Under the pieces are notes generated by a model. That model searched no databases. It was not told the DNA's origin and saw only the letters and a list, made by a program, of their open reading frames with translations. DNA of 64,000 nucleotides, taken from NCBI GenBank assembly GCA_006386115.1, contig VFIW01000054.1:69610-133609 (forward strand), given 5' to 3'. Made by a program: the position numbers and the translations under genes. This document shows positions 1-64,000 of the stretch, piece after piece (position 1 is the stretch's first letter; each line of letters opens with the position of its first letter). Origin of the DNA: Globisporangium splendens. Its lineage: Eukaryota > Oomycota > Peronosporomycetes > Pythiales > Pythiaceae.

Positions 1-99
1 TGGCTTGGCTATCCGCCGGACTCGGACACGTGGGAACCTCGAGAGACTCTTCAGTCTGATGTTCCCGACGTGGTTCACAGTTACGAACAGAGCTTGTAG
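1..99 (+). CDS. C-terminal end of a chromodomain-containing retrotransposon polyprotein (partial)
   Basis: The first 33 codons are open from the window edge and end in TAG at 97-99. They read WLGYPPDSDTWEPRETL and on to SYEQSL. This is the second half of a chromodomain: the W-x-G-Y then D-S-x-T-W-E-P signature followed by the start of the C-terminal helix. Chromodomains at the very C-terminus of integrase are typical of Ty3/gypsy chromoviruses, where they direct integration to marked chromatin. A purine-rich tract and an LTR-like block lie about 390 bp downstream, which fits the 3' end of such an element. Everything upstream (gag, protease, RT, integrase) is outside the window, so whether the element is intact cannot be judged. 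Confidence 0.8.
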   Translation, partial: WLGYPPDSDTWEPRETLQSDVPDVVHSYEQSL

Positions 100-424
100 T
101 GCTCTCGCGAGCACTAGAACGACTAGAGCCAAGCTCTTTATGGTCGTTCTCGAGCGTGCCTCCTAGGTTCCCTAGCAAACGCTCGACAAGATTCTCGTTC
201 TCGAGTCGGACAAACGTCTTCCACGACTCGAGCTTCGCTGTGCTGGACTGGCCTGGATCGTCGCTGCCGGACATCTTGCGCCAAAGGAAGAACAACTCCT
301 TGTAGAACCGACGTCCTCCACGCTTCTTGCGAATAGCGGAGATGTCGTACAAGCCGGGAGTCGTCCGCTGCCGCTTTGGCTCAGGCTGTTCTTCGCGCTT
401 CACTTGGTCGCTTGATCGCTTCAT
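1..424 (-). other. Open antisense reading frame in the retroelement 3' region, function unknown
   Basis: Reading leftward from an ATG at 424, 141 codons are open to the window edge. The product begins MKRSSDQVKREEQPEPKRQR and has a basic start, an aromatic patch (RRFYKELFFLWRKM) and a Ser/Glu-rich remainder. It lies opposite the chromodomain end, so one strand must be a shadow wherever the two overlap (1-99). The chromodomain signature makes the plus strand the safer call there. The balanced composition, an ATG just inside the polypurine tract and the lack of any plus-strand frame for 100-490 make an antisense gene possible. I recognise no domain. Confidence 0.25.
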
Positions 425-501
425 GGTCAATTGGAAAGTGAGAGCGGGTACCTCTTCCGAAAAGAAGTAAGTCCGTGATGGAACTTTAAGGGGAGGGATA
501 A

Positions 502-1109
502 TGTAATGGGCTAAGGCTGCCATTACATGCAAGGTGGCTCTTTGTGTGTGTCACACCACCTTGTGGAAGTGCATTGTGGGTGCGAAGATATTGGGTGAAA
601 CACATAATAGTGATCCCCACATGCACAGGTGACGTCATCGTCTGACGTCAGAGCAATCCGTGTCTGAGTTGAGTGTTGGTCGCTCGCAATCATTGAGATT
701 CGGCGTGATTACGCACAACAGTACTCTAGACATGTGAATGATGGTGCCTACTTGGGGAAACTGCACTGGTGATGAGAGCGACGTGTCTCTACCGTCTGAA
801 GTGAGTGGCAGAGCCAATCACTTCGCAGAGAATCCCGCGGTACTTCAAGTTCAAGTTTCTCGAAGATCCCGTAGGTTCAACCTCAGTGTACCCAAGGTTT
901 TATATATCAGGTTCATAGGTTTTATTTCTGCATGTTTAGGTTTCATGCATAAAACCTCTAGGAAGCCCTAGTGGTGTTTTACATGTAGTGTCAGGAACCA
1001 TAAGCTCATTTCAATTCAGTTGCATTTTTGCCAAGTCCCTCTCAAGTCTTCCTCTCAAGCGCAAGCGTGCGTGCCGTGTTTGAGGCTGTCTCGGACAACC
1101 TCTTCCACA
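502..1109 (+). repeat. Probable 3' LTR of the chromovirus-like element
   Basis: The segment starts TGTAATGG (502-509) just after the polypurine tract. This octamer is mirrored by CCATTACA (520-527), a perfect 8-bp inverted pair with a 10-nt loop. Inside are two CRE octamers (630-650) and a TATATAT box (901-907), plausible U3 promoter parts. Only one LTR is visible, so the right border near 1109 is an estimate. Confidence 0.5.
630..650. promoter_or_regulatory. Paired CRE-type bZIP sites in the LTR
   Basis: Two perfect TGACGTCA palindromes occur at 630-637 and 643-650, separated by five bases. TGACGTCA is the classic CREB/ATF-type bZIP site. Their place about 250 bp upstream of the TATATAT box at 901 fits an LTR enhancer. 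Binding has not been shown. Confidence 0.45.
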
Positions 1110-2555
1110 AGTGCAATGCCTGTCGCGGCGGCACCGAATCCGCGTGCCCTCTCTCCAAGCTCTGGACTGATTGGGAAGACACGTGCTCTTCACATGACCT
1201 AAACTTATACTTGTGGTGATACATTTGATCTGATATTGACTCGTAAATGATTTTTGCGTGACATTGGTGGTGACTTTGATGGCGACAACTTTTGTTTGTA
1301 GCTGGATCGTTTGGAAATATTCGGAGCTCCCCGTCTGAATGGAAATGTTTCTTGAAATATTACCCTTTTCAGCAGTGAGCATGAAATTTACATCGTAATA
1401 TACCAATGTCTCTTCACATGTGCAAATATTTCGAAAGTCTTTTTGTCTCGATTTTTTAAGCGTTAAATACTGCTAAACAGTGTTATTAACGCTAGCAAAA
1501 TGCATCGCATTAAGTACTGTGGGAAAAAAAGGTGACATCCCTAGGCTGGAGCATGCGGATGATGAGATGCATCGATCCACTCCAACGTGTTGCCTCAACA
1601 CCCATCGCGCAACCAAATCGAACTGTGGTGACGCTGGAATCTGTTATCCTCTTTATTGATCATAATCAGCGGCTACTTTAAATACGTGTACTTTGCGCAT
1701 ACATGTTTGAATTGGAACGACCCATTCATAAACGATTAGCTTCGTAGATATTTATTATCCGAGGCGATAAATGCTGTGTTTTTGTGTGGGAAATGCGTCC
1801 AGCGCGACGATTAAAAACTCATAAATTCTGCCGCAGACTGAGTGCTTGCCAGGTATGGGACTCACATTTCGTCACCTGCACACAGAAACGCACTGTTGGG
1901 CGATTGCGCGCGTGTGCTTTATGGTAAACCCAGTCGCACATTTTGCGCATGTGTGTGTGCACACGGTGTTCACTTTCTATCGGAGTAGCTTGGAAACTGC
2001 AACGCAGACGCTACTCGTTACGAACCAGATGCAGCGATCTATGTTCCTGGCAGGTCTCCGTTTTTAAAAACGGCGCGGCTGGGTCTTCTTTATCTATTTT
2101 TTCTCAGCGACGAGCAAGTCGCGTCTTGCTGCTGTAATTCTTTGTCTTCGAGTGCAAATGAACGCATTCGAAATGCTGCACATTTTTTTAAATACTGGCA
2201 GCAAGTGAATAAAAACATGCACTGCAGGCAGGTGGTGGCGTTATCAAACGATCTTTTTTTTTTCGTCAGCTTTCGCAACCACAAGTTAGCACAACCAATC
2301 AAAAAGCCACGTCAGAATGCTCACCCTCTCCCAAAAAACAGCAAAATGTGGCTCTTTCCGCTAATTCGGACATCGGGTTTTGGAAAATGCGGCACCTGTG
2401 AAACGAAGTGGCTTGCGAGCACACAGAAACATCAGGTGACCTCCCAAAGTGTCTTCCGCATGACTCAGCTCGCATTTTTCTTTTTGTCAGGCGCGCTTTC
2501 CCTTCCTCGCCGGGTCGTTTTCGCCCTTGTTCGTGAAAGGAAGCAGACGAGAGAG
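1110..2555. other. Intergenic region between the LTR element and the bZIP gene
   Basis: No convincing gene. Short open frames near 1020-1220 and 1846-2137 lack recognisable domains. The sequence is more A/T-rich than the flanking genes. The bZIP reading frame stays open upstream to 2142, but its translation there is unlike a structured protein and is probably 5' UTR. A TGACTCA element at 2461-2467 is listed separately. Confidence 0.5.
2461..2467. promoter_or_regulatory. AP-1/GCN4-type site (TGACTCA) upstream of the bZIP gene
   Basis: A TGACTCAGC element, the core AP-1/GCN4 site with a half-MARE extension, lies 89 bp before the chosen ATG of a bZIP gene. Two more cores, TGACTCA at 3618-3624 and TGAGTCA at 3646-3652, lie just beyond the stop codon. 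Autoregulation is an inference. Confidence 0.3.
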
Positions 2556-3503
2556 ATGTCGGTGGACAACGGCCGCGAACGACGAGCGCGGAGCGCCAGA
2601 GACGAGGGCGTGCTGCTGCTGATGGAATGCCCGAAAGCTGCTGGCGCTGTCGATGCGAGTCCGAGCGGCAGTAGCAGCAAAAGCAGCCGGCTGACGACGT
2701 CACGAACGCATGGCGAGCCGACGGCAGACGACAAAGTGCTACGTCGGCGCCTGCAGTACAAGATGCACCAGCGGCGCCACCGCGCCAAGCAGAAGCAGAA
2801 GATCGAGACGCTGGAGCATGAGGTGAGCGAATTGAGCGCCGAGATCTCGAATCTGCAGCTGCAATCCCGCTCGCTCCGGGAGCAGAACATATTTACGACG
2901 CGCGGCATGCTCACAGGTGCGCCCGCGAAGATCGTCAGGCAGTATTTTTCGATGTACAAGAATGGCTTCTCGCCGCGGCGACACCATGATCAGGAGAAGT
3001 TCATCCAGTCCGTCATGAGCAAAAACATCGAAGGACCGGACTATGTCGGGATCGAGACCATCAAGGAGCAGTGGCGGCTCTACGGCGTCTTTTTCGCGTC
3101 GACGCGCTACGAGACCCGGTCGTACGAGATCACGACGCTCGGCGACTTGACGATCGTTGTCGTCGACGCAGACATCCATATCCGACCACGGCGCGACGGC
3201 GTCACGGCACTGTGGCCGAATCTCCTCGGTAACGAAGAGCTCATCCAAGAAGTCGTCGGCAACCCGATCGTCATCCCAGGAAAGTATCGCTTCATGTTTG
3301 ACACAAACGGCGAGATGAGCTGGTTTGGCGCCGATCTGGACTTTGTGAACGGCTTGCAGCGCACGCTGGGCACGCTCGACAAGGTATTGGCGTTCATGGA
3401 AGGTGCAAAGATCTCGTTTGGGACGGGGCAGATCGGCTGCCACCCCGTCAAACGCGAAAGCACAAGTGATCCGCGCCATGATTTAGATTTCTTGCTCTCT
3501 TGA
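2556..3503 (+). CDS. bZIP transcription factor with Tyr at the invariant Asn position
   Basis: A 315-residue nuclear DNA-binding protein in one exon. The basic region (about 62-80) reads RRRLQYKMHQRRHRAKQK and is followed by heptad leucines L86, L93, L100 and L107. The spacing R76-x9-L86 is exactly that of a bZIP. Counting back eight residues from R76 gives Tyr68, where nearly all bZIPs carry the base-contacting Asn. Residues 1-60 are Ser/Arg-rich and look disordered. Residues ~110-290 form an unrecognised conserved-looking domain rich in aromatic and charged residues. The ATG at 2556 was chosen because upstream in-frame sequence back to 2142 has no protein character. Family membership is firm; target genes are unknown. 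Confidence 0.88.
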   Translation: MSVDNGRERRARSARDEGVLLLMECPKAAGAVDASPSGSSSKSSRLTTSRTHGEPTADDKVLRRRLQYKMHQRRHRAKQKQKIETLEHEVSELSAEISNLQLQSRSLREQNIFTTRGMLTGAPAKIVRQYFSMYKNGFSPRRHHDQEKFIQSVMSKNIEGPDYVGIETIKEQWRLYGVFFASTRYETRSYEITTLGDLTIVVVDADIHIRPRRDGVTALWPNLLGNEELIQEVVGNPIVIPGKYRFMFDTNGEMSWFGADLDFVNGLQRTLGTLDKVLAFMEGAKISFGTGQIGCHPVKRESTSDPRHDLDFLLS

Positions 3504-3955
3504 CGCAGCAGTAAGTCGTCGGTAAGTAAAATGTAGTAATATATATATTCTCTTTTTCTTCTTCAAGCCTCTGCACGCATTGCAATGAATCAGTTTTGGT
3601 GAGAACAGCCTCTTTGCTGACTCACCTCGAACAACCAACTTGAAATGAGTCAGCAGGACAAGAACACGGCACCACGGCACACAGATCTCATCAGTGGACG
3701 AGACTCACATGTTAAGCCTCGTGTCTCCCTTGTAGCTAGCTGTTGGCATGTGAGAGTTCGTCGAGACAGTGTGCTGTTTGTGATGGGCATGCACTGTCGA
3801 GAAAAAACTTGGTTGAGACCCACAAGCAACAGTGTCAGTAAAATGAATACTTCTCCCAGGGCAGCACACCAACAAGTCAGCACATACCAGAAGTTTCATA
3901 ATCATTCTTTCAGTCGTACTCACTAGAAATACTATTTCACTTTTACCTTCCGTCT
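3504..3955. other. Convergent intergenic region (bZIP / PDS5 3' ends)
   Basis: Both flanking genes end here. I see no coding frame with recognisable features. Two AP-1-type cores (3618-3624, 3646-3652) are the only motifs noticed. The 3' UTRs and poly(A) sites of both genes should lie here. Confidence 0.5.
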
Positions 3956-6900
3956 TCACTCTTCCTGTGGCTCATCATACTCCTGGACCTGAGGAAGACG
4001 ATCACTGGAAAGTTTCTTGCTGAATCGCGCTGCAACCGAGGTGCTCGGTAGTACATCGTCCATGTCGTCACCACTCTCGCTCGACTCGTCAGCGAATGCA
4101 AGTGCCTGGCTGCGGGCTTTCCGCATCAGCGATTGGCGTCGAGGTGGTGTCTCTGTATCCGACAACTTCTCGCTTGCGGGGGATGATAACGAACGCTTTT
4201 TCGCAGACTTGCGGCTTGACGCTGGCGTCCCCGCTGATGAGCGCCGCTTTTTGATCGACGCAGGGGGTGAACTAAGCTGCATAAAGTGATCGCGGATGTC
4301 GTGTCCCTTGATAGGAGATAGCGATGCCTAAAACACAGTCACAGTAACAAGAGCGAGTGAGTCCATTTCTCCATGCAATTTGTACCAACAGATATGACGA
4401 ATGCGCGTGCTTACCATAGTCCTTGGTCCTTTCTTTCGTGTCAAATCTCCAAGATCAAAAGACATGCTCTCTGAAGTGACATCATTCGCGTCGCTGCTTG
4501 CAGGGTTCGATGCCACAGGTTTCTTGCTGCCCCCTTTTGCGTACAGTTGCTTCGGAAGGTAGATTCTCCCTGGAAACGTCTTGAGATTGGACTGGTTCTT
4601 AATTTTCTTTTTCAAAAGTAGCGTGGCCGTGTCAATGAGTGGATAAATGTGTGTACTTTGTGGACTCGTGACATCGTCGCACTCTGACATCTTCGTGAGG
4701 ATCTGCAACAAGAACGCGATATTATCCGCTTGTGCGGCATTCCCAGACACGAGTCCATCCAGGAAGAAGCTCAAATGCAACAGCTGCTCACTCCAGACTG
4801 GATTGTGGAAGATGGATACATTCAAAGTGACACTGCTCTCAGCAGCTTCTTTTGGAAAGTCCGGATGGTGCGCAAGCAGGTGAATCACGTACGGAAGCGA
4901 GTACTCTGGTACCATCAAAGATTCCGCTTCGGCGCTTACTCCGTCGGATCCAGCACGAGCCATTGAGGCTTCAAACATCCGTCGCATTCTCTCCACTGCC
5001 GTCATCAACAAACTCCGGGCTTTCTTTTTCAACGCCATGCTCGGTTCAGACGCTGCCAGTGCCAAATAACTCAAGTATTTATGAGGATGAGGCACGGCAT
5101 GCTTCATCAAATGCGACGTCAGCTTGTTAATAAAGCATCCGCGAACTTCCTCGCTCGAGTCCTGCACAACGAAGCCAAGCACATGCCATTCCGAAACTGA
5201 AACTGAGCCTTCGATTTTACGATTGCGCATCAATTTCAGCAGACTGCTGGCTGCTGTTGCACGATATTTGGCAGCAAGTCCTGGATTCGACGTCCATTTT
5301 CGTCCGTCCGATCGCAGCAAGTCGAACAATAATGATGTCACTTGCTGAATTCGCGATTTTACTTCAGTTGACTCATAATCAACTTGGCAGTGCAAAAGTA
5401 GGTTCACTGCAACTTTGATCGCCGAGCAACGATTTTCAACCAGTTTTGCCGGTGTCACTTTAGATTTGTTGTTCTTTCGCTGTGCAGCGGGGTGTGTCGT
5501 GCCGTCATCGTTGACAAAACCTTCCAGCAAACTCGACCACAACGTTGAGACAAGAACCGTGTTGCGCGCAAGGTCCCTCCCGCAGAGCTTTGTAAACACC
5601 AGTAGACTTTGTAAAGTCGGCAGCGCCCATGGTGACTCTGGTGACGCGAGCCGTTTCTTTGAGCTTAGTTTCTGGATAAGTGCACTGGTTTGCTTGGTCA
5701 TGCCGTAAAAATTGGCGATGCTACGAGCTGCGAGCTTGGACACATGAACCTCTATTGCTGATAAAACAGAAGTCTGCTTCGACGTGCTTCCTGCACTGGG
5801 ACTCCAGCAATACACCTCCAACTGTTTAGACAGCATTGGAGAAGGAATTTCGTTGTCGTCAGCTTTGTCCAACTCACCACCGACACAACTCTGCTGCTTC
5901 TTCCAATACTCGGAGTAGTTTGCGAGCACCCCAAGCACACCTTCGATCACTCGCCAGTCCTTCTTGTCGTCACTGTCATCATCTTCACTTTCATCCTCGT
6001 CGTCCTCAGTCTCGTCTTCATCTTGCTTGGCAAGCAAAATGGATTCAAATTCTTCCTTGATGAACGGAGAGAAGACTTCGGGAGTGATCTTGGATACCAT
6101 CGTCAGCAACTCCACGATGTCACGATTTTCTTTCGCAAAGACAGTACCGTTTTGGATGAAAAAATAGAGGAATGTACTGACTGTTGCTTGGTTCAGCGTC
6201 AATAAATTCCATTTTCGACACAAATTCTTCAGGAATTCCCCCAATGGGGTCTTCGAGCCGACACTCTTGATCAGGCGATCCCTTGATGCACGAATCTCCT
6301 CCTGGGTCTTCGAAAAGGCACACAAACTCTCCATGTGCTTGAACACGGTCTGATCTTTCCAAACACTCAATTGTTCAAGCAACTTGCGTAGGTTGGTCGT
6401 TTCAGGAAACAAAGGTGACAGTGCATTGAACAGTCGCTCTTTTGCGCTGTCCAACCCAGCCGAGCTATTCAACCCACTTGGCAAACCCTTTGACAATCGA
6501 CGCTGCTGCTTCTTGGCTAAAATGAACTCCTGACAAGATTGCAAGCACTTGGCACGTTCGCTTAGGATTCTTCGCAGAGCTTCTTTCGACGCCGGATCGA
6601 GCGCTTGGAAAATGAAAAGCAGTCCTTTTGCACGGATCACCTCGGAAGCTGCTTTTGGGAGTAGAATGTCATCCAGCAACTGCACGACTCGCAATCTTAG
6701 TTCCTGCTGGGGATACGCAAAACATTTCAATACGAAGTCAGGAACCCATCCAAGTTTCTTGGAGTTGACGGTCGGAACGTTGTGATGCTTCAGTTCGTCT
6801 TCTTCTTCGTGACCGTCTTCCGGACTCCAGTGTCTGGAAATGTGAGCGGCGTACACTTGGCTTAACCCAGTCATGGTTTCCTTCCGAAGGATCACTTTTT

Positions 6901-8491
6901 TGTCCTTCATGCGTTCCCCTGTTTGGCGAAGGCATTCTTCACTAACGACCTCAAGATTGTTTGCCGCAAGGTCACACAACTCGTTGACGACGAGGCGTCG
7001 TACTTCCCAGTCGGGGTCACTCAGACGAAGAATGAACTCTTTCTCGATCAGGCTTCCAAGGTCAGCTTTGCGTTGCCAGATGATCGCACACACCTGCACC
7101 ATCTGTAGACGAATTTCTTTGCTCACATCGCGGAATCGCCCCAGAAAGTCGCGAAAGTTCTTCATGTACTGATGGCCATAGTCCGCGTGCGAAGACGCAA
7201 ACAAGCGTCCCATCAGTGCGATCGCCTCGGAACGAGTCGCGACCTCGTCCACTTGAAGCTGCATGCACACATTCGGAAGCACATACAGCAGGAGCGACGG
7301 GTTGATCTTATGCACTTCGTAAATGAGCGTGTAGACGTGCTCTTTCAGATCCGATGACTTTTGTGCAGTGAGACCAGATGGCGCGTCCACAAGAATACTG
7401 TTGAAAAAGTGCGAAAGATGGCTCTGAAGCTGATCACTGGAACGACGAATAACTTCTTGTGCCATGTGGTACGGACCGCGCTCGACTTCGTCGCGAAGTG
7501 ATGAGTTTTGTGCACTCGAAGCCTCACTCTCACCAGCACTAGCGTTAACCAATGGCGCCAAGAGTACATCGAGCAGTGGCTGCTCAACCATATCGCTGTC
7601 TTCGATGCATGCAGTCGTAATGGTGATCATCAGGTTTTCAATCTTCGCCGAGTGTCCTTTCCGAATCGCGTCGAAAAGCGCCTTGAAAAGTTGCACAAGC
7701 AGCGGCTCTTCGCCTTCTTCCACAGTGAACTCCATCCCAACGAGAAGTGAGCAGGACTTGGTACTCGCAAGACTTTCCAAAACGTGGAAATAATGCGCAT
7801 TACAGGACGTGTTCGCTTCATCGCCCTCGTCATTGGCTTCAATCGCTAGATTCCGGATTTGTTCGATAATCAGCTGGAAGGCATCATAGAGCTCCTCGTT
7901 TGACGTGAACGGCATGTCTGGCGCGTACACTCGAAGTAATTCCACAAAGCAGCACGCTGCCAGTGATCGCACATTTTCCCCATTGTGCGCCAGAATTCGC
8001 TCGTGCATGAGCTCGGAACACAACAGTTGCAATCGCTCCAGTGGCACGCTTTCATCTTCCTGGTGCTGATTCGGCATCTTCTGGAGCACCGTCCACGTCT
8101 GCTTCAGCCGTCGCGAGAGCTCGGACGCATTCGCGCCTGCCTGTGCTAAATACGACCCTGTCAAGATGCTTCTCTGTAGCGCAGCCTGCTTCTTTTTATC
8201 TGCTGGGCTTGCTCCGAGACGAAACGCGTCTGCATTCGCCATGGTTCTCGAGGATCTCCGCATGCGGCTTTCACCCTCGTTCTCTTCATGCTTGGATTTG
8301 TCTTCTTCGTTGTGTTCCTCCTCGCACTCGCTGTCGTCGACAGCATCTTCTGCTTCAATTTCTTCTCTGTCAGCCACGCGTTTGTTGCTTCGCTCCACAT
8401 TCTTGGACGCAGACGCCGCATGCCGCGTGCGCACAGGGCGGGTCTCCATCGCGTCCGCATTCGCGCTGCGCCTCTGCGTCGTCGACGCCAT
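3956..8491 (-). CDS. PDS5: Sister chromatid cohesion protein PDS5
   Basis: Two exons, 8491-4415 and 4327-3956, joined in phase 0 across an 87-bp intron (donor GTAAGC, acceptor TTTTAG), giving 1,482 residues. PDS5 is a HEAT-repeat protein that binds cohesin and controls its loading, release and acetylation. The family is shown by the N-terminal block ENVRSLAACCFVELLRVYAP followed by DMPFTSNEELYDAF, matching the conserved core VR-x-L-x-ACC-x(3)-LR-x-YAPD-x-P. About 1,200 residues of helical HEAT-type sequence follow. There is an acidic loop near residues 820-845 and a basic, Ser/Pro-rich tail in exon 2 with short SP/TP sites, as in other PDS5 proteins. Length is near the family norm of about 1,200-1,600. 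The ATG at 8491 precedes a disordered Arg/Glu-rich leader of about 100 residues. Confidence 0.9.
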
Positions 8492-8972
8492 CGTTCTCCT
8501 TCTTCCTGCCTGTCGCCTGCGAGGAAATCAACAAATGCGCACAATCAGGTTGGCGCATTCGCGGGAAAAAAAGTGTACGCTTAACACACCAACGGCAACA
8601 CGCTCAAAAATGGTCGGACACAAATGCGTGTTCCCTCTTGTGAAACAAGTGTACGTACAAATGATGCACGCTGACGTGTATCAAAATGTCGGTTAGATGT
8701 TAAATAGCATCTTCGTTTTGACCATGAAGCAAGAAAAGACATGGAAAATGGCCAGAGGAAGCAACGATGCTTTGTGCGTGTGTCTGCATGCGAATGTCTG
8801 CGTATGCTTGTATATTATAATGTTGGGGCAAATGGTACACTACTCTCTCCACAATCATCAAAACTGGCAGCAATCGCACACACGCATGGCCGAAGGAAGT
8901 CGTTCTCCGCCGCACACATGCGCATGCCGTTGCTTTTTTTTTTTCTAATACTTAACTGTCGTGGCATCGACG
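8492..8972. other. Intergenic region upstream of PDS5
   Basis: This holds the PDS5 promoter side and the 3' end of the next minus-strand gene. A T-rich run at 8935-8946 and scattered TG/CA-rich stretches are visible. I support no gene here; plus-strand frames in it continue only as shadows of the neighbouring gene. Confidence 0.5.
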
Positions 8973-9700
8973 CTACAGCTCGAACACCATGGAATAATCG
9001 GTGTCGTCTTCGCTCTCGCTGCCTGCGTTCACAACGTATCCGGATCCAGGCGCGTAGTACTGCGGCTCATCGTAACGAGGTCGTGGCGGTCGATGTGAGG
9101 ATGCGTGCGCTGCTTGGTGAGCGCGGATCGACGCCGGATCGGAGCGGCTGCTTGGCATCGGCGCAGCTGCTGTCGTCGGTCGCGGCGGTACGGGCGACGA
9201 GTGTCTGTGAATAGAGGAATCGGGTCGAAAGATGCCGCTGGTGGACGTCGACGGCATCGACGACGACGCTGTGGATGGTGGCGGGTGTGTTCGCCGCGGC
9301 TGATGGGAGCTGCGCGTGGTGGATCTTGTTATGCTGCCTGAGACATTTGATTCGCGTCGGCGGTGAGCGCTTGACTCGCGCGCTTGTCGCTCAGCGTCGG
9401 CATGTGGCGGCACGAGCGGGTTAATGCGCACGGGATGCCGTTCTTTCAAGAAGCCAAAGAGATGCCGCTTGCCGCTCTGAGCCTGCGTCGGTCTGCACAC
9501 ATAAGCAACACGACAATGTAAGCCATTAACCTCGCAACGCCGCTATATAAGAAACTGCAGAAGAGAATAACGCACGACATATCGCCCCCTGTGTGGCCGT
9601 TCGGATTGAGGTTCTGGCTGCTGCTCGCGCGCAGCTCATAGCAGACGCAGCTCGACATGAGGCGGCGGCAGTGGAAGCATCGGCCGTCCCACGTGCTCAT
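8973..9700 (-). CDS. Hypothetical protein with N-terminal Cys pairs and Ser/Pro-rich body
   Basis: Best model: exon 1 9700-9579 and exon 2 9492-8973, giving 213 residues. The acceptor GTGTGCAG is convincing. The donor GTCGTG is non-consensus and was chosen only because it preserves frame with an 86-bp intron, so this border is weak. The start MSTWDGRCFHCRRLMSSCVC has a C-x2-C and a C-x-C that could bind a metal. The rest is low-complexity (Ser, Pro, Arg, His), probably disordered, and ends in an acidic tail with SESEDDTDY. I do not recognise the family. The gene faces a small plus-strand frame 51 bp away, which suggests a shared promoter. Confidence 0.5.
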
Positions 9701-9751
9701 CGCGTCTCTTCTCTCTCGCGCTAATATTTATAAAATGGTCACGCAACCGGG

Positions 9752-10123
9752 ATGGCAGACCGCTGCTTGGTTCACGTGGATGAGACTGCCGAAGACAATG
9801 TCTCTTTCCTGGCGTGGACAGGCGGAGAAGCGAGCGCACCGCAGCGTACGACTCACTCGGATAGCAAAGAGATAGAGCAATTGGGGGCTCGCGTGGATAG
9901 AGCAGCACTCCGCGATAGATACAGACAGCGTCTTGGTGCTGCGACGCGAGCAATAGAGTGCGGGTGCTTTGTCTCCTCCCCCGATGGTCGGAAGCTCTGT
10001 CCACAACGCCACTACGAGCAGTGTCGGCACTGTGCAGCGCCGCTTGCTCGATTTTCACTTCGACTAAATACGAGCGCCATTGAACCAGGGCAGCGCATAC
10101 CCTCTGTAAATCTATTCATATGA
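9752..10123 (+). CDS. Small hypothetical protein (123 aa)
   Basis: One open frame with an ATG at 9752 and a TGA at 10121-10123. The product starts MADRCLVHVDETAEDNVSFL and later has CPQRHYEQCRHC, giving a Cys-x7-Cys-x2-Cys cluster. Charge is balanced, unlike most chance frames here. Support is limited to ATG context, composition, a short A/T-rich promoter-like stretch (9722-9735) in the gap to the divergent gene, and a perfect stem-loop beginning at its stop codon. An opposing frame (10058-9636) also exists. No family is recognised; it could be spurious. Confidence 0.4.
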   Translation: MADRCLVHVDETAEDNVSFLAWTGGEASAPQRTTHSDSKEIEQLGARVDRAALRDRYRQRLGAATRAIECGCFVSSPDGRKLCPQRHYEQCRHCAAPLARFSLRLNTSAIEPGQRIPSVNLFI

Positions 10124-10141
10124 TTGAACTTAATCATATGA
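10116..10141. repeat. Perfect 10-bp inverted repeat (stem-loop) at the end of the small ORF
   Basis: TCATATGATT (10116-10125) and AATCATATGA (10132-10141) are exact reverse complements separated by six bases. The stem overlaps the TGA of the small plus-strand frame. It could be an RNA hairpin in a 3' UTR or simply an A/T-rich palindrome; nothing distinguishes these. Confidence 0.45.
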
Positions 10142-10927
10142 TTTTGTTTCTATAATTAGATACCCTTTGATTTCCGGTGCAATTAGCATGCACAGAGGTC
10201 CACTTTTTTTTGCGGGTACTCTCGCAAACACATGGACAAGCCACGAACTCATCACGACCCGATCACTTTGCTCTCTTGCTTCTCGCTGTGCTTCCTGCCT
10301 GCCTCAATTGCTATGCTGCATTATGAATATATGTATGTGTGTCTCTCTCTTTCCCAGTATGCGATGCAGTATCCAGCTTCACGTGCGCGTTGATCCGCCC
10401 GCCATCCGTGGCCGCGTTGGATAGGCAGATTCGCCACGAACAGACCAGGAAAACAGATTTTCTTCCTCCCACCTACGTCATTCAAGCTTTTCTTGGTTCT
10501 GATGCGAATATGAACCCCGTTCAGGCTTCCTTCTTTCGCGGACAATGGGTGAGACGGCGTCAAACGGCGCTCACTCCGTTTCCTGGTGCAGACGCTTGCT
10601 CCATTCTATGACGTGTGCATGCGCTGAGGTCGCGGCTCTTGCTCTCCTTGTATTATGGATTTAACATTTGCCGAGAAGAATGGGCTGTCCTTTTGTCCTA
10701 TCCTGCCCAGCACACCAGATGTGCAAGGTGAGCAGCACATGGAGACGCGAAAGCAGCGAGCGCAGCTGTTTTATGAGGCGCACATTATAACAGGCGCAAC
10801 CAGTGTGAAGAAGGAAATGATCATGGAGCGTGTTGATTATTCCAAAGCGCAGCTTCATTAGGATGCAGGCAGTTTGTTATAGTCATATTCTTTGTTCGTG
10901 GATGATAGAAAATGAAATTCACCAGCA
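10124..10927. other. Intergenic region
   Basis: Apart from the stem-loop at its left end I see no supported gene. Two short plus-strand frames (about 10339-10611 and 10655-10861) start with ATG but show no domain, no splice partner and biased composition. The 3' UTR of the WBP2-like gene should lie at the right side. Confidence 0.45.
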
Positions 10928-11820
10928 CTATGTGGAGCACGTGGCGCTGCCGCTCGGTTTCACGGGCTGCACAATGTAGATCACTGTCGGGTCGTTCGGG
11001 TCTACGAACGCGCGCTTCTGGTTCTGCACAAAGTTCGTGTCGATAATTTCTACAGGCATCCATTGAACACGCACACATACAGCGCATACACACAGCATCA
11101 TTAGTCGAATCCGCCAACACGCATAACTGGGAAGATCTCTTCTGCCCAAGCAGCAGCACCACGTGCCTTGTTTCTTTCGCTTCTCCAAGAGCTTTAGGAA
11201 CACGGGGAGCACGACGCCCGTGCCGCCATTGTCGAAAATTATCTTCCACGAAAAAGGCGCAGACTCATCGTTTCGCTAATGCATGCGCCGCAAACAGATG
11301 GGCACGCAATGCGTTTGGCCGCCACCAACAATTCAAAGCATGTGCCTCTTCAACTTACCGGCTTGACAACGCCCGAGATGCTGCACGCGCCGAAAATCGG
11401 CTGGTTGAACTTCTCATCTGTCATGTCCACAAGCGGAATTTCCTACAACAAGCACCATACAAACAGTGGTTGTCAGGCGAATAATCAACTAATGGAATGA
11501 CTTCAAGTCATTTCCACTCACAAATGCCTCGAAGAAAAGTCCGTGTTGCATCGATCCTTTCTCCGCGACGAAGATAATGCGCTGCGTGGTGCAATACACG
11601 CGTCCTTTGCCCTTGAACGTGTGGCTGCGCTCGTAATCACACCAAACAACAACAACAGTATAAGCCAAGAAGCAATGTAGAGGCATGTCTGCTGCAATAC
11701 GCACTCGGAGCTCTTGGTCTGGAACGAGATCTTGGCGCGCTCGAGGATGAAGAGCTCGTCTTCGTTCGCGAGCGGCAGCAGCTTGTCCTCCACGGCGAAC
11801 AGCTGCACGGTGAACGACAT
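10928..11820 (-). CDS. WBP2-like GRAM-domain protein
   Basis: Four exons in phase 0: 11820-11701, 11629-11522, 11442-11359 and 11242-10928. The start ATG at 11820 has an ideal context (GCCACCATG). The spliced product reads through LFILERAKISFQTKSS, KGKGRVYCTTQRIIFVAEK, FNQPIFGACSISGVVKP and IIFDNGGTGVVLPVFLKLL. This is the order of the GRAM fold in WW-domain-binding protein 2 relatives, including the typical FNQP-x-FGA turn. Such proteins are small membrane- or co-activator-associated factors; the role in oomycetes is not known. The last exon probably hides one more 78-bp, frame-keeping intron (11127-11050), because the translation there (Cys-, Val- and Met-rich) is out of character. With it removed the protein is about 182 rather than 208 residues. 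Confidence 0.75.
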
Positions 11821-12518
11821 GGTGGCGACGCGTGCTGGGGAATGGCTCAATGGTGCGTATGCCGAGGGCGGTGCACGTGCGCAGGGAACGCGCGGTCTTC
11901 TTGTCCTCCAAAATAGTCGGCGGTTCTCTTATTCTTGATGTACCCACTGTGAGAGTTGTCGAAAGAGGGTGTTTTGCGCGTTAACTTGACAAAAGAGGCT
12001 GATCACGCAACTGTCCAGCGCTTGCACACACACAAAGCAAGACATCCTTTTGGTGAATGTGCACCATGTTCTTTTCATTTCGGTCATTTCCACAAGATCT
12101 CAAAGCCTCGCAACTCCAGCTCTAACTCTCTCCCTGTGCTCTTCTTTGTGCCCTCTTATTTCACCGATCCACACACAAGGCACCATTGACCGCGATCGAC
12201 AGCACCAGCGAAAGAGACACCAGTCGAAATGCCCTCGACGCTTGATAGCCAGGCAGATGTATCCGCCAGTGCACAAACGCGGGTCTCTTCGTCGGGTACT
12301 CCGCTTTTTGTGTGCAAAAGCCTCACAGCAGCCGCAGTGTTCGCTTATTGACTTTGCCAGGACAACGTCTCTCACGTCATTACTTTGCGCTGCAGGCGAG
12401 TCGAGCTCTCGTCCCGTCTGAAAAACAAGCAGATCCCTCAGAAAAAAAAAAAAAAAAGCATTGACTCACCCTCGCTCTTTCTGCTTCGCGTCACTGCTGT
12501 GCAACTCGACTTTTTTGC
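11821..12518. other. Intergenic region between the WBP2-like gene and UPF1
   Basis: This holds the promoter of the WBP2-like gene on the left and the UPF1 3' UTR on the right. A poly(A) run lies at about 12442-12457. I find no gene here; short frames on both strands lack recognisable features. Confidence 0.5.
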
Positions 12519-15500
12519 TTAGTAGTAATCGCTTCCTGGGCGGGTATCCTGTGACATCGGAATGTTCTGCGACTTGAAATCGTGATCGTAAGCAAACGAG
12601 TCTTGCGACATCATAAACTTGTCCGCCGACGACATTTGGCTGAACGACTGCGTTTGCGCGGCCTGAGTAAACGGACCATCCATGCCAATTGACGATTGTG
12701 TCATGCCATCCTGCGTGAGTGGATCCATGTGGCTCTGGAAGCCACCAGTGCGACGGGAGCCACCACGCTGTTGCTGATGAACACCCGCACCATAACGATG
12801 AGGACCTGGAGGAGGATACCCAGCGGACTGGTGGGCAGATTGGTGGTGTAACTCATCTCCATCACCTTGGTCGTAACGTGGATCGAATCGAGAGTCAAGA
12901 GGAGGAACAGGAGCACGCTGGCGCACATTACCACTCGAGCGATTTCCACGTCTGGACGGCTTCGCATTCGGGAACTGCATGAACGAAGGTTGCAAGTTGT
13001 TCAACGGACCTTCCATGACCAACTGGTTGTCGCGGTAATGGTTCAGCAGTCGATTCCACAACTCTTGCTTCGCCAGCACGCGCGGGTTCCCGAGCAAGAT
13101 CACTCCGTACTTGGCTCGCGTCAAGGCAACATTCAAACGACGCTCATCGCTCAAGAAACCAATGCCCTGGTTTTCATTCGAACGGACACAGGAAAGGATA
13201 ATGATATCCTTCTCACGGCCTTGGAATGAGTCGACACTCGCGACTTCGACATCCTTGTACAACTGCGAACGCATCGAGCCATTACGTTGCATGTAGTTGA
13301 CAACATACGCACGCTGACCTTCGTACGGGGTGATCACACCGATTTGCGACGGCAGCACGCCAGCCTTCAAGAAAGTCGTGACAATCTTTTCCACATTGCT
13401 CGCTTCCGTTCGGTTCAAGTAACTCGTGCCAGACGAACTAATCTCTTCTGCGCCGAGGCAAATGTAGAAGAAAGTTGGTCTGTTTGGGTTTGGCCATGGG
13501 AAATCGACGTTCGTGAGCTGACGCTCGGCCGTGCCAACTCCATTCTGCAACTCTCCTTCATAAAACGTGTTCGATGGGAACTCCGAGAGGCACGGGTGCA
13601 TTCGGTACTGGACACGAAGACGGAACGGACGGTGATCGAGTTTCAGTAAACGATCAAAGAGCGACTGGTTGAGCCCCGCAGCAGCTGCTTTCTTGTTCAT
13701 CACCACCGGACCCAATTGACAATGGTCGCCGACCATAACCACATGCTTGGCACCTTGGACAATTGGAATCAAACACTCGGGTTCAGTCGCTTGGGTCGCT
13801 TCATCAATGAGGACTTGGCGGAAACGGAAGTTCGATAGACGTGGGTCGCCCGCACCGACACAAGTCGTACAGATAACGTCGGCCGCTTGCAAAAGCTCAC
13901 GTTCGGCTTGACGCTTCAGTGCCTTGAATCGCTTTTCATCTTGAGACGACAACTCACCTTGATCGTCTTTCAACTGCGTCAACTTGCGGAGATCAGCTTT
14001 GTCCGGTGAATCAAGTGACTTGATCATCGCATGGAGAGACAAATGCTCCACAGAAGAAGCCACAGCTTCGCGACTTTTTGCCGCCAGACGCACGACTTTC
14101 AATCCCGTGGCACTAATCTTCGCCGTCAGGTGATCCACGGCGATGTTACTAGGAGCAGTGACAAGCACTTGGCCCATGTTCTGCTTCGACATGTGGTAAA
14201 CAATTGCTGCCGAAGTGACTGTCTTCCCTGTACCAGGAGGTCCTTGAATCAAACTCAACGGTTGGGAGAGCACGCCTTTCACGGCATCCATTTGCGGTGG
14301 ATTGAGTTCCGGCAAACCTGGCGCAGAGATCTTGGTGCCAATCGAACGCGGGACACGCAACGCTTGCATCTCGACATCATGACCAAGGATCTTGTGGTAC
14401 AAGTAGCCCGTGAGCGACGTGTCATCCACGGCGAACGTCTTCAGCGCTGCCTGCATACGATCGAACGATGTCGCTTTCCACACAAAGTCGACCATGTACC
14501 CATCGGTGATCTCGAGTGGCGCGACATTGTTGCGCATCTCCAATGTGACTTCCGATTCTTCCATGCGCAGCACATGGCCCGTGCTTTCCCAGTCTTTTCC
14601 GTAAATCATGGCCGCCGTTGGACCGAGACGAAGACGAATTTCGTCACCCGGCACGAGGCGAAGATCGGAATCCGGACGTGTGCACGTGAAAATCGCATTG
14701 CGCTTCTTGTTGAGACCCGTGTCCCATCGCACCATCACGCCCTCCTGCGTCTGCGCTTCTTTCATTTTCTTGTCGTAATCGGACTCCATCTTCACCAATG
14801 GACCAAAAATGTTCTGGTACTGGTACCCATCTTCGTACTTTGGCACGACGGGATTCGGTTCATCGTCGATGCCAGGACGATCGAGGTCTTCGACCACCGC
14901 CAACGGGTTGTCACGCCAGAGCTCTTCGAGCTTTGCGATTTGCGTCGACGTGATTTGACGCGAACGCAGCTGTTCATGCTCTGATGGGACCTTCACGAGC
15001 CACGGCAAGAACGATCGGTCGTCAATGAGAGGCAGCCACTGCGACATATCCCAGCTCATATCCTTCAGCGCATTCATCTGCAGGCACGGGTCGCGGCACA
15101 GCAGCACGACGACAGAATCCTGTTTCGCAGGAATGAACCCAAGTAGAAACACGTTGCGGCATCCGCAATTGTAGCATTCCAGCACCGTCTCGCCCAATGG
15201 CGATTCCGGGTGCAGCGACACTTCCTTGTTCTTGCTGCGCACCAAGTGCTGAATGATATGCGATCCCGACGTGTTGCCACGGGAATTGCAAAACCACTTG
15301 TCGCTCGCAACGCATTTCACAACAGATGCCGGATCGTGCAGCCCACAGTACGCGCACGCATGCTTCGGCAGCTCCTTCGATGTGTAATCCAACTGGTCAT
15401 CGTCGCCTGTTTCTTCAAATGTGAGGTGCTGGAACTCGTCGGCAATGGACGCGTCGTCCATCTGGCTCTGGAACGTGCTGTCGGCGTCGCCGTGGTGATC

Positions 15501-15794
15501 AAACGAGCCGAGACCGACGCCAGAGAACGCACCATCGTCCTGTCCACTTGCGCTTCCGAGTCCGCGGTGCGCTTGCTGCTGCGACTGCGGCTGGTAGTGG
15601 TCGTAGAAGTCGTACTGCGAGTGGTCCGCCTGCGTGGCCGGCTCGTCGCCCAGCGGATCCACGAACGCGTAGAGCGACTGTGACTGCGACGCCTGCGTCT
15701 GGAAGCTCTGCGAGGCCTGCGTCTGCAGGTACTCGTGGTGGCGCTCGTCGTAGTCGTCGAACGCGCCGCCGCCTGCGAAGTGGTGGTGGCTCAT
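12519..15794 (-). CDS. UPF1: UPF1/RENT1 RNA helicase, nonsense-mediated decay
   Basis: A 1,091-residue single-exon superfamily 1 RNA helicase, the central ATPase of nonsense-mediated mRNA decay. The Cys/His-rich UPF2-binding domain starts near residue 144 (CAYCGLHD, later [10 protein letters not shown]). Helicase motifs are all present: GPPGTGKT near 518, DEAT near 663, [14 protein letters not shown] near 728, [14 protein letters not shown] near 853 and [10 protein letters not shown]. Both tails are SQ/TQ-rich: the N-terminus repeats TQASQS, and the last 50 residues carry several SQ and TQ pairs. In animals SMG1 phosphorylates such sites, so similar control is likely. Length matches human UPF1 (about 1,120). 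The ATG at 15794 begins a Gln-rich leader. Tudor-SN lies 516 bp upstream on the same strand. Confidence 0.97.
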
Positions 15795-16310
15795 GCTGTC
15801 GTCTCCTGCCTTGCTCTAGTGCGGAATGCAGACCACACGCCGCGGTTTCCCCTTTTGACGGAAAGATTGACGAAGGGGTTTTCCTCTTAAAACCGAAAGA
15901 TCACGAAAGAGACGTTTTGCATCATTTTTAGCCAATGAATGTGCAATGTTGGACAGTATTTCAACCAATGAGAAGTGAAACACATGGAGGCACTTTGCAA
16001 ACAGAACAAGAGAGCGTTTGAATTACGAGTTTGGCAACATGCTGGCGCTGGAACGATGAACAATGAGGAAAGAGAGAGCGGCAGCAAAGAAGGAACAACG
16101 TCTGCCTTTGGATTAAAGCTCCGGCAATGCACCAATTTACGTGCACGGTGCCTCTGTTTTTTGCCCGTTTAGTTGGCATTTCTTTTCGTCGCGAATATGA
16201 GATTTTTTGTGTGTTTGCTACCTATCTTCCATGATGGGGACCTATTGAGTTGTCGTTCGTGCTGATTTTGCTTTCACTCACTGACTTTGGCTGGACAACG
16301 GATCAGATAT
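15795..16310. other. Intergenic region between UPF1 and Tudor-SN
   Basis: UPF1 promoter side and Tudor-SN 3' end. No gene is supported. A short plus-strand frame at 15975-16172 has no recognisable features. Confidence 0.5.
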
Positions 16311-19031
16311 TTAAAAGCCTTCGTCGTCGGACTCGACGTCGCCGTATCGCCACATGCACACGCGTTTCTTCTTGGCCGCATCCTGAGCCTTGAGAAGGCC
16401 GTCGACGACCGCTTGCTGGTACGGCGCGACGGTCTTGAGCCCCTTGCGGTCCGTACGCAACACGCCGGCTTCCAGGAGCGTCTCCGACACGCTTTGGTTG
16501 TTCTTGTACAGCGACACCTTGAGGCGGTTCTGGTCGTCCGTGCCGTGCACGCGCGCCGACAATGTGTGTCCCCACGCGACTTCGCCGAGCATATGTGCAG
16601 CATCGTGACCAAACTCTTCAGTGGCAGGAAGCGACTTAATGAAGCCAAACACACACTCCTTCGCTTGTGGTGGGAGCTGGATCACGTTCGCGTCCAGCGG
16701 TCGCAATCGGTTTGCCGGCAAAGTCGCGACGTTGCCGTAGTCGATGAAGCGCAGCCGTGCGCTGCCGTCTGGATGCACGTACTCGATGCGCGCACGGTTC
16801 CAGAGCGGTCCATTGCCATCGTCAAAGAGACCAGCACAGATTCCATTGCGGCGCACTTCAAACGCCTTTCCGTTCGGTCCGTGGAGGTGCGTGAACTCCT
16901 TCATCTTTTCTTCGACTTGCGCGCACGTGCGGTCTGCGTGGTTCTGGATGAAGAAGTGGGTACCGTCCACGATCTCCGAGAGTTTCACGACCGCGAGCAC
17001 ATCGTCAGCCTTGCGGTTGGATGGAGCCGCTTGTGCTTTCGCGGCAACAGCCTGCGCGTCGTAGTTCTTCCAGTAGTTCTTCTTCGCTTGCTTGGCCGCG
17101 TCTTCCGAGCGTTGCAAGAGCGCTGCCGAGTTGGTACGCTCGATCGAGAACGCGTCCACCCACGCGAGTCCTTCACTCAAGAGCAGCGAGCCAAAGTTGT
17201 TGCGGTCTTCCTTAGCGCCATTGATAAACAGCGGACCGAACGCATTGCCACCACGGTCCATGTCTTCGATCTCAATGATCACATTGCGCTGCATGATCGT
17301 GCGCTTCGTGAACATCTTCGACTCCTCGCCAAACGGTTCAGCCGCGGCTGCGATCACACCTTGACCACCGAAACGGGTCGGTTGTGGGCATTTGATGCCG
17401 GCAACGACAAAGTTGATCATGCAGTTCTCCTTTGGCACAAATAACTTCACGCGCGTGCCCGAGTAAATGTACTCGACCACCGCGCGAATCACCTTCTCGC
17501 GGGTCAAGAATGGCAAATATTGCTTGGCCTTGGTCGCGTCAAAGCACAAGTCCGTGAAGCGGCGCTCGGGGGATTCCTTGCCAGAGTACATACCCTTCTT
17601 CTGCGTCTGCGCCTTCGTTTCCGCGGTCACGAGGTCGTCGTAGTACCCAGACTTTTCTTCGTCAGGGCGGTGGCGCACGACTTCGGCAAACCCGGCGGCG
17701 ACGACATCCACCGCGATGTTCGCACCCTTGGCACCAGGCACGTTCTTCTTCGCCGCGCTTGGCTCCAAGAAGATACTCGCAAACGTCATCAACGCGTTCT
17801 CGCCCAACGACGGATTTGTCTTTTCGTACTCGACTTCGACCGTCACGTTCTTGCCGATCGCGCGGTTGCGCAAGAATTCCTTGGCGTCCAACGCAAATGG
17901 CGCGTTTGGCTCGTTGCGACGCGCATTGCCGATGCGAGGAGCACGAAGCGAGGACAGATAAATGCGCTTCTCCTCGGCCTTCTCAGGGACGTACACGACA
18001 ACGCAATCGCCACTGATCACTTCAACAACGATAGCACGCAAGTGCTTCTCCGATTGCAGTACTGGCGCCTGGTAGTCCTTCCACACACGGAGGTTGGCAG
18101 CCTTGGCTTCCTTTTCGGCATTGCGCATCGCCGTGCGCGCGGCCGTGCTCGTGAACGCGCTGCTCCAGTCCGCCATCTTGCCAAGACCTTGCTTCAAGAG
18201 CTCGACACTGATGTTTCTTCCCGAACTGTGCACAACGCTTCCGTACAGGTTGCCGTACTTGTCGACGCCTTCCAACTTCAACTCCACGTCACGGTGCAGC
18301 AAGCGCATTTCGGTAAAGTGCTTGGCTTCACGAGAGTATGGCGCTGGCCCAGTCGCTTCGATAGGAGGAGCACCAGGCGCGGCGGCTGGAGGCGCAATGC
18401 GAGGGCACTGCACGCCCGCCAGACCAAAGTTCACGATCTGCATCGTTGGACGCAGGATCACACGCATCGCGGCGCCGTCGCGCACCGACTCAACGATTGC
18501 AGGCACTAACTTGCCCTTGTACTCGGCCAAGAGGCTCTCGCCATCGGCGCCCGTCCATTTCACGGTCGCGTTCGAGAGCTCGTCCGTGTCTTTGTACATG
18601 CCCTTCTTCTGCGAGATCGCGACTTCCTCGACCTTGAGCATCTTCTCGTGGTCTGCACAAGCGCCGTCGCGGGACTGCTCCACAGTCTTGACCTTGGCGT
18701 AGCCCTCACGGGCGACGATCACACACAGGTTCTCTTCCACACCGCGCGCGTTCGCAGGCAACCAGACCGAGCCGAAGTCGCGGTTGATGGCGCCGACGCG
18801 GTACTCGACCTTGAAGCGCACGGTCTTGCCGATCGCCGTCTTGCGCAGGAACTCGCGGCTCGCCCACGCGTAGGGCTCGTTGGTCTGCTCGGCGGAGCGC
18901 GCGAGGCGAGGCGCCTGCAGCGACGCGAGCGTGAGCACGAGCTCCGGCGGCGGACCGTTGGTGGCGGCGCCCACGAGCACGAGCGTGTCGCCCGAGATCA
19001 CGGCTTTCACGGTCGCGGTGCCAGACGCCAT
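16311..19031 (-). CDS. Tudor staphylococcal nuclease (Tudor-SN / SND1)
   Basis: A 906-residue protein in one exon, with the family's layout of repeated staphylococcal-nuclease-like (SN) domains and a Tudor domain inserted in the last. SN repeats begin near residues 5 (ATVKAVISGDTLVLVG), 157, 327 (RAIVVEVISGDCVVVYV) and 504 (IRAVVEYIYSGTRVKLFV). The Tudor domain (about 714-785) includes CAGLFDDGNGPLWNRARIEY and ARLRFIDYGN, whose aromatic and Asp/Asn residues form the methyl-arginine cage in relatives. Known roles are RNA binding, stress granules, splicing and RISC-linked decay. The ATG at 19031 (AACATGGCG) was chosen because it opens directly on SN1. Frame upstream to 19193 is open but gives a non-conserved leader. 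Confidence 0.95.
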   Translation of the reverse strand: MASGTATVKAVISGDTLVLVGAATNGPPPELVLTLASLQAPRLARSAEQTNEPYAWASREFLRKTAIGKTVRFKVEYRVGAINRDFGSVWLPANARGVEENLCVIVAREGYAKVKTVEQSRDGACADHEKMLKVEEVAISQKKGMYKDTDELSNATVKWTGADGESLLAEYKGKLVPAIVESVRDGAAMRVILRPTMQIVNFGLAGVQCPRIAPPAAAPGAPPIEATGPAPYSREAKHFTEMRLLHRDVELKLEGVDKYGNLYGSVVHSSGRNISVELLKQGLGKMADWSSAFTSTAARTAMRNAEKEAKAANLRVWKDYQAPVLQSEKHLRAIVVEVISGDCVVVYVPEKAEEKRIYLSSLRAPRIGNARRNEPNAPFALDAKEFLRNRAIGKNVTVEVEYEKTNPSLGENALMTFASIFLEPSAAKKNVPGAKGANIAVDVVAAGFAEVVRHRPDEEKSGYYDDLVTAETKAQTQKKGMYSGKESPERRFTDLCFDATKAKQYLPFLTREKVIRAVVEYIYSGTRVKLFVPKENCMINFVVAGIKCPQPTRFGGQGVIAAAAEPFGEESKMFTKRTIMQRNVIIEIEDMDRGGNAFGPLFINGAKEDRNNFGSLLLSEGLAWVDAFSIERTNSAALLQRSEDAAKQAKKNYWKNYDAQAVAAKAQAAPSNRKADDVLAVVKLSEIVDGTHFFIQNHADRTCAQVEEKMKEFTHLHGPNGKAFEVRRNGICAGLFDDGNGPLWNRARIEYVHPDGSARLRFIDYGNVATLPANRLRPLDANVIQLPPQAKECVFGFIKSLPATEEFGHDAAHMLGEVAWGHTLSARVHGTDDQNRLKVSLYKNNQSVSETLLEAGVLRTDRKGLKTVAPYQQAVVDGLLKAQDAAKKKRVCMWRYGDVESDDEGF

Positions 19032-20027
19032 GTTCGTATGGGGAGTATGCGCAGGAAGGGGGAGGGAGGGAGAGAGGGAATACGTGCCACGTACGCTCCT
19101 TTTTCGGATATCGCGACAAAAGAATCGCGATCTTTTTTGTGCGTGTGGGAGCGAAAATGAATTGCGACTGGACACCAGCATGGCTGATGGCAATTCATTT
19201 AGAGGTATACTTTATTAAAGGTAATATTTGGCAATTATAGACACATGTGGACCAATCGACGAAATGTGGGCGACACAGGGAGACACCAGCATGGATGCAA
19301 CGTGACCAGATATGGGTTCACAGCGCGAATCACATGGGTGAGTGCATTGTGTGCAATTACTGTGCTCTATGCGTTCGTACTGACATGCGGGCGAAGACTG
19401 AGTGGGGGCACAGTACGATTCAGCAAAGCAAAGCATTCGTGTGAGCGAACCGCCTCTTTTTTGACTTGCGGAGGCATTTAAATGGCTTCGTATACAGTAG
19501 TAAAAATACGGAGCCTGTGGCGGTGCACTTCAGTGTGTAGACAGGGACAGCGTTTGTTACCAACGGCCCCACCTTTGCATTCTCGTCAGCGGCCACTTTC
19601 GCATTATACTTGTGCAGAGGTGTCTCGTACAAAGAGGCATGTAAAAGATCGCCTCCATTACGTGCGCTAATCATAAGGAAATGATGTGTGCAAAATGAGA
19701 TGGTTGAGGCGTTCTGGGAGTTGCGCTGTGCAATTGGCGCGAAACGAAACGCCTTTGACTTTTAGAAATTTCGCTCGAGGTACGTATCTTGCATAATTTC
19801 TTCCGCTTCAAACTGCATTTTAAAAGTAGTTGCACGTTGAGGGGAGCAGCGCAACCGCCTTCTTCGCTGTTTGGTGCGGAAGTTACGGACTGGAGCAGTG
19901 GACGCGGGTAGGGGTAATTTATCCAAAGTGCGCACTGAGACCACTGCGCCTCCCTAGGTTCGCACTGTTTGTGACAGAGGGGGGAAAAGGAGAAGCGGAG
20001 TGATGGTCGATCGCTTCTATTAGAGCG

Positions 20028-20079
<52 letters not shown>

Positions 20080-20646
20080 CACTCGCTCGCTCGCACCCGC
20101 TCTAGTGTGGAAAAGTAAACAAAGGTCTCCTTCCCTAGAAGAGAACGAAGGAAAGAAACGAAAGAAGGGAAAGCAGCGGGCGGTGGCGATCTTCCGCGTC
20201 GTTTGATTCCGCACTACACGCGAAGCATTGTGCGAACCACGAGACACGCGCATAAGCGGCGTTCTTAGAGGCGAGTGCGTGTGCTTACGGCAGTGCGTCT
20301 TTTGTGTGCTGACGTGTGGATCTCACAGCGTATTCGTTTTGTTTCTTTAGGAGCGAATTGCCGCAGTGAAACGACTCGTTTTATCTCTTTGAAGGCGATT
20401 GCTCGGAGCCTTTATCGAGTAGATACCGTCGCGATCGACTCGGTTGAAATTTCGCGTTTGCCGCGCATTTCGGTTCACGCGCCAAAAAGCTCCATCTCCC
20501 GCTTGGCTGGATCTTTATAGTTTTTTTTTTTTTGAAAGGTGGACATTGGCGTGCAGCTTTTGCTTATTGCGGGAACGTGGTGAAAGCAAATTCGTTTATC
20601 CGGCCGTCCACGCAAAGGAAAGAACCGATTGTTGCGGAAGGTGTCA
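19032..20646. other. Divergent intergenic region (Tudor-SN / F-box-CDK-cyclin)
   Basis: Promoter space for both divergent genes. The main feature is a 46-bp TC repeat (20031-20076). A T-rich tract at 20520-20534 precedes the ATG by about 110 bp. Open frames here start with non-ATG codons or lack any domain. I see no tRNA or other RNA gene that I can support. Confidence 0.5.
20031..20076. repeat. (TC)23 dinucleotide microsatellite
   Basis: An uninterrupted TC run of 46 bp, followed by an imperfect CTCG-rich continuation to about 20096. It lies about 570 bp upstream of the fusion gene's ATG. It could simply be an unstable repeat or an open-chromatin polypyrimidine tract. Confidence 0.9.
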
Positions 20647-23600
20647 ATGGACGTGCGACAACTTGAGAATACACCAACTACTTCCACATCCGACACAAGC
20701 GCAGCCAATACACGCGCGCAAGAATCGGAAGCGTCAGGCGGTGCGAATTCGACTAGTGCAGCTACTGCAGTTGACGCAACTCCGTCGAAGAAACGAAAAG
20801 GGGACGCAGGGAGCAGTATCCCTATTGCGGCGGAAGATAGACCGTCAGCCAGCATCAGCAAATCGAGTGTGCGCGACCGCCTCTTGCCGTCGTTGTTACA
20901 GTGCGTTGTGACATCAGGAGGCGAAAATCCGATCCTAGCGGCCCTCGGTGGAACTCCGCGTTCGTCTTCTGCGTCAACGTCTGATCTTCCTGAGCCAGAG
21001 CTGTTGAACCTGAACGATAGCAGCGACGCTGGCAATATGACTCATGATGAGGCGAGTGTTGCTGCTCCTGCGTCGTCTCACAATGCTGCGTCAAATCCTC
21101 TAGGTAATGCTCATTGGTTCATTGCTGGTTGTGCTGCAATCGTAACTCACTCTGTGCAAACATGCACAGGCAAACGCAAGCGAGTTGGCGAGGAAGCAAC
21201 CACAAGCGAGAAGAAAACAGAGTTTGTAGCGTATGCTCGGGAACACATTCACAACCAAGAGGCAGGCGATGAAGGGTTTTCTATCGATCCGTCTGACCGA
21301 GCAGTTGAGCACCGAGCCAATAAGCTGGTTCGCCGCGAGATTCTGATTGCGTCCCCTGCTGCGAACGATGATGACGACTGGGATGGAAGCACACATGACT
21401 CTGTTGCGGAGAACTCGCAGGAAGAGTTGAAACCAGCAGAACACTTTGATATGCAGCCTGTGGACATGATCCTCCATGTCTTTTCGTTCTTGGTGTCTTC
21501 GGATGATTTCCCGAATATGACTCAAGTATCGAAAAGGTGGCGCGAACTGACGAGCCGACGATCACTTTGCCGAGCTCTTCCAAGCACATTGCCAGATGGG
21601 TCTGTAAATTGGTTGAATTTTCAAAACTTGGGCATCAAAAACAAGGGCACGGAAGGTACTTGCTTCAAGTGTCATCAGCGTTCAAGTGGTAAAATTCTAG
21701 CCATGAAAAAGGCTCGAGTGTTTCCCAAGGTATGTGGTTCGTCTTGGAAGTGCGAACTATTTTGTTGGTACTCAACATCATCTTTTCTTTTTCTGTAATT
21801 GTAGGGCGAAGGTGTTCCCTACTACATGCTAAGAGAACTCGCTGTTCTGAAAGGGATCAAACATGATCACATCGCGTCCTTGGAAATGATTAGTCTAGCG
21901 CGTGACGAACTCCATGTGTTCTTCCCTTATGTGGACAAGACATTACACGAGATCATCAACCCAACTGGCGATCCAAATGGCGGAAGAACGTTGCCAGAAC
22001 CAGTGGTAGGTGGTGTTTGTGTTGTATCAGTTGCAACCTTAATTGATATTCATGCTTTTGGTATGCTATTCTTGATCAGATTCGTCGACTGCTTCACCAA
22101 CTTTTGGATGCTATCGCGTACTGCCACCGCCGTGGTGTGCTGCATCGCAACTTGAAGCCGAAGCATCTTCTTATCAAAACTTCGAACCCAGACACACTTG
22201 GTATGGTGTGCAGCCATTGTCGTGTCGTTGCATCATGACTGTGCTAATTGTTATTCATGCATGTGAACGTAGACGACTCGGTTCTTCAGATCTCTGATTT
22301 TGCCTTGGTTCGTGCAACTGGAATTCCACGAAGAACTTATACGATGGAAGTCGTGACTCTGTGGTATCGTCCACCTGAGATTCTGATGGGAGTTCGAGGG
22401 TACTCGTCAGCTGTGGATATTTGGTCCGTTGGATGCATCTTTGCGGAGATGGCTCAAGGAAAGCCGCTTTTCACGGGAATCTCTGAGATCGACCAATTGT
22501 TCCAGATATTTAGCAAGCTTTCGACGCCAACTTCCGAGACGTGGCCAGGCTTTGCATCGCTGCCAAACTATCATTTCGAGTTTCCGAACTGGAAACGTCG
22601 ACCTCTGAAGCGTTTGTTCCCGAATATTTCAGATTTGGGGATCGATTTGCTTACGAAGCTGCTCATTTACAATCCTGACCAACGAATCTCAGCCGAGGAT
22701 GCGCTCCGCCATCCGTACTTTTCCAGCGAAGTGCCAGCATTTTCACCGTTGGTACCAAAAATCCCCATGGAGCAGATGGCTTACACTCTGTCCCGAACAC
22801 GAGCAGCAAGGACGCCAGAGCATGTGGAGCTTTTCCATTCGTACTTGCGTCAAAGTGAGCTTGACTCTTGGAAGGAGATCAAATATTTAAGGTTCGTTCT
22901 TCATTTACTTGGCTTGCATTATCCGGCATTCGACTCATATTTTCATTTCCGCAGCCGCCAGAAAACCCTCCGTCCAGCCCACCGGTCTATGCTGGTTGAT
23001 TGGCTAATTGAAGGTATTCCACATATTGCGCTTCAGTTTTGGGTTGAAGTCCAATTGTTAAACATCTTTCTTGTCGTGTGCAGTCGTAGATGTCTTCGAA
23101 ATGTGCCTTCGAACAGCATTTCTTGCAGTCAACTACACCGACAGGTTTTTGGACATCGTGATGGTGAAGAAAACTCGCTTTCAGTTGCTCGGGGCTACCT
23201 GTTTGCATGTTGCATCCAAGTGCGAGGATGTTTCGTACATTGGGGTGGAAGATTTGGCGATGTGTGCAGATAACGTGTACACATCAGCTGAAGTGTTGAA
23301 GATGGAAGAAAAGCTGCTGAATACGCTCAATTTCACGCTTTCCGTGCCAACAGGTGGGTTTTTGGATGCGTATAGTAATGAAGTGTTGGATTGTGTTTTG
23401 CGTATGCCTGTTCTCATCTCATGTGTTTTGCTTCCGCTTGTAGCACTGGATTTCCTGAATATTTACCAGCGAATGATCCCGCCCATTCAGAAGAAGACGT
23501 CGATGTTGGCTCACTACCTCCTCGAGTTGGCGTTGCAGGAGTACCAGTTTTTGAAATATTTGCCATCGGTAGTAGCGACGTGCTGCTTGTCGATGGCAAT

Positions 23601-23886
23601 GTACACTATTGATGGATTTCCAATGGTAAGTCTTTGCCGTGGTGTCGTGCTTTATTTTCTCTCGTTCATCTAATCCCTGCTACTTCCAATTTCGTAGACG
23701 AAGGAGCTTGCGGATTCCTGTCGTTATGTTTGGAACGATCTGAAAGAGTGTATGATGGAGCTTCAAACTTTGTACTCTACTTCTCCGTCCAACAACTTGG
23801 CCGTGATCAAAAAGCGCTATTCGAAGGCAGAACGCTGCCAAGTCGCGACAGTGCTGCCGCCGACAACGTTCAATATGGCGTTCTAA
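20647..23886 (+). CDS. F-box / CDK-like pseudokinase / cyclin triple-fusion protein
   Basis: Nine exons: 20647-21103, 21170-21729, 21805-22005, 22080-22200, 22273-22891, 22955-23013, 23084-23353, 23444-23625, 23698-23886. All introns are GT-AG and the frame is continuous, giving 885 residues. Residues 1-240 are disordered with KKRK and KRKR stretches. An F-box-like segment spans about 246-290 (PVDMILHVFSFLVSSDDFPN, then SKRWREL). A CDK domain follows: degenerate glycine loop, Lys332 (AMKK), PSTAIRE-equivalent GVPYYMLRE with Glu350, HRNLKPKHLL (428-437), DFA (455-457), T-loop RTYTMEVVTLWYRPPEIL with Thr470. The HRD Asp is Asn430, its partner Asn is His435 and the DFG Gly is Ala457, so phosphotransfer is unlikely. 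The cyclin part (653-885) has HRSMLVDWLIEV, Lys718 and Glu747, the salt-bridge pair of cyclins A/B. I infer an SCF adaptor with a built-in CDK:cyclin pair. Confidence 0.9.
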
Positions 23887-24351
23887 ATGTTTGTATTCTT
23901 CTTTTTATTAGCTTAGAAAACGGGAAACACAAGAGGGGACAGCAATGATTAAGTTTATTTCACACTTGGTTGGAGAGTTTGCTGCGAATCGAAAGATACG
24001 AACATGACGGCGGATTTCTTAAGCAAAAGCGTTGAATAAGTGAAGCGTGGTGAAGGAAACGAAAAGAAGATAAATTGGATCTCGCGACGATAGAATGTCG
24101 CTCGCACCTGTAATCCATGTGGCAGAAGAAGAAAAAGACCTCCACAGTTTGCGCGTGTTTGTGTCAAGTCTCCTCAAGACGTAGAGTTCAATTTGGCAAG
24201 TGAGTTTCATTCGACACCATTCACTTTTCTCAAGATTCGTGACGAAAAGAATGTCAATCAATAACATAAAGAGCCATGCAGGAAATTGGTGCTTTGCCGG
24301 AACTTTAGTTCGCCAGATGTTGTTCCTTTTGCTTCGTTTCTTTCTCATTCA
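23887..24351. other. Convergent intergenic region (fusion gene / FKBP 3' ends)
   Basis: Both neighbours terminate here. It is A/T-richer than the genes. Short minus-strand frames lie within it but show no domain and no splice link. I see nothing beyond presumed 3' UTRs. Confidence 0.5.
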
Positions 24352-26612
24352 TTATTCCAGCGCCGGCATGTCGTCAAACTCTTCCTCGAGCGCCTTCTTC
24401 TTCTCTTGCTGCTGCAGCGCGCGGTTCTTGGCCTCCATGCGGTCGAAGATCTTCTCCTTGTACAGCTTCTTCTCGGCTTCCTTGTATTTCGCCGTGTACT
24501 TGGCCAACAGCGCCTAAACGCGGGCATTTTTAAGAAGATAAACGAAAATGAGCTCCACGATGCTGAAATGAGTAATGTAGCACCCTCAAAAGCACAAACG
24601 TACTTGGCAGCGCTTGAGATCCGCCGACGCGTGCTTCATCTTGGTGTCCATGGTGCCCCCCATGAGTTCCGTTGCCTTATTCAGGGACTTCTCGGCCTCG
24701 TTCGCGAACTCGTAGCCCTTGTCGAGAATCCAAAACTCGCCTTTTTTCTCTTTCTCCAGCTCGCCTTTGACTTTCTCAATGTACACAAGAGAGCGACGGA
24801 AATGGCCCTTTCCGCTGCTCGCGTCCAGCAAAATGGCCTGGGCAACAACAGCAGCCATGGTGAGCAATGAGAATGGTCTCGTTAATAGTCAGTTACTAGG
24901 TTCGTCAACTCACTTGGTCGCAATCCCATTGTGCATCGTCGATTTTCCCCAACTTGATCTTGCACAGTGACCGGTTCAGATACAAAACATGCTGCAGCAC
25001 ACAAAACCAAAGTAGATCACATCGTTCAGTGAAAAACAAGCCTCTGCATGAGTATCATACGAATGGCATACCTTGACTTTGTTGATTTTCTCTTTGTCCT
25101 CGGCTGGCATGTGCTCCAATTCCTCTTTTCCAAAGAAAATGTGCACGAAACCCTGCATATCAAGTCCCGGCCGAGTTAGAAACACATCACAATGTCGCAT
25201 TGCATTTCGGCAATACAACTATGTAGAAACATACCGAGTCGTATTTCTTTTGTGCCTTTTCGTAGTTCTTTTCCGCGACCAGCTTGTTCCCCTTTTCCTT
25301 GGACTTCAGCGCATCCGCAATGCGTTCGTCTGTCCGCCATGTACGAGTTCACAAAAAAGGTGTCAAAGACAGCCATAGATACAAAAACTGCACTTTTCAT
25401 ATGTGTGACGCACCGATAGAAGGCGGCGGGTTTGCTTCGTACATCTTGCGCTCTTCCTCGGCCTGTTTCTTTCGCGATTCCGCCAATTCTGTTTGCGTCG
25501 GGAAGCGAGGAAGCGGTTCCTGTGATACAAAACAGTGAATGCACATATAAGCGTCACGAGTAACAAGAAAGAAACGAAACAAGCGACTTGAATACCTTGA
25601 AGCTCTCGAGCTCAATTTCAAAGTCCAGCGTCTCATCTGGCTCCACCTATCGTTGATTGCCCACAGAGCAGCGGCGCACGTTAGAAACCTGCTGTACATA
25701 TTCGCAAGGAATCTACCGCTCGCTTTACCTTGGGCGCAAAGCCTTGCGAGCCGTATCCATACTCAGGTGCGATGATGAAGCGCGCGAGTTCGCCTACGTT
25801 CATCGTCGCGACGCCGATGTCCCAGCCCTTGATGACTTTTTCTATGCGATGCCAAGCGCAAATGGAAACTCATTAACACTTATACGAAGAAACTACAAGA
25901 AGTGAATGTTTCGAACCTCGTCCAAGTTGAAATTCGAACGGATCATCCGTGCCACCAACGTGTTTGCCATCCACGACATCGCGACTACAAGGATACACAC
26001 ACACACGTAGAGCAACCACTTGCTAGGAGTAGGATCGTAGTATAATGGCTTTACAGAGCAACGACGTACGTTGTGTCGAAGATCGAGCCGTCGTCCAAGC
26101 GGCCAATGTATTGCACTGCAAACATGCATCACACGTCAGCATACACACTACAGAACAGCAGCAGCACTCCACATAGTCCTACCGAATGTCGGACACCCTT
26201 CTTCAATGCGCTTGCCCTCCGTTTTTCCCTCACGAAGAACCTGCAGCAACACAGAAAAATTTCCACAAAAGCATGAGCTTCCTTGTCCATATTCAAACTC
26301 CATATCCACAGCATCGGTACCTTCTTCAGGATGCCGCCGTCCGCATTCAGTGAGATGTCCACGAAGCCCTCGTCTCTGCAAAACTTGTTGGTGTCTGGGT
26401 CAAAGAACGCCTTCGTCTGGCTGCAGTCCATTTAGAGAAAGAATACAGAGCATTATCAGTCCATGGCATGCGCTTTGTTTAGGGAGGGAAAGGAGGGGAC
26501 GGTACCGCGCACAGTGCGTGCAGAGCTTCTGCGGGTTGGTGACGAGACCGAGCCCCCAGCCGCCGCACACGGCGCAGCGCGGGAAGTCGGTCGCCTTCGT
26601 GTCGCTCGCCAT
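24352..26612 (-). CDS. FKBP-type peptidyl-prolyl isomerase with TPR repeats and N-terminal CxxC/CxxC module
   Basis: Thirteen exons: 26612-26506, 26420-26321, 26240-26183, 26115-26070, 25984-25917, 25841-25729, 25646-25596, 25519-25414, 25329-25235, 25152-25072, 24991-24914, 24837-24604, 24513-24352. All introns are GT-AG and frame is kept, giving 432 residues. Residues 1-36 carry C13-x2-C16 and C31-x2-C34, a likely zinc knuckle. The FK506-binding domain spans about 53-183 with the usual pocket residues: Tyr in VQYIGRL, Phe-Asp in SIFDTT, Val-Ile-x2-Trp in EKVIKGWD, Tyr in APEYGYG. The TPR part starts near 217 ([19 protein letters not shown]), as in Hsp90-binding FKBP52 relatives. The end is a Lys/Glu-rich coiled coil. 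Probable role: cis-trans prolyl isomerase and chaperone partner. The zinc-like module is unusual for FKBPs. Confidence 0.92.
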
Positions 26613-26962
26613 CTCTTGCTTTTTTCTGTTCGGTAGTGATGATGATTTCAGAAAGATAAATTAGACCTTGCAGGACGGAAAGCGCACTTTAAAGAAGACT
26701 TTCGGTAGTGTGGCAAATGGGTTCACTCTCTGCTGCACCCATGCGATCGAGAACTTTCAATGTGTAAATGATCCCAAGGCGAGCAGCTCAGCTTTAAGAA
26801 GCTACTTGATCTAGCCTTCAATATGCAAAGTGTAATGTGCATTTTATCTATTACGCTTCTCTGTGCATGTATATCTGACTGTCATCTATCTATCTATATC
26901 TAGCCATAGCTATTGCTTTGGCTCTTCATTTGGAGCATACCAAATCCACCTCAGTCACGAAC
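26613..26962. other. Intergenic region between the FKBP gene and midasin
   Basis: FKBP promoter side and midasin 3' UTR. A short TCTA/TATC repeat occurs at about 26882-26902. No gene is supported. Confidence 0.5.
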
Positions 26963-29900
26963 TTAGCTCGTCATTTGGAGCATTTCGAACCACTGACGCA
27001 GCGAGTCCGAGAGAATCTCGGGCAGCAGCGCCGAGTTCGGCAGCAGCACGTAGTACGGGAACGGGTAGTTCTCCAGGTACGGCACCATCGTCACCTTCCC
27101 CTTGGTGAAGGTCACGCTCTTGGTCTCCAGGATCGAGTTCTCCTGGTTCTCGTTCTGGTCCACGACCAACAACACGATCAGCTGCTGTCGCTCGAGTGCC
27201 GTCTCGATCAGTTTCTTGATGCGCATGCGGCCATCGGTATCGAATCGCCCATCGGAGATCAGGAACACGATCTGCGTAAACTCGACGTTGCCAGCGTTGC
27301 TGCTCGCAGCCGTGGACGCCGAACGCGCAGTCTCGAGGATCTGCAGGATCGCATCGAGCGTCTGGATCATGTTGGTCTTCTTTTGCTGGAACCCAAACTG
27401 CGCGATCACGCGAGAACCAGCGTCGTCCGTGAACGGCGTGTCGAACGCGTGCAGCAACTGGATGTCCTGGCCAAACTTGACGACAGAGATCTCACCGACT
27501 TCGAGCTGCGTCATGCCCTTGCACAACGTCGTCATGGCTTCGAGTGCCAGTCGCCCAGCATGGTTGTCGGCCATGGACTCGGAGTCATCGATTGCGACCA
27601 TGACCTGGTACTGACGCTTCGAAGGCCGAGTGCGACGCATCCAGATCTTGTCCTTGCGGAACTGACTCGCGATGTACGGGATCACCTTGCGCATATTGAT
27701 GCGCTTACCCGTGCGGAAATCGCCCTCGAGCTTCGCGCGCAGCATCGGCTCGAGCACCAGTCGCAATTGCTCGCACAATCGCTGCGACGACGCCGACGTG
27801 ATCGCGATGTATTTGGACCACAACTCAGACCCGCGGAGTGCCAGCGCACTGTCACCACGCGACCAGTTTGCGATAAACTGATCGAGTTCGTCACGAAGAC
27901 CCGTCACTTCGTCAGGCGTCAGTAGCTTCGGAGCCGGACTCATGTCTTCTTCGTCCTCATCTTCGTCGAGCTTACGCTCAAACTCCGAGAGTTCGGTGGA
28001 CGTTGTTGGGAACTTGTCTTCCTTGTGCTCCTCCTCGTCATCCAGGTCCATGCTCACGTCGTCCTTGCGACTCGCGTCGTCGGCCTTGTCGCGTTTGTTT
28101 TCATCGCTTTCAGGATCTGACATCTTGTCATTGACATCATGATCACGTTCGGCAAAGTCGTCTTTCCTGACAGGCGGCTTCTTTTCGTCCGTCGACTCGT
28201 CTTGCTCATTGGATGCAGCCTCGTCCTCGTCAACCTCCATCGCCGTCGCGCCGTCCACGTTTGCATCCTCGTCGTCCTTCTTCTCGTCGTCATTCTCCTC
28301 ATCCTTTTCCTCGCTATTGTTTTGGTTCATGACTTGGTTTTCGTCCGCCGCCGCAAGCGCGTGCTCGACGTCGTCCATGTTGGTGTCGTCATCGTCCACA
28401 AACTCAGCGGTCGTCATCTCCTTGGCCTCGTCCTCCTTGACCTTCTGGTCAGGACCCACATCCTTCTTGTCTTCTTCATCGTCGCCACGTTCAATCATTT
28501 CAACACGACGCTTCCAGTGCTCCTGGGTGTCTTGTGGGTTTCGGTACGGGTTCGGTTCATTGCGCTTTCGGTTGCGACGCTTTTCGTCCTTCTCCTGCTG
28601 CTTCTGGTTCGCATCCGAGACCTGCGACATCGGCTTCCATTCCTGGTTGTCATCGTCGCCGCTGCTCTGCTTTTGCGCCGAGCTGCTGCTCTCGTTTTGC
28701 TCGTCCTGGTCGTTGTCATTACGGCTTGGGTCGTTCATGTCTTCATCTTCCTTTTCTTCTTCGTCCTCATTCTGTTCCAGCTCGTCTTGACCGTCCTTGG
28801 ACTGCGTACCCGCGACCGTAGACGACGATTTGTCTTCAGGCGTTGCATCGTCTTGCTCCTCTGGCTGGACGTCAGGCTCATCTTCTTCAGCCCCTTCGTT
28901 TTCATCGTCCAAACCGCCGGCACCCGTTTGAACCGCGCTGTCGAGCGGCTCATCCTCTTCTTCTTTGTCAACCTCTGGCTCTTCGCCATCCTTGGAGGTT
29001 TCGTCCTTGCCGTCACTGTCGTCTCCGTCTTCCTCCATGGCGGCATCGTCTTCCGGCTTGTCCATGTCTTCGTTGTCGTCTCCCTGGTCGTCGCCATCGT
29101 CACCACCGTCGTCATCATTGTCGAGCTGCATGTTCTCAGGCAATTCGTCACCTTCGTCCTTTGGCTCGTTCTCTTCTCCTTCTTGACCGTTTTCGCGGTT
29201 CTGTGGATCGGTCTCGTGATTCTCTTCGTACTTGTCCTCAAAATCTTCATTCACTTGATCGTCCTTGTCATCACCATCTTCGTCGTCGTCGCCATCGCTT
29301 CCTTCGTTCTCATCCGTCTGCTTGTCTGCCTGAGGCTGCTGCTTAGAATCGTCTTCTTTCTTGGACTTGTCGTCATCTTTCTCTTTCTTCTCATCGTCGT
29401 CGTCCTTATCATCCTTGCCACGGATCTCGTCTTCAATCGCTTGGCCTTCGACCTTGGACTCTTCCTCAAACTTTTCATTTTCCTTGTCGATGTTATCTTC
29501 GTCGTCGTCAGAGTCTTCGCCCCACATCTTCTCATCGACGACGTTTTCATCATCTTGGTCAAAATCGCCCATTTCACGATCCAGTTCTTCTTCGTCGTCG
29601 TCTTCCTTGTCGTCATCCTCGTTCTTTTCGTCCTCGGGGAGGTCTTGCATCGTCCCTTCAAAGTCATTCTGCATTTCCAGTCCAGTGTCTTCCGGTTGAT
29701 CTGGTTTCTCAGGCGGTTCTTCTTGCTGATCGCCCTTCAAGCCCAGCAATTGTTCTTCATCTTCGATCTCATTGCTCACGTCCTTCTTCCCTTCCCCTTC
29801 GCCCATACCAGTACCATCGACGTCATCCTGGAAACGCGTCTTGCCATCACCGCCGGCTTCGCCACCTTCCTTGTCCTCTGTGCGGCAAAAGCCGTGCTGG

Positions 29901-32900
29901 TACAAGTTGCGGAAAATACGGATCAGCACAAAGTCCAGCTTCGTGACACTCTTGTGCGCTACGAGCACGTCGACCAAGAGCTGCCGACTGATCGCACGCA
30001 CGTCCAGCAAGCTCGGTTCCAGACGCTCCAACAGCGTCAGCGAAGACACAAACGCGTCCTTCCAGTGCGGCGACGACGTGCGCGCCAACTGCTGGTATTG
30101 CTTGGAAAGCACACTGAGCAGCTCGGAGAACTGCGACGCGATAAAGTTCACGCGCGAGTCCTTGATCGCGTTCGTCAAGCGCGACAGCTGGTTTCGAAGC
30201 GTCTCGTCGTTGCTCTCGTCATCATCATCAGCCGACTTGGCTTGGCTCAGCTTTGTCAGGTCTTGGATGGCCACGAGCACGGTCTCGACAAGCTTATCGT
30301 AGCCCCTCACAAACGACGCCACAGATTCGGTGACCTCTTCGTCGCCGTCACTCTCGTCCATTGCAACATCATCTCTACTCACAGAATTGTGCTGCAGCGC
30401 TTGGTCCTGTTCGATCGCACGGCCAAGCGCCACAATAATGTCGTCAAAGCAGAGCGACGGCGCCACTTGAGCGAACGAAGTCGACAGATCGGCCACGTAC
30501 GTCGCAATCTCAGCGAAACGAGTCGCGTTTGCCTGCAACGTGTCCACTGCAACTGGAAGCACCACGTTTTCGCGCGATGCAGTGCTGCCACTCAACGGAA
30601 GTGCTGGCGACAACCCGTACACACGGTTGCGTGAGTTCGCAAAAGTTGTGCTACTAAGCTCTCCGGTAGTCGTATCGTCTTCACCATATCGAGCCGCTTG
30701 CGGCGAAATCGCTGGCACTCCGAGAGCCATCGGCAAGCCGTTGCTCTCGGCAAACGACTTGGAAATCGCGTTCAGACGATCGAAGATCAAGCCAAAGGTC
30801 TGCTTCATGGACACAGCCAATGGACTCGATGCCGCTTGCAGCACCTGTGCGACCACGATCTCGAGCTCCTTCATTGGCTTCTGCAGACTCAGAACCGACT
30901 CGCATTGCAGCGTCTGGCGTTGTAGCACGGTTTGCAAATCCAAAGTCGTCACGCTGTCTTGCGTTTGCTGCAGGAACGATGCGCGGAACACCTTGAGCCG
31001 CTCAAGACGACTGATTCCATCAATGAACGCTTCATGGTTGAGCGACGCCGCATGCAGCAACTGTCGCTGTTGCAGCATCCCGTGGAGCATGTTCTCTGCG
31101 TACCCGTTCATGCGATCGACTTCGCTCGACGACAGATCATGAGAGAAGCTCGTGAGAGCGCTGAATCGCAACGAAGTCAACTGACTGATGAAGCGGTAGT
31201 AGTACGCGTCCGCACGCTGCCAGAGCCACAACGGCGAGTCCTTTGGTGCCGTCGCAGACTCCGCTGCACTCACTTCCGCGGCCTTTGCCTTCTTCTTCGA
31301 GCCCATGCGCTTGTCCTTCTTCGACTTCTTCCTCGATCCACTCGCGGTAAACCCAGTAACGGCACCGTCGTCAGCAGACACTAAGTCACTCAAACCATCA
31401 AGCTGGATGCAGTTTTCCACATCGGGCACATCCAATTCGAACAGCAACTCCATTTGCTGCTGCTGAGCTGGCAAATGCGCGCGGTGGTACGACATGCCTT
31501 GCGCCTTGAGCTCGCTCAAGAGATCAATGAGCGCTTTCTTCTTGGAGCCCTTTGGCATGTTCTTGGCGTGCTGCAATTTGTGCATGCGGTAGAAAATCGT
31601 CTCGCAGAGGTCTTCACAAAGCTCGCGTGGTTGTTGACGAGCAGTCACAACGTCGCGCGCGAGAATCTTCTCGTGCGTGTACTTGGAAATACGCTTTGAC
31701 AGCACCGGGAGCTTGTCCAGGTAGGCGGACGCAGCCGTCAATGGCGATCCGCTCAATTCCTGTTCAATTTCAGGGTGCTGTGCGTCGTGCACAAGCAAAA
31801 GAACTGAGGCGCGAGGTGGCGGCACTTCTTCTTCCTCCTTTTTCATCGCAACGACCTTCTTCTTCTTCGGTTCGTCGACCTCCCGCATATCCACATCGCC
31901 TTCTTCGCCCTCCTGGACTTCGACATCGCCACTATTCTCAGCTTCCTCCTTCTCGTCGTTCTTTGGCACAAACACACCATCGTTCACGTCGTCCAACTCG
32001 GCGCGCGTCGCGTGGATACCCACGAACCCGCCTTCCTTGCTGATACCGTTATCGGTCGACGCATCGATGATCGTCTGCATTGGCACCGTGAGCACGGCGT
32101 CGTAGTCACGCACGTACTTCATGAGTTTGCGATGCGATTTCTCAGCCGATTCCGCCAACGAGTAGTACGTCTGCTCATCCCAGCGGCAGATCTTGACGTA
32201 CTCGATCAACTTGCGCTGGATCGGAGCCTTGAGACTGCTCCATTGACGACCCATGTAGCCCAGGTGCTGTTCGTAGTAGCGGTACAAATGGTAGAGCATC
32301 GTCGCGAGCGCGTATGTCGACTTCTTAGCGGCAGCGGTATTAGCATTGCCACTGGCATCAGATGACACCGCTTGCACGCCCCAAAACTCCATGAACAGTT
32401 GCGCGCAGAACGAGTAGATGATGAGCAAACGACTCTCGTACTGACCGATCGAGCACGACCGCACGTACGCATCGAGCGTCGAAAAGAGCTCACTCATCCA
32501 CTTCTGCTGCTGCTCGCTGTGGCGCTCCGAGCCGATCTGCTTGACAAGCTCTTCAACCTTGGGCTGCACGAAGACCCACTCGGATAAGTGGTTCAGGTGG
32601 AGCCACTGGAGCTCGTTCTTTGTTCCGTTCACGTTGAAGAAGCTACGCACATCCTCCGATGGCACGATGACATCGGATTGATCCGCTTCAAATTGCGCCG
32701 TCAGCAGCGAGTACATGCTGAACCACGTCTTGTGCGCCACAAGTCGGTGCTGTCGCTCCTTCACGTGGAGCAAGTGCGGCCATGAGTAAAGCTCGAGTTT
32801 GCGCCAGCGCGTAACGAGCGCCGAGAGCGCGCCAAGCTCGCTTGCGATCGAGTACTGACGCGCTGCGTACGCCTCCCATTCCTGCGCCTTGCGCAGCAAC

Positions 32901-35900
32901 AATTCAACACCCGTGAGCGTTCGCGCAAGCGGCGAACTGATCTCAAAGTTGCGAATCCGGTCTGCGATGAGCACGAGTTGCTGGAGAATCGCATGGTCGG
33001 GCCAGAGCGCGAGAAGCGATTGCGCCTTGATCATCAGGTCTTGCAGCGGACGCGCGACGAGCACGACTTCCTTCACGAACGGATCGCGGTGGAAGTCAAT
33101 GCCACGGAGGTAGTCGCTGTTCAAGGCGTGCAACGACGGCACGGCACTTCGCGCATCACTGCTGCTAGTACCCAAGCGGAACTGTACCAAGGACGCCGCA
33201 AAGATGCCCGACCCGACGATCGCAGTCTCCATCTTGCTCGACTCCATCGTGTTGATCGTCTTGCGCATCATCACGGCGAGCGAGAATGCACGCGCGAACG
33301 CATGCACGATCTCGCTTTTCGTGACTTGAGCCTTCGAACAGCCGCTTGCTGCGTACAGCTTGATGTGTGCCTCACACAGCCGTTGGACCGTCTTGTCCGT
33401 GATCATCACGTCAGCATCTGCCGCCGACGCCATCGAAGACGCCAGTGCGTCTTGCGCACCACTGGCAGCAGCCGCTTGCTCGGGCGAGAGGAACGCCTGG
33501 AAATCGTTAACACTGTAGTCTGGGAACTGCTCTCGGTACTCCTGCTCAAGCAGTTGGTCCTCGGACTCGATCTCGAGCGTGCGCACCTTGTACTTGAACA
33601 GTTCCTCTTCAGCACGGCGCTTCTCGGCTTCGCGCTCTTGCTGTTCCTGCCATTTCACCAAGAACAGATCGAATAGTGCTTTGCTGCACTGGATCGCATC
33701 CCCTAAAAGCGCCGAAGCGGCGTCCGACGAGAGCACGACGTCGCGCGACAGAACGGTCTCGCGGAACAAAAACTCGAGCTTCGCGAGTGCCACGTCCAGC
33801 AACGCGATCTCGCTCTTGCGCTTCTGAGATGCACCGCCGAACACGAGCGAAGTCGTCTTCGTGCCGACCGTCTGAAGTAGTTTCTGGATCGCACGCCATG
33901 GGTCCACACTGTTGTTGCTGTTGTCGTTGTTTTGCACGACCACCGACGACGGAAATGCCACAAGGGAGAGCGCCAACTCGCGCTTTTCCTGTGCCTTGAC
34001 GGTCTGTTCCTGCAGCTGTCCATAGATCGACCACACCAGAAGCGCGACACCTTCCTTCACGGCAAAGATTGCCGACGAGATCGGTTCCAGAATGTCCTGG
34101 AAACTCGCACCATACTTAGTCTCGAGTTGCGCCACAAAGCTCTCTGACGTTTGCTGGAACATGTCCAACTCACGCAGCACTTGGTGGCATTTCTGTTGAC
34201 TTGTGAGCGGCGTACGCACTGTACTGAGCAGAGCCAGCATCTTGCTCGCCGGCATGATCGTCTTCTGGAAGCGCAGCAAGTCGCGGAAGATCTCACCAAA
34301 CTTGGACGTGACCACAGGTTTCAGCTCTTCATTTGTGGTCGACGGCTCGTACCGCTGGATCGCGTACGCAGACACCGCCATGACGTCCTCGTACACAGTC
34401 TTAAATTCTTCCTGTGCGCGCAGAGCCTTGGATTCTGGTGCTGAAGGCAACGGGTTAATACGATCGATCGCCGAGTCTACCGCGTTCTGCAGCGTCAGCA
34501 TGGCCAAGCGGCTCAGCAGCATCTCTTTCTTCACGAGCGGCTTCGTCACAGGGTCCACGGGCGACGCTGGCACGAGCAGAACAAATCGCCAGAGACCCAA
34601 CAGCACAAAGCTTTCTCCGCAAGACAAGGCGCTCACGCTTTCGCTCACAGAAGAAGACTTTGAGGTACTAAGAGTGGCCAGGAATGGCCGCACAAACTCG
34701 TCAATCGTACTGGCAAACGTCTCGTCGCTCGAATGCTTCAGCGCCACAAGTAGTGACGAGTGGTTCGCACCACTATCCTTGTCCATGGAACGAAGCAACT
34801 GCTGCACATTCGTCCACTGCTCCTTGTCCTTGAACGTGGCCTCAAACGCGAGCACCGTCGACACAAACAGCTCCATCAGCAGCTCCCGCGCCGTCGCCAC
34901 CATGTGCGAACTCGTCTGAGACGACGACGCATTCTTCGTGAAGTACTGTTTGATCTTGTCCAGACGCAGCGAACGCACTTGGGCCTCAATTGTGCCACAC
35001 GTCGATTCGTGGAGATCCACTTCTGCCACACTTTTCAGCACCACGGCACTCTGCACGTTCTGGAAAAGACGCGGGAGTCCCTCGACGGCGTGGATTTGTT
35101 CCTCTTCCTCACTAGTAGCTGCGCGCTTTCCACGCTTGCTGCCTGCTTGGCGGAGCTTCTTGTGAGTATCAAACGTGTCCAACGAGATCATGTCCATGTG
35201 ATTGAAGCTGTTGCAGCGCAAGAACTGGTGGAACCCAAACAGCACGGCGTTCAAGTGGGACTTGACGACGCCCACGAATGTATCCAATTCAACGCAGAGG
35301 TCTTGACGCTCTTGTTTCGTCGTCGCGTTCGCATCACCAGAGGCATTAATGAACTTGTGGCCGCACCAGACAATGTCCTGGTACGCATAGAAACTCGCAG
35401 GGTCCCGCATGCCGAGCGTCAAGAGGTCGTCAATGAGCGCATCCAAGTCATCCAGGACACTGGCGACATCGTGCACGACACTGATCAAGAATTGCTCTTG
35501 TGCTTCGTTGTCCTTGTCGTCGTTGCTGAGTCGGCCTAGCTGGTACTGGTTCACGACGTGCACCAGTCGACTGATCGCATGCAGTTCGCGACGAGCGAGC
35601 GCATGTTCGAGCAACGGACTCAATTGGAATTGCACCAAGCGCTCCATTAGCATCGAGCTTTCCTTCATGCCAAACAGCAGGATCGGCGCGTCCTTTCCAA
35701 TGCGACTATCTTCTTCGCTAAGCAAATCCACGTGGTTCTCAGCGCCACCTTCGATCTCCGAGAGGTACAACGTCTTGTTCGAGATCAGCTCGGTCACCTC
35801 GGTTTGCTTTTCCCGCAGTTTCTTCAGCAACATACTCGGAAGTTTGTAAAGCTCTTCAGCCATTTTCGCATGCGGTTGTTGCTTCGTGTCCACGCTTCCG

Positions 35901-38900
35901 CCTCTGTTTGCTGCTGACTTCTTTGCGTTCGTGTGCTGTTGCGTCAAGTACGAAAACGCACACAGCGCATACAGAATCTCTTTGCGCGCCGCGACGTCGA
36001 CGAAAAACAGCGACGAGACATCGAGGCGTCCGGTTTTCATCGCCACCTCCATCGACGCAACACCTCCAAAGAGCAGCGCCAGAACGTCCACGACACCATC
36101 CATCGAGCTGTCACCATTGCCTGCGTGCTGTTGCATCAACGGTGAAAAGATTGCATTTCCCTTCATGTACGTCTTAGTCAAGCGATCGAGCAAGTAGCGT
36201 GCATTCCAGAGCTCTTTGCTCGTTGGAAGTAGCGAGTGGCCGCCATGTTTCCACAGCACATCCTTCTTGGATCCGCAGCCAATAAGCTTTTCGATCATGT
36301 CTTGAATGCGCTGGACCATGTCAACGACCTTGTGCCATGGCTCGGTCCACTTTGCCCTGGCATTACCGCCGTCCAAGTGGGCACCGAGGCGCTGCATAGT
36401 CTTCTTGGTCCATTGCCAATGAATCAGGAAATGGGTCCAGTCGAACGTGCTGCTACGGAGCTGAATCGAAAGCTCAAAACGATCACGCAGTGCTGTCTTC
36501 ACGAGCTGCGACGTCTCCTTGGCATGAGAAGACGCATCGTCCACATCAGATGGCTGCACGTAGCTGGCCACAAACGCATCAAAGGACTGGAAGAACGGGA
36601 ATACCAGGAACACGAGCTCGTTTCCCACGTTTGATCGATCGGTCTGGTACCTGTGGATCGCATACGATTGCTGCAACACCGAGTACGTTGTGAGATCCAT
36701 GTTGTCGTTCGCTGAAGCGTGCGAACGTTTCTTCTTTTTATCGCTCGTGGTCGTCAGCGCGCGATCGATCGATTGGTACTGTTCCTGCTCGCAGAACCGC
36801 AACCATTCGCTTCCATCCAGGATCTGGAGCTGCTCTTGCGCATTGAGAATTGACCCCCAAATCGCTTCCACGCGGGTCTTTTCATCTGAGTTGGTCGCCA
36901 TGAAGGCGAGCACGACACTGCAGACTTGCTGGAACACCGCGTCGTTCGCGCTCAAATACACTGGGTACTTGTCCGCTGCACCGGCGAATTTGTGCTCTCC
37001 GATAATCGATGTCAGTTGCTCCATGAGCGTACGCATTTGAGTGGCAATGGCCACATACACGTCGTTCTGCAGTAGCGACTTCACAAAGCGACTCACGAGC
37101 TCCGAGGAGTGGATAAGCGCTGGCGAGTGCTGCGCGAGTGTCGCAACCTTCTCCAAAGTGAACAAGAGGCGGTCCGAGCTGGACGCTCCTCCAAACGACG
37201 ACACCGACACTTGCACGATGCGGCGCAGCGCGAATGGAAGCAGCGTGAGTCCCAATGGGCTGCTATCAGAAGAATCAGTCGTCAAGAAATCGCTGGAACT
37301 CAAATGCGTCTTTGCCTCATCCAGAAATTCGGCACGATACATCACGTTGGTTTTCAGCTGCCCGCTTCGGTTATCCAGCGACGCAAGCCACGTGTGCTCA
37401 CACTGCTCTTGCGTCGTGGCAGTGGCCGTCGCGAGCGACGTGTTGCTCGCGAGACACGAAAGCAACACGTCGTCACTCGTAGGATCCGCATTCAGCGTCG
37501 AGAGCGCGAAGAGGTACTCGACGTACGCGTGATCACGCTTCAGCATGACCGTCTCTGTCTCTTGGCAGAGCTCCAGCGTCGACATCGACGTCGGGAACAC
37601 GCGCTGCTTGAAGGGCATCGTCGCCGAAGCCGCAAGCGCTGACTGGAACGTGCTCAAAGCTTCCATCTCCAAACCTAGTTGCACGAGGAGCTCGTTACCG
37701 TAAACTCGGCGGAAGGCATCGCCGATCGCGACAATGGGGACAATGCCACGGTTGATCTCAGTAGACGCCAGTTGCGACCAGTTTTCCAAGTGCCGTCTAT
37801 TGATGCGTGCAAAGCGCGCACCTTGTGGGTTCGAAGCCAATGACTCGAGTACACGCTCGTGGATGCTCTGGAACGCTCGGCCGAGCGCAAAGCCAGGGAT
37901 CCCGCTCGCACTCGCAACCTTGATCAAGTCAATACGCTGTTCATCTTCCTCCAGCAACGAGATTTCGACACATCGGTTGCGCATCGCGCGCGAAACTTCG
38001 CCGAACTGCGCATCCATCGCCAAGAAGATCCGGAACTCCGGGTGTGGTCGGATCACGCGAAGCTTGCCGTCGATCACACCGCACTCATTGATCAGGAGCT
38101 CACCTCCGGTTTCCATCAATGAGTTCAAACGATCGAGCACCGACGAACTGCAGAAGTTGACATTGTCCAGTAAGATCCATTCGCCCTTCTCCATCGCTTG
38201 GATCAGCGTGCCATCAACCCACTCAAAAGACGACGAGATAGATGCCGACTTGCTCAGCGCGACGACCTGACCGATCTCTTGCTCGAGGACTTGAATGGAA
38301 GCCAACAATGCGCTGGCATCGTTGTAATCGCCCGATTCCGATGCTCCAGAAAGCGTCGCCATTGCCTTTTGCAGCGACGACAGCAAGTTGCGCAACAAAT
38401 CAATGAGAACGTCATCGAGCTGGCCCTTGGTCAACTGCATGCGCTTGCCGCTGCCCGACCCTTCCTGGGCATCGCGTTCCCGCTTGCAAAGCGCCCACCA
38501 CGTACCGCTCAGTTGCTTCACTTGCTTAAGCATCAGCTGCGCTTGCTTTTTTGTCCCCCCCTTGGCGTGAGACGATGATGCGAGCACAAGCGCCTGCGTG
38601 ATTTGCTCGTAGATGCCAGCGACCTTGTGCTTGATCTCGCGCGCCTTGCGGCCAATGTCGACTTGCTCAAAACAACCGAGCAACTCGGTCGCATCAGTTC
38701 CGGCACTCATACCTAGCTCATGCAATGTGTTGCCACTCAATGCCGCCAGTAGACGCACAGCCGACGTTTTTCCACTCGCTGGTGGCCCCACAAGAAGCGC
38801 TGGCCAGTTCATGTTGACACAGTGCGCCAAAGCCTCCATCGGTTTGAGCAGGAAGTTGAACAAAGGCGGCGACACGCGTTGGACACGAAGCGCTTGGCGG

Positions 38901-41900
38901 CGTTTCAGGAACGCGTTTCCGATCTCCACGTGGGTCTCCGAGATGCGAAGCGGGACGTTGCTCAAATCCATCGGCTTGACGCCGAAAAACTCTTCAAAGC
39001 GAAGCGAAATCAGCGCTCGGTCGCGTGGTGATCGCATGCGCTCGACGTAGATAAAGTTCACAAAGTAGCGCAGCGCCTGGAGCTCTTCGTCGGTCGCTGC
39101 TGAGTGCTGATGCTGCTGCAAGAGCTCACAGAACCGAAACACGTCACGCAAGTTGAATTCCCACGGCGCACCGAGACGTCCGTACTTGCATGCGACCATC
39201 GTGTCGGTGTGTACCGTAGAGTTAAACGCGATCATTTTCTCCAGCAGGCTCTTCGTGTTTCCCACAGATGAGGCAGCTGGCGCAACCATCATCTCAGTAG
39301 ACTCAGTCGCTCCCGTTGCAGCCAACAATGGATACATGGACGACGCGATGTGGATCAGGTCCTGCTCGTGCAACGTCTCAACAAACACACGCGTGAATCG
39401 ATTGAGGAACGATTTCGGGAGACCCTTGCGTCCGCCACCTTGGCGAAGCGGGTTCTGCGCGGCAAACACGCGGAACGTCGGGGGACATTCGAACGCGCGA
39501 TCCAATTCAGGGATGTACACGGTGCCACGGTGATCGAGACACGAGTTGAGCCCTTCGAGCACCGATTGTGACGCGAGGTTGAGCTCATCAAGCAGCACCC
39601 AGTCACCGGCTTTCAGCGCGCGCAAAAATACACCGTCGCACCACTCAAACATGCCCGAGCTGCTGCTCTCGTTCTTGCTGTCGTCCGCGGTAGACGAGTC
39701 AGATTGTTTCGAGGCAGCAGGTAGATCTGAACCAAACAAGTCCGAGATGTCGGTCTGCTCCGACAAGTTGATACGCACGAGACGATGGCCCGAGGCCGAC
39801 GCCAGCGCGCTGATCAAACTCGTCTTGCCGACACCAGGCGATCCTTCCAAGATAATCGGACGGCTCACTTGCATCGCACGCAAGACGCGGTACAGATTCG
39901 ACATGGTCGTCGGTGCCTTGAGCGAGAACGATGGCTTCTTGAGCGTCGGATCTGGGCCGCGTGGAATCACGAATGGATGGATGCCAAACGTCCGTTGATC
40001 GGCCGAGTTCAAGTTGCTGATGCGGTCGTCCATGGCTTGCTTGGTCGCATTCAACGATGCGAGCACGCCCGCCTTGACAACGGCGTCGTCGTCTGGCACA
40101 AGCTCCAAGAGGTACGTGTACGCCTCATCGCGAGCACGCATGGCCGTGTTCAACGCGCTATCCGAACCGAGGCCGAGACCATCCAAGATGGACAGCGCTG
40201 CACCCTGCACGAATGCTATCCACGGCAACATGTTCGACGACGACGCACTCTCCTGCTGCATCACCGAGGTGATAAAGTGGATCCAACTGAGAATATCACG
40301 CAACGTCACAGCACCGACGCCACCCAGTTTGCCGTTGAGGACGTTGAACTTTTGCACAAACTGCAAAATGGGGTCACAAAGTGGCGCCAACGCGTTAGCC
40401 GTCGATTCCGGTGCCGGTCGGCGGGTGTTGTTGCCAAGAAGACGGTCGCGAATGATCGTCGCGATATCATCCAAATCCGAGATCGCAGGCACCCAGATCT
40501 CTGTGAAACGATTGCGCAGCGCTGGCGAGAGCTCGCGTTTGCCGAAATCACCACCAGGGTTCATTGTCGCCATGATGCGCCACTTTGGATCGGCCGTGAT
40601 CTCCTCAACCTGGTCACCACCCTTTTCCGCGAGCAGCAGCCCGCGAGATGGCTCAAGCACACTGTTCAGACGTTCCAGCACGGCGTCTTCAGCCAAGTTG
40701 ACTTCGTCGACGAGGATCAAGTCACCGCTCTTCATCGATTCAACCAACGGACCGTCGCACCATTCAAAGATCGACTGGAATCGGCGCTTCAGATTGTCGA
40801 TGCGATCGATTTGAGCGGACAAAGAGTGGCTTTCCTTCTCATTCATGTCAGCATCTTCGCCATCATCAGCAGTCTCCAACTGCTTCAACACAGACGCACG
40901 CGTGCGCTCGTAGGCGCTCAACAAGACACTGGCATTGGTCATTTGCGCAAACTCCTGCTTCTTTTCCTCATCGTCCGTGACCGACGTCAAGAACTCGACA
41001 AGCGCGTCCTGCAGCTGCTGCGCGATCTTCTCTTTGCCACGCACTGGACGAAGGCATCCAAGGAAATCGGACGTCTCCGTGTGCTGATGACAATTCAGGA
41101 TGTGTAAACGCTGGTTCAAAAGTAGCGAGTACAGTTGACATACGGTCGTCTTCCCACAACCAGTCTCACCCACGAGCAACACCGGCTCCTCGTGTTGAAG
41201 GCATCGCCCAACAAGCGAGAAAAGACGGCGCAGCGACTTGGTCACACTGATCTTCTCGAGCCCCGCGGCGTTGCCCTCGACGTGGCCGCCATCAGCATCG
41301 TTGATCGCCTGTTCGATCAGTTGCTGCACACACTCGAATTGCTCAGCTGTGCCCCAAACCGTTTCTTGTTCGACCTCACCGTTTTCATTGAGCAAGTTGG
41401 ATTCGCGCGGAGTACCGCGGTAGTAGAGCTCGTTGACGTCGATCTTGACGTTGCATTTCTGCTCGAGCACTTGCTTCACAACTTCCTTCTCTTCGTCCTT
41501 GCGCAATCGCTCGGCGAGCAGACAGTAGCCTTCCTCAGCGAGCGCTTGCTTGGTCGCCGGACGACGTTCTGCCCAACGCAGGAGATCACGCGTCGTGATA
41601 AACCCGCCTTTGCCTGCGAAAACCGACGATTGTTGACGGATCAACTGCAGCTGACGCATGATGTCGATCAGAATCGCACAATACGACGGCGGCAGAAAGC
41701 TTCGCTCTTGCAAAATCGTCTGCAACTCAGACGTCGCCACTTCGTCGACTTGGATCTCGAGGAAACGGTTTCGGAAAGCACGCGAGAGCACTTTACGGCC
41801 ACCATAGAGTCCTGGCGGGTTTTGCGTCGCAAAGAGCATGAACTTCGGGTGAGGTTTGACGGTTTCCTGCGTCTCGGGCAAGAACAACTCTCGGTTGTCA

Positions 41901-44900
41901 TCAAGTAGTCGATTCAGAGCTTCCAGAACTTCAGACGGCGCCAGGTTCAGTTCATCAAGGATGATCCACCAACCGTTGCGCACGGCTTCAACGAGCACGC
42001 CCTCCTTGAACGCGAGCTTGCCGTTCGAATCGGACACATAGCTGCCCAAGTACTCCTGAATGTCGGTGTGCTCGTGGTTGTTGATACGAACGCACTTCTG
42101 CCCAATACGAGCCGCCAAGTACGAGATGAGCGACGTTTTACCCGCCGACGTCGGTCCCTGGAGCAGCACCGGGTACTTGCCGATCAGCGCCGACCGCGCC
42201 AGATGCCGCAGGTTCTCGTCAACCGACTTGGTCAACACGAACTTCTTGCGGTTTGTGACAGGATCTGGAAGCGAATCATCTCGCGGATCCATGTACCCGC
42301 CCTGACGCACCCAGTAGGAGCTCACGAGAACGAATTCGTTCGCCATGGACTTGCCACCGGGACGAGGAGGAGCGCGCGCCAGGTCCTTAGACTTCATCTT
42401 CTTCGCAAACGTGCCTCGGATCAGCTTCTCAAGGTATGCCCGCGAGTCCATGTCCAGCTGGGTGCAGAAGCTCGACGAAAAGCCCTCGTACATGGCGCGT
42501 TCTACACCGTAGCCGCGCTGGATCAAGATGCGCGTGATGCTCAGCGCTTGGCTCAACGTACGCAACGAGTAGCGAGGCTTGTGTCGTGCACCATCGCTGA
42601 GTCGCTCCTCTGCTTGCTTGCGTGCTTCGAGGTAGAAACCCACGGTCTCCGTCACAGGAGCGCCAGCGATTTCCTTCAAGTGGTGCTGAACAACCATTTG
42701 TAAATCCGATGGAGATACACACTCATCGACGTAGATCTCGGTAAATCGGTTGCGAAGCGATGGCGGCAAATCCTTCTTACCGACATCTGTGGACGGGTTC
42801 ATGGCGCCAAAGATGCGGAAGTTCGGATGCGGACGAATCACTTCGACGTCACCGCGCTCGGTAATCGAGAACGCACTCGTCTCGTGCTCCAACAAGGTGC
42901 TGATGCGCTCCAACGTGTCCGAGGACGCCAAGTTGATCTCATCGAGCAACACCCAGTGACCGTCGCGCAGTGCCTTGACCAACACGCCTTCCACAAATGC
43001 GAAGGCGAAATGGGACTCGACCTGTTCCTTCTGGCGTTCAAAGCGAACCAACTCGGCGTCAAATTCCTCCCACTTGTGCTGCATCACATTGGGTGACGCG
43101 GCTTTGCTTGAGACTCCCTTCGTTGCTGCAGCGTCGCCATCGTCTGGTTGCAATTTCGACGCGGCCATTTGGATCGCTTTCCGCATGCCCTTGACCATCT
43201 TCTTCCAGTCCTTGTGCTCAAACGCGATGCGGATGATGTTGAGAAAGCTCGCGTTGCTCTTCTGAGAGAACGTAAGGCTGAACAAATCGACAAAACTCAT
43301 GTACAATGGACGCGCGAGCAGGTGGATCTCCACGGGCTTGAAGCCGCCGACGAGATCCGAACTATCGCTCTGGATGTTGAGGTTCTGAACGACCAATTTC
43401 TGACCGAGCGACGCTGCGAGGTGCTGGATGATCGTCGTCTTACCACAACCAGTCTCACCAATCAGCAGCGCAGGTTCACACGTGTACACGATCGCCGAGA
43501 GCTTCTCGAGAAGGCGGAGCACATGGCCCGTCATCACGACCGAAGACGACGAGGATGCGCCATGGTTCTGTTGCTGGTCGTGCGTCGACAATGTCGGCAA
43601 GTGGACACGACCGATCGCGACTTCGTGCTGGTTGAACGCAACGTGCGGCTTGCTCTGTTCGAGAACGTACCGCACTTTCTCATCGGGCACGTCCCAAATC
43701 GATGCAATCGCCTGCGCCGCACGCAGTCGCGTGTTTGGATCCCGAATACCCGCACAAAACACGTCCAGTGCTTCGAGCAAAATGCGCAGTCGCTCGTCTT
43801 CAGTGACATACTCGTTGTCCGTTGACGCTGTGTTCGAGGACGAGTAGCAAAACGAGTAGATTCGCTTGCACCATTTCAGCAGATCGCGGAGACAGAAGTC
43901 GCGACCGTAATTGCGTCGCGTCTCCTTCCAGAGATGCGTCAGAGCCACAGCCGTCGTGTTTGGCACCGCCAGCAACCCACCAGCGTTGCCCGAGACCAAG
44001 TTGTACGTCGTCATGATCTTCGCGATCAAGTGACGCGGGATCTTCGCAAACCGCGTCTGCAAGATCTCTTGGATCTCGTCGTCGTGGAGCGCGAGTACGT
44101 CGACGTTGGTCCAGATTGATTCTTGAAAGCCCTTGGGCATGTTGTGACCATGGCACGTGGTGCCGAAGATCTGGAAATTCGAGTGCGCCACGAGCAGCTC
44201 GCCTCGGCCTGGAATCACCATCTCGCGCGTCTCAAGGAGCGGCATCAGCGCCGCGAGCACTTCAAACGGCGCGCGGTCGATGTCTTCAATGACAACCCAC
44301 CGACCTTCTTGCACAGCCGTCATCAGCGCACCAGGTTGCCACGTGAACTCGCCCGGGATGTCGGTACACACGTAGGAGCCAAGCAGCGTCTTGCTGTCGA
44401 TTTGGTCGTCGAGGTGGAGCTCCACCATGTCGCCGTTGCCCGAGAGTCGCGCGAGCTCGCGGATGCTCGCAGTCTTGCCGCAACCGCCCGAACCAGCCAC
44501 CAGAATCGGTCGCTTCAAGCCCAATGCGATCGCGAGCGATTGCAGATTTCTCTTGGTGGACGTCGTTGGCACCAGTGCGTCGTGTGTCGGCGAGGCTTCC
44601 GACGGCTGGTGCTGTTTGTTCGTTGGCACTACGACGCCAAAGATGTTCTTCAGGGATTCATGGAATGGAATCGTGCGAGACGCGACAGAGGCGTCTGGCG
44701 CTTCTTCTTCGTGCACGCTCATGCGAATGCGTGTCTCTTGTTGATACACTTCGTGTTTGTATTCGTCGATCTCCATCGCGCGCACATCGGCTTGCTTGCC
44801 GCTCGCAGCAGCGTCTTCTCCTACGTTCAAGCCGTCGACAAACGCGTTTCGCTGCGCATTGCTCATCTGCAGCACGACGGCCGTGGTCCGCGCCGCGTAC

Positions 44901-45604
44901 CATCGAATGCGCATGTCGGCATGGAAACACAACGGGAAGAAGCCCGACCAGTTCCACATCGTGCGGAATGCATGCGGATGCAGTCGCACCAATCGATATG
45001 CAGTCTTCACGATGTGACGCAGGCGCGCATGCACACTCGCCTGCGCGTCTGCTGCCTGCAGCTTGCTCTGCGCTGCTGCGACGTTCACAAACTCAAAGAA
45101 GCACGGCGAGTCGAGAAAGTGCTGCTGCACGACATTGAGTGTCTGCGGGATGAACGTGAGCACGGTCGCGAGCGCCGCCGCTACCATTTCGCTGCGCTTC
45201 ATCGGGTCCACGCACAGCGCATATCCGCCGTCCGTCGTCTCTTCATATAATACAATCGATGGCTCCATGAGCCGCACAATCGCGTCCATCACGAATGGCC
45301 GCAAGTGCTTGAGCAGCGCGCCAATGAGCTCGTCGTGCACGAAGCACGACGCAACCGCTTGCAGCACGCTCGTGATCGCTGTGTCGTCGTGGGTCAGCGC
45401 ATTGTTGCCATCATGTTGCAGGAAGGCGGCGAGCACGTGCTGCAGCGCCGGGTGCTGCTGCAGACGCGCGCTGTCGGCCACCGCGTGGCGGAGTCCGCTC
45501 CACAGCCGATGGACGCTCAGCAGCTCGCACGCGTCCATACTGGAATGCTGGTAATTGTTGTGGTCGTTCGCGCGCACGTCGTCCTTGGGGATGGCGCTCT
45601 GCAT
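26963..45604 (-). CDS. MDN1: Midasin, giant AAA+ ATPase of pre-60S ribosome maturation
   Basis: A single uninterrupted frame of 6,213 residues. Midasin (Rea1) is a dynein-like remodeller that strips assembly factors from pre-60S particles in the nucleolus and nucleoplasm. Six AAA modules are visible by their P-loops: GSGGCGKT near 370, GETGCGKT near 716, GPTSAGKT near 1148, GETGCGKT near 1478, GSPGVGKT near 1920 and GPPASGKT near 2271. A long helical linker follows. Then comes an Asp/Glu-rich stretch (about 5240-5900), introduced by the typical LEMQNDFEGTMQDLPED motif. The C-terminal MIDAS domain (about 5995 on) has the metal-binding D-x-S-x-S in VAIDDSESM. The protein is longer than yeast (4,910) or human (about 5,600) midasin, partly through the acidic tract and linker inserts. 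The ATG at 45604 (MQSAIPKDD) is the first in frame; the open frame further upstream lacks ATG. Confidence 0.97.
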   Translation of the reverse strand: MQSAIPKDDVRANDHNNYQHSSMDACELLSVHRLWSGLRHAVADSARLQQHPALQHVLAAFLQHDGNNALTHDDTAITSVLQAVASCFVHDELIGALLKHLRPFVMDAIVRLMEPSIVLYEETTDGGYALCVDPMKRSEMVAAALATVLTFIPQTLNVVQQHFLDSPCFFEFVNVAAAQSKLQAADAQASVHARLRHIVKTAYRLVRLHPHAFRTMWNWSGFFPLCFHADMRIRWYAARTTAVVLQMSNAQRNAFVDGLNVGEDAAASGKQADVRAMEIDEYKHEVYQQETRIRMSVHEEEAPDASVASRTIPFHESLKNIFGVVVPTNKQHQPSEASPTHDALVPTTSTKRNLQSLAIALGLKRPILVAGSGGCGKTASIRELARLSGNGDMVELHLDDQIDSKTLLGSYVCTDIPGEFTWQPGALMTAVQEGRWVVIEDIDRAPFEVLAALMPLLETREMVIPGRGELLVAHSNFQIFGTTCHGHNMPKGFQESIWTNVDVLALHDDEIQEILQTRFAKIPRHLIAKIMTTYNLVSGNAGGLLAVPNTTAVALTHLWKETRRNYGRDFCLRDLLKWCKRIYSFCYSSSNTASTDNEYVTEDERLRILLEALDVFCAGIRDPNTRLRAAQAIASIWDVPDEKVRYVLEQSKPHVAFNQHEVAIGRVHLPTLSTHDQQQNHGASSSSSVVMTGHVLRLLEKLSAIVYTCEPALLIGETGCGKTTIIQHLAASLGQKLVVQNLNIQSDSSDLVGGFKPVEIHLLARPLYMSFVDLFSLTFSQKSNASFLNIIRIAFEHKDWKKMVKGMRKAIQMAASKLQPDDGDAAATKGVSSKAASPNVMQHKWEEFDAELVRFERQKEQVESHFAFAFVEGVLVKALRDGHWVLLDEINLASSDTLERISTLLEHETSAFSITERGDVEVIRPHPNFRIFGAMNPSTDVGKKDLPPSLRNRFTEIYVDECVSPSDLQMVVQHHLKEIAGAPVTETVGFYLEARKQAEERLSDGARHKPRYSLRTLSQALSITRILIQRGYGVERAMYEGFSSSFCTQLDMDSRAYLEKLIRGTFAKKMKSKDLARAPPRPGGKSMANEFVLVSSYWVRQGGYMDPRDDSLPDPVTNRKKFVLTKSVDENLRHLARSALIGKYPVLLQGPTSAGKTSLISYLAARIGQKCVRINNHEHTDIQEYLGSYVSDSNGKLAFKEGVLVEAVRNGWWIILDELNLAPSEVLEALNRLLDDNRELFLPETQETVKPHPKFMLFATQNPPGLYGGRKVLSRAFRNRFLEIQVDEVATSELQTILQERSFLPPSYCAILIDIMRQLQLIRQQSSVFAGKGGFITTRDLLRWAERRPATKQALAEEGYCLLAERLRKDEEKEVVKQVLEQKCNVKIDVNELYYRGTPRESNLLNENGEVEQETVWGTAEQFECVQQLIEQAINDADGGHVEGNAAGLEKISVTKSLRRLFSLVGRCLQHEEPVLLVGETGCGKTTVCQLYSLLLNQRLHILNCHQHTETSDFLGCLRPVRGKEKIAQQLQDALVEFLTSVTDDEEKKQEFAQMTNASVLLSAYERTRASVLKQLETADDGEDADMNEKESHSLSAQIDRIDNLKRRFQSIFEWCDGPLVESMKSGDLILVDEVNLAEDAVLERLNSVLEPSRGLLLAEKGGDQVEEITADPKWRIMATMNPGGDFGKRELSPALRNRFTEIWVPAISDLDDIATIIRDRLLGNNTRRPAPESTANALAPLCDPILQFVQKFNVLNGKLGGVGAVTLRDILSWIHFITSVMQQESASSSNMLPWIAFVQGAALSILDGLGLGSDSALNTAMRARDEAYTYLLELVPDDDAVVKAGVLASLNATKQAMDDRISNLNSADQRTFGIHPFVIPRGPDPTLKKPSFSLKAPTTMSNLYRVLRAMQVSRPIILEGSPGVGKTSLISALASASGHRLVRINLSEQTDISDLFGSDLPAASKQSDSSTADDSKNESSSSGMFEWCDGVFLRALKAGDWVLLDELNLASQSVLEGLNSCLDHRGTVYIPELDRAFECPPTFRVFAAQNPLRQGGGRKGLPKSFLNRFTRVFVETLHEQDLIHIASSMYPLLAATGATESTEMMVAPAASSVGNTKSLLEKMIAFNSTVHTDTMVACKYGRLGAPWEFNLRDVFRFCELLQQHQHSAATDEELQALRYFVNFIYVERMRSPRDRALISLRFEEFFGVKPMDLSNVPLRISETHVEIGNAFLKRRQALRVQRVSPPLFNFLLKPMEALAHCVNMNWPALLVGPPASGKTSAVRLLAALSGNTLHELGMSAGTDATELLGCFEQVDIGRKAREIKHKVAGIYEQITQALVLASSSHAKGGTKKQAQLMLKQVKQLSGTWWALCKRERDAQEGSGSGKRMQLTKGQLDDVLIDLLRNLLSSLQKAMATLSGASESGDYNDASALLASIQVLEQEIGQVVALSKSASISSSFEWVDGTLIQAMEKGEWILLDNVNFCSSSVLDRLNSLMETGGELLINECGVIDGKLRVIRPHPEFRIFLAMDAQFGEVSRAMRNRCVEISLLEEDEQRIDLIKVASASGIPGFALGRAFQSIHERVLESLASNPQGARFARINRRHLENWSQLASTEINRGIVPIVAIGDAFRRVYGNELLVQLGLEMEALSTFQSALAASATMPFKQRVFPTSMSTLELCQETETVMLKRDHAYVEYLFALSTLNADPTSDDVLLSCLASNTSLATATATTQEQCEHTWLASLDNRSGQLKTNVMYRAEFLDEAKTHLSSSDFLTTDSSDSSPLGLTLLPFALRRIVQVSVSSFGGASSSDRLLFTLEKVATLAQHSPALIHSSELVSRFVKSLLQNDVYVAIATQMRTLMEQLTSIIGEHKFAGAADKYPVYLSANDAVFQQVCSVVLAFMATNSDEKTRVEAIWGSILNAQEQLQILDGSEWLRFCEQEQYQSIDRALTTTSDKKKKRSHASANDNMDLTTYSVLQQSYAIHRYQTDRSNVGNELVFLVFPFFQSFDAFVASYVQPSDVDDASSHAKETSQLVKTALRDRFELSIQLRSSTFDWTHFLIHWQWTKKTMQRLGAHLDGGNARAKWTEPWHKVVDMVQRIQDMIEKLIGCGSKKDVLWKHGGHSLLPTSKELWNARYLLDRLTKTYMKGNAIFSPLMQQHAGNGDSSMDGVVDVLALLFGGVASMEVAMKTGRLDVSSLFFVDVAARKEILYALCAFSYLTQQHTNAKKSAANRGGSVDTKQQPHAKMAEELYKLPSMLLKKLREKQTEVTELISNKTLYLSEIEGGAENHVDLLSEEDSRIGKDAPILLFGMKESSMLMERLVQFQLSPLLEHALARRELHAISRLVHVVNQYQLGRLSNDDKDNEAQEQFLISVVHDVASVLDDLDALIDDLLTLGMRDPASFYAYQDIVWCGHKFINASGDANATTKQERQDLCVELDTFVGVVKSHLNAVLFGFHQFLRCNSFNHMDMISLDTFDTHKKLRQAGSKRGKRAATSEEEEQIHAVEGLPRLFQNVQSAVVLKSVAEVDLHESTCGTIEAQVRSLRLDKIKQYFTKNASSSQTSSHMVATARELLMELFVSTVLAFEATFKDKEQWTNVQQLLRSMDKDSGANHSSLLVALKHSSDETFASTIDEFVRPFLATLSTSKSSSVSESVSALSCGESFVLLGLWRFVLLVPASPVDPVTKPLVKKEMLLSRLAMLTLQNAVDSAIDRINPLPSAPESKALRAQEEFKTVYEDVMAVSAYAIQRYEPSTTNEELKPVVTSKFGEIFRDLLRFQKTIMPASKMLALLSTVRTPLTSQQKCHQVLRELDMFQQTSESFVAQLETKYGASFQDILEPISSAIFAVKEGVALLVWSIYGQLQEQTVKAQEKRELALSLVAFPSSVVVQNNDNSNNSVDPWRAIQKLLQTVGTKTTSLVFGGASQKRKSEIALLDVALAKLEFLFRETVLSRDVVLSSDAASALLGDAIQCSKALFDLFLVKWQEQQEREAEKRRAEEELFKYKVRTLEIESEDQLLEQEYREQFPDYSVNDFQAFLSPEQAAAASGAQDALASSMASAADADVMITDKTVQRLCEAHIKLYAASGCSKAQVTKSEIVHAFARAFSLAVMMRKTINTMESSKMETAIVGSGIFAASLVQFRLGTSSSDARSAVPSLHALNSDYLRGIDFHRDPFVKEVVLVARPLQDLMIKAQSLLALWPDHAILQQLVLIADRIRNFEISSPLARTLTGVELLLRKAQEWEAYAARQYSIASELGALSALVTRWRKLELYSWPHLLHVKERQHRLVAHKTWFSMYSLLTAQFEADQSDVIVPSEDVRSFFNVNGTKNELQWLHLNHLSEWVFVQPKVEELVKQIGSERHSEQQQKWMSELFSTLDAYVRSCSIGQYESRLLIIYSFCAQLFMEFWGVQAVSSDASGNANTAAAKKSTYALATMLYHLYRYYEQHLGYMGRQWSSLKAPIQRKLIEYVKICRWDEQTYYSLAESAEKSHRKLMKYVRDYDAVLTVPMQTIIDASTDNGISKEGGFVGIHATRAELDDVNDGVFVPKNDEKEEAENSGDVEVQEGEEGDVDMREVDEPKKKKVVAMKKEEEEVPPPRASVLLLVHDAQHPEIEQELSGSPLTAASAYLDKLPVLSKRISKYTHEKILARDVVTARQQPRELCEDLCETIFYRMHKLQHAKNMPKGSKKKALIDLLSELKAQGMSYHRAHLPAQQQQMELLFELDVPDVENCIQLDGLSDLVSADDGAVTGFTASGSRKKSKKDKRMGSKKKAKAAEVSAAESATAPKDSPLWLWQRADAYYYRFISQLTSLRFSALTSFSHDLSSSEVDRMNGYAENMLHGMLQQRQLLHAASLNHEAFIDGISRLERLKVFRASFLQQTQDSVTTLDLQTVLQRQTLQCESVLSLQKPMKELEIVVAQVLQAASSPLAVSMKQTFGLIFDRLNAISKSFAESNGLPMALGVPAISPQAARYGEDDTTTGELSSTTFANSRNRVYGLSPALPLSGSTASRENVVLPVAVDTLQANATRFAEIATYVADLSTSFAQVAPSLCFDDIIVALGRAIEQDQALQHNSVSRDDVAMDESDGDEEVTESVASFVRGYDKLVETVLVAIQDLTKLSQAKSADDDDESNDETLRNQLSRLTNAIKDSRVNFIASQFSELLSVLSKQYQQLARTSSPHWKDAFVSSLTLLERLEPSLLDVRAISRQLLVDVLVAHKSVTKLDFVLIRIFRNLYQHGFCRTEDKEGGEAGGDGKTRFQDDVDGTGMGEGEGKKDVSNEIEDEEQLLGLKGDQQEEPPEKPDQPEDTGLEMQNDFEGTMQDLPEDEKNEDDDKEDDDEEELDREMGDFDQDDENVVDEKMWGEDSDDDEDNIDKENEKFEEESKVEGQAIEDEIRGKDDKDDDDEKKEKDDDKSKKEDDSKQQPQADKQTDENEGSDGDDDEDGDDKDDQVNEDFEDKYEENHETDPQNRENGQEGEENEPKDEGDELPENMQLDNDDDGGDDGDDQGDDNEDMDKPEDDAAMEEDGDDSDGKDETSKDGEEPEVDKEEEDEPLDSAVQTGAGGLDDENEGAEEDEPDVQPEEQDDATPEDKSSSTVAGTQSKDGQDELEQNEDEEEKEDEDMNDPSRNDNDQDEQNESSSSAQKQSSGDDDNQEWKPMSQVSDANQKQQEKDEKRRNRKRNEPNPYRNPQDTQEHWKRRVEMIERGDDEEDKKDVGPDQKVKEDEAKEMTTAEFVDDDDTNMDDVEHALAAADENQVMNQNNSEEKDEENDDEKKDDEDANVDGATAMEVDEDEAASNEQDESTDEKKPPVRKDDFAERDHDVNDKMSDPESDENKRDKADDASRKDDVSMDLDDEEEHKEDKFPTTSTELSEFERKLDEDEDEEDMSPAPKLLTPDEVTGLRDELDQFIANWSRGDSALALRGSELWSKYIAITSASSQRLCEQLRLVLEPMLRAKLEGDFRTGKRINMRKVIPYIASQFRKDKIWMRRTRPSKRQYQVMVAIDDSESMADNHAGRLALEAMTTLCKGMTQLEVGEISVVKFGQDIQLLHAFDTPFTDDAGSRVIAQFGFQQKKTNMIQTLDAILQILETARSASTAASSNAGNVEFTQIVFLISDGRFDTDGRMRIKKLIETALERQQLIVLLVVDQNENQENSILETKSVTFTKGKVTMVPYLENYPFPYYVLLPNSALLPEILSDSLRQWFEMLQMTS

Positions 45605-46044
45605 TATCGGTGGATACCGCGCGCCTGCCCAGTCAAAGTGAGTGCGCTTTGAAACGTCATAAGAGTGTGGACGGCAACATAAGAGCAATTCAATGAATTG
45701 CGGAGACAGGAATGAATTGCTGCGCTAAACACCATAACCAACCAGCTCCACCACCTTTTGTTACTATATACACTCTCCAAAGCGATCGGAGTTGCTCAAT
45801 GCTTTATTGTATCGAGACTCGTTTGTGTGCACCTCTGGGAAATTGTATTGTGTCTGGAACGGTAGAGCACGAGCGTTTTTGGCTTGTCATGCGGTTTGAT
45901 GTGGCTTCAGGTTTGACTGGAGCGTAATTGCTGTTGCGCACCAATTGCGCCGCACTCGAAGAGCTCCGCAAGCGCGTCACGCAGCGCTTTCTCCACATAC
46001 ATATCCCCCACACATACATACACACACACACACACAGTACCGCC
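45605..46044. promoter_or_regulatory. Divergent promoter region shared by MDN1 and PWP1
   Basis: Only 440 bp separate the ATGs of these divergent genes, so both promoters must lie here. It holds A/T-rich stretches (TACTATATACAC at about 45763-45774) and a (CA)8 run (46021-46036) eight bases before the PWP1 ATG. Specific factor sites were not identified. Confidence 0.6.
46021..46036. repeat. (CA)8 microsatellite in the PWP1 5' UTR
   Basis: Eight uninterrupted CA units, preceded by an imperfect CATA-rich stretch from about 46010. It ends eight bases before the PWP1 start codon, so it would be in the 5' UTR. Confidence 0.85.
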
Positions 46045-47804
46045 ATGATTTCCGCGATCGCATGGGTGCCCAAGGGTGCGTCGCGACGCGTGCCCGAGAA
46101 GCTCAAGCTGACGGAGGCAGAGATGCAGATGATGCACCAGCTCGCGGCCGACGAAGCTGCTGAGGAGCGCGAGGAGATGGAAGCGGCCATGGCCGAAGTC
46201 GGACTCGATAGTGACGACGACGTCGAGAGCGGAGAGGACGCTGCTGCAGCGGACGATCCACAGAACGCCGGCACCGACCAGCACGGACTGCCGGCGTCGT
46301 TCAAGATGGACGAGTACGATGACGAAGACGACGACGTCGCGATCACCAACTTCATTGGCCGCGACGTGGCGTCCATGGAAGAACTCAACTCGGACGACAA
46401 CGACGAAGACGGCGACGACGCTGAGCCGCAAGAAGGCGACGATGAGGAAGATATGGAGGACAACGAGCCGATGATTGACGAAAACGACGACAACGACGAC
46501 GATGAGAACGACAAAGAAGACATCGAGATCTTGCCAACAGATGCCGTGATCCTGGTCGCGAGCACCGAAGAAGAGTTCAGCAATCTGGAAGTCCACGTGT
46601 ACGATGACGACAACGGATCGCTGTACATCCACCACGAAATCAACCTGCCGGCGTTCCCGTTGGCGCTCGCGTGGATGGACTGCGCTCCTGTGCCACTCGA
46701 CCCGTCGACTGGACCTGTGGATGGAAGTTTCGTTGCGATTGGTACGTTCAAGCCAGGTATTGAGATCTGGAACCTGGATGTGCTGGACGTGTTGGAGCCT
46801 TCAGCCACGCTCGGTGGCGAAGAGAGCGACGAGCTGCGCAACGTGGCCATGCCGAAGATGTCCAAGCGACGCAAGAACCAGCCTGTGACGCTCAAGCCAG
46901 GAAGCCACACGGACGCCGTCATGTCGCTCGACTGGAACAGCAGCCACCGCAACATGCTCGCGAGTGGGTCGGCCGATTCGACCGTCAAGGTCTGGGATAT
47001 CACGACCCAGACGTGCCTGTACACGATGAACCACCACACGAGCAAGGTACAAAGCGTGCGATGGAACCCTGCTGAGACCACGGTGCTGGCCAGTGCCGCG
47101 TTCGACCGCTCGATCGTGGTCCTGGACGGCCGTCAGCCGGACGCGTTCTCCAAGTTTGCGCTCAGTGCTGACGTCGAGAGCCTCACGTGGGCGCCACACA
47201 ACCCGAGCACGATCGTCGCGGCGACCGAAGATGGCGTCGTCGCGGGCTTCGACGTCCGCATGAACGGCTCGGCGCCGCTGTTCCGCTTCGACGCGCACGC
47301 CGGCGCAGTGTCTGCGATCTCGTTCTCGTCGCACATCCCAGGCATGTTCGCGACGGCGGGTGTGGACAAGACCGTCAAGATCTGGGACCTGTTGGACAAC
47401 AAGCCTGTGTGCATCACGTCCAAGGACATGAACGTGGTACGTTGAGCCTCGCTTTCTGTTTATTGGAGTTGATCTGTTGCACTAATGTGTGTGTTTGTGA
47501 CTTGCAGGGCGAGCTGTTTTCGATGTCGTTCTACCGCGACTCGCCTTACATGCTAGCGGTCGGCGGCTCCAAGGGCACGCTCGCGCTCTGGGATACGTCG
47601 GAGAACGAGGGTGTCGAGCGCCGCTTCGGCTCGCGCGCACAGGGCGTGGCGGCCAGCAGCAGCACGAGCGAGATTGCGTCGTCGTTCAAGAGCGCGTACG
47701 ACCTCGGCGAGGAGCTCGCACGACAGGAGGAGGAAGAGCGCAAGCAGAAGCAGCAGGCAGCAGGGGGCAAGAAGAAAGGTGGCAAAAGCAAGGGCAAGAA
47801 GTAA
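46045..47804 (+). CDS. PWP1: Periodic tryptophan protein 1 (WD40 ribosome-biogenesis factor)
   Basis: Two exons, 46045-47436 and 47508-47804 (71-bp intron, GTACGT...TTGCAG), phase 0, 562 residues. PWP1 is a nucleolar WD-repeat protein needed for rRNA production and pre-60S assembly. The start MISAIAWVPKGASRRVPEKL is the family's signature opening. Residues ~50-170 are strongly acidic (Asp/Glu runs). WD repeats follow, for example ALAWMDCAPVPLDP, GSADSTVKVWDITTQTCLYT and GVDKTVKIWDLLDNKPVCIT. The tail is Lys/Gly-rich (KKGGKSKGKK) and may bind RNA or localise the protein. It is slightly longer than the human protein (501), mostly in the acidic part. It shares its upstream region with MDN1. Confidence 0.95.
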
Positions 47805-47984
47805 AGAAAAAAACCCGAACCCACGTGCATAAACTATTTGTTGTTTTTTCTCTTAATCTATAGATGCGGTTTTCTTTCAATTGGGAGTTTATCACTTTTA
47901 AATCGACTTGATCCGGTTATTTTGTTTCTTTTGGATATAAGAGCAGTGTCACAGAGTTTTGATGTTGGTTATCTTGGAGTGCCT

Positions 47985-50339
47985 TCAAACAAAATTGGTT
48001 CTGTAGTTCTCATGCGAGTTTTTCGAGGTGATTTCACTGACAGAGACAGAGGAGGCTCGGGAGTTATTCTTTTCGCTGAGAGAGGAAGGGCGGGACTGCG
48101 GTGGGCCAGAACCACCAGGAAGCTTTCCTGCGAGGGCCGCTTTATGTTTCCGAAGCGCGTCCTCCTTCTTCTCGGCCTGGAGATTTAAATAGACCGACAA
48201 GAACGTGACGAAGATTGTCACGGCAGCCGTACCAAGCGCTGCGAACCACGGTGGGCCGTACGAATCGCGGACAGAGGTCGAACTGCCGCTACTTCCACTC
48301 TCGATTGCACTCATCGTGGTCGTGCATCGTGGACCAGTCCAAGAAGAACCCTTGCACTTGCATCGGTTGTTCACACAGGACCCCGTGATGACCTTGGTCT
48401 TGTTTTGCTCGATCGTGCAGTCGTCATTCATTCGGCAGGACGCTTTCCCCGAGACGTCGACGACCTTGTTGTCAGCATCTTGGTACGACTCGATGTTGTC
48501 CTGGATCCACTGCTTCGTTGGGTGGGTCTTTGGATCACACCCAACCGCCATCGTCGAATTCTTGGACGTGTCTTGGTACAGGCGAATGTAGTCGATCTTC
48601 AAGTACATCGGGAACGAGTCACAGATTCGGTTGGTCTCTTCGTTTGTTCCATCACCTCGACATGGTTTTCCAGGATTCGGGGGCTTCGTCTTCCATGTGC
48701 TGGACAGAGCTGCATTGAAGATCATGTACATTGGCTCTTCAATCATGATCTTCACGGGGTTGCTCTTCTTTGCATCCTGAGGAGGGTTCGTGATCGTGCT
48801 CGCTGGGATCTCGTAAACGGGTTGTCCCTCGAGCATCCATCGAATGTATCCGTTGTCTCCCATTACCCACTCTAATTGATAGACCAAGTAGTCGAGGTAC
48901 GCAGCCATGTGGATCGGCCAGTTCGCTGACAAGGCATCCATTCGATACTCGAAGACCTTGATCTTGTCACTCTGCGGCACATCCGTCTTCTCACACAAAG
49001 TGCTTGGGTTGCCAGGACTACACAGATACGCACCCGTGTAGCCGTTCATATACGGATAGCACGTGCCGTTAGAGTTAATGCCCCAGTACTGAGTCGTCGA
49101 CCCGTCGATGGGACTCACATCAGCGTTGGCATCTCTGGAACCAGGGCAGTTTGTCAGTGTACATGAGTTCTCCGTGATGCCTTTGTCCATGTTTGCCTTG
49201 ACGGTCTTGTAGTCCTGCTTGAGCTTGGCGTCTGGGGTGCAAAAGTTGTTGGCCGCGTACCTCATACCTTGGTACCAGGTCTTGTGGCCACGTTTTGCTT
49301 TGTAGTATGCCGTGGGCACATCGGGTGTATTGGCACCTTTAGTTTTGCACGAGCTCGTGTAGATGCACCCAGCGCTTGCGTCTTCCGTTGGATAGATGAT
49401 GCGGAAGTCTGGTGGCATTCCTGGTCCGATTTGCATCGATGTCGAGATTTCGTTGCCCGCGCCTTCGATAATATCGATTTCCGGAGCCCCACGTCCTTGG
49501 TGCGGATTCATACCCGAGCCTGGATTTGGGTCACACGCGCTGATGCGCTGGTTCGACGATAGAAACACATCGTCGTTGCACTCATTGTAAGAGAATGGCC
49601 AGATACGAGAGGTTGAGGCACTGAAAATGGCTCGGCCGAGGTTGCCCATCATCCAGATACCCGGCCACACTGGGTAGTACTGGAGAGCAGACACACGCGC
49701 GTTCTTGCCGTTTTTCACATCTGGATTTCCAGATTCACTGCTGACAACACCAGGCAATTGCACCCGCACCTCGGCCATCCCGCCTTGGAAGCAAAACTTG
49801 TTCCACGACTGCACCATACCTCCTCTGTAATGCTACACATGTCGTTAGTCAGTACGCGACAGCAAGAGTGCTAGCAAGTCAGATCACAAAAGTTGTGCAC
49901 TTACGAAATCAACGTTCTTGTACCCCGGTGGGTTCTGGTAGTCGTTCCACACCCGTATTTTGGTGACCTCGTCGATGGTCTTGATGTAGAAGTAGCACGT
50001 GCCATCGTCATCGCACGCCGTCGACGTCATGTTGTGCGAGTAAATTTCGAGCGCAGCATTCACGCCATCGGGTTTCTCGATCGACGTCCACATGTGGTCG
50101 TCTCCAGGTTTAAAAGATCGATTCGGAGTATTGAACTCGTCGCTCATCACGAGCTCCCACAAGTCGCCGCGGGAGCTCACGAAAGTCTGTCGGTCGTCGG
50201 GGGTCTCGGGGTCGACCCAAGTGCGGATCCCCGATTTGGTCTTGAAGTCTGCAGCGTACACTTGATTAAGTCGGCTACAACTAAATGCAGCGACGGCTAT
50301 TAGCATCAAACAACTCATTCTGAGACCAGGATACTGCAT
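47985..50339 (-). CDS. KRE6/SKN1-type beta-glucan synthesis-associated protein
   Basis: Two exons, 50339-49905 and 49832-47985 (72-bp intron), phase 0, 760 residues. KRE6/SKN1 proteins are GH16-like factors for beta-1,6-glucan assembly in cell walls. Residues 1-29 form a signal peptide (MQYPGLRMSCLMLIAVAAFS...). The GH16-like core carries GDLWELVMSDEFNTPNRSF, MVQSWNKFCFQGGMAEVRVQ, WPGIWMMGNLGRAIF and the catalytic-type EIDIIEG motif near 261-267. A Cys-rich EGF-like stretch (CRMNDDC, then NNRCKCKGSSWTGPRC) precedes one membrane span (~674-694) and a Ser/Lys-rich cytosolic tail. Type I topology is thus predicted, whereas fungal KRE6 is type II. An upstream in-frame GTG (50381) was passed over for the ATG at 50339, which opens directly on the signal peptide. 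Confidence 0.93.
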
Positions 50340-51751
50340 GTTGGCGTTGGGGCTTCTGTCTCCTTCGTTTGTCGAGTTCACTCGACGCGAACACTAGAGC
50401 GAAGAAGTTGCTGACAGCAGTTCTGTCCGAGGATCGATAAAAACGATTATGAATAGCTGGCTTCGAGGGAATGCTTTTGGCAACATTCTAAAACGCTGAG
50501 GACAAATGAGTCTGCTTCACAGCTGGGTTGCGAGCAGCAAAAAAAACAGCGCGACGATACAACTTTAGATGGCAGACTCCCTGTGGCTATCTGGTAACGG
50601 GAGATATACAGAACACTGTTGTCATGTGACAGAATTACGACCTGCAGACGGACTCATCCTGATCTTGATGGCAAGCCCATCCAAAGTTCCAGTAATCGCA
50701 CGCAGTTGCCCGTTTTTCTCGAGATCAATCGTCGACAGGATGTTGGTCACTCGGTGCAATCCACCTACGTTGTTTTTTTTCGTGGTTTTATAAAAATCCA
50801 GCTGTCATGACGACCATTAAATCGGGTTTTACACGTTTTTTTCGATGCCGATATGCACATCGCCGCAACCAGGATAATACATAGGAACAGACAAACTCGA
50901 GACTTAAAACGCTCATATAGAAATGACAAGACACCGTAGCAGAGCAGTATCGAGTGGCTGGCCTGATGCATATGAGTGGCGCTAGTAGCAGCACGTTCCA
51001 GCCAAGCAGTTGAGCACGACGAAATCAGGTGTTGCCTCCTGAACGAGGAACTTTTCGACATTGTGAGTTCATCCGCTCCTCCAACATTAGGAACTGACTG
51101 AAAAGACAACCCTGTTGAGGAGGTCGTGTTCACTCAGAGCAAATACGCCACATTCTACGATACCACGAGTGTCAATGAGATCGGGACAGATGGTGGTCAC
51201 CAGAGCTGCTGACACACACACAATAGAACTGCATTTTAGCAAAGTTGGGTTTATTCTAAATACTATTAGCCCAATAATTTGTTTGCGACTTTAGTACCGT
51301 GAACTGCATGAAAACACGTCGACGCTCCCACTTTGAACACCTCACCGTATTCTTAGCAATACCTGGATTGCGCCTTTCGTGACGACTGCTTTCGTGTGGA
51401 CTCATACCGTCCTGATGTTTCCTAACGCCAGATGTTCCACGTCTGAAGTCCGATATGATTAAGTTCGTTTTGCCGTCTTGCTTCTCAATCAACCCTTTTG
51501 TCGTGCCGAAGTCGAGAAAAAGGAATCGCCAAGTGGGATTTCTGCATCCTAACTGGTGAATTGCCAATCTATTTAGCAAAGCTTTATTGCTGTTTAAGGC
51601 GGAGCAAGGGAGCGAGATCTGCAGCTGCACTCAATCGCGGAGAAACAAAGTCCACAAGTGAGTTCTCTACCTGCCACTAACCACATTGACATCCACGTAC
51701 TTAGAGGCACAAGCATACTTGTCGATCGAGGCTTCTACAGGACACTCAGCC
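50340..51751. other. Intergenic region between the KRE6-like gene and the LINE cluster
   Basis: Left part is the KRE6-like promoter. The rest may include the 5' UTR of the first LINE copy, whose left border I cannot find. A minus-strand frame (51630-51256, non-ATG start) has fairly protein-like composition but no recognisable domain or start; it could be a remnant of another element. Confidence 0.4.
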
Positions 51752-53249
51752 ATGGTACCACCTGTTGGCATCGGGAGTACAAGTGCCACGACGACAATCG
51801 ACAGTCCACCACAAAGTTCATTGGGAAGGGGCGAATGTGCTGAACTGAGTGCACAAGCCTCCATAAAGAGTGATAAGCGAAAGCGTTCTCCTGAGGTCTC
51901 CATTTCGAATACGGAGCAACCAAAGGAGGAGGCTGCGAGGAAGGGAGCTCCGGAAGGAGTTCCCGCGAAGACAGCCGTCACGCTGCGGAATGGGCGTGCG
52001 CAAGTCGACGCAGCGATGGTCGTACGATCGTCGTAGCACGAGAAAGGGGGAGCCCCAGATCCCGTGCGCACGAACATAACGATCCAATTAAATGCAGGAG
52101 TGCCAGACAAGTCTGGGATCATTGAGGAGGACATGACACAATCACCAGCGGAAGGCTCTCTAAAAGAAGCGTCGACGGAGACTGCACCATTTCGGAGTGA
52201 AAGCGGACGATCCAAGATCTATGCAAGGATATGCACCGGTCATCGTGGACAGTGGTAGCGCTTATCCAAAAGAGAATCGACCAGATAGGCTTGCAGAAGA
52301 AACCAAGGCTTCGCCATGGGGCTCGCAAACGAGCACCAACACTCAATCAAACGTCAAAGAGCAAGGCATCCAGCCCTTCATTTTTAAATCGAACAAATAC
52401 TCAGAGGAGGAACAACGCAACATGATCCGACACTGCAAGCAAAAGTTCGAGTACTCAGTGACCCTGCGCCAGCCGACAACGATGCAATGGGATATTATGC
52501 TAGCGATCGTGGAAGGCGAACTCCTGATTCGATGTCTGCTCCATTTCCTACGGCGAGTGTGTGATGGGGACACTCTCTTCCGCTTCCAGAACACCATCGC
52601 AGCTCAAGTGAAAGGAGAGCTGGTCGGCAAATTAGCGGATGCGATGCAAGTCTACAAAGACCATCAGTCGACCGGACGAATCGTGGAAGCCATCTTCCAA
52701 GCAGCGAGATTCCGCAATGACGGCAAAATGGAGCTCAGAGATGAAATGGGACACAATGACGATACCCTTCCGACGCCAATTGGTGCAGCTCATATCCGCG
52801 CACCTGACGGAGACAACCGGAGAGCAATCGGAGTCAAACAACGTGTGGAACAGGCAATTGGGAGCGGACGGGCTGCAGATCGCAGAATCGAGATCCATGT
52901 ACAAAATCAGCATTTGAACATTGCTCGTTCAATGAATATGGCCTTGCTTTTAGAATACTTGAAGCAGACGACAGGCAAGCGTTTCTACGCCTACCCACTC
53001 GGTAAATACGGTCCAAGATCCCACCATTCGCAGTGGTGGGAGGTACTCTTTGAAGAGGAATCATGTCCAAAAGCGCTTATCGATGTCAGACGAATTATTT
53101 GGCGAGGGCGAACAATCATCCTGCACCACGCATCCAAGTACAGAATGGCTCCCTGTTTAATCTGCGGAGCATCGGGACATTTCGCGCGAGCATGCAAGGC
53201 AACGGAACAGGAACTAACAACTGTATTCACGCAGACGATGAGATCGTGA
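51752..53249 (+). pseudogene. LINE ORF1 (gag-like protein with CCHC knuckle), broken
   Basis: A gag-like nucleic-acid-binding protein of the left LINE copy. The first segment, from an ATG at 51752, is hydrophilic with a KRKR stretch and hits an in-frame TAG near 52034. The frame reopens in phase to about 52258. A frameshift near 52200-52258 then moves it to the frame that runs to 53249. That last segment is about 330 residues and ends with a retroviral-type zinc knuckle, C-L-I-C-G-A-S-G-H-F-A-R-A-C (C-x2-C-x4-H-x4-C), near 53155-53200. One stop and one frameshift mean no complete product. The right arm repeats the 3' part inverted. Confidence 0.75.
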
Positions 53250-53403
53250 GTAACCTTCCGAGAAAGCCAGCCACTTTCACCAGTGCAGCTGAAATTAAAG
53301 AGTCGGTCTCAGACGGCATCGACAAAAAGACACAGCCACTTCAACCCGCAGCAGAGGATCGTCACGCCAGTGGGAAAACAAGCCGAGCGAGAACACGAAT
53401 CCC

Positions 53404-54048
53404 GTGACGCCTGACGAGACAAACACGTCCAGCCCACAACCCAACTCCAACCAAAAATCCAACAAAAAATGCATCGTCTACAGCGGGAACAGGAACTCCA
53501 GTACAACAAACCGGCAATCTCAAAGAACAGGCGAAGGCGAAACCAAACGATGGAGCAGCGAATACAAAATGACACGTGTCAAAGGCAAGCCAGAAAAGTG
53601 GACCAAGACAAATTTCCAAAGATGGCATCCGGTGGGCAAAAGAGCTGATGCGCTTCCGACGAGATATGGACGAGTTAATGAAGGTGCACGTGGAAAGACA
53701 AACCGAGCTCAACCCAAATCGTAACGACATCATGGACTGGGATGGGGAGTACACGATTCAAGACGTGGTGGATGCCAACGGACTTGCAGAAGCAACCACA
53801 CCACCTACCGGAAATTGCCAATTTTATGCAGTGGCGGAAGCGATGCTCCAAATCGTGCATGACAACATGGCCAATGAGAAGCTGCTCGAGGCAACGGCGA
53901 GGGGAATCAAGCAAGGCATGAACGCGGCCGCACGGCTCAACTTCGATCTCGAATTTCCTGAAGGAACTCATTTGGGAATACTCGAAGCACTGGGGACAGG
54001 GGATCGAAAAATGAGCCCAAAAGAAAGGATAGCGAGAGAGAGAGAAGG
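53404..54048 (+). pseudogene. LINE ORF2 start with N-terminal half of an OTU-type cysteine protease (left arm)
   Basis: Frames overlap here: one runs 53404-53724, a second continues to the junction after a shift. The second contains the OTU catalytic-Cys block TPPTGNCQFYAVAEAML, the counterpart of the D-G-N-C-[LF]-F/Y-x-A pattern. It stops being OTU-like at about 54048, where the reverse-complemented 3' end of another LINE begins. The nine codons after that are an artefact of the junction. The His half of this domain exists only in the spacer, on the minus strand (about 60000-60460). OTU proteases cleave ubiquitin-type isopeptide bonds or act as viral/retroelement proteases; the substrate here is unknown. 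Confidence 0.7.
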
Positions 54049-54080
54049 TAATTCTATTGAACTTATGGTCTACATACAGT

Positions 54081-55598
54081 TTAACAATTCCTGAGTCTCA
54101 TTAACACTGCTGACAGTGAGGTGTTTCTAAGCTTTGACGGTGTGGCATCGATATCATTGTCGAGTAGAGCTGCGACTTGGGACATAAGAGCTTGATCATT
54201 TCCCCGCGATTCGTCGGTGAGTATCTTCGCATTCTTGGAGCTCGTTGCCATGTTGACGAGAAGATCGGCCATTTTGTTTTGTTCTCGTTTTGTGCGATTC
54301 CAGGAGGTCCATGCAAAGTTGGCGATGATTTGGTTTACCCGAACTGCCAGTGGCTGCAACTTGGTCTGGCGTATAGAAGAGAACCCATTCTGGGCTGCGA
54401 TAATCATTTGGCTGTCTCCGAAGACTTCCAACTTGACTTCATAATGCTGAAGGTAGTGTGCACTGTATGCCAGACCATCTTTCAGCGCGCTGTATTCGCA
54501 CCAATTGTTCGTGACTTCTGGTCCCATGTACGCATAGCCGCATGCTTTGGGTTCCCATCGATTGCTGCGTTCATTCAGGAAGATGGGTGCCCAACCGCTG
54601 CCTCCTGGACCTGGGTTGCCGCGTGCACCTCCATCGAAATACAAACGCGCCGTCTCCCATGTTTCCAGTTGGCGCGACAAGTCTTGTCTCTCCAGTACGC
54701 TGAGCAGTTGGCTCAGGCAAGTTGCATCGACCTTTTCTCCTTTGAGCGTTCTCATCCGATGAGCCACAGCCCGCACTTGCATCACACACGCTGTCCACAC
54801 ACGCTGGATACATTCTTCGATAGTGAGGTGTTGCCGTTCATGCACTATTTCCACTCTCGTTCTCCATAGCAATACTGGGATGCTTGATGTGACGATAAAC
54901 CACAGTTTCTGTAGTGCTGCAGAGTGTTCCAGAGTAATGAACCCGAAGTGCTTTTCCAATTCCCGGAGCAAAGATCGTTGACCTGGCGGGGCTGTGCGGC
55001 TAGCAATATGAGGCAGGAAGAAGTTGAGCGCTTGCTCTGTCAATGTTCGGCCCATCCATCGTCCGAGGAAGGCCGTCCATGCGGCTTGTGCTCGCTTGCA
55101 ACTCCAGACTATGCGTGAGATAGTTTCTTTTGTCTCCCCACATCCGACGTTACTTGGGCACGCCGAAGACTCGATCCTTCCCGGATGGAACAGGTTGAGC
55201 TGCATCGTGGAGATCCGGTATGTCGTCCACATCTGATACGGCGTAAGACATCCTCGTTGTTTCCATAGATCTGTTGGTAGTCGGTACTGCGCATGACTGT
55301 ACCACTGATCAGTTTTCGCGACTTCGTTGAGCTTGTCTATGAGTCCTCCGAGACCTTGATGCAACTTGCTGTGCAGCCTCCGTGTTCGTGCTTGATCAAT
55401 TGTCTTCTGGATGCTGTTTGGGGGCGTACGTTCATGCACCAGCCACGGACAGTGCGTCGTGAGCGGGTGAGGCTTGAATGTCCACCCTGTGGTCTTTATT
55501 TCTTCTTCGGTCATTGCAACGTCTTGTTGACAAGTAGCATCCCCGGACCAGTCGGTCACTGTCCAGAGAACTCCGTTTGCTTGCCGTTGCTGATCCAC
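54081..55598 (-). pseudogene. LINE RNase H domain and C-terminal end of ORF2 (frame still open)
   Basis: 505 codons open, but only the 3' part of a larger ORF2 and starting from no ATG. The RNase HI domain is near its end: first Asp in ARLYFDGGARGNPGPGG, Glu in NNWCEYSALK, Asp in LEVFGDSQMI and a final Asp in NKMADLL. All four carboxylates are in place, so this domain would be catalytically competent if expressed. A Cys/His-containing segment (ACPSNVGCGETKET) just upstream resembles the C-x-C/H motif often found between RT and RNase H. An in-frame stop near 55710 separates it from the preceding part. Confidence 0.8.
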
Positions 55599-55709
55599 TT
55601 GTCTATTGTTTGTGTGTCTCCTGCTCCACGGCTCCTGGTGACTGTTTAGCTGGTTGCCTGCATCGATTTCTATCTCCGGTGGGCATAGAATGATGCTGGT
55701 TACGAGTTT

Positions 55710-56078
55710 TCACAGTGCAGTCATTCGTTTGAACGTGAGAGTCGCCGTTATGGTTGGTAGCCGCACGGAGAGCACTCGCTCTTCTTCCTGTCTCACGTTG
55801 AAGCTGGCTAAATTGCATTCCTTCAGGAAAGGAACTGTTTTGACTCTACACTGCTCGCCTTGACTGTCGATTATCCAGGGGTTGTCGTTCCACTGAAAGG
55901 ATGGCCAAAAGGCTCGAGTCTCTTCCGATGGTTGATGGATCGCCTGCTCAGGTTTTCTCCCAAAATACACACCTGCACGTCCGTCTGATCTCCACTCGAG
56001 GTCCAGGGTCGGTAGCAAGGATTCCATTTGCCGCTTCAGATCGTCTTTCCACTCGGGATTGCGTCTCTCTGCCGCCAC
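55710..56078 (-). pseudogene. LINE ORF2 segment between RT and RNase H
   Basis: 122 open codons in the same frame as the RNase H segment, ending in a stop at 55710 that separates them. Translation is protein-like but matches no named domain. The inverted copy at 60928-61296 encodes the identical product, so this part of the two arms has not diverged at the protein level. Confidence 0.6.
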
Positions 56079-56242
56079 CAGGTCTTCACAGAGATATTCC
56101 CACCCGAGTCTGTGGATATTGTTCGTCTGGTACAGCCTTGTCTGTGCATTCTGGCTTCGCTCCTTTGGTGAAATCGCGCAACATCCCCTGTTTTGACTTT
56201 GTCCCGATGCACCTGTTCATGCCAAGCTTCTGTATACTTGTC

Positions 56243-57967
56243 TCACGATCGCTGTAGCCACCGAGTTGTCCGCCGCATCGCTTGTCGCTTTATTGCAAGA
56301 GGTATTGAATAGAGACCTATGCCTCCTTCCTTGACTGGCAAGTAGAGCAGGGAAGGACTCACGTTGTGCCTCGTGCCGTCTGTGCCGAGTGTCGATTGCC
56401 ACAAAAACTGCTTTTGTAGATTCACTAGCTGATCCACGACCTTCGCTGGGGGCTTGATGTAGCCGGCAGTGAACAGAATCGACGGCAGTAAGACCGAATT
56501 CAGTATCAGCACTCTCCCCACCACACTGCTGGAGACTTTGGCCGCGATGATCAATCTGGTTCGGAGCTTTTGCAGGCGGTCCTCCCAATTAGCTTGTGTG
56601 ATGTTCCCGGTACCTATTTGGATGCCAAGGTGCCTCACTGTCTCTCCATGCTTCAGAATTGGAATGCTGCATCTTTGTTCATGGACTACTGCTGTGTTGA
56701 GACAGATGTAGCTGCTTTTCGTTGGTTGCACGTGCAGACCTGATTGCTGGCCGAACTCGGACAGCAGCTGCATGAGTCGAGGCAGCTGTTTCCCTTGTTT
56801 CAAAAAGACGGCGGAGTCGTCGACGAAGGTCGAAATGAGATGGGGTTCTGCTCCGGATCTGGTCACACGAATTCCTTCCAGATGGGGGTCTTGCTGAACT
56901 GCTAGTGCGAGAATCTCCGCGGCGACGATAAACAGAAGTGGGGCCAAAGGGCAACCTTGACGAATTCCCGACTTGACCTCCCATTCTCTCGACACTTCAC
57001 CGTTCACCAGGTACTGCGCTGTAGTGTCCGAGTGCACTCGATGTACTAAATCCACAAATTGTCGCCCAAAGCCGAACTTGCTCAGCACAAGATACAGAAA
57101 ATCTCTGTCCAACGTGTCGTAAGCCTTCATGAAGTCAAGCATCGCAATTCCCGGAGCGTCATCCAACCCTTCACCGTTGTTGTGGTACGCTTTGTCCAAT
57201 GCGGCTTGCATGATGAGGATCGAGTTCTCCATCAGTCGGTCGCGTACGAAGCCTTGCTGTGCTTCCCCGATGATCCACAGAAGGATGTCTTGCAGCCTTG
57301 TTGCCAAGACTTTTGCAAACAACTTGTAAGTGGTCGTAAGCAGAGTGATTGGTCTGTAATCGAGGGGATTTGGCGAATCTCCTTTCTTGCGCAGCGGTAT
57401 CACGATTCCTTGACCGAATGATCGTGGCATGGTTGCCCCGCGTTGGATGTTGTTGAATTCCCGCACCAAAACTTCAACCATCACGTCCTCGCAATCCTTG
57501 TAGAAGTCATTGTTCAGACTGTCCACGCCACCTGCCTTATGCCGATGTAAAGCCGCGATCGCCTCTCGTACTTCCTTTTCAGTGATGGGTGCCATCAAGT
57601 CTTGGTTTTGCTCTTCCGTGACTTTTCGAGTTTCCGGAATGTATACCAGTGCATCAAATCGCTGTTCAGCCTTCTGCGGAGGGACCGCAGCATGGCTCTG
57701 GCCAGTGATTTGGTTCCATTCTGCCCCCATGATGTCCGCCAGACTCGCGTTTGGTGAGTGGTACCTTCCGGGAGTCGGTTCTAATCGCGAAATTGTTTGA
57801 TCCCGCTGCCAGTTGGTGATCCTCCGAAAGAAGTGACGAACATCCCCCTGCGTTGCTTGCATATACTTACCGAATTTGAACTCTGCTGCCTCCCTTGCCG
57901 CGTTTGCTTGTTCTTCGATCAGCTGACGCCTTGTACGGTTTGCCAGTCGATGCTGCTGATCCTCCAA
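56243..57967 (-). pseudogene. LINE reverse transcriptase domain
   Basis: 574 open codons. RT motifs in order: LDYRPITLLTTTYKLFAKVL, EAQQGFVRDRLMENSI, MLDFMKAYDTLDRDFLY (first Asp), SGIRQGCPLAPLLFIVAAE, and the catalytic FVDD in STFVDDSAVF (YADD in most LINEs). The thumb continues to 56243, where a TGA ends it. The frame matches that of the APE segment, from which it is separated only by an in-frame TGA at 58054-58052. Motif order and APE partner place it among APE-type LINEs; the clade needs a tree. Confidence 0.88.
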
Positions 57968-58051
57968 CTTTTGCCGGTATCTTCGTACTTGCCGCTTCTC
58001 TGCTCGACTTACTCTCAGTATTGCTTTGATGATACGCTGCTCCAGGTTGCT

Positions 58052-59038
58052 TCAAACGATTGACCCTTCACTCTGCATCAGCTCCAGCTCGTGAGCGATC
58101 GCCTTTTGCACCCCAGTCCGCACCAAGTCAGGACGCGAGGTTCGCATCGGGTACCTGCACTTGTTCACTCTCTTTGGTCTCTGCGGTTGACTCGTCCATT
58201 TCATATGCAGCACCACTGCTTGGTGACCCGAGTAGCGCTTGGGTAGCTCTATGGCCTCCCATTGCACGGCGCTGCCCAGGTTTCCTGCGATATAGAATCG
58301 GTCGAGTCGACTGGCTGAGTTTTTCCTCCAGTATGTGAAATGCTCCGTCGGTTCCCTCTGCACTGGCCACTCCGGATCCTCCACTAGCTCCCGTGCGTCG
58401 TAAATGTTCCACTCCGTCACTAGTCGTCTCAGTTCTGCACTCTCGCACTGCACAGGTAGCCGAACTCCTCTTTGGTACCGGTCCCGTTGCTTGTCGAGCA
58501 CACAATTGAAGTCACCTCCGAGCACTGCTGCCGCACGATGAGTCCCGAACTCCTCGTTTAGGCGTCGGAAGAAGTGTTCTCGCTCTGGTTTCTTGTTGGG
58601 TGCGTACACATTAATCCACACCACTCCCTTGGACTTGATAGCGACTGTGCGATTCGTCCACTTGGATTCCTCGATCAGTTGTGTTTCGCTAATCGTCTTC
58701 GGATTTGTGAGTATTGCCACTCCGCCGGTCGCGTCTGGATGGATGGACCAAAAGGACGTTGGTTCGTCCAGGTTTGCAACCCCCCATATTCGGTTCCAGT
58801 AATGTCGGAGTCTGCGTTCTTCTTTGGCTGTGGTGATCCTCGTCTCCTGTAAATAAATGATATCATACTTTTCTGCGGCTAGTGTCCCCTTGAGGTCCTC
58901 TAACCATTTTGTTCGTTCTTTCTTTTTGAATCCGCACACGTTCTGAGTTAATACCCGTAGCGTGTTTGGACATGGTCTTTTTTCCTTTTTTTGATTTTTG
59001 TAAAATGCATTCTTGAGGGCATGTAGCGCGGCGTACAT
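58052..59038 (-). pseudogene. LINE AP-endonuclease-like (APE) domain
   Basis: 328 open codons. The exonuclease III-type motifs are all visible: LTQNVCGF, YLQETRI, INVYAP, LGGDFNCVLD, SRLDRFYI and SGHQAVVLHM. This enzyme nicks target DNA to prime reverse transcription. The frame ends at a TGA that looks like a CGA or GGA mutation because the same frame continues into the RT segment. Confidence 0.88.
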
Positions 59039-59087
59039 TTCTGTGCCTGGGCTACTGCCACCTTGGTTACCTGTTGGTGTCGCGCCT

Positions 59088-59699
59088 TTAGTACCTTGAA
59101 GGCTCGACCGAGTCCACTTCCATGGTGACTTGAGCCATGATCACCGATAGTGCTGACCATTCGCTGAGCTCTTCTCCACTCTTGAAGGCTGCTTTAAGTT
59201 CTCTGGTTTGCTTCAATATCGCACAGAAGTCTTCAATCGCCTCGTACAGGTTGTCTGGGTCTTCGGCGTCACTGGACCTGAACGTCTGCAGCTCCTCCTC
59301 ATACACCACTGCGCAGATGATGTAGCAGCTGAGCTTCTCTTGCTGGGTCGAGTGACAAAGTCGCAGAACTTCTAGACCACCGTACTTCATTTTCCCTAGC
59401 GTCGGCCAGTCTTCCTTGGAGTTGAGTAGTGCGGCCCGTTGTTGCTTCGTGGTTGCCGTTGCAATCCTGTCAAACCAACCTGTGATCCATACCCTGGTTT
59501 CTGCCTGATCGGTGCGGTGTACAAGACGTTTGTGGCCGTCCTCATTCATCTGCTCCCGCAGACCTTGTGTCAAGTCCATTGCTCCTGGAACCATTCCTAA
59601 TGCTCTTGCAGCGTGCGCTCGAGGTCTCTGCGTTTCTGCATGAAGTCTCCTTCGATAGCCAAACGTCTCGAGAGCATTTTGGATTTCTTGAGGGGACAT
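59088..59699 (-). pseudogene. LINE ORF2 linker between OTU and APE
   Basis: 203 open codons in a third frame, between the OTU C-half and the APE domain. It overlaps the end of the OTU frame by about 150 bp, so a frameshift lies between 59542 and 59699. The product is helical and charged with no recognised domain. Confidence 0.6.
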
Positions 59700-60463
59700 T
59701 GGGGCTATTCAGGTTTATCGCGACGTCACCATCTATTGCTGTGAGCATCAGGGTTTCGTCTCTGTCTCGCTTTCTGGGTTGTGGAGGTAACTCGATTGTG
59801 GGGGAGTGATATGCCACAATCTGATTCTCCTGCGATGCGAACGACCATCCGTGCTGTCCGCTGAGCTGGTTTGGCTCGAACTTTTCTCGCTCGTCCAGCG
59901 GTGGAGTCCACATTAACTCTCCCAAACTGGAATTGTCGCTGCCCTCCATTGGAACCTCTGTAACTGGTTCGTAATCGAATTGACCAGATCGGTCCGTCTT
60001 GAACTCCGCCTTGCTCCTCACGGATCCTTGGAGATGCTTCGCTAGTGATGAGCTCGTCATATTTGCCAGTGGCGTTGGGTCGTTCAGAGTTCTGAAGTGC
60101 AGACTGTTGTAGTGTTCGTTTGCGAATTTCATCACAATTGGTAGCGGACTGCTCGTGGCCTCTGCTTCGTTTCTGTCTTGACGGAGCTCGTCTTCCCATT
60201 GCTTCCCTGTGCACACATATTCTTTGGCTGACAAAAACTGGCCGCCTGCATTGACTCTGGATTGCGGCTTGTAAATTGCAAAGCCCTTACGGTCTCCGTA
60301 CGTTGTCTCGATCAGCACGAAGATTTTTCTCTGCAAAGCCTTGGCAGCCATCCGCAAGGACTCCGGCCCACCCCACAGGGATCCTGGCAGCGTGGAAGAG
60401 CGGCTGGAGGAGCTGCTTGCGATATCGCTGAAATAGCTGAGAATATCTCCTTTCCTTTCATTA
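59542..60463 (-). pseudogene. C-terminal half of the OTU-type protease (minus strand)
   Basis: This frame opens with LANERKGDILSYF, continues with PGSLWGGPESLRMAAKALQR and KIFVLIETTYGDRKGF, and ends its OTU part with MKFANEHYNSLHF. W-G-G, the beta strand I-x-V-x-x-x and the final H-Y-N are the C-terminal OTU landmarks, with His as catalytic base. It directly continues, in order and residue type, the N-half that stops at ...REREG. The N-half in the right orientation lies 2.5 kb away (63426-62954), beyond the inserted fragment. After the OTU part come about 180 hydrophilic residues before a frameshift. Confidence 0.75.
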
Positions 60464-60493
60464 GCCAAAGTCTCCAACAGTGTAACGGGGATA

Positions 60494-60763
60494 GTGCTGA
60501 TACTGAATTCGGTCTTACTGCCGTCGATTCTGTTCACTGCCGGCTACATCAAGCCCCCAGCGAAAGTCGTGGATCAGCTAGTGAATCTACAAAAGCAGTT
60601 TTTGTGGCAATCGACACTCGGCACAGACGGCACGAGGCACAACGTGAGTCCTTCCCTGCTCTACTTGCCAGTCAAGGAAGGAGGCATAGGTCTCTATTCA
60701 ATACCTCTTGCAATAAAGCGACAAGCGATGCGGCGGACAACTCGGTGGCTACAGCGATCGTGA
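60494..60763 (+). pseudogene. RT C-terminal (thumb) remnant of the inserted LINE
   Basis: 90 codons including the stop, matching the last residues of the RT frame on the other arm (56512-56243). It contains no catalytic motif because truncation removed it. Its stop is at the same place as in the other arm, so that nonsense change predates the inverted copying or the split of the two copies. Confidence 0.65.
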
Positions 60764-60927
60764 GACAAGTATACAGAAGCTTGGCATGAACAGGTGCATC
60801 GGGACAAAGTCAAAACAGGGGATGTTGCGCGATTTCACCAAAGGAGCGAAGCCAGAATGCACAGACAAGGCTGTACCAGACGAACAATATCCACAGACTC
60901 GGGTGGGAATATCTCTGTGAAGACCTG

Positions 60928-61296
60928 GTGGCGGCAGAGAGACGCAATCCCGAGTGGAAAGACGATCTGAAGCGGCAAATGGAATCCTTGCTACCGACCC
61001 TGGACCTCGAGTGGAGATCAGACGGACGTGCAGGTGTGTATTTTGGGAGAAAACCTGAGCAGGCGATCCATCAACCATCGGAAGAGACTCGAGCCTTTTG
61101 GCCATCCTTTCAGTGGAACGACAACCCCTGGATAATCGACAGTCAAGGCGAGCAGTGTAGAGTCAAAACAGTTCCTTTCCTGAAGGAATGCAATTTAGCC
61201 AGCTTCAACGTGAGACAGGAAGAAGAGCGAGTGCTCTCCGTGCGGCTACCAACCATAACGGCGACTCTCACGTTCAAACGAATGACTGCACTGTGA
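60928..61296 (+). pseudogene. ORF2 segment between RT and RNase H, right arm
   Basis: 122 open codons whose product is identical to the left-arm segment at 56078-55710, including the terminating stop. Confidence 0.6.
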
Positions 61297-61407
61297 AAAC
61301 TCGTAACCAGCATCATTCTATGCCCACCGGAGATAGAAATCGATGCAGGCAACCAGCTAAACAGTCACCAGGAGCCGTGGAGCAGGAGACACACAAACAA
61401 TAGACAA

Positions 61408-62921
61408 GTGGATCAGCAACGGCAAGCAAACGGAGTTCTCTGGACAGTGACCGACTGGTCCGGGGATGCTACTTGTCAACAAGACGTTGCAATGACCGAA
61501 GAAGAAATAAAGACCACAGGGTGGACATTCAAGCCTCACCCGCTCACGACGCACTGTCCGTGGCTGGTGCATGAACGTACGCCCCCAAACAGCATCCAGA
61601 AGACAATTGATCAAGCACGAACACGGAGGCTGCACAGCAAGTTGCATCAAGGTCTCGGAGGACTCATAGACAAGCTCAACGAAGTCGCGAAAACTGATCA
61701 GTGGTACAGTCATGCGCAGTACCGACTACCAACAGATCTATGGAAACAACGAGGATGTCTTACGCCGTATCAGATGTGGACGACATACCGGATCTCCACG
61801 ATGCAGCTCAACCTGTTCCATCCGGGAAGGATCGAGTCTTCGGCGTGCCCAAGCAATGCCGGATGTGGGGAGACAAAAGAAACTATCTCACATAGTCTGG
61901 AGTTGCAAGCGAGCACAAGCCGCGTGGACGGCCTTCCTCGGGCGATGGATGGGCCGAACATTGACGGAGCAAGCACTCAACCTCTTCCTGCCTCATATTG
62001 CTAGCCGCACAGCCCCGCCAGGTCAACGATCTTTGCTCCGGGAATTGGAAAAGCACTTCGGGTTCATTACTCCGGAACACTCGACAGCACTACAGAAACT
62101 TGGTTTATCGTCACATCAAGCATCCCAGTATTGCTATGGAGAACGAGAGTGGAAATAGTGCATGAACGCAACACCTCACTATCGAAGAAAGCACCAAGCG
62201 TGTGTGGACAGCGTGTGTGATGCAAGTGCGAGCTGTGGCTCATCGGATGAGAACGCTCAAAGGAGAAAAGATCAATGCAACTTGCCTGAGCCAACTGCTC
62301 AGCGTACTGGAGAGACAAGACTTGTCGCGCCAACTGGAAGCATGGGCGACGGCGCGTTTGTATTTCGATGGAGGTGCACGCGGCAACCCAGGTCCAGGAG
62401 GCAGCGGTTGGGCACCCATCTTCCTGAATGAACGCAGCAATCGATGGGAACCCAAAGCATGCGGCTATGCGTACATGGGACCAGAAGTCACGAACAATTG
62501 GTGCGAATACAGCGCGCTGAAAGATGGTCTGGCATACAGTGCACACTACCTTCAGCATTATGAAGTCAAGTTGGAAGTCTTCGGAGACAGCCAAATGATT
62601 ATCGCAGCCCAGAATGGGTTCTCTTCTATACGCCAGACCAAGTTGCAGCCACTGGCAGTTCGGGTAAACCAAATCATCGCCAACTTTGCATGGACCTCCT
62701 GGAATCGCACAAAACGAGAACAAAACAAAATGGCCGATCTTCTCGTCAACATGGCAACGAGCTCCAAGAATGCGAAGATACTCACCGACGAATCGCGGGG
62801 AAATGATCAAGCTCTTATGTCCCAAGTCGCAGCTCTACTCGACAATGATATCGATGCCACACCGTCAAAGCTTAGAAACACCTCACTGTCAGCAGTGTTA
62901 ATGAGACTCAGGAATTGTTAA
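61408..62921 (+). pseudogene. RNase H end of ORF2, right arm, frameshifted
   Basis: Same product as the left-arm 505-codon frame but broken. A 2-nt loss near 61890, a 1-nt loss near 62100 and a 1-nt loss near 62168 each shift frame relative to the left copy. The RNase H domain itself (from about 62340) is readable again in its final frame, with its four carboxylates kept. Several substitutions (for example SNVGC against SNAGC, LETWETA against LEAWATA) cluster in the same 500 bp. Confidence 0.75.
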
Positions 62922-62953
62922 ACTGTATGTAGACCATAAGTTCAATAGAATTA

Positions 62954-63598
62954 CCTTCTCTCTCTCTCGCTATCCTTTCTTTTGGGCTCATTTTTCGATC
63001 CCCTGTCCCCAGTGCTTCGAGTATTCCCAAATGAGTTCCTTCAGGAAATTCGAGATCGAAGTTGAGCCGTGCGGCCGCGTTCATGCCTTGCTTGATTCCC
63101 CTCGCCGTTGCCTCGAGCAGCTTCTCATTGGCCATGTTGTCATGCACGATTTGGAGCATCGCTTCCGCCACTGCATAAAATTGGCAATTTCCGGTAGGTG
63201 GTGTGGTTGCTTCTGCAAGTCCGTTGGCATCCACCACGTCTTGAATCGTGTACTCCCCATCCCAGTCCATGATGTCGTTACGATTTGGGTTGAGCTCGGT
63301 TTGTCTTTCCACGTGCACCTTCATTAACTCGTCCATATCTCGTCGGAAGCGCATCAGCTCTTTTGCCCACCGGATGCCATCTTTGGAAATTTGTCTTGGT
63401 CCACTTTTCTGGCTTGCCTTTGACACGTGTCATTTTGTATTCGCTGCTCCATCGTTTGGTTTTGCCTTCGCCTGTTCTTTGAGTTTGCCGGTTTGTTGTA
63501 CTGGAGTTCCTGTTCCCGCTGTAGACGATGCATTTTTTGTTGGATTTTTGGTTGGAGTTGGGTTGTGGGCTGGACGTGTTTGTCTCGTCAGGCGTCAC
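62954..63598 (-). pseudogene. ORF2 start with OTU N-half, right arm
   Basis: Inverted copy of 53404-54048, with the same TPPTGNCQFYAVAEAML Cys block and the same frame change. Only a few residues differ (for example TGEGETK against TGEGKTK). This copy is in the correct orientation and position to have been contiguous with the OTU C-half before the insertion. Confidence 0.7.
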
Positions 63599-63752
63599 GG
63601 GATTCGTGTTCTCGCTCGGCTTGTTTTCCCACTGGCGTGACGATCCTCTGCTGCGGGTTGAAGTGGCTGTGTCTTTTTGTCGATGCCGTCTGAGACCGAC
63701 TCTTTAATTTCAGCTGCACTGGTGAAAGTGGCTGGCTTTCTCGGAAGGTTAC

Positions 63753-64000
63753 TCACGATCTCATCGTCTGCGTGAATACAGTTGTTAGTTCCTGTTCCGT
63801 TGCCTTGCATGCTCGCGCGAAATGTCCCGATGCTCCGCAGATTAAACAGGGAGCCATTCTGTACTTGGATGCGTGGTGCAGGATGATTGTTCGCCCTCGC
63901 CAAATAATTCGTCTGACATCGATAAGCGCTTTTGGACATGATTCCTCTTCAAAGAGTACCTCCCACCACTGCGAATGGTGGGATCTTGGACCGTATTTAC
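63753..64000 (-). pseudogene. 3' end of LINE ORF1 (gag) with CCHC knuckle, right arm (partial)
   Basis: Inverted counterpart of 53002-53249, including the C-x2-C-x4-H-x4-C knuckle. The rest of this gag lies beyond the window's right edge. Confidence 0.65.

Follow-up and report, generated by a model that had tools for sequence, protein, structure and literature searches.

What might a cell do with a single protein chain that runs from an F-box through a CDK-like kinase domain into a cyclin, and is such a chain encoded by one gene at all? The question is raised by a locus of Globisporangium splendens that lies on the plus strand of a 64,000-nucleotide stretch of contig VFIW01000054.1 (hereafter the window), where an ATG at 20647 opens a reading frame of 885 codons whose stop ends at 23886. 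The frame stays open throughout nine exons: exon 1 (20647..21103), which codes for residues 1-152 and part of 153 and contains a low-complexity tail, exon 2 (21170..21729), exon 3 (21805..22005), exon 4 (22080..22200), exon 5 (22273..22891), exon 6 (22955..23013), exon 7 (23084..23353), exon 8 (23444..23625), and exon 9 including the stop codon (23698..23886). The eight introns measure 63-90 bp each, and all of them run from GT to AG. The first-pass annotation had joined these nine exons into a protein of 885 residues, and this model is borne out by the intron boundaries, by the open frame, and by complete deposited oomycete models that are colinear with it at identities of up to 89%. Pythium oligandrum P0001 has the same domains and is 89% identical to residues 235-885, with 100% of that region covered.

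The protein deposited for G. splendens itself (P0027) agrees letter for letter with the nine-exon product over residues 1-653. Beyond residue 653 the deposited protein leaves out exons 6 and 7 and translates exon 8 in a different frame (23382..23612), so that no cyclin follows; of the two models, the nine-exon one is better. We also considered whether two or three genes had been wrongly joined. We reject this, because complete models from many oomycetes have the same domains at full length, and because the union of kinase and cyclin was confirmed by RT-PCR in Phytophthora infestans, an experiment that, in the available text, covers this union and not that of F-box and kinase (PMC3019232). Of the 80 matches listed within the genome, those lying outside the locus all stay at or below 60% identity (69 of 264 candidates scored).

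The N-terminal region is predicted with low confidence: residues 1-245 of the P. oligandrum P0001 structure model have pLDDT values below 50 nearly throughout. Two basic clusters, KKRK at residues 48-51 (20788..20799, plus strand) and KRKR at residues 154-157 (21172..21183, plus strand), might serve as nuclear signals. Upstream of the F-box (21289-21357 of the window) we observed a motif with the consensus PSxxVxxRxxKxVxRE...ASP, common to the majority of the relatives in the alignment. An Rfam scan of the window gave no matches. Neighboring genes on the minus strand code for a PDS5-like cohesion protein (4328-8491), a UPF1-like helicase (12519-15794), and an SNase-Tudor protein (16311-19193), and the same strand has an open frame of 18.7 kb and 6241 codons (26963-45688) whose scanned 1896-residue N-terminal part matches midasin AAA and lid domains.

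Profile searches with Pfam recover the three domains in the order and with the boundaries that had been read from the sequence, namely an F-box at residues 249-287, a kinase at 311-596, and a cyclin at 636-877, and the profiles suggested for that check (F-box-like, Pkinase, Cyclin_N and Cyclin_C) were all found. NCBIfam added only generic kinase matches to P0001, all below cut-off. The F-box (21457..21573, plus strand) is recognized by the F-box-like model PF12937 (E 7.9e-8), which passes its curated cut-off on the full protein (32.4 against 24.3 bits), whereas the older, classic model PF00646 stays below its own (17.9 against 20.5 bits) and rises above it only with the isolated piece (23.0 bits). 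Pfam detects no other domain between F-box and kinase.

An F-box fold at this place, which the first-pass annotation had named as a point to check, is favored by structure prediction. In the model of P0001, the F-box segment is helical, with block pLDDT values of 78-91, and is followed by the kinase and then by the cyclin. When a 73-residue F-box piece was modelled in isolation (mean pLDDT 76.3), 37 of its 46 structure matches were titled F-box, SKP1 or SCF complex, and the best came from complexes of Fbw7, Cdc4 and SKP2; no match reaches E ≤0.001, the best having a probability of 0.99 and E-values of 0.18 and above. The model can be superposed on a chain from the SCF-SKP2 entry 7b5l with 1.3 A over 42 columns (probability 0.99), and the matches also include two clearly unrelated entries (8bfi and 2iqc). 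Searched by itself against solved structures, the piece returned four weak matches, led by a chain from the SKP1-SKP2 entry 1fs1 (E 0.26).

By sequence profiles, other members of the family have the F-box as well. From the 120 relatives listed, 49 were picked, and at E 0.01 Pkinase was found in 49 of these, Cyclin_N in 49, Cyclin_C in 47, and F-box-like in 34. A family F-box model built from 12 F-box segments matched, at E 1e-3, 91 of 107 eligible proteins (79 of 95 when the training set is excluded) and none of 15 ordinary CDKs; eligible here means having at least 65 residues before the kinase, and the 23 of 130 family rows below that length were set aside. The distance from the end of the F-box match to the start of the kinase glycine loop is at most 8 residues in 75 of the 91 matching members. 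The 16 remaining eligible proteins gave no match at this threshold, which is missed by the thraustochytrid Hondaea P0057 (E 0.032) and by a Parmales sequence, P0103 (E 0.11). The diatom member P0105 gave no F-box match, and in the brown algal P0045 and P0046 the F-box is seen by the family model alone, the precomputed Pfam list showing none. Two P. infestans proteins, P0032 and P0036, begin inside the F-box, with residues 26-64 of the family model at their positions 1-39, and are apparently cut gene models. Both domains already appear in some deposited names, such as cyclin-dependent kinase with F-box domain (P0023, P0031) and protein kinase domain, F-box domain (P0011).

The kinase half (residues 311-596; 21643..22721, plus strand, exons 2-5 with their introns; Pfam Pkinase E 3.9e-50) has CDK3 and CDK2 as its best matches among solved structures, and CDK2 and CDK3 are also best by sequence and fold together. 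It has PYYMLRE (21817..21837, plus strand) as the counterpart of the CDK2 cyclin-binding helix PSTAIRE, with the Glu51 equivalent kept, and Thr470 (22341..22343, plus strand) as the kept counterpart of the activation-loop site Thr160. The earlier description of a CDK-like domain thus holds for the fold, which is of CDK2 type, but it overlooked that the residues of an active CDK are gone: the catalytic loop is reduced to HRNLKPKH (22143..22166, plus strand), with Asp127 replaced by Asn and Asn132 by His, and DFG has become DFA (22296..22304, plus strand). Judged by sequence, this half is a pseudokinase.

The same signature runs through the family. We compared 128 aligned rows including this protein, collected from similarity listings rather than picked by motif; counts follow CDK2 or cyclin A numbering and leave out the rows gapped at each column (6 to 26 of 128). 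The catalytic Asp127 is Asn in 114/114 rows, the Mg-binding Asn132 is His in 115/115, the DFG Gly147 is Ala in 118/122 and Ser in 4/122, and Tyr15 is Glu in 114/116; at these four positions the 15 control CDK rows have Asp, Asn, Gly and Tyr. (Seventeen control rows had been taken at the outset; two of them, P0112 and P0117, show the signature of the family and were counted with it in the kinase tree and in the F-box comparison.) Kept are the ATP-anchoring Lys33 (112/116), Glu51 (111/115), the DFG Asp145 (122/122), and the Thr160 equivalent (117/119). The loss of catalytic Asp, Mg-binding Asn and DFG Gly suggests a CDK-shaped scaffold that would not phosphorylate its catch, and the constancy of the broken site across the family speaks for the inactive state being maintained by selection. 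Among the CDK2 residues named as the CKS groove in the available text of PMC10318019, Phe213 (119/122) and Phe240 (119/120) are kept, Asp235 is Asn in 97/121 and Leu175 is Met in 98/120 rows, and Lys237 is variable. Ordinary CDKs are encoded separately in the genome, among them L002, with PSTAMRE, HRD and DFG.

The cyclin half comprises a Cyclin_N domain (residues 636-759; 22839..23343, plus strand, exons 5-7 with introns; Pfam E 3.2e-34) and a Cyclin_C domain (residues 761-877; 23347..23859, plus strand, exons 7-9 with introns; E 2.1e-23). Against solved structures it scores 155.6 bits with cyclin A2, 110.0 with B1, 82.7 with D1, and 75.6 with cyclin F. The first-pass annotation had compared the gene to cyclin F, and the likeness stands insofar as F-box and cyclin share one chain, but the two cyclin boxes are closest to cyclin A, so that orthology with cyclin F is not supported; we call the cyclin A-type, a closeness that is one of score. 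The equivalents of cyclin A Lys266 and Glu295, which we take to be the residues touching the CDK, are K in 106/109 and E in 98/104 family rows, and this half appears fit to bind a CDK. In the docking patch, Trp217 is kept in 95/106 rows and Met210 is replaced by His in 79/107. The predicted folds of the two halves resemble cyclin A and CDK2.

How widely is this arrangement found? A first similarity search listed 120 relatives of 436, and a second 120 of 131. Among the 120 listed of 436 are proteins from Peronosporales, Pythiales, Albugo and Saprolegniales, from the brown algae Choristocarpus and Discosporangium, from Chrysoparadoxa, Tribonema and Phaeothamnion, and from the thraustochytrid Hondaea. 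A Parmales sequence and one from the diatom Ditylum are also listed, both of them divergent. The family is thus found in many stramenopiles, a presence that had been proposed for verification. In a kinase-domain tree, whose root serves for drawing only and in which some branches are long, a single branch with 100/100 support splits 39 family rows from 15 ordinary CDK-type rows. P0032, P0026 and P0029 form a Phytophthora-only branch of faster-evolving copies in this tree, in which P0036 is not included. P0091, labelled Batrachochytrium salamandrivorans, and P0073, labelled Durusdinium trenchii, adjoin Hondaea and a metagenome sequence, a position that makes contamination of those assemblies likely. 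Relatives of the P. infestans CDK-cyclin fusions have been reported in ciliates and Theileria (PMC3019232). When we searched by catalytic-loop words, 70 of 76 candidates matched (E 10); all 70 were already in the family list, and no match bears the name of a ciliate or Theileria. Since it reaches only proteins of 0.55-1.75 times the length that share exact words, absence from ciliates and Theileria is not shown.

What could such a protein do? The reading that we favor, with a probability of roughly 55%, keeps the first-pass idea of a ubiquitin-ligase adaptor and makes the protein a dedicated receptor for substrates of an SCF ligase, in which pseudo-CDK and cyclin A together form an integral docking platform; by analogy, SCF-SKP2 with CDK2-cyclin A would here be condensed into one chain. 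The F-box would dock on SKP1-CUL1, and the A-type cyclin would hold the CDK2-shaped pseudokinase in cis, in the geometry of CDK2-cyclin A. The pair would carry out no phosphorylation and would offer a ready-made platform presenting CDK-cyclin A binders to the ligase for ubiquitylation, candidate clients being CDK inhibitors, proteins with cyclin-docking motifs, and possibly CKS. We propose such a receptor because of the likeness of this one chain to the SKP2-CDK2-cyclin A body, and because SKP1, cullin genes and a CKS are encoded in the genome. Counted against it are the F-box fold matches, of which none attains E ≤0.001, the 16 of 107 proteins lacking an F-box match, P0105 without an F-box and P0045 and P0046 with one by the family model alone, the CKS groove, only partly kept, and the altered cyclin docking patch. 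A search of the genome for the p27-type CDK-inhibitor family gave no matches, but neither did it in any control genome.

Self-ubiquitylation is known of some F-box proteins, and the protein could then be a self-limiting decoy, in which the pseudo-CDK:cyclin titrates CDK inhibitors, CKS or docking substrates off the real CDKs, while the main task of the F-box is to have its own protein degraded at set times of the cell cycle. Conservation of the same residues in kinase and cyclin halves fits this reading too, as does the suggestion made in 2010 that the cyclin part regulates stability (PMC3019232). A decoy, however, needs no F-box, yet the F-box abuts the kinase in 75 of 91 members, which suggests a shared platform, and we regard the decoy as rather unlikely. 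A further possibility is activation in trans, with the cyclin half recruiting a real CDK encoded elsewhere, switching it on and bringing it to the ligase, and with the pseudokinase as a spacer. With cyclin contact residues intact and an ordinary CDK such as L002 in the genome this is conceivable, but the pseudokinase in the same chain has retained a cyclin-binding helix and would be expected to take up that face before any other partner, and activation in trans seems improbable to us.

Some F-box proteins act outside SCF, and the better match to the F-box-like than to the classic model would agree with a cell-cycle scaffold unrelated to ubiquitin. The modelled F-box is nonetheless most like F-box chains solved with SKP1 (E 0.18 and above), and SKP1 and cullins are at hand in the genome, so that we give this scaffold a similarly small chance. 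The least likely of the alternatives, to be entertained only as a long shot, is an unusual but active kinase: the kept Lys33, Glu51, DFG Asp and Thr160 equivalent would be expected of one, but retained catalysis is hard to reconcile with the loss of catalytic Asp and Mg-binding Asn across the family.

If the favored reading as a substrate receptor is right, many stramenopiles carry a cell-cycle ligase with an inactive CDK-cyclin pair as its receptor, which would be a clean natural case for a non-catalytic, scaffolding role of CDK-cyclin complexes and would provide a handle on how stramenopiles might remove CDK inhibitors. More tentatively, we suggest that an SCF ligase with pseudo-CDK:cyclin A wired in as its receptor may have arisen a single time, early in stramenopile evolution, as the covalent counterpart of the animal SKP2-CDK2-cyclin A-CKS, and that the pair may have been kept for a very long time purely as a docking surface of the ligase.

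The P. infestans kinome of 2010 described four CDKs that end in a cyclin, a union confirmed by RT-PCR, and all four have Asp replaced by Asn (PMC3019232); the first-pass statement on CDK-cyclin fusions in oomycete kinomes was therefore correct. No F-box stands in its Table 2 of accessory domains, and the terms F-box, Fbox, F box and SCF are absent from the main text (PMC3019232), perhaps because the P. infestans models are cut at the 5' end. The available text of a diatom cell-cycle paper makes no mention of an F-box (PMC2872877), and we found no paper describing the union of F-box, CDK and cyclin in the open-licence literature searched. As the CDK-cyclin fusion was already known, what is new here is the F-box, together with how far the pseudokinase signature reaches and how constant it is, and the suggested mechanism. 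The F-box adds to the 2010 description, and the finding argues against the automatic name cyclin F.

Among known systems, cyclin F (CCNF) likewise unites an F-box and a cyclin box in one chain; it is not known to have a kinase domain, and the oomycete cyclin is closer in score to cyclin A2. CDK2 and CDK3 are the best counterparts of the kinase half in sequence and fold, but the oomycete family lacks their catalytic residues in the rows examined. The P. infestans fusions share the CDK-type domain, Cyclin_N and Cyclin_C in one chain and the change of catalytic Asp to Asn, and differ, as described in 2010, in that no F-box is given (PMC3019232). A parallel to the proposed mechanism is in animals, where SKP1-SKP2-CKS1 and CDK2-cyclin A-p27 are held together in a single body (PMC10318019). 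Such an assembly has been made with a CDK2 lacking catalytic activity (D127N in the text, D127A in a figure legend), with p27 phosphorylated by added active CDK-cyclin, so that CDK2 need not be active there (PMC7895821). F-box protein, CDK2 and cyclin A are thus physically joined in both cases, but SCF-SKP2 achieves this with separate chains, the leucine-rich repeats of SKP2 and a CKS1 bridge (PMC10318019), whereas the oomycete protein is a single chain.
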